Source of the DNA: a virus
Direction: 5' to 3' (one strand)
IMG/VR virus record: IMGVR_UViG_3300005527_000319
Location: 1 to 22,760 of that record
DNA length: 22,760 bases
A program made the position numbers and the translations under genes. Below are positions 1-22,760 of this stretch, piece after piece. The notes below the pieces were generated by a model that saw nothing but the letters and a program-made list of their open reading frames with translations, made no database searches and was not told the DNA's origin. Within the stretch, counting starts at the first letter, position 1, and each line of letters begins with the position of its first letter.

Positions 1-1784
1 ATTTTCTTAGCGTATCTTGTCATAATACCTTTGATAGGTGTGAAGTTGAATGGGTTGTACATTGTAGGTGTTAACTGAAGAGGTACGTATGGTGCGTAGA
101 TGTATCCAGTGTCTAACAATGATGTTCCTTTGTGACCCAACAAGATTGTGTTTGGTGGGAAGTAAGGATCACGATAAACTTGGTAACGTCCAGCAAGAGT
201 ACCAACTCTTTCAATACCCATATTGTATTGGTCTTGCTCAGGAGACGCGTTAGATACGTGGAAGTATTCTAAATCGTCAAAGATAGCTGAAACTTCAGAA
301 GAAACAACAATCCAGTTAGCACCACCTCTAAGTGTAGACTTGTGGATTTGTGCAGACAACTGGTTGATTGCTGTAATCAACGTTTGGTTCCAGTCTTTCT
401 GTGTGTAAGAAGTAGTCAAAGACAATCTTCTCCATCCATTGTAATCCCAACGTAGGTTCCATGCAGCACCTTTACGAAGGTCTCTTAGGATTTCACGGTC
501 AATTTCCGCAGCAACTTGTTCTGAAAGAAGAGCAGTAAGCTCAGCTTCAGCATCAATGTTATGGAATGCCGCAACGTCTTGAGCAAGCTCTGGAGACCAT
601 TGTGCTCTTAATTTTCTTTCAGTAACTGATACTGTAACAGACTCAAGGTCAAAAGAAACCTCTCCGATTTTTTCTTCAAACTCTAGTTCTTCGTAACGTC
701 TCCAAACAGCAGTAAATGATGTTGCAGATGTGATAGCAGAAAGAGTAGAACCAGTGTACCCATCAAGTGAAGTGTCACCACAAGATGCACAAGCAGGACA
801 AGAAAGATCTACTTCAAGAATGATACAACCATTAGCGTTACAGATATTGTTAAAAGAACCACCATTTCCATCAACTGGGAATGTAGTTTGATATTGACTA
901 CCATAGTCAACAATTCCTTTACCATATTTTTGAGTTACAACTCTAAATAAAAGTGGTGATGCACCAACTGTAGGAACTGGACATACGTTAGCAGCATCAA
1001 ATCCTAATCCTGTATTAGTAAGGATTTTAAGGTCAGAAAGGAAAGATTCTGTATCAATTTCATTTCCGTCAGGTCCGATAAGTTTACCAGCACCTGGGAT
1101 GTTACTCCACCCACAAAGTTTGATAAGAACTTTTCTTGTGTTACCAACATAAGCAGCGTCGTCATTGTTAGCATCAACTAAGTCACCATTTGACCATTTT
1201 ACAACAGTAGCCGCTGCCGTGATAGCAGAAAAACGACCTTTAGAATAATCAAATAGACCAGCAGGATCCAATCCTGGCTCAGCTCCTTCGTAGAATAAAT
1301 CATAAAGATTTTTTGAGAAAGGTGCGTTAGCGTTAGGTGCTGTATCAGCTCCTGGGTAACCTTGACCCGGTACGTTATAACCACCATTAACCGCTTCAGG
1401 AGAACCAATTGGTGGATAGTGAACACTACCAGCTTCATTTGGGTTATATCCTTGGATACGAGGTACAAAGTAGAACAATTTACCAATTGGTAAGTTCATA
1501 GCTTGTACTGATACGATATCGTTAGCTAACAATTTAGAGAAAACTCTTCTAACGATAGGGAAAACAACCGTTTCAAAAGCTCCGTTTGAACCTTCTGAAG
1601 TTGCTTCGTTAATTAGGTGAGATGCTTGGTTCTCATATAACTGAGCCACGTTCTCTTTTAGATGACCTTTAAGTCCATCAAGGAATCCTAATTTATCCCA
1701 TTTGTTAATTGTATCTTCTTTGATAACTTTAAGGTGCTTAAGACCGATGTTACCAACAAGACCAGATTCTAATAATGCTCCCAT
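1..1784 (-). CDS. 23: Major capsid protein, T4 gp23-like (3' end cut by window edge)
   Basis: Main shell protein of the T4-type head. 594 codons are visible from the ATG at 1784 and the frame stays open to the left edge, so only a short C-terminus is missing. Family-like blocks read from the translation: an N-terminal helical part with LYENQASHLINEA (residues 49-61), FPIVRRVF, a central VWRRYEELEFEEKIGEVSF stretch, TERKLRAQWSPELAQD, and near the end PFNFTPIKGIMTRYAKK. I-N-E60/A61 fits the gp21 cleavage rule (I/L-x-E) and lies close to the T4 site after E65, so the first ~60 residues are probably a removed propeptide. A cysteine cluster (C315, C320, C329, C332, C335) is unusual for the family. 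The start follows an A-rich leader with no Shine-Dalgarno. It lies downstream of the scaffold gene, as in T4. Confidence 0.95.
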   Translation of the reverse strand, partial: MGALLESGLVGNIGLKHLKVIKEDTINKWDKLGFLDGLKGHLKENVAQLYENQASHLINEATSEGSNGAFETVVFPIVRRVFSKLLANDIVSVQAMNLPIGKLFYFVPRIQGYNPNEAGSVHYPPIGSPEAVNGGYNVPGQGYPGADTAPNANAPFSKNLYDLFYEGAEPGLDPAGLFDYSKGRFSAITAAATVVKWSNGDLVDANNDDAAYVGNTRKVLIKLCGWSNIPGAGKLIGPDGNEIDTESFLSDLKILTNTGLGFDAANVCPVPTVGASPLLFRVVTQKYGKGIVDYGSQYQTTFPVDGNGGSFNNICNANGCIILEVDLSCPACASCGDTSLDGYTGSTLSAITSATSFTAVWRRYEELEFEEKIGEVSFDLESVTVSVTERKLRAQWSPELAQDVAAFHNIDAEAELTALLSEQVAAEIDREILRDLRKGAAWNLRWDYNGWRRLSLTTSYTQKDWNQTLITAINQLSAQIHKSTLRGGANWIVVSSEVSAIFDDLEYFHVSNASPEQDQYNMGIERVGTLAGRYQVYRDPYFPPNTILLGHKGTSLLDTGYIYAPYVPLQLTPTMYNPFNFTPIKGIMTRYAKK

Positions 1785-1815
1785 TTTCTTTTTTTTTAAT
1801 TTATTTTATGTATTT

Positions 1816-1823
1816 AATAAATA
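1816..1823 (-). promoter_or_regulatory. Recurrent TATTTATT element upstream of the capsid gene
   Basis: The coding strand reads TATTTATT here, 31 nt before the gp23 ATG and 19 nt after the scaffold stop codon. The same octamer, or one differing by one or two bases, precedes several other late genes in the window. It may be a -10-like late promoter or a leader element; function is inferred from position and recurrence only. Confidence 0.4.
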
Positions 1824-1842
1824 CTATGTACTTTTAAAAAGT

Positions 1843-3327
1843 TTATTTTATTTTTCCCATCAAGTCTTTCATTCTCAAAAATTGTGGATTTTCATACGTT
1901 TTAGACTCAATTAAGTTAGCAGCCGAACCAGTACTTGGTGTTTTAGAGACTGTTCTCTCAAATGATTCTGTGATTGTATTTTCCGTAGATTTTGGAGATC
2001 CTAATTCATCCTTGATAGATTTGTAAAGATTTTTTGATTCTTTTAAAGTATCAACATTGTCAAATCTTCTAAGAATATTAATCTTTTCTTGTTTTGTTGT
2101 TGAATGTTCTGTAAACAATCTAGTTGCATAAGCAAGATTTGAGTTAAATATGGCAACCTCATTTAATTTAGTTCTGAATAGATCAAGAGCTTTTCTGTAT
2201 TCTTCATTTTTTGCTCTCAAAACTTCTAATTCTTCAGTACCTTCTTTTCTTAAATGTCTTGGTGCCGCTTTTGGTTTTGGTAAACCTTCTCTACCCCAAT
2301 ACTTGCCATTAGCCAATGTTCTTGACGCTTCTTTAGTTTCAGTTTTTTTACCTTCAACTTTTTTCATTTTACCATCAAGGTTAGCACCTTCTTTGTATTC
2401 AAATTTTGCTTTACCAGTACCCATAGTTTTGTTAGCAGATTTTTTAACTGTTTTAAATCCACCACCCATATTAGGTTTCTTGTCATATTTGAATTTAGAT
2501 GCGTTACCCATTCCGATACCTTTAGGTTTAATTGATTTTTTAGATTCGTAAATTGACTCTTCTACGCCGATTTCGTCTTCTAACTCAGTATCGTCTAACT
2601 CAAGTTCAAAGATAATTTCATCCTCTTCTTCATCATCAAAAGAAAATTCATCATCCTCTTCTTCATCATCAAAAGAAAATTCATCTTCCTCTTCTTCATC
2701 ATCAAAAGAAAATTCATCTTCATCTTTCTCTTCGTCTTTAGAAAAGTAAAAATCAAAATCATCAACTTCTCTTGAATAGAGTTCTTCCAATTCTTCATCG
2801 GAACCCATTTCAGAAAAATCATTCACTTCAGAAAAATCATCCATTTCAGATTCACCTAATTGTATCAGATATTCGGTATCATTTTCTGTATCTGATAGAT
2901 GTATCATTTTGTCATCTTTTTTTACAATAACACCATCATTATCTCCCATTGCTTTAAACACAGTTAAAACTTCTTCGTCTGAAGCTCCGGTTAAATCAAT
3001 TGTGTCATCTTCTGTATCAGTATCAAATTCCATTTCAAAATCATCTTCTGTGTCATCCATGCCAAGCATGTCATCTTCTTCTTCGGAATCATCAACATCT
3101 AAATTATCAGTATCAATATCTTCCACATCTGTATCAACATCCGTGTCCTCAATATCAACCTCATCGTCTTCAACCTCATCTTGTTCTTTAAGAGATTCTT
3201 TTACTAATGAACTGATTTCTTCCTTCATTGTTGAAGAAAGTATTCCTTCTGCATTCTTGTTAAGAGACTCCTCCAGATTTGAAATCTGAAGTAACGCCTC
3301 TTCAATAACATTTTTATTTTTTGTCAT
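1843..3327 (-). CDS. 22: Prohead core scaffold protein, T4 gp22-like
   Basis: Internal scaffold on which the capsid shell assembles, later degraded by the gp21 protease. 494 aa from the ATG at 3327, much longer than T4 gp22 (269 aa). Layout: short N-terminal helical segment (1-50); extremely acidic region (about 50-255) that contains a small ordered-looking block (LTGASDEEVLTVFKAMGDND, 112-131, followed by VIVKKDD and EYLIQL); tandem EFSFDDEEE repeats (about 205-236); a basic Gly/Lys-rich linker (262-335); and a C-terminal helical domain with KLNEVAIFNSNLAYATRLF (387-405) and ILRRFDNVDTLKESKNLYKS. The last domain is the part that resembles T4-like gp22. Position directly upstream of gp23 supports the call. 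A TTG 21 nt further upstream is open in frame but overlaps the TATTTATT element, so ATG is preferred. Confidence 0.88.
   Translation of the reverse strand: MTKNKNVIEEALLQISNLEESLNKNAEGILSSTMKEEISSLVKESLKEQDEVEDDEVDIEDTDVDTDVEDIDTDNLDVDDSEEEDDMLGMDDTEDDFEMEFDTDTEDDTIDLTGASDEEVLTVFKAMGDNDGVIVKKDDKMIHLSDTENDTEYLIQLGESEMDDFSEVNDFSEMGSDEELEELYSREVDDFDFYFSKDEEKDEDEFSFDDEEEEDEFSFDDEEEDDEFSFDDEEEDEIIFELELDDTELEDEIGVEESIYESKKSIKPKGIGMGNASKFKYDKKPNMGGGFKTVKKSANKTMGTGKAKFEYKEGANLDGKMKKVEGKKTETKEASRTLANGKYWGREGLPKPKAAPRHLRKEGTEELEVLRAKNEEYRKALDLFRTKLNEVAIFNSNLAYATRLFTEHSTTKQEKINILRRFDNVDTLKESKNLYKSIKDELGSPKSTENTITESFERTVSKTPSTGSAANLIESKTYENPQFLRMKDLMGKIK
2617..2712 (-). repeat. Tandem 30-33 bp coding repeat in the scaffold acidic region
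   Basis: Three adjacent units of 30, 33 and 33 bp (2617-2646, 2647-2679, 2680-2712), nearly identical, with a degenerate fourth unit to about 2745. They encode the E-F-S-F-D-D-E-E-E repeats. The units keep the reading frame, which fits in-frame expansion by slippage or unequal recombination. Confidence 0.85.
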
Positions 3328-3346
3328 TATTTTGTTTTCTATTAAC

Positions 3347-3354
3347 AATAAATA
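3347..3354 (-). promoter_or_regulatory. TATTTATT element upstream of scaffold gene
   Basis: The coding strand reads TAGTATTTATTGTTAATAG, with the octamer 19 nt before the ATG at 3327. It lies just downstream of the intrinsic terminator at 3399-3422, so this gap looks like a terminator-promoter junction between transcription units. Confidence 0.45.
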
Positions 3355-3398
3355 CTAACAAAAATGAAAAAATTCGTTTTGCGTGATATAAAACAAAA

Positions 3399-3422
3399 AA
3401 GGATGAACATTTGTCCATCCTT
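3399..3422 (-). terminator. Intrinsic terminator after the 71-aa gene
   Basis: Inverted repeat AAGGATGAACA / TGTCCATCCTT (3399-3409 with 3412-3422, one A-C mismatch, tiny loop). On the minus strand it is followed directly by TTTTTTGTTTTAT, a good U-tract. It lies 25 nt past the stop of the 71-aa gene and before the scaffold gene, so it would end transcripts coming through the protease gene. Confidence 0.75.
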
Positions 3423-3447
3423 CAAGTATTTTTAAATAAATTGTATT

Positions 3448-3663
3448 TTATTCAATTACCTCATCAATTTTACTTTCTGTAATTGAAGTGATTCTCCAAT
3501 CCATTGTGTAGTTTTCATAAATCTTGGTAACCTTTGCCTCTACATCTGTTGGTGTATATCCCAAAACTAATTTTTCTTCTTTAACTTTTTTAACTCTACC
3601 GGATTCACTATCAAGTAAATCTGAAGTAATTTTTGCTACAAAATATTTTTCTCCTTGTTCCAT
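3448..3663 (-). CDS. Small protein, resembles DUF4494 of Bacteroidota
   Basis: 71 aa, ATG start. The pattern of an N-terminal strand (YFVAKI), then RVKKVKEEKLVLGYTPTDVEAK, then a W-x-I-x-x-I segment and a C-terminal SKIDEVIE recalls DUF4494, a small family seen mainly in Bacteroidota and their phages. That match is from memory and not verified. No catalytic motif is visible. It sits between protease and scaffold, 35 nt downstream of the protease start-side neighbour, and is the last gene before a strong terminator. Function unknown; it could be a head-assembly accessory factor or simply a passenger. The leader carries TATAATTAATTAAAATAAAA, which might contain its own promoter. Confidence 0.75.
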   Translation of the reverse strand: MEQGEKYFVAKITSDLLDSESGRVKKVKEEKLVLGYTPTDVEAKVTKIYENYTMDWRITSITESKIDEVIE

Positions 3664-3698
3664 AATTTTTATTTTAATTAATTATAGAACAACTATTT

Positions 3699-4436
3699 TT
3701 ATTTATCAAGAAAAGCGGATAATTTATCCATTAATTTTTTTGATTTATCAATTGCTGAAGCATCATCCATTTCACTACTTCTTGTTGATTGCATTTTCTT
3801 TTCCTCATCAAGATTCTCCTCATAATTCATTCTATCATCTTTATTTAAGAAAAGATATGCACCAGGAGTTGAGGGAGATGATACAAGGTCAAAACAAATT
3901 AATTCAAAATCTTTTTGTACCTCATTTGTTTCACCAACTTTTTTAAGTGAACCAACTCCACGAGATGAAATACCCAAAGTAACACCTTGTCTTAAGTAGT
4001 TTGCTGCCAAATCACCTTTTGTGGAACAAACTCCCCTTTCGTGAAATCCTGGACTTGTAAGCAATTTTAATTTACCCATAAGAACATTTCCTTCCCACCA
4101 TACTTCGGTTATAATGTGTGATACCCGGTCAAGATCAATAAGAGAAGATTCTGGGTGATTTAATTCAGAAAGAGAAGTTCCTCTTTCAATCATCTTTTTA
4201 TAATTTTCAGCTTCTCTTTTTAAAATATCTTCAGGATATACTCTACCGTTTCTATTTGGCGTATTGTATTTTTGTAATACAGCGTAGAACTCAAATGGTT
4301 TTGAGTGATCAAGGAAACTTTTATTTTCCATTATATAACTATTTTGAGTTACTTTAGGGTTGATATATCCGGCATCGTACTCAATTAGAATACCCTTTCC
4401 AGTTTCACTTGGTGATAAAATTTTATAATTACTCAT
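3699..4436 (-). CDS. 21: Prohead maturation protease, T4 gp21-like (peptidase S80)
   Basis: Serine protease inside the prohead that cleaves scaffold and capsid proteins before DNA packaging. 245 aa, ATG start. Motifs: YAVLQKYNTPNRNGRVYP (51-68), the His block ELNHPESSLIDLDRVSH with H94, the Ser block GVTLGISSRGVGSL with S157/S158, and an acidic block FDLVSSPSTPGAY with D183. The family mechanism uses a His/Ser pair, and their order and spacing here fit. The C-terminal ~45 residues are charged and likely a self-cleaved propeptide. Position (portal, then protease, then scaffold, then capsid) is as in T4. A TATTTATT element lies 13 nt upstream of the start. Confidence 0.93.
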   Translation of the reverse strand: MSNYKILSPSETGKGILIEYDAGYINPKVTQNSYIMENKSFLDHSKPFEFYAVLQKYNTPNRNGRVYPEDILKREAENYKKMIERGTSLSELNHPESSLIDLDRVSHIITEVWWEGNVLMGKLKLLTSPGFHERGVCSTKGDLAANYLRQGVTLGISSRGVGSLKKVGETNEVQKDFELICFDLVSSPSTPGAYLFLNKDDRMNYEENLDEEKKMQSTRSSEMDDASAIDKSKKLMDKLSAFLDK

Positions 4437-4449
4437 CTTAAGTTTTAAT

Positions 4450-4457
4450 AATAAATA
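4450..4457 (-). promoter_or_regulatory. TATTTATT element upstream of protease gene
   Basis: The coding strand reads TAATATTTATTATTAAAAC, with the octamer 13 nt before the protease ATG and immediately after the stop codon of the 156-aa gene. If this is a -10 element, the mRNA leader would be only a few nucleotides. Confidence 0.4.
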
Positions 4458-4928
4458 TTAATCAATCTGAGTTTTTATTTTTTCCGGTTTAATATTTCCT
4501 TTTTTTGTTAAATAGAATTTAAAAAATTTGTTATGTGTGAAAACCTCTGAGTATATATCTTTGGATAATTTTTTAAGTGTTTTTTTAAGAATTGGTGATT
4601 TAAAGTCAATAGGATTTTCTAGGTTGTATAGATTTATCTCAAGATTCATAAATGATTTTTTCTTTAATTGTATACCACTTGTTCTTAGGTCTAAATCAAC
4701 TATAAATTTTTCATCAAATAAATTTTTATCAATATTATTAAACACAGAATGTTTTATATCTCTTGTCATATTAAGGACAACTCTTTCCCAGTTTAGACTT
4801 TCTTTTTTTGGTTCTACCCAGGTTTGTAAATTTAAATAAAGGGATTTGAATTCTTTTGAGTCTACAGTACCATAACTGACTTTACAAGTTCTAAACCCAT
4901 TTATTTTGGAAGTTTTTCCTTTTTTCAT
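4458..4928 (-). CDS. Conserved-looking phage protein of unknown function, 156 aa
   Basis: ATG start, basic and lysine-rich, predicted mixed alpha/beta. It begins MKKGKTSKINGFRTCK and contains NLQTWVEPKKESLNWERVV, then a FIVDLDLRTSGIQ strand pair and MNLEINLY, with a helical C-terminal part (LKKTLKKLSKDIYSEVF). I recognise no family or active site. It lies between the antisense bS21 gene and the protease, in the region where T4 keeps small prohead core genes 67 and 68; similarity to those is not visible. It is divergent from bS21 with a 79-bp gap. Its stop codon abuts the TATTTATT element of the protease gene. Confidence 0.8.
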   Translation of the reverse strand: MKKGKTSKINGFRTCKVSYGTVDSKEFKSLYLNLQTWVEPKKESLNWERVVLNMTRDIKHSVFNNIDKNLFDEKFIVDLDLRTSGIQLKKKSFMNLEINLYNLENPIDFKSPILKKTLKKLSKDIYSEVFTHNKFFKFYLTKKGNIKPEKIKTQID

Positions 4929-5007
4929 AAAACTTTTTCATAATTATTTAGTTTATTTTTTAGAAGTTTATGTATTTTTGGGATATATATCAATATAATA
5001 TCAAAAT
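4929..5007. promoter_or_regulatory. Divergent promoter region between the 156-aa gene and bS21
   Basis: 79 bp of very AT-rich DNA between two divergent starts. On the plus strand TATTTTTG (4973-4980) matches the Bacteroidota -7 consensus TAnnTTTG and would suit a host-read promoter for bS21, with a start point a few bases downstream and a leader of roughly 20 nt. A convincing -33 TTTG is missing; only TTTA-type sequence is present around 4951. No Shine-Dalgarno precedes bS21. Confidence 0.35.
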
Positions 5008-5202
5008 ATGTTAAAAGTAGAAGTTAAAAGAGGTGATATAGAAAGGGCGTTAAAAGAACTTAAAAGTAAGGTGATTAAAACAAGACAAAATTCCCACCTA
5101 AATGATAGACGGGAATTTAAGAAAAAATCTGTTGTAAAACGTAGCCAGGTTAAAAAAGCAATCTATATTCAGAAACTAAAAATTACTCCTAAAGATTTGT
5201 AA
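5008..5202 (+). CDS. rpsU: Ribosomal protein bS21 homologue (phage-encoded)
   Basis: Small-subunit ribosomal protein that sits on the 30S platform next to the 3' end of 16S rRNA. 64 aa, highly basic, ATG start. The N-terminal IERALKELKSKV (11-22) fits the first bS21 helix, DRREFKKKSVVKR (33-45) the middle arginine/lysine segment, and SQVKKAIYIQKLK (46-58) closely resembles the C-terminal part of flavobacterial bS21. The aromatic residue that contacts the anti-Shine-Dalgarno tail in the flavobacterial ribosome would correspond to Y53. It is the only plus-strand gene in the window. It is convergent with the 239-aa gene (14-bp overlap at the 3' ends) and lies antisense within the late cluster. 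Viral bS21 genes are known in other phages. Early expression to modify host ribosomes is the likely role, but this is inference. Confidence 0.9.
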   Translation: MLKVEVKRGDIERALKELKSKVIKTRQNSHLNDRREFKKKSVVKRSQVKKAIYIQKLKITPKDL

Positions 5203-5908
5203 ATAAATCTTTTAATTTGTAATAATTTACTCTATTGTAGGTTTCGTTATTTAATTTATTAATTGTCTGATTAATTCTTGATGTTACTTCAGTATCATCG
5301 TTTGTTGATTTTAAATCATTTAATTTATCAAGAGTACTCTCTTTTAATACTTCATATTTAACCAATAATTTATCATTGTCTTCTGACAAGATTTTTTTAA
5401 CTTCTTCTCTTTCAGATTCGTTAATACTAGATAAATAATCTGAAATTGTCTTATTAGCAACATCAACAATTTTACTTACTGGTAATTTTACCATATCAGT
5501 GTATTCTTCTTTTTTTGATTTTGATAAAGATTCTAAAATAAACTTTTTACTTTTAATTCTTGATTCAAGATTTAAGTTTTTTGTGTAGACTAGATTGTCA
5601 ATATTTTCATATATGTTTTTAGTCTCTATTTCAGATAACCATAAATCTAATTCATTAATAGAGTTTGAACTTAAATTTTTAATACTTTCCTTTAAAGTGG
5701 TTATTGATTCGTTAAGGAATTCATTTGCAAAATCATCACTATAACCCTTACTTGAAGATAGTTCGTCGTACATATAATACATTTCTTTTAATGTCTTGTT
5801 TTTTAATACAAGTTCACTAAAAATAAAAATGTCTTTTTTAAATGATTCCTTAAGGTATGAATCTGTTAGACATTTCTCTATTTTACTTTTTATAAGTCCA
5901 AATTTCAT
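5189..5908 (-). CDS. Helical protein of unknown function downstream of portal, 239 aa
   Basis: ATG start. Nearly all helix-forming, rich in Lys, Glu, Ser and Leu, with probable coiled-coil stretches (for example SRIKSKKFILESLSKSKKEE and SEREEVKKILSEDNDKLLVK). No signal peptide, membrane segment or catalytic motif. It follows the portal gene by 24 nt, with a TATTTATT element in the gap, and its stop overlaps the 3' end of the convergent bS21 gene. In T4 the equivalent place holds prohead core genes 67/68, so a core or scaffold-accessory role is possible. No sequence similarity is visible and I do not assign one. Confidence 0.8.
   Translation of the reverse strand: MKFGLIKSKIEKCLTDSYLKESFKKDIFIFSELVLKNKTLKEMYYMYDELSSSKGYSDDFANEFLNESITTLKESIKNLSSNSINELDLWLSEIETKNIYENIDNLVYTKNLNLESRIKSKKFILESLSKSKKEEYTDMVKLPVSKIVDVANKTISDYLSSINESEREEVKKILSEDNDKLLVKYEVLKESTLDKLNDLKSTNDDTEVTSRINQTINKLNNETYNRVNYYKLKDLFTNL
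5191..5212. terminator. Convergent hairpin shared by bS21 and the 239-aa gene
   Basis: Perfect 8-bp inverted repeat AAAGATTT / AAATCTTT (5191-5198, 5205-5212) around a 6-nt loop that contains the bS21 stop. It overlaps the last codons of both convergent genes. The stem is AT-rich and the following T-tract is short (TTTTAATTTG on the plus strand), so termination would be weak. It may act in both directions. Confidence 0.45.
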
Positions 5909-5922
5909 TTTAATTGTTTTTT

Positions 5923-5930
5923 AATAAATA
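5923..5930 (-). promoter_or_regulatory. TATTTATT element upstream of the 239-aa gene
   Basis: The coding strand reads ATATATTTATTAAAAAAC, with the octamer 14 nt before the ATG at 5908, in the 24-nt gap after the portal stop. Confidence 0.4.
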
Positions 5931-5932
5931 TA

Positions 5933-7726
5933 TTACTTATCTAAAATCTTCATAAGTTCTTTTTCTATTTCACCTAGAGAGTTATTACCAATTAATATTT
6001 CATTATCAATATTTTCTAATAATAGATTTTCCATCTTTGCCTTACTTTCTGGTAGACCACCTTCTGGTCCTCCCGGAGGTGGTCCTGGTGGTGGTGGAGG
6101 ACCTCCTAAGTCACCACCCATATCCATTCCGCCACCTTCGGCCGGTGCTGCGGCTGTTGAGTCGGTTACCCCACTTACAGTTTTATACAAATTGTCAATG
6201 TTATCAAATAATCCGGTATGTGTAATAATTGTTGGTGTGTTTACAAGTTCTGCCGCAACCGCTTTCTCCATTCTTTGTCTTTGGATATCTAATTTGATAT
6301 CCTCGTCTGACCAACCAAATATATGTTTCTTAGCCCAAGTCGCCGATGTTGGTGCGATTGTTCCTTGGATATCTGTAACCAAATCTTTATAAAGTAATAC
6401 TTTTTCTTTCCAAACCTCAACCATAAGAAGATCAGCTTGTTTTGACGGGTTTGTAAGACCTAATGTAAAGTTTGTAAGTTCGTCCTCAAATCCTAAAAGA
6501 AATAAATGAATAATTGCAATTTTGTTTAATTCAGATAGCATATTTTTCTGAATTTTATTAATTGTTCTTGCAAAACGAATATCAAGTAGAGATAAATTTT
6601 TACCATCACCAACTGGTTCTTCAAAACCAAGGTAAGCTTTTGGTACACGAATAGCGGTTACAAGTTTCTTTTGGATGTACTCAATATCCGCAATTTCAGA
6701 AAGGTTCTGAGCACCTGCTAATGTCTCAATTGGCATTGTTTGTGTTGCATCACGAACCGGAATAAAATAATCTTGATCCACCGCCATTTGATTAAATCGT
6801 AAATCAACATTACCTGTTTTATTATCTACAATTTGATCCCTTTTAAATTTATTGGCAACACGTTGTACGTATGGTTCAACATCTTTATCGTCCATATTTC
6901 CAACGAATACTTTGAATACCCTTCTTTCCGGGGCTCTTGATGTACGATAAATTAACATCGCATCTTCAGCAAGTACTAATTGTTTCCAAATTCTTCTTGC
7001 CTTTTCAAGCATAGAAGTTCCATATGGTAATTTTCTATCGTCACCTAGAAGTCTAAAGTGTGCTACCTCCCAAGTGTTAAATTCCATATTTTTTTCTTTC
7101 CAATTAAACCTAACACCCTTCTCGTCTGGTTTTACTTCAGTGTTAGGTCTTTTTGGGGACATACCCTTTTCTAACCTTTCAATTTCAATATTCGGTAACT
7201 GAACACAACCAATGATTCCTTTTTCTGGATCTAATTTTAAGTAAACAAAATTATCACCATACTTACAAGTGTTTCTAATCCACATCTGTAAGTTTGTGTT
7301 GATATCTAATGTATTATTAAATAAATCGGCTAAAATTCCTTTTATTCTTTTTGATTCTGAATATATTTGAAGTATATGTCCGTTTTCATCTGGTGTTGTT
7401 GACTCTTCAGCATAAATGTCAAGTGCTGTTGATATCTCCGGAGTAAACTCCATTGATTCATAATCATAAAATGCTGCAAGTCTTGTTGGTTCATAATATA
7501 TTGCTTGAGTATATAAATTACTTTCAATCTTTTGCCATTGATTTGCTAAATATAAAGTTTGTTGAGATTGTAGTAACTCTTTTTCGTATTCATTTCTATC
7601 TTTAGTTCTTAAAAGTTCTTTCTTATCAAACTTATACGTTGGGACATCTTGACCCAATAAAGAGTTGGGACCAAAGGCCTGGGTCAGTCGTTGCCAAACA
7701 GTTAGTTCATTATTTTTATTTTCCAT
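5933..7726 (-). CDS. 20: Portal vertex protein, T4 gp20-like
   Basis: Dodecameric portal at one head vertex: nucleates head assembly and forms the DNA entry channel with which terminase docks. 597 aa, ATG start, somewhat longer than T4 gp20 (524 aa). Family-like blocks: YYEPTRLAAFYDYESMEFTP (78-97), EISTALDIYAEEST (98-111), CKYGDNFVYLKL, a central APERRVFKVFVGN, NLSEIADIEYIQKKLVTAIR and PKAYLGFEEPVGDGKNLSL. The extra length includes a Gly/Pro-rich low-complexity segment (about 533-562, including GGPPPPPGPPPGGPEGG) followed by a charged C-terminal helix. It lies downstream of terminase, separated by one small gene. Confidence 0.95.
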   Translation of the reverse strand: MENKNNELTVWQRLTQAFGPNSLLGQDVPTYKFDKKELLRTKDRNEYEKELLQSQQTLYLANQWQKIESNLYTQAIYYEPTRLAAFYDYESMEFTPEISTALDIYAEESTTPDENGHILQIYSESKRIKGILADLFNNTLDINTNLQMWIRNTCKYGDNFVYLKLDPEKGIIGCVQLPNIEIERLEKGMSPKRPNTEVKPDEKGVRFNWKEKNMEFNTWEVAHFRLLGDDRKLPYGTSMLEKARRIWKQLVLAEDAMLIYRTSRAPERRVFKVFVGNMDDKDVEPYVQRVANKFKRDQIVDNKTGNVDLRFNQMAVDQDYFIPVRDATQTMPIETLAGAQNLSEIADIEYIQKKLVTAIRVPKAYLGFEEPVGDGKNLSLLDIRFARTINKIQKNMLSELNKIAIIHLFLLGFEDELTNFTLGLTNPSKQADLLMVEVWKEKVLLYKDLVTDIQGTIAPTSATWAKKHIFGWSDEDIKLDIQRQRMEKAVAAELVNTPTIITHTGLFDNIDNLYKTVSGVTDSTAAAPAEGGGMDMGGDLGGPPPPPGPPPGGPEGGLPESKAKMENLLLENIDNEILIGNNSLGEIEKELMKILDK

Positions 7727-7754
7727 ATTTAAAATTTAAATATTTTTTTATAAT

Positions 7755-7762
7755 ATTAAATA
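7755..7762 (-). promoter_or_regulatory. Possible variant of the late element upstream of portal
   Basis: The coding strand reads TATTTAAT here, 28 nt before the portal ATG and overlapping the last codons of the 84-aa gene. It departs from TATTTATT at the end. A second run, TATTTAAATT, lies closer to the start. Weak call. Confidence 0.22.
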
Positions 7763-7764
7763 TT

Positions 7765-8019
7765 TTAACACCAAACCAAGACATAATTATCTTGTGTTGT
7801 TATATAATCGTAATCTTGTGTTAGAATATAACAAGTTGTTATTTCTTGAGTGGTTGTAGTTGTTGTTACCGGTGTTCCGGGACCACCTTCTGGTAATGGT
7901 CTATACTTATACTGAAAAGTATTTGGAAATTTTTTAACCGAATAAATAGGTTGACCAGTCACAGTAAGTGTTGATCCACCAATTAATCTGCCAGATGTTT
8001 TTCTACTTTCTAATCCCAT
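7765..8019 (-). CDS. Small unknown protein between terminase and portal, 84 aa
   Basis: ATG start only 4 nt after the terminase stop codon, so translation is probably coupled. The N-terminal half is basic (ESRKTSGRLIGGSTLTV, then FQYKYRPLPEGGPG). The second half has a six-threonine run followed by CYILTQDYDYITTQDNYVLVWC, in which a TQDxYxxx-like unit occurs twice. No family recognised. In T4 this place holds sheath and tube genes 18 and 19, but this protein is far too short to be either. The tight spacing and an uninterrupted frame with ATG support a real gene. Confidence 0.65.
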   Translation of the reverse strand: MGLESRKTSGRLIGGSTLTVTGQPIYSVKKFPNTFQYKYRPLPEGGPGTPVTTTTTTQEITTCYILTQDYDYITTQDNYVLVWC

Positions 8020-8023
8020 TTTT

Positions 8024-9799
8024 TTATCTTGTCATTCCACCAAATAACCAGCCGTATTTCATATACTCCTCTCTACTTGGCCCACTATTATTTCTATATC
8101 TATCATTCATTGTATTCATATTTGGAAGTACCGGGTCAAAATGAAGTTGTCTACTAACTGAATCATTATTTGACACAGTCCAAGATTCAATCATCATTTT
8201 TGTTTTTTCAACAACCTTTTCAAGTTTTTGGAATGACGATTCCCCAACATAAATTGCCATTGATATCCCCATAATTAAATCATCGTGTTGTCCTTTCTGG
8301 TGATCTGGTCTACCATTTACATAAATAAATGTGTTCATCTCATTGTACAAACGAGAACTTCTAATTTTAAACTTGTGTCTTACATACTCCTCAAACGCTG
8401 CAATAATCTGAACCCGTTTATTGTTAAAATTAATCCCGGGGATTTTATCCAAGGCTTTTGCGTTATACGACCAGATATTTGTCGTATCAACCCCATCAAT
8501 ATATAAGTTTTTATAACCAAGTTCTTGCATTTTTCTAACTGTTGTAATTCCCATACCTCCGGTAATATCCACAACACAAAAAGCATTGTACATTAATCCC
8601 CATTTGTATGCTATTTCAGCAAGTGCATCCGGTGGTATTTTCCCAACATATTCAAGAACTTGTTCTCTTTCATCAAAGTCAATAATTTGAATTGATGAAA
8701 AGTCTTCACTATCACCTCTTGATACATCAACACCCATAATGTATTTATGTCCTTGTTCTGGTTCTTTCCACATCCAAAGAGAATTTCCCATCATTTTATT
8801 TGGTGCATCATAGATTGTATTTGATTTTAGATATTCTAGTTGTTTTGCGTCAAATACGTTATCTCCAGATCCTAAGAATTCACAATTTAACTCTTGGTTA
8901 ATTTTTCTTTTATCGTATTTTAATTTTTTAACCATTTTCTCATACCAGGATGAGCATGGTTTATATCCTTTAAGGAAATATTCTTTTATGTGGTCATAAT
9001 CTCTTTCGTATGGGTCAGAATCCCCAAATGAAATATTTCCAGAATGGTCTCTTTCTTCTTTGTGTAATAAATAATCAACCATATCATCTGTTGGGACAAG
9101 ATATAAGTCTTTGGAATATCTTGGGTCTTTCCACCAAAACATTTCAGAGATTTTAAAGTTATTTATACCTTTTGTTGATTGATCGTAGATTTCATAATAA
9201 ATTGGGTCATATCCATTTGGTGTTGATACAACAATTACTTTACCACCGGTAGAAAGTGACGCCATACAAGCTGCCCAGAAATCATTGTCAGCTTCAATGA
9301 AGGCTGCTTCATCAAAAACAAGTATTGTTGGTGTGTAACCCCTTAGTGCATCTCGTGATGTTGCAACAGCTTTAACTTCACAACCATTTGTTAACTTATA
9401 ATGTCTTTGTGAATTTTTGTCGGCTGAAAATCCGGTACCAACCCACTTTGGCCATTGGTCAACAAAGGCTCTAATCTTGTTTGCCATTTCCATTGACGTA
9501 TCAAGTTTGTTTGCAATAATTAGAATTTTTTCTGGTTTTTCTTTTTTAGCAAACACAAGTCTTTTTGATACCCAAGCGGCGGTTACCGTTGATACACCAG
9601 CCTGGCGATACTTGAGGGCTATATTTTCCTCATAATCTTCATAATCTTTTAGTAGAGATACTTGATCTGGAAATAACTCTAATGGAACATACTTTGAGAC
9701 TGTATTATCATATGTTTGTAAATAAGTTCTTAAAGCATATGGTGTGTCTCTCATACACTTCACATACTCAAGCATTATTTGTTCCTTTGTCAAACTCAT
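8024..9799 (-). CDS. 17: Terminase large subunit, T4 gp17-like
   Basis: Packaging motor ATPase and headful nuclease. 591 aa, ATG start. ATPase part: Walker A-like segment K63-Y-R-Q-A-G-V-S-T71, Walker B TILVFDE with D163/E164, and coupling motif VSTPNG (191-196). Nuclease part: acidic residues in GVDVSRGDSEDFSS (D358), VVDITGGMG (D411) and GQHDDLIMG (D506/D507), matching the three metal-binding acids of T4 gp17 in order and spacing. The canonical Walker A lysine is replaced by V69; K63 may substitute, as in phage lambda gpA. It begins a transcription unit: a terminator and a TATTTATA element lie just upstream. Confidence 0.95.
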   Translation of the reverse strand: MSLTKEQIMLEYVKCMRDTPYALRTYLQTYDNTVSKYVPLELFPDQVSLLKDYEDYEENIALKYRQAGVSTVTAAWVSKRLVFAKKEKPEKILIIANKLDTSMEMANKIRAFVDQWPKWVGTGFSADKNSQRHYKLTNGCEVKAVATSRDALRGYTPTILVFDEAAFIEADNDFWAACMASLSTGGKVIVVSTPNGYDPIYYEIYDQSTKGINNFKISEMFWWKDPRYSKDLYLVPTDDMVDYLLHKEERDHSGNISFGDSDPYERDYDHIKEYFLKGYKPCSSWYEKMVKKLKYDKRKINQELNCEFLGSGDNVFDAKQLEYLKSNTIYDAPNKMMGNSLWMWKEPEQGHKYIMGVDVSRGDSEDFSSIQIIDFDEREQVLEYVGKIPPDALAEIAYKWGLMYNAFCVVDITGGMGITTVRKMQELGYKNLYIDGVDTTNIWSYNAKALDKIPGINFNNKRVQIIAAFEEYVRHKFKIRSSRLYNEMNTFIYVNGRPDHQKGQHDDLIMGISMAIYVGESSFQKLEKVVEKTKMMIESWTVSNNDSVSRQLHFDPVLPNMNTMNDRYRNNSGPSREEYMKYGWLFGGMTR

Positions 9800-9812
9800 A
9801 AAAGTATTTTTA

Positions 9813-9820
9813 TATAAATA
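9813..9820 (-). promoter_or_regulatory. TATTTATA element upstream of terminase
   Basis: The coding strand reads GATATTTATATAAAAATAC, with the octamer 13 nt before the terminase ATG and directly after the terminator hairpin at 9823-9854. On the opposite strand the same bases read TATAAATA, the T4 late-promoter octamer, but pointing away from the gene. Confidence 0.45.
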
Positions 9821-9822
9821 TC

Positions 9823-9854
9823 AAACCCCCTTGTTATTTTAAACAAAGGGGTTT
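9823..9854 (-). terminator. Intrinsic terminator between the fibre block and the head module
   Basis: Inverted repeat AAACCCCCTTGTT / AACAAAGGGGTTT (9823-9835, 9842-9854), 13 bp with one mismatch and a 6-nt loop. On the minus strand the GC-rich base of the stem runs into TTTGATATTTATAT; on the plus strand GGGGTTT runs into ATGTTATTTTT. It lies 24 nt after the stop of the SHAEG fibre and would insulate terminase from fibre transcription. It may work in both directions. Confidence 0.75.
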
Positions 9855-9878
9855 ATGTTATTTTTAAAATTTATAATA

Positions 9879-11783
9879 TCACCTAACAAAGTATAATGAT
9901 ATTTCATCATTAATATCTTTCATTTTAATCCATCTACTAGGGATTTGTTGGTTTTTTAGAACTCTTATTTGACCAAGTAAACCAACAACATTCCATTCAG
10001 GTCTTTTGGCTCTAGGTGTGTAAGTAATAGTTGGGTCAAAATTTGGTGTTATCTTTGGTCTTTTCCCCGTAATTGTTTTATGAGTTGTAACTCCACTCAC
10101 AACATTATCAACAACGTCATAAGAATAATCCTCCATTACTATTTTACCCCAGATATCTTTTTCATATTTACCAACCCATTCATCTGCTGTACCATCTTCA
10201 TTGTTACCAACAAGTGTAGGTGTTGATGATATGACACCAATTGCGTTATTAGCGTCTTGACAAACTTTTATTTTATCCCCGTCTAATTCTACAACGGTGC
10301 CAAAAGGAAGTGCTTCACCTGTTACGGATTCAAAATATTCAGCGTAATCGGCACCAGTATTATAACTGGCACCAGCGCCATAAACATTACCACTTGTGTC
10401 AACTCTAAATGCGTTTGACCTTGCGGAATTTGATGTGCCTTTACCTATAATAAATAATTGATTTGGGTTTGTTGTGTCATTCCACGTACCAGAAACGTGT
10501 TGATACCCTTCGTATGCAATTGTCCCATTACCTTCAGCGTGTGACCCAATACTTAAACTTAATGTTGTGTTACCTTCAGCGTGTGAATAGGTGCCCCCCT
10601 GAAATAAAGTTTGGTATGGTAGACTTTTTCCCCACATAAAGGCTCCAGGGTTATAAATAGAAAGTGGAACTCCGGCACTAACAAATAACCCCGGTGTTGC
10701 TAATGTGACATTTGTTTTTGTTGTAAACGTTGCTGTAGTTACGGTGTGTATTGACCCATCTAAAATAACTGTAGTTCCACTAGGGAAATAAGCCGTTAAA
10801 TCCCCAAAAGAAGCTGGTAAACCAACAACACTACTACTTGTACCGTCTGTTTCCCAACCAGGTAACCCAACTCTATTGTTATAGCCTTCAGCGTGTGACG
10901 AGTAACCAATTGTTATATTACCAACACCCTCAACGTGAGAAACGTAACCTAAACTTAAGTTGTCATCACCTTCTGCGTGTGATCCAACACCTAACGCAAC
11001 ATTATTAAAAAAGTAACCACCTTCAACGTGAGCCCCAAAACCTAGGGATTGGGATGTATTTTGGTTTACCCCTTGATATGGGTACGTTGTTGCTAATGAG
11101 GTTGGGTCATAAATTGAAAGTGGTAGCCCTCCGCCTGCATTTAATGTTGTATCAGTTAATTGTATGTTTGTTAAAGTGGTGAATGTTGAGGCACTTACAG
11201 TGTAGAACTGACCATATAAAACAACTATAGTTCCGGATGGGAAATTGCTAGATAAATCACCGAAACCGCTAGGTAATTGAATTAGGCCATTAAACGTACC
11301 ATTAGTCGTCCAAGCAGGTAAACCTGTAACACCATAAGCCCCTTCAGTGTGTGAAGAACCACCATATGTTCTTGTTTGATACCCTTCTGCGTGAGAATAC
11401 TCACCGTTAGATGTTGTATCAATACCTTCAGCATGGGAAGTGAGACCTTTTGACGTTGTTTGATAACCTTCGGCGTGAGAATAACTCCCACTAGCTACAA
11501 CGTTATAACCAAAAGCCATTGATAAAAAATCATCAGCTATAGACCCATTTGATTGTATGCTATCAAAAAAAGTTATTGGTGAACAACCAACAACATTACA
11601 AACGTGTAGTTCGTTAATTGGACTTCCTGATGTGTTCCCAGTAAATGAAGATACAACACCTGTTAAATTACTACCATCACCATAATATGTAACAGCAGAA
11701 AATGTTGTAGCACTTACAGCACCATTAATTATCTGTTCTGTTAGTGTATTGTCTAAATTATCTATTATATATTTTACGCTCAT
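9879..11783 (-). CDS. Tail fibre/spike with YadA-like SHAEG repeats and C-terminal peptidase G2 chaperone domain
   Basis: 634 aa, ATG start. The N-terminal 50 residues include SATTFSAVTYYGDGSNLTG, a short module resembling the start of the 459-aa fibre in this window. Residues 102-418 carry S-H-A/V/T-E-G repeats at an exact 14-residue spacing within runs (102, 116, 130, 144; 268, 282, 296; 400, 414), the pattern of trimeric YadA-head-like beta-rolls in phage fibres. The runs are interrupted by two similar ~80-residue inserts (about 155-235 and 307-390). After YQHVSGTWN (427-435) the end (about 470-634) has GADYAEYFE, IGVISSTPTLVGN and EWVGKY, the signature of the peptidase G2 intramolecular chaperone seen in phi29 gp12-type appendages, which aids trimer folding and then cuts itself off. 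Likely a receptor-binding virion protein. Its gene starts 6 nt after the 138-aa gene. Confidence 0.88.
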   Translation of the reverse strand: MSVKYIIDNLDNTLTEQIINGAVSATTFSAVTYYGDGSNLTGVVSSFTGNTSGSPINELHVCNVVGCSPITFFDSIQSNGSIADDFLSMAFGYNVVASGSYSHAEGYQTTSKGLTSHAEGIDTTSNGEYSHAEGYQTRTYGGSSHTEGAYGVTGLPAWTTNGTFNGLIQLPSGFGDLSSNFPSGTIVVLYGQFYTVSASTFTTLTNIQLTDTTLNAGGGLPLSIYDPTSLATTYPYQGVNQNTSQSLGFGAHVEGGYFFNNVALGVGSHAEGDDNLSLGYVSHVEGVGNITIGYSSHAEGYNNRVGLPGWETDGTSSSVVGLPASFGDLTAYFPSGTTVILDGSIHTVTTATFTTKTNVTLATPGLFVSAGVPLSIYNPGAFMWGKSLPYQTLFQGGTYSHAEGNTTLSLSIGSHAEGNGTIAYEGYQHVSGTWNDTTNPNQLFIIGKGTSNSARSNAFRVDTSGNVYGAGASYNTGADYAEYFESVTGEALPFGTVVELDGDKIKVCQDANNAIGVISSTPTLVGNNEDGTADEWVGKYEKDIWGKIVMEDYSYDVVDNVVSGVTTHKTITGKRPKITPNFDPTITYTPRAKRPEWNVVGLLGQIRVLKNQQIPSRWIKMKDINDEISLYFVR

Positions 11784-11789
11784 TTTATG

Positions 11790-12206
11790 TTATATTTTGT
11801 CTATTATTTGTGCTAAAATTATTTTTGATCCTTCAGCTTTTTTTATTGTATCAACACTTGAGATATTCTCAACACCTAATTGGTATTGACAATCACCACA
11901 ATTTTTAAATTCTCCACCTAGTCCGGGGTTAATATAATAGTCATACCCCTCAGTTTGAGTTTGATCAACCACAGTAAAACAACCGGCAATCGTATCATTT
12001 GATGAGTTATAAACAAATATTGTGACTGGTTTTATTTCACCTTTTTCAGCATTAGCCAAAAAGTTATCCTTTGACTCTAGTGCTACAATATCACCTAATT
12101 GTTTTTCATTTTGAAACACCTCAACACGCCTGTTATCATATTGTGCGATTATTCGTTGTCCTGGATTTTTACAACTTTCTAATATATAAAATTCACTACT
12201 TGCCAT
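11790..12206 (-). CDS. Unknown protein between two fibre genes, 138 aa
   Basis: ATG start, 10 nt after the stop of the 1338-aa gene and 6 nt before the SHAEG fibre start, so it is co-transcribed and probably translationally coupled with both. Predicted mostly beta. It opens FYILESCKNPGQRIIAQYDN, contains a VTIFVYNSSNDTIAGCF segment, then a small cysteine pair in KNCGDCQYQLG (about residues 100-110), and ends with ILAQIIDKI. No family recognised. Placement suggests a virion component, fibre connector or fibre chaperone, but nothing in the sequence decides this. Confidence 0.78.
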   Translation of the reverse strand: MASSEFYILESCKNPGQRIIAQYDNRRVEVFQNEKQLGDIVALESKDNFLANAEKGEIKPVTIFVYNSSNDTIAGCFTVVDQTQTEGYDYYINPGLGGEFKNCGDCQYQLGVENISSVDTIKKAEGSKIILAQIIDKI

Positions 12207-12216
12207 ATTCTTTTTT

Positions 12217-15200
12217 TTAAGAGTTAATATTTGTTATGTTTAATACGTCACTACCATCATAATAGCTTAATCTAATAGAATTACTTGAGTTTTCAAATAC
12301 ATTACAATTGTAGTTGTCATACACAAAAGTTGCTGATGTAAAATCATAACCGCTAACAATACAGTTTATAATATTTTTTTGGAAGTTTGACCCTATATTT
12401 GTCGCACTTTGGAAGGCGTTACTAATGTTATTATAATAAAAATTATTACCTATAATTTCATTGTTATAAAACCCATACCCAATTACATTATTACTAAAGT
12501 TGTTTCCGGGTGTTGGGGACGTGAACATAGAGTTCCAAGTTGTGTTTGTTGGTGAAACTGAACTATTAAATGATCCCTCAACAGCAACATTATATATACC
12601 ACCACCATTGTCGTCTCTTTTAATTTCAAGTACTCCAGGAACTATAACATCAATTGTTGATGGACTATAATCTGGTCTTTCAAATGTGATTGTAGGTCCA
12701 GATGTTGGGAAGACCAATTCTCTAGTATATTTAAATCCACCGCCATTTCCTCCTTGAGTCCATTTGGTAAATACAACTTTATGATATTCATTACTAACTG
12801 TATCATACATAATAAGTTCTCTACCAATTATATTATTACCAACATTACCATTTAAAGCATCTCTAAAATTATCATACGTTCTAGTTGTAATATCTGAAAA
12901 GTCATAGAAACCATATCCATCACCAAATCTATTATTACTAAAATCACTCAAAATAGAATTACTATCCATTGAGGACAATCTATTATTCCCAAAATAATTA
13001 CCAATAAAGTTATTGGTGACATCGTAATTAAAAATATTACCATTAACACCATTGCCAAGTTTATTGGTATCAAAATAACTTACTTTGTTGTTATTGAATC
13101 CATTACCTATGGTATTTTTTAAGAATTCATTACCACAAATGTTATTATTAAATTGATTTCCAATTTCGTTATTTTGGAATTCGTAGTATACAATATTCTC
13201 TCTAAAATCATTACCAATATCATTTCTATAGAAAGAACTACTTATACTAGGTTCCCCAATAAAGTTATCATAGAAACTATCCCCAATTAAATTATTGTAG
13301 AATGGTGAGTATATTGTATTTCCACCACTTGTTGGTCCGTCAAAACCAAAATAGTTACCTATTTTATTTGATCTAAATTCACTATATATTGTGTTTTCAG
13401 TTCCGGAGCCACCATTACCAAAATAGTGTCCTATTTGGTTGTCCTCAAAATCATTATCAATAATGTTAAATGCCATAAAATTACCAACGTTATTTGAAGT
13501 AAACACACCATTAATTGGATTTGGGAATCCACCAATACCCGCGTTTCCAACAAAGTAATCACCAAAATTATTTAGTATTGATAATGTATTAAATGAATTA
13601 AACCAAAATGAATTTCCTATTTTATTATTTGTAAAATCGGAATCTATTAGATTATATATGATATCATCACCGACAACATTGTATTGGAAACCGGTATTTA
13701 TAACATTTCCACCATTTCCACCTGGATTTGTTGCACCAGGATAATTTGTGTCATTACCAAAGTAATTTCCAATTTTGTTAAATTTAAAGTCGTTGAAAAT
13801 TGTGTTTGTTACTGGTGGTGTGGAATCTGAATTAAAATTACCGAAGTAATCGCCGATTATATTTGACTCAAAATTATTACCAATTGAGTTGTAATAAAAA
13901 TAATTTTTAATTGTGTTATTTTCAAAATTATCCCCAATAACATTATCACGGAATTCATTACCAATAACGTTGTTATACATAAATTGACCAATTAGGTTGT
14001 CTTGGAATTTATCATTAATAACGTTACCCTGTTCGTTACCCCCACCATAACCAAAATCACTACCGATTATGTTGTTTTGGAAAAGGTTACCAATTTTATT
14101 ATACCCAAATCTTTCACCACTATTAGGCTCGGTATAAATAGAATTCCATTCAGTATCACTAGGGCTTACAGAACTATTCCAACCACCTTCAGAAAAACTA
14201 TTATAAATACCACCATTGTTACCTCTAGTTATTCCAACTCCAGCAACACCTGGTACAATAACATCAATATCATTAGTGTAATTTCTTTTTGTAAATAATA
14301 TTGTAGACCCAATTGTGTTACCGGCAGAATCAATTTCAGTTCTTTCGTATTGGAACCCACCTCCATTATTATTTTGTGTCCATTGTGTAAATTTAATTAT
14401 AAAGTATTGTGATGTAGAAATAATTCTCATAACAAATTCTTTACCTAATAATCTATTACCTAAATTGCCGTTACCTACAATATTATTAAAGACATCATAT
14501 GTTCTTGTTGAGACCGTAGATAAATCATACCACCCAAATAGAGTTTGATTTTCTGGTACATTACTTTGGAAATAAGTTTGTATATCATTATAAATAAAAT
14601 CATTACTAATTTTATTATTATAGAAATAATAATCTGTAGAGTTATTAAAAAAGTTATCGTTTACAATATTGTTATTAAACCCATTACCGATATTGTTTAC
14701 TCTAAAATTATATCCGGTTTGGTTATTATTAAACCCGTTTAAAATTGTGTTTCCAATAAATTCACCATTTATTTGATTATTTTGGTAATTAGTACCAACT
14801 CTATTGTTTTGAAACGTTTGTCTAATAGTATTATTTAAAAAGTCATTACTTATATAATTTCTATAAAACTCAAAATTATCTAAGTTTCCAAAATCACCTA
14901 TTATATTATCTTGAAATCTATATAAAATATCGTTTTCGTAAAAATCAGAATAAATAGTATTATTACTGAAATTATCCCCAATTATATTATTCCTAAAATT
15001 GGTACTATTTTCACCTAATATTTTGTTATTGGCAAATTGGTTCCCAACTTTAGAGCTCTCCATATTAGAGTTTATTAAATTATTATTAAAATAATAACCA
15101 AAAGTACATTCATCTATATCATTGGTTGACACATTTTCATAACAATAATCACCCCAAGTATTATTTTGATTGTCAGTACCAAAAGTATTATTATAGCAGT

Positions 15201-16233
15201 AATCACCAAATTTATTACTTTCATATTGCCCTTCTAAGAACACATTATTTGCCAATAAGAAAGTTCCTGGTCCTACATTTTGATAATTATTAGCGTAATT
15301 ACCAATATATGTGTTCTTAACATAATCGTTTGATATTGCATCTCCGAATGTTGTATATTCTAAATAGTCATATGTTTTAACGTTTGTTTGTTTGTAACTA
15401 AAATAACCAGAACCATTATTTTCTTCAATTCCCATATAAAAATTACTACAACAACCAAATGAATTTATAGTATCACCGGATACAGCCATTGTTGTGTTAT
15501 CGGTAATACTTATAATTTCGTGGAATCTACTATTACCATCCATATAAATTACATCACCAACAGATAAACTAGTAAAATAAGTATTAGTACCAAGCACAGT
15601 ACCATCGCTTTGTAATTCAATAGACCCATTTAATGGTTGTTGTTGTCTAATAGTAAACAACCTATATCTTTTAAATAAAATGTTTCTGTGATCGTAATCA
15701 GTCCTATTGTTAAACTCATCAATTCTTTCGGAAATTCTACCAAAAGCAGGATTAGTAGTAACTTCAGTTGTACTATAAGTCCAATCATATAGTATTCTAT
15801 CTTTAGGATATGTTGGTTGGTAAGCTATTTCACTTATTGTATTTTCACTTGTTGCCAAAACTAAAATAGGTTCAACCGGACCTTGTTTATAGTTACCACT
15901 AGTAATTGGGTTACCATCATAATCAAAATCTGGTTGGTCATAACAAGTTTGGAAGTCCGTGATTAAATAAAAAGTACTGGCCGTTAAGGTATTAGTACTT
16001 ATTCTATTGACAAGGTCAGAATATGTTACTTCTGTAGCCCCAGTTATACCACCTCCACCACCTCCGGCTTCAAGATCTATAATGGTTCCATTTGGATTTA
16101 ATTTGTCAAATGTCCCAGTAAGTGAGTCAACACCGACATAATACACATCAGTTTGTGGTGTTAAGGTTGTAAAATCAACACCATTTACAAATTGTGTTTC
16201 TAGACCATTATTTTTTAAAATTAATTTACCCAT
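12217..16233 (-). CDS. Giant nonapeptide-repeat (predicted beta-solenoid) fibre-like protein, 1338 aa
   Basis: ATG start. N-terminal 60 residues resemble a fibre attachment segment and end in a Gly-rich hinge (IIDLEAGGGGGGITG). Residues ~70-290 form a distinct domain with STFYLITDFQTCYDQPDFD and a CC pair (261-262). From about 305 to 1290 the protein is dominated by a nonapeptide repeat of consensus F-x-x-N-x-I-G-x-x; for example, aromatics at 761, 770, 779, 788 and 797 are exactly 9 apart. Alternating large hydrophobics in N-rich repeats suggest a solenoid with F and I stacked inside. Two similar ~140-residue domains are inserted at about 566-706 and 1108-1244. No enzyme motif is visible. 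The location in the fibre block suggests a long virion fibre or spike. The fold and role are inferred. Confidence 0.8.
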   Translation of the reverse strand: MGKLILKNNGLETQFVNGVDFTTLTPQTDVYYVGVDSLTGTFDKLNPNGTIIDLEAGGGGGGITGATEVTYSDLVNRISTNTLTASTFYLITDFQTCYDQPDFDYDGNPITSGNYKQGPVEPILVLATSENTISEIAYQPTYPKDRILYDWTYSTTEVTTNPAFGRISERIDEFNNRTDYDHRNILFKRYRLFTIRQQQPLNGSIELQSDGTVLGTNTYFTSLSVGDVIYMDGNSRFHEIISITDNTTMAVSGDTINSFGCCSNFYMGIEENNGSGYFSYKQTNVKTYDYLEYTTFGDAISNDYVKNTYIGNYANNYQNVGPGTFLLANNVFLEGQYESNKFGDYCYNNTFGTDNQNNTWGDYCYENVSTNDIDECTFGYYFNNNLINSNMESSKVGNQFANNKILGENSTNFRNNIIGDNFSNNTIYSDFYENDILYRFQDNIIGDFGNLDNFEFYRNYISNDFLNNTIRQTFQNNRVGTNYQNNQINGEFIGNTILNGFNNNQTGYNFRVNNIGNGFNNNIVNDNFFNNSTDYYFYNNKISNDFIYNDIQTYFQSNVPENQTLFGWYDLSTVSTRTYDVFNNIVGNGNLGNRLLGKEFVMRIISTSQYFIIKFTQWTQNNNGGGFQYERTEIDSAGNTIGSTILFTKRNYTNDIDVIVPGVAGVGITRGNNGGIYNSFSEGGWNSSVSPSDTEWNSIYTEPNSGERFGYNKIGNLFQNNIIGSDFGYGGGNEQGNVINDKFQDNLIGQFMYNNVIGNEFRDNVIGDNFENNTIKNYFYYNSIGNNFESNIIGDYFGNFNSDSTPPVTNTIFNDFKFNKIGNYFGNDTNYPGATNPGGNGGNVINTGFQYNVVGDDIIYNLIDSDFTNNKIGNSFWFNSFNTLSILNNFGDYFVGNAGIGGFPNPINGVFTSNNVGNFMAFNIIDNDFEDNQIGHYFGNGGSGTENTIYSEFRSNKIGNYFGFDGPTSGGNTIYSPFYNNLIGDSFYDNFIGEPSISSSFYRNDIGNDFRENIVYYEFQNNEIGNQFNNNICGNEFLKNTIGNGFNNNKVSYFDTNKLGNGVNGNIFNYDVTNNFIGNYFGNNRLSSMDSNSILSDFSNNRFGDGYGFYDFSDITTRTYDNFRDALNGNVGNNIIGRELIMYDTVSNEYHKVVFTKWTQGGNGGGFKYTRELVFPTSGPTITFERPDYSPSTIDVIVPGVLEIKRDDNGGGIYNVAVEGSFNSSVSPTNTTWNSMFTSPTPGNNFSNNVIGYGFYNNEIIGNNFYYNNISNAFQSATNIGSNFQKNIINCIVSGYDFTSATFVYDNYNCNVFENSSNSIRLSYYDGSDVLNITNINS
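12364..15321 (-). repeat. Several dozen 27-bp coding repeats (nonapeptide F-x-x-N-x-I-G-x-x)
   Basis: The protein repeat of nine residues corresponds to imperfect 27-bp DNA repeats across most of the gene, seen on the plus strand as recurring ccaatnnnattattn-like words. Copies have diverged at DNA level, so this is an old protein repeat rather than a recent tandem array. It is broken by the two inserted domains at 14116-14538 and 12502-12912. Confidence 0.8.
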
Positions 16234-16243
16234 TTCGTGTTTT

Positions 16244-16255
16244 TATTTATAAATA
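16244..16255. promoter_or_regulatory. Palindromic TATTTATAAATA element upstream of the 1338-aa gene
   Basis: A perfect 12-bp palindrome 10 nt before the ATG at 16233. It contains TATAAATA, the T4 late-promoter octamer, on both strands, and TATTTATA of the local recurrent element. The 69-bp gap 16234-16302 holds nothing else convincing. Confidence 0.45.
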
Positions 16256-16302
16256 TTTTTGTTTATCAAATAAGTTCTAAAAACGTTTACTTTTTTGTAA
16301 GT

Positions 16303-17028
16303 TTATAAGCCAAATCTACTTTTTGTCATATTATAATTATAATTTATTTGTGGTTGTGTTAAAGCATAATTAAACACCTCAAAACGACTCAAATACATTT
16401 TAGAATAAGAACCATCACCCATACTCGTAGGACAATTACTGGCAATGGCGTAATATAAATTTGTACCATTATTATATGGGGCTGCTCTATTGAATGTTAG
16501 GGTGCCTGCCGATGAACCATTAACATATGCAGTTAATGTTGTGCCATTATAGACCATACCTATATAATACCAATTATTTAAAGGGGTTGCTATTGATGAA
16601 GTTATAGAACTAATAGCACTACCATCCCACATTCCAAATTTTAAAGTACCACTAACCATTTCAATTTGAGAGTCAAACCAAGCTGTATTTGGTGTTGGTG
16701 ATGTACCTTGTTCACTAAGAATAACACCATTATCCATTGGATAAATCCATAAAAATATAGATGTAACTTCTGATTTTGTTGGTGATGTTCCATTAAAAAA
16801 ACTATCTAATGCAGTATTAGTTATTAAGTATTCATTAACACCATCAAAATATATTGACCCTGACGTAAATGCCGAATAGGTTGGTGTATTACTTAACGTT
16901 CCATCTGAAACATCAAATAAATCGGTAACTACAGAACCGGTTGTTGGATATGAATTTTGATTTGTAAAATCATAACACAAAATTGGTTTAGCTGGTATAC
17001 TAGATAATATCGCTTTATATTTATTCAT
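16303..17028 (-). CDS. LamG/concanavalin A-like adhesin, divergent copy (241 aa)
   Basis: ATG start, 4 nt after the stop of the 459-aa fibre gene. Predicted jelly-roll lectin-type domain: SGSIYFDGVNEYL, a central LNNWYYIGMVYNG, then LTAYVNGSSAGTL, and a C-terminal FEVFNYALTQPQINYNYN followed by MTKSRFGL. It shares the ending with the five LamG genes to the right but has a different N-terminus (MNKYKAILSSIPAKPILCYD) and is set apart from them by the 459-aa gene. No catalytic residues are evident. Likely sugar-binding tail-fibre tip or decoration. The ligand is unknown. Confidence 0.82.
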   Translation of the reverse strand: MNKYKAILSSIPAKPILCYDFTNQNSYPTTGSVVTDLFDVSDGTLSNTPTYSAFTSGSIYFDGVNEYLITNTALDSFFNGTSPTKSEVTSIFLWIYPMDNGVILSEQGTSPTPNTAWFDSQIEMVSGTLKFGMWDGSAISSITSSIATPLNNWYYIGMVYNGTTLTAYVNGSSAGTLTFNRAAPYNNGTNLYYAIASNCPTSMGDGSYSKMYLSRFEVFNYALTQPQINYNYNMTKSRFGL

Positions 17029-17032
17029 AGTC

Positions 17033-18412
17033 TTACCTTACTATCCAATACTCCACTCTTGTCCCTTCAGACCATTCAGCATAAATTATATTAACAGTAC
17101 TTGTTTGATAAGTTGTACTACCCAATAATACCCACCCAACTGGAACTGTGGGCGCTGTACCACTATTATGGTATATTTTTTGGGTAACCCCTAATTTAGC
17201 ATTTGTTAAAGTATCTGTTAAATTAGAAGATATCGGTGAAGAGTAAGTACCGAATACTGTGTTACCGGTAAAATGTATTGTTGCTGTAGTACTAGATAAT
17301 GTGGTTATTGTTGCTGGTTGCCAAGTTCCATTACCACTAGCATCAGAGGTTAATACATATCCACTTGTTGCTCCCGATGTTACTTGTAATGAGGTCGTTT
17401 TTGTTTTACCACTAACCTCTAATCTTTCTGTTGGGGTAGAGGTTCCAAACCCACTTAAATCACCTATAACATTTACAGTACCATCTTCAGATCTAAAATG
17501 AGCAGATGCTTTACCATCAACACCACCCCTATCGGCTGAATAAAATTTGAACCCATTTGTAATACCACTAGTAGGTGAGGTACCATTAGGTATGTAAATA
17601 CAATTTGAATCCGTAATGTCTTGTTGTAAATCACCTAATAAAAAATTACTAGTACACGTCAATGACGCCTTTTTTAAAATACTAGCACCTGGATTTCCGT
17701 CTGTCAACCAAAAATTAAATTTACTTCTAGAAATAGACGAAATGATTTCTGTTTCTGTTTGTATTCTACCAGTATCATAACTAACACCAGCACTATAGTC
17801 TGTCCTAAATAAAATTGAGGCCTTTCTTGTTTGGTTTTGGTTTTGTGAAAATAAAATATGATCAAGTTCGGAACCGTACCCATTACCTGCAAGAGATATG
17901 GGGTAATTTCCGTGAGTTAGACTACCTAAAGTTAATTTACCACTGCTGGAACTTAAACCATTTTCACTTAAAATAATTGCTGGGTTACCAAACTGATTGA
18001 CTGATAGGTTTGTACCATATTGGCCATTTTTTCTCATAGTTAGACCAAAATTAGAGTCACCATATTGTAAAGTATAATTGTCATCCCAAGTGGTGCTCAC
18101 TGTTGAATTTGTGACTGAAAATAAATTACCACTATCTACACTATTTCTAATTCTAAAAGTTGTGTCGGTAAGCGTTGTCCCAGTAGCTATTACTTGTAAT
18201 ATACCATTATTATAAGTCAATTGACTACTTCCACTTAGTGATGAAGATGTATCAAATAAAGCAATTTGCCCTGTAAATCCACTTCCTGAAACACCTGAAG
18301 GTGGTAGATTATAATAAGTTGTTGCTGATATACTTGTTGTGGTTAATGTACCATCAACTAGTCCGTTTCCCTTTGATACGAACCCATTTTTAATTATAAA
18401 TTCATTTGCCAT
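17033..18412 (-). CDS. Tail-fibre-like structural protein, 459 aa
   Basis: ATG start. The N-terminal FIIKNGFVSKGNGLVDGTL and SATTYYNLPPSG form a short attachment-like module partly shared with the SHAEG fibre. Then come low-complexity Ser/Thr/Asn-rich beta-type segments, the common phage-fibre phrase GFGTSTPTERLEVSG (~323-337), and a GYVLTSDASGNGTWQPA linker. The C-terminal tip has KIYHNSGTAPTVPVGWVLLG, IIYAEWSEGTRVEYWIVR. The last residues resemble the ISLYFVR ending of the SHAEG fibre. Trimeric fibre structure is likely by family resemblance. It is preceded by a 98-bp gap with a TATTTATT element and followed at 4 nt by a LamG gene that may be its partner. Confidence 0.82.
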   Translation of the reverse strand: MANEFIIKNGFVSKGNGLVDGTLTTTSISATTYYNLPPSGVSGSGFTGQIALFDTSSSLSGSSQLTYNNGILQVIATGTTLTDTTFRIRNSVDSGNLFSVTNSTVSTTWDDNYTLQYGDSNFGLTMRKNGQYGTNLSVNQFGNPAIILSENGLSSSSGKLTLGSLTHGNYPISLAGNGYGSELDHILFSQNQNQTRKASILFRTDYSAGVSYDTGRIQTETEIISSISRSKFNFWLTDGNPGASILKKASLTCTSNFLLGDLQQDITDSNCIYIPNGTSPTSGITNGFKFYSADRGGVDGKASAHFRSEDGTVNVIGDLSGFGTSTPTERLEVSGKTKTTSLQVTSGATSGYVLTSDASGNGTWQPATITTLSSTTATIHFTGNTVFGTYSSPISSNLTDTLTNAKLGVTQKIYHNSGTAPTVPVGWVLLGSTTYQTSTVNIIYAEWSEGTRVEYWIVR

Positions 18413-18442
18413 TTAATCTTTTCCCTTTCCAAGATTTATAAC

Positions 18443-18450
18443 AATAAATA
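18443..18450 (-). promoter_or_regulatory. TATTTATT element upstream of the 459-aa fibre gene
   Basis: The coding strand reads ACATATATTTATTGTTATAAATC, with the octamer 30 nt before the ATG at 18412. It lies just downstream of the LamG relic. A second copy, TATTTATA, occurs at 18500-18507, right after the previous LamG stop. Confidence 0.4.
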
Positions 18451-18456
18451 TATGTG

Positions 18457-18498
18457 TTAATTAAATCTGGATCTTAATGTATTATAATTTTGTAAAAT
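18457..18498 (-). pseudogene. Relic of a LamG gene 3' end
   Basis: In the gap after the stop of the neighbouring LamG gene, one frame reads ILQNYNTLRSRFN then TAA. This matches the conserved ending of the intact LamG genes (LQNYNTLKTRFG, LQNYNTLKRRFG). An in-frame TAA lies directly before it and there is no start, so it is only a 13-codon leftover. It indicates that a LamG gene was deleted or replaced here. Confidence 0.7.
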
Positions 18499-18510
18499 TT
18501 ATAAATACAA

Positions 18511-19242
18511 TCAAAACCCAAATCTTGACTTTGTTGAGTTATAGTTTTGTAATATTTCAGACGATGTAAGAACCCTATTATAAACAATACCCTGCGCAAT
18601 ACTACCAACCATATATTGTCCAGCAAAGTTGGCTCCAGCAAACTGAATTGGTGCGCTATGGTCCGAATGTAATGTTGTTGTAGTTAATACTGGTATACCA
18701 TTCACATAGATAACAACATTATTATTTGGTGGTCCGGGTAAAACAACCCCAATGGTCTCACCAAATGTCATAGCAACGTGAGTCCAAGTGTTTGTACCTA
18801 AATTGATTCCAGTACTTCTTATTCCCGCATTTATATTACAACTAGGACAAGTTGCTAAGTAATTACCCCAATCAAATGCACATAATACATTATCAATTAA
18901 AAATAAACCCCAAGCGTTTTGTTTTGTAATAACACCTCTAAAACTACTATTACCACTTGTTGCTTTAATCCAAGCACTGATTGTCCCTAAAGTTATTTGT
19001 AATTGTGGTGTGTTTCCACAATTAATATATTGGTTAGACCCATTAAAAGTAAACATACCACCGACAGATGTACTAAATATTGGTGTATTAACCAAAGAAC
19101 CATTATTTATGTTTCCAGAAATATCTTTTAATGTTGACCCACCCTGTAAACTATAATAAGAATTCGGTGAACTTGGGTCTATATAAATTAATAAACCATC
19201 TTCAACAATATTAGGCCCTCGCCAATTACCTACCGTACTCAT
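18511..19242 (-). CDS. LamG/concanavalin A-like adhesin, array copy (243 aa)
   Basis: ATG start overlapping the previous stop (ATGA). Predicted jelly-roll: N-terminal IVEDGLLIYIDPSSPNSYY, then DISGNINNGSLVNTPIF, FTFNGSNQYINCGNTP, a WTHVAMTFGE strand, VVIYVNGIPV, and the C-terminal IVYNRVLTSSEILQNYN. A Cys-x-x-Cys (CPSC) lies in the middle, not shared by the other copies. Last gene of the tight array. Putative glycan-binding virion protein. Confidence 0.82.
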   Translation of the reverse strand: MSTVGNWRGPNIVEDGLLIYIDPSSPNSYYSLQGGSTLKDISGNINNGSLVNTPIFSTSVGGMFTFNGSNQYINCGNTPQLQITLGTISAWIKATSGNSSFRGVITKQNAWGLFLIDNVLCAFDWGNYLATCPSCNINAGIRSTGINLGTNTWTHVAMTFGETIGVVLPGPPNNNVVIYVNGIPVLTTTTLHSDHSAPIQFAGANFAGQYMVGSIAQGIVYNRVLTSSEILQNYNSTKSRFGF

Positions 19243-19958
19243 AACCCAAACCTACGTTTTAATGTATTATAATTTTGTAAAACTTCTGATGATGATAAGG
19301 TTTTTGTGTAAACCATAAAATTATTTATTCTTGCAGGTAAAAACCAAGTCTTCCCAGGAGTAGAATATGTACCCAAATTAAAATGGGTATTTGTGTTAAA
19401 ATAACAATTCAAACTAGTTGATGTACCTTCTAAAACCCCATTTACATAAAGTGACATTGTACTTGTTAAAATATCATAAGTACAAGTTATATTATACCAA
19501 TTATTGATAGTCCAATTATTAGTTGTGGAATATATAATACCAAATGGGTTAAATGTTTGAAAACTAATCCTACCTGAAGCATTACCTAGTAAATGTAAAT
19601 AATTATCAACACCATTAAGTAATGTGTTTTGGGCTTCCATAACCATATAATAATTTGTATTTGCTGGCGTTATATTAATTGTTGGACTAAACCAAATACT
19701 AAAAGAATAGTTACCAAATGTTTGGTTTGTTGTTATTTGTGGTAATCCTATGTAATCATTAGATCCGTCTAGTAATAAACAACCCTTATTTGTTTCAGAA
19801 AATGTTACACCATTAATTAATGTTCCACTATTTTTTTGTTGTACACTAATATCTGACCAAGAAGTACTGCCCGAAATATAAGATTTAGGATTTGAGGTAT
19901 CCAAATAATAAATTAAATTTTCTAAAATAATATTTATACCACCCTCTGTTGTACTCAT
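19239..19958 (-). CDS. LamG/concanavalin A-like adhesin, array copy (239 aa)
   Basis: ATG start inside the previous stop codon (TAATG), and its own stop overlaps the next start (ATGA), so coupling is likely. Predicted jelly-roll with ILENLIYYLDTSNPKSYISG, GTLINGVTFSE, CLLLDGSNDYIGLP, NNWYNITCTYD, MSLYVNGVLEG and the ending YTKTLSSSEVLQNYN plus TLKRRFGL. No active-site residues seen. It follows the 96-aa gene. Confidence 0.82.
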   Translation of the reverse strand: MSTTEGGINIILENLIYYLDTSNPKSYISGSTSWSDISVQQKNSGTLINGVTFSETNKGCLLLDGSNDYIGLPQITTNQTFGNYSFSIWFSPTINITPANTNYYMVMEAQNTLLNGVDNYLHLLGNASGRISFQTFNPFGIIYSTTNNWTINNWYNITCTYDILTSTMSLYVNGVLEGTSTSLNCYFNTNTHFNLGTYSTPGKTWFLPARINNFMVYTKTLSSSEVLQNYNTLKRRFGL

Positions 19959-20248
19959 TATCCATTACCATTAAGTATAGTTTGATTAAATGAAACTGAA
20001 TATGGATTAACCCATTCAGGAGTCTCCAAAATCGTTAAAATTTCTTCATAGGTATAAGGACCTTCTTTTGTTGTTAAAGAATCAACAGATGATGGAATAT
20101 CACCATCCCACTTAACAAATGTTTTTGTTTCATCTACTGAGTTCCTGACTGTTTCTTCAGATGTTTCTAGTACCTGAGAAAAATCAATTTGATTTAACTC
20201 CGATACATTGAATATCATAAATTGTCTGTTGTTATAAACTGCTCCCAT
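19958..20248 (-). CDS. Small unknown protein within the LamG array, 96 aa
   Basis: ATG start 5 nt after the upstream LamG stop; its TAA overlaps the next ATG. It opens YNNRQFMIFNVSELNQIDFS, has VLETSEETVRNSVDETKTFVKW, then LTTKEGPYTYEEILTILETPEW. The pattern recalls small proteins in fibre regions of marine T4-like phages that I have seen only as hypotheticals; this is not verified. It is not a LamG domain. It could be a fibre assembly chaperone or a minor virion protein. Confidence 0.78.
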   Translation of the reverse strand: MGAVYNNRQFMIFNVSELNQIDFSQVLETSEETVRNSVDETKTFVKWDGDIPSSVDSLTTKEGPYTYEEILTILETPEWVNPYSVSFNQTILNGNG

Positions 20249-20253
20249 AATTT

Positions 20254-21003
20254 TTATAAATTAAATCTACCTTTATGTGCGTTAAAATTCTGTAATACTT
20301 CTGATTCAGATAACGCTCTATTATATATTCTAGTTATTGCTATTTTTCCTTTATAATTTATAAGATTATTACCAGTACCTCTACCTAGTGTTAATGAACC
20401 ACCTAAATAAGTAATCCAAGAAGGGTTAGATGATATTGTTGCACCTGTTACTGTTGTAACCAAAGTGCCATTAACGTATATTTTAACTGTGGATAAATCT
20501 CTAGTTACTGTTGCCAAATTCCATTTATTTGCTGGTGCTACGTAATTTGGTGAACCTATAAAATTAAATGAACCTGGTGATGGATAAGGATTACCATTGT
20601 TTGATCTAAACCATAGATACCCTATTGCACCATAATCATAAATATAATTTAGTTGGAATTGACTATCTTCAACTTGACCGGCTCTCATTAAGTGACCCGA
20701 ACCATCAAATATTGCGTTTGTTCCACGACCAGTTGAGTAAAACCAAGATTCTAAAGTATGACCACTAGCAACACTTAAAGTTGGATTATATGTAATATTT
20801 GCGTAATCATTTACACCATCAAATAAAATACTACCACCATTAGAAGTATCATAGGTCGGTCCATTTATTAAAGTAAAATTATTTCTATTACCTGTTAAAT
20901 CAGACCATAACGTACCGCTACTCGGATATGAATAAAGATTAGCACCATCCAAACATACTACTAAACCATTTGTTACCACATTAGGTGCTACATTTCCACT
21001 CAT
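20254..21003 (-). CDS. LamG/concanavalin A-like adhesin, array copy (249 aa)
   Basis: ATG start overlapping the upstream stop (ATGA). Predicted jelly-roll: VVTNGLVVCLDGANLYSYPS, WSDLTGNRNNFTLINGPTY, GGSILFDGVNDYANI, ANKWNLATVTRD, VKIYVNGTLVTTV, and the ending IYNRALSESEVLQNFN with HKGRFNL. Longest of the array copies. The middle third is unlike the others, while the first ~70 and last ~25 residues are shared. Confidence 0.82.
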   Translation of the reverse strand: MSGNVAPNVVTNGLVVCLDGANLYSYPSSGTLWSDLTGNRNNFTLINGPTYDTSNGGSILFDGVNDYANITYNPTLSVASGHTLESWFYSTGRGTNAIFDGSGHLMRAGQVEDSQFQLNYIYDYGAIGYLWFRSNNGNPYPSPGSFNFIGSPNYVAPANKWNLATVTRDLSTVKIYVNGTLVTTVTGATISSNPSWITYLGGSLTLGRGTGNNLINYKGKIAITRIYNRALSESEVLQNFNAHKGRFNL

Positions 21004-21701
21004 TGTCCAAATCTTGTTTTTAATGTGTTATAGTTTTGTAAAACCTCATTAGCTAATAAACCTCTATTGTATATTTTAACGTTTGCTATTTCACAATTAC
21101 CATTTGTTGTTTGTCTTCTAGCTATTTGTAGTGTTCCGGTTGTATTTGTAATATTTCCGTCGGCAAAAACACTACTTACAAATACACCATTAATGTAAAA
21201 TTTTAAATCATTACCATCATAAGTAACACAGTAGTGGTTCCAAACATCTATACATTGTGAATTATTTAAAAGTGTAAATACAACTTTTTGACCTGTACCA
21301 GCCCAACGTTCAGAAGCAATTGCAATTACATTTGGGCTATCCCTATAAAACCACAAATTGTACCCATTTCTTGGCGCTCCATATTCACGATTAAGTAATC
21401 CGTGAAAAGTACTATTTGCTGTGATTATTTTTGCAAATAAACTTAAAGTATAAGGACTTCTATTTAAAAATTGTAAATCTGACAATATAGGGAATGTACC
21501 TTCATCATTTAAACCATCAAATAAAATACTCCCTTTATTTTTTGAATCAAATGTTGGACCATTAACTAATGTACAGTCATTGTTTCTACCACTTAAATCA
21601 GACCATACAGTTGAACCTGAAACATATGAATTAATGTTAGCAGCATCCAAACACAGAACTAAACCATTTGTTACTATTTTTGGTGAAAAATTATAACTCA
21701 T
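21000..21701 (-). CDS. LamG/concanavalin A-like adhesin, array copy (233 aa)
   Basis: ATG start overlapping the upstream stop (ATGA). Closest to the copy to its right: both begin FSPKIVT-D/N-GLVL and contain FLN-N/R-SPYTLS and RNGYNL. Predicted jelly-roll with GSILFDGLNDEG, VWNHYCVTYDG, LKFYINGVFV, CEIANVKIYNRGLLANEVL and TLKTRFGQ. Probably a recent duplicate that has diverged in the middle. Confidence 0.83.
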   Translation of the reverse strand: MSYNFSPKIVTNGLVLCLDAANINSYVSGSTVWSDLSGRNNDCTLVNGPTFDSKNKGSILFDGLNDEGTFPILSDLQFLNRSPYTLSLFAKIITANSTFHGLLNREYGAPRNGYNLWFYRDSPNVIAIASERWAGTGQKVVFTLLNNSQCIDVWNHYCVTYDGNDLKFYINGVFVSSVFADGNITNTTGTLQIARRQTTNGNCEIANVKIYNRGLLANEVLQNYNTLKTRFGQ

Positions 21702-22414
21702 AATCCGAATCTTGTTTTTAAAGTGTTATAATTTTGTTTTAATTCACTTAAACTAAGGTCCCTATTATAGATATTAACAGTTGCAATGTTACAGTTATTA
21801 TAATTTATAAACCCAGGGAACCCTATTAAAAAATTAGATGTTATATTGATTATATTACCTAATGATGTGGTTTGACTTAATAATTCACCATTTAAATACA
21901 TTTTAAGTGTTGACCCATCATAAGTTGATGAAATATATACCCAAGAACCTTGTATAGAACTACGACTTACATTTGCCCCTGTACCACTTGAACCAGCGGT
22001 TGAGAATCTCTCTGTGTAAATATAAACCTGATCTGATGGTTGACCTTCTATTGTGTATAATAAATTATAACCATTTCTAACACCACTAATAAAGTCTTCT
22101 CTTCTTATCCAAGAAGGGTATGTTGATTTAAAATTCACAATTTTAGTAAAAACAGAAAGTGTATACGGACTATTATTTAAAAAAAGAATGGAACTATTCT
22201 TACCACAATTTACATAATCGTTTAACCCATCAAACACTATACTACCCATATTATTGGGATTAAAAGTTGGTCCATTAATTAAGGTACCATCGTTTTTATT
22301 TTTTGATATGTCATTCCATGTTGTACTACCACTAATAAATGATTTAGTATTGGCAGCATCTAAATATAATACTAACCCATCCGTAACAATTTTTGGTGAA
22401 AAATTAAAACTCAT
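21698..22414 (-). CDS. LamG/concanavalin A-like adhesin, first array copy (238 aa)
   Basis: ATG start 1 nt after the upstream stop. Predicted jelly-roll: IVTDGLVLYLDAANTKSFIS, WNDISKNKNDGTLINGPTF, GSIVFDGLNDYVNCG, GSWVYISSTYDG, LKMYLNGELL, NCNIATVNIYNRDLSLSELK, and TLKTRFGL. This is the clearest LamG copy of the set and the one to use as a family query. Putative carbohydrate-binding fibre component. Confidence 0.84.
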   Translation of the reverse strand: MSFNFSPKIVTDGLVLYLDAANTKSFISGSTTWNDISKNKNDGTLINGPTFNPNNMGSIVFDGLNDYVNCGKNSSILFLNNSPYTLSVFTKIVNFKSTYPSWIRREDFISGVRNGYNLLYTIEGQPSDQVYIYTERFSTAGSSGTGANVSRSSIQGSWVYISSTYDGSTLKMYLNGELLSQTTSLGNIINITSNFLIGFPGFINYNNCNIATVNIYNRDLSLSELKQNYNTLKTRFGL

Positions 22415-22415
22415 A

Positions 22416-22742
22416 TTATATACTTCTTATTATTGTTTTAACAACCCAGCTTGATGTTACGGCTGATGTCTCTAATATCGCATTACCACTACTCACAACC
22501 ATATTAAATGTTATACCACTTGTGTTTCCAAAATCGGTTGTTGTTGTTTCTGTAAAATTAACTGAAGTTCCACTCCATATTGACATAATGTTTCCGGCTC
22601 TCAAATTGGTACCATCATTAACTGTGTAATCAAAGAAAGCTCCGGTGTATGCGCTTGTAGGAATTGAGTATATTGTTGTAGTTCCGGCGTTTGCGGTCTT
22701 TTTACTTGTAGTATTTAGTGATGGTGCTTGGTAACTACCCAT
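22416..22742 (-). CDS. Small virion-like protein, 108 aa
   Basis: ATG start; stop is 1 nt before the first LamG start. Predicted all-beta: KKTANAGTTTIYSIPTSAY, GAFFDYTVNDGTNLRAGNIM, SIWSGTSVNFTETTTTDFGN, TSGITFNMVVSSGN, then SSWVVKTIIRSI. This pattern recurs as a stand-alone domain in phage structural proteins (from memory, not verified). Likely virion or fibre-associated. It heads the LamG block within the window. Confidence 0.72.
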   Translation of the reverse strand: MGSYQAPSLNTTSKKTANAGTTTIYSIPTSAYTGAFFDYTVNDGTNLRAGNIMSIWSGTSVNFTETTTTDFGNTSGITFNMVVSSGNAILETSAVTSSWVVKTIIRSI

Positions 22743-22760
22743 TAATATCGTATTATCACT
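22742..22760 (-). CDS. Possible 3' end of an upstream gene (cut by window edge)
   Basis: A TAA overlaps the ATG of the 108-aa gene (TAATG). The frame entering from the right edge reads V-I-I-R-Y then stop. The overlap matches the packing of neighbouring genes, and the ending resembles the fibre-type ends in this window. Only 19 nt are visible, so this is weak. Confidence 0.3.

Follow-up and report, generated by a model that had tools for sequence, protein, structure and literature searches.

The bS21 gene at positions 5008–5202 (+) of a viral DNA of 22,760 nucleotides (IMG/VR record IMGVR_UViG_3300005527_000319; this whole stretch is hereafter called the window) lies opposite to the head-assembly genes around it. 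We give an even chance to the proposal that this gene is an independently promoted unit outside the host's bS21 feedback, and that in this lineage late transcription would end inside the gene. The opposite-strand placement, which an earlier sequence-only reading had offered as its own inference, has been known since its publication in 2022 (PMC9723584). What the sequences newly suggest is a leader without a Shine-Dalgarno (SD) sequence, a promoter-box swap among relatives, and a terminator-like hairpin on the antisense strand.

The bS21 gene and its placement

The product of the 5008–5202 frame, which has an ATG start and 64 residues, matched the Ribosomal_S21 profile PF01165 over profile positions 1–52 of 55 (30.2 bits against a cut-off of 27; E 3.6e-07). 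Two PDB sequences, 7jil_z and 9i5v_9, were tied as matches at E 1.4e-08, the former being from the F. johnsoniae ribosome (PMC9723584). Because 222 loci yielded 113 distinct homologues of the gene, with a median dN/dS of 0.19 (255 usable of 400 sampled pairs; 57 equal-length genes), the frame is judged to be a real gene and not a chance ORF. The window protein has tyrosine at the position matching F. johnsoniae Tyr54, and by pattern match an aromatic residue occupied this position in all 101 distinct phage bS21 proteins (Y in 90, F in 6 and H in 5), as Chen et al. likewise found in the phage bS21 examined there (PMC9723584). A search of 50,697 phage records with bS21 returned only three matches, all to large uncultured phages, at 48–53% identity. 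According to McNutt et al., bS21 is by far the commonest ribosomal protein carried by phages (PMC9976891), and a precedent for ribosome assembly, that of Pelagibacter phage HTVC008M bS21 in E. coli, is cited in PMC9723584.

Genes were called with a simple script of our own instead of a standard gene-calling program, and all substantial genes besides bS21 fell on the minus strand. In order of position these were a gene at the MCP position (3–1784), assigned by position and homology only and running off the contig; an acidic scaffold-like gene at the scaffold position (1843–3348), whose product has acidic FSFDDEEEE repeats; a 71-aa gene (3448–3663) with a match to the first half of DUF4494 and with 69–100% identity kept in relatives; the prohead protease (Peptidase_S77; 3699–4436); orfA (4458–4928), the strongly conserved 156-aa divergent neighbour of bS21; orfB (5189–5908), its convergent neighbour, with a predicted all-helical model; the Portal_T4 portal protein (5933–7726); orfC, a gene call between portal and TerL; and the terminase large subunit TerL (8024–9799). 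The protease, portal and TerL were assigned by profile matches. The PF01165 match and the gene calls confirm the claim that bS21 is a plus-strand gene amid minus-strand head genes. The accompanying claim that every other gene is minus-strand and structural holds for the strand of the substantial genes called and fails for structure, orfA, orfB, orfC and the DUF4494 gene being without known function.

In the window, 79 nt separate the divergent orfA and bS21, and bS21 and orfB overlap at their 3′ ends by 14 nt (5189–5202); the overlap at the stops was 4 nt in 93 of the 113 distinct genes. For orfA, the best structure model had a pLDDT of 82.9 and the other four 54–65; Foldseek gave no match at E ≤ 0.001 (best VIA Z 7.2), and no fold is named. 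A profile search of PDB sequences with orfA found nothing credible, and the 50,697 phage records gave no match to it at E ≤ 0.01. At the orfA start and upstream of it, in 4913–4944, are two TATGAAAAA-like motifs, conserved at variable spacing and mostly out of frame. A terminator-like hairpin lies upstream of the scaffold gene (3398–3423), and such sites were found there in 58 of 74 distinct relatives versus 0.0 in shuffles. Farther along, 12217–16233 encodes a 1338-aa asparagine-rich protein with short repeats of the NNxIGNxFxxN kind, and 16303–22414 holds six minus-strand genes of 233–249 aa, alike by eye and mostly in tandem; these are perhaps surface proteins of the ConA/laminin-G lectin type, a Pfam type that matched in a relative. 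A tRNA scan and an Rfam search at gathering scores found no match in the whole window.

Chen et al. described, in 47 phage genomes with predicted Bacteroidetes hosts, bS21 genes in five clades (a–e), located between two hypothetical genes on the strand opposite to terminase, portal, protease and MCP (PMC9723584). Among the best 80 of 267 confirmed IMG/VR stretches, we found bS21 opposite to orfB in all 80; orfA was present in 78 of them, and in 77 of these it too lay opposite to bS21. On the contig of the exception, L069, the orfA, protease and MCP genes are inverted beside bS21–orfB, a rearrangement or a misassembly. A second, partly overlapping set of 157 loci comprised 142 with antisense bS21, five without bS21 and 10 that were uninformative; with 142 of 147 informative loci antisense, the orientation is conserved. 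Two further locus sets were the best 80 of 578 and the best 80 of 590. In three loci without bS21 (L283, L284 and L288), the orfB and orfA matches were 82–88 nt apart, and in L281 and L287 a frame of ~150 aa on the orfA strand fills the bS21 site (about 4938–5385).

Promoter boxes and the bS21 leader

We called genes in two relatives, of 290,887 bp (337 genes) and 154,296 bp (204 genes), the latter with a bS21 protein identical to that of the window. Of the intergenic starts, 87 of 175 in the larger genome and 49 of 108 in the smaller one had the motif TATTTAT before them, against expectations of 10 and 7 and other-strand counts of 26 and 20, respectively; among coding controls, the motif was present in 3 of 274 for the larger genome and 2 of 172 for the smaller. 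In the larger genome, 85 of 107 occurrences began 11–30 nt before the ATG. The families listed behind this box (the first 25 of 35 and of 65) included terminase, protease, sheath, tail tube, baseplate, holin and endolysin; they come from 89 of 91 listed proteins of the 290,887-bp relative only, one very long and one very short protein being omitted and genes crossing 20-kb piece borders excluded. The set is not purely late, because it also holds a DnaB-type helicase and a primase/helicase. Among 21 hand-picked starts of Flavobacterium phage immuto, TATTTAT was found before 10, including those of terminase, portal and sheath, and was absent before MCP, protease and lysozyme. From this gene association we name TATTTAT a putative late-type box.

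A second box, TAnnTTTG, is the -7 box of sigma-A promoters in Flavobacterium psychrophilum (PMC9723704). In the two relatives it preceded 44 proteins, and after the two bS21 were left out, the named families among those listed for the remaining 42 (the first 25 of 30) were methyltransferases, RNA ligase, endonucleases/nucleases, phosphoesterase, peptidases and others; no structural family was among the families listed, most of the proteins being unnamed. The flavobacterial sigma-A promoter presumably also has an upstream TTTG/TTG element, which was seen too in the sites aligned here.

Around bS21, late-type boxes lie at 5924–5930 (-) for orfB and at 4451–4457 (-) for the protease gene, and TATTTAT was found in 96 of 96 and 90 of 92 distinct upstream regions of these genes, respectively. 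The corresponding counts in distinct 60-nt upstream regions were 60 of 68 for scaffold, 32 of 35 for TerL, 40 of 66 for portal, 23 of 45 for orfC and 32 of 81 for MCP; the DUF4494 gene and orfA, which also lacks the box in the window, had none in 96 regions each. TAnnTTTG occurred in 10 of 66 portal regions (4.2 in shuffles), in 2 of 96 DUF4494 gene regions and in none of those of the six other neighbour genes. A sigma-70 scan of positions 1700–10000 was uninformative (43 promoter-like sites versus 43.1 in shuffles), and TATATAT was not convincing as a variant late box (8 versus 4.2 expected).

The window bS21 leader has no TATTTAT box. It carries TATTTTTG (4973–4980, +), which the TAnnTTTG motif and the relatives mark as the -7 box of a candidate bS21 promoter. 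The match to an upstream TTTG element is weak, no clear TTTG being present at -33; GTTTATTTT (4951–4959) lies at about the right distance for a TTTG/TTG element but has no G. Among 94 distinct 60-nt bS21 leaders, TAnnTTTG was present in 63 (4.6 in shuffles) and TATTTAT in 25 (12.1 in shuffles). In 41 aligned regions, conservation was above 90% in the TA and TTT columns and 70–90% at the G and one n, the other n being variable; by eye, the G is lost in L281 and L287, which lack bS21. These observations suggest that bS21 in the window's lineage belongs to the TAnnTTTG class and not to the TATTTAT class.

A conserved block, TATATATCAATATAA, follows at 4984–4998 (+) in the alignment of relatives. 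By eye, a related clade has in its place TATATTTATATCAA, which contains TATTTAT, so that the late-type box sits where the window's clade has ATATATCAA. As a genome-wide element, ATATATCAA was rejected: it gave five matches in four of six records, four of them beside bS21 and one elsewhere, with a search pattern that misses a form present in two of the six. On an orfA tree of 90 rows, TATTTAT preceded bS21 in 25, namely a clade of 22 (support 100/98), a sister pair elsewhere on the tree and a single row, and supported branches force at least two changes of box type. Both motifs matched in 11 of these 25 rows, and in 10 of the 11 the TAnnTTTG match was part of GTTTATTTTTG near orfA, at a site different from that of the bS21 box. 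Neither box preceded bS21 in 17 of the 90 rows, which count each region once, while tallies by intergenic region (99) may count two regions twice. Because bS21 of the late-box clade has TATTTAT in the same opposite-strand placement, its promoter type appears to have changed while its orientation stayed.

Pairing energies of leaders were calculated against an assumed 16-nt 16S tail. All 30 distinct host rpsU leaders had an SD pairing at -19.6 to -24.7 kcal/mol; these came from 80 loci, mostly labelled Flavobacterium and found with one Flavobacterium-type query. The 86 distinct phage bS21 leaders ranged from -8.6 to +1.1 kcal/mol (window, -4.2), and none had an extended SD (pairing below -13 kcal/mol). 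Apparent strong SDs in two phage genes lay inside an open upstream frame. In F. johnsoniae, bS21 is autoregulated, the extended SD of rpsU being used best by ribosomes that lack bS21, and McNutt et al. propose that this autoregulation would help the host to recover (PMC9976891). Because the phage leader lacks an extended SD while the protein keeps the aromatic residue, we infer that ordinary ribosomes can produce phage bS21, which should depress the host loop instead of obeying it; the proposal of McNutt et al. is the converse.

A terminator-like hairpin antisense to bS21

On the antisense strand of the window bS21, positions 5088–5118 (-) form a terminator-like hairpin with a 13-pair stem and an interrupted T-rich tail. 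Its energy was -13.3 kcal/mol (z -4.31), which was reached in none of 200 shuffles, and none of 60 synonymous shuffles was equally stable; 8.3 kb of sequence contain five terminator-like sites, this one included, against 2.6 in shuffles. Since a polymerase coming from orfB meets this hairpin first, it could stop orfB and late transcripts ahead of the bS21 start. Conservation of the site itself among relatives did not go beyond shuffles. A codon listing had led us to regard the hairpin as merely unconserved, a view revised when relatives were found to carry hairpins at other sites.

In a strict scan, 26 of the 113 distinct bS21 genes had an antisense hairpin followed by T residues, at several positions within the gene, whereas synonymous codon shuffles gave means of 4.6 (within gene) and 2.8 (pooled), with a maximum of 9 in 100 each; the sense strands of the 113 genes had no such site. 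A separate scan of relatives found hairpins in 28 of 116 antisense regions versus 1.3 in shuffles. By energy, 39 of the 113 related, and thus not independent, genes were significant at p ≤ 0.05 on the antisense strand, with about 6 expected. Random samples of 50 controls gave 2 (orfA), 3 (DUF4494 gene), 5 (protease) and 7 (orfB) on the antisense strand and 6, 2, 2 and 6, respectively, on the sense strand. An excess over the null was seen on the bS21 sense strand as well (27 of 113), at a mean z of -2.93 but a mean energy of only -1.8 kcal/mol; the top 12 sense cases are the antisense hairpin read from the other side, for which reason the hairpin might serve the sense mRNA. As 74 of the 113 genes have no significant antisense hairpin, this feature is lineage-dependent.

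At the most frequent site, AAAATCTGTC-N7-GACAGATTTT, 67% of cells are paired, versus 37–48% when the structure is slid. Its pairing and covariation score exceeded all 500 letter shuffles; its counts of changed pairs and of pair types were reached in 105 and 106 of the 500, and slid structures had a nearly equal covariation score and more two-sided changes. The alignment covered 70 of the 113 distinct genes, omitting the late-box clade and deep rows, and the structures tested were taken from the aligned rows. We found covariation not convincing and do not claim it; the weight of the hairpin evidence rests on the synonymous-codon null. On a quick orfA tree, the hairpin label changes at least 16 times, of which at least 6 are forced by supported branches. 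A tie between hairpin and box type (32 of 61 genes with the sigma-A box, 1 of 31 with the late box and 6 of 21 with neither) was not supported by independent tree pairs. In the two relatives, hairpins were found on 6 of 44 sides of tight convergent pairs, including the bS21 pair of the 154,296-bp genome, versus 5 of 231 co-directional controls.

Interpretation and comparison with known systems

In the reading that we favour, T4-like Bacteroidota phages share a conserved viral bS21, of which the window gene is an example: one gene, flipped by itself and forming its own transcription unit, from which host RNA polymerase could make mRNA from early in infection. Ribosomes replete with bS21, and hence SD-blind, would translate this mRNA, so that the feedback holding host rpsU in check would not act on it. 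The phage protein would enter ribosomes and fill bS21-free subunits, which should lower rpsU translation; in F. johnsoniae, the aromatic residue of bS21 stacks on the anti-SD (PMC9976891). Late orfB transcripts would end inside bS21, with antisense RNA covering roughly 5080–5202 and sparing promoter and start. The placement would then be for the most part a matter of compact convergent gene order with a terminator embedded in it, and not an off switch.

Such a switch was the proposal of the sequence-only reading: bS21 is made early and then silenced by antisense RNA over the whole gene from a late portal-to-protease transcript. The conserved orientation, the sigma-A type box in the window's lineage and the late-type boxes before orfB (96/96) and portal (40/66 distinct regions) agree with it, some antisense RNA seems unavoidable given the bS21–orfB overlap, and the 74 genes without a significant hairpin offer no obstacle. 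We nevertheless consider the switch improbable. A transcript from orfB would meet the 5088–5118 hairpin before the start codon, against antisense RNA over the whole gene, and 26 of the 113 genes have such a hairpin by the strict scan; protease and scaffold have TATTTAT boxes of their own, so that no portal-to-protease transcript is needed; and the related clade has the same orientation with a late box before bS21. Of the proposed timing, 'early' gains indirect support, because the leader has a sigma-A box and no TATTTAT and the families of this box class include no structural ones; early bS21 is plausible, and whole-gene silencing is not supported. Published co-transcription of bS21 with late genes (PMC9723584) speaks against the switch, though not decisively, as strand-specific libraries are unmentioned in the text, which uses neither 'strand-specific' nor 'promoter'. 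Those metatranscriptomes, in which the region is not one operon and bS21 expression follows the neighbour gene on the opposite strand, underlie the view of Chen et al. that bS21 is made with the capsid genes and favours late phage mRNAs (PMC9723584). TATTTAT before bS21 in one clade of 22 rows fits that view, which we hold possible but somewhat doubtful for the window's lineage, with its sigma-A box and no TATTTAT; if the reads were unstranded, bS21 coverage could include antisense read-through from the convergent neighbour.

The placement might also have no regulatory meaning, bS21 being one of many reversed single genes. The two relatives have 33 strand islands of one gene among 541 called genes, 10 of the 33 (both bS21 included) with a sigma-A box versus 34 of 508 other genes; 22 of their 41 convergent pairs are less than 15 nt apart, and intact loci without bS21 exist. 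We rate this, too, as a possibility on the unlikely side, in view of the near-invariant placement, the stop overlap, 4 nt long in 93 of 113 genes, and the antisense hairpins in excess of the synonymous null. Finally, the conserved intergenic block could belong to orfA, with TAnnTTTG before bS21 incidental. GTTTATTTT, which reads AAAATAAAC towards orfA (4951–4959, -), is tied to the orfA start, lying 17–22 nt from its ATG in 94 of 97 distinct regions; its AATAAAC core persists before orfA where bS21 is absent, and TAnnTTTG is directed towards orfA in 22 of the 97 regions versus 9.4 in shuffles. It is directed towards bS21, however, in 68 of the 97 versus 7.9, its TA and TTT columns are those conserved above 90% in 41 regions, and its G is the letter lost by eye in L281/L287, which makes this reading, in our judgement, quite unlikely. 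Against the favoured reading itself stand the TAnnTTTG before portal (10/66), the 17 of 90 rows with neither box, the published late co-transcription (PMC9723584), the DnaB-type helicase in the TATTTAT set, and the many unnamed TAnnTTTG proteins.

A bolder form of the favoured reading, which we put forward tentatively and think less probable than not, makes phage bS21 a feedback-proof substitute that shuts off host bS21 synthesis. With a host-type promoter and an SD-less mRNA, it would be immune to SD-based bS21 autoregulation; once bS21-free 30S subunits were saturated, host bS21 would be off and ribosomes would convert to the viral protein. The antisense terminator embedded in its codons would keep converging late transcription from erasing bS21, and lineages would have changed its timing by repeatedly swapping host-type and late boxes. 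In Bacteroidota, bS21 helps to decide whether ribosomes see SD sequences (PMC9976891). If phage bS21 stands outside the host loop, the question of why phages carry it becomes a concrete F. johnsoniae test, in which its expression should lower an rpsU'-gfp reporter and leave SD-less reporters unaffected. The two box classes offer a sequence-level handle on bS21 timing in uncultured phages, and an antisense terminator within a coding gene would, if selected, represent two overlapping layers of information.

Several known systems invite comparison. T4-type late promoters (TATAAATA, gp55-dependent; PMC1524935) likewise place a short AT-rich box before head, tail and lysis genes; theirs lies at -13 to -6 of the transcription start, and the box here is a coding-strand TATTTAT. 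The noncontiguous operon, or excludon (PMC7154746), shares an antisense gene among genes of one direction, but the 5088–5118 hairpin and the separate late-type boxes argue against one spanning transcript. Host rpsU (McNutt et al. 2023, PMC9976891) encodes a homologous protein with the anti-SD-stacking aromatic residue, and differs in the extended SD needed for autoregulation, which the phage leaders lack. A literature search, with most subscription papers and all preprints outside it, turned up nothing on SD sequences, promoters or terminators for phage bS21 genes. In the phages of Chen et al. (PMC9723584), too, bS21 is flanked by two hypothetical genes and lies on the strand opposite to the nearby TerL, portal, protease and MCP genes; the genomes are likewise large (one relative analysed here has 290 kb), and position 54 again has an aromatic residue. 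Their text, in which the word 'promoter' does not occur, reads expression as late; to it the present analysis adds the two box classes, the SD-less leader and the embedded antisense terminator-like hairpin.
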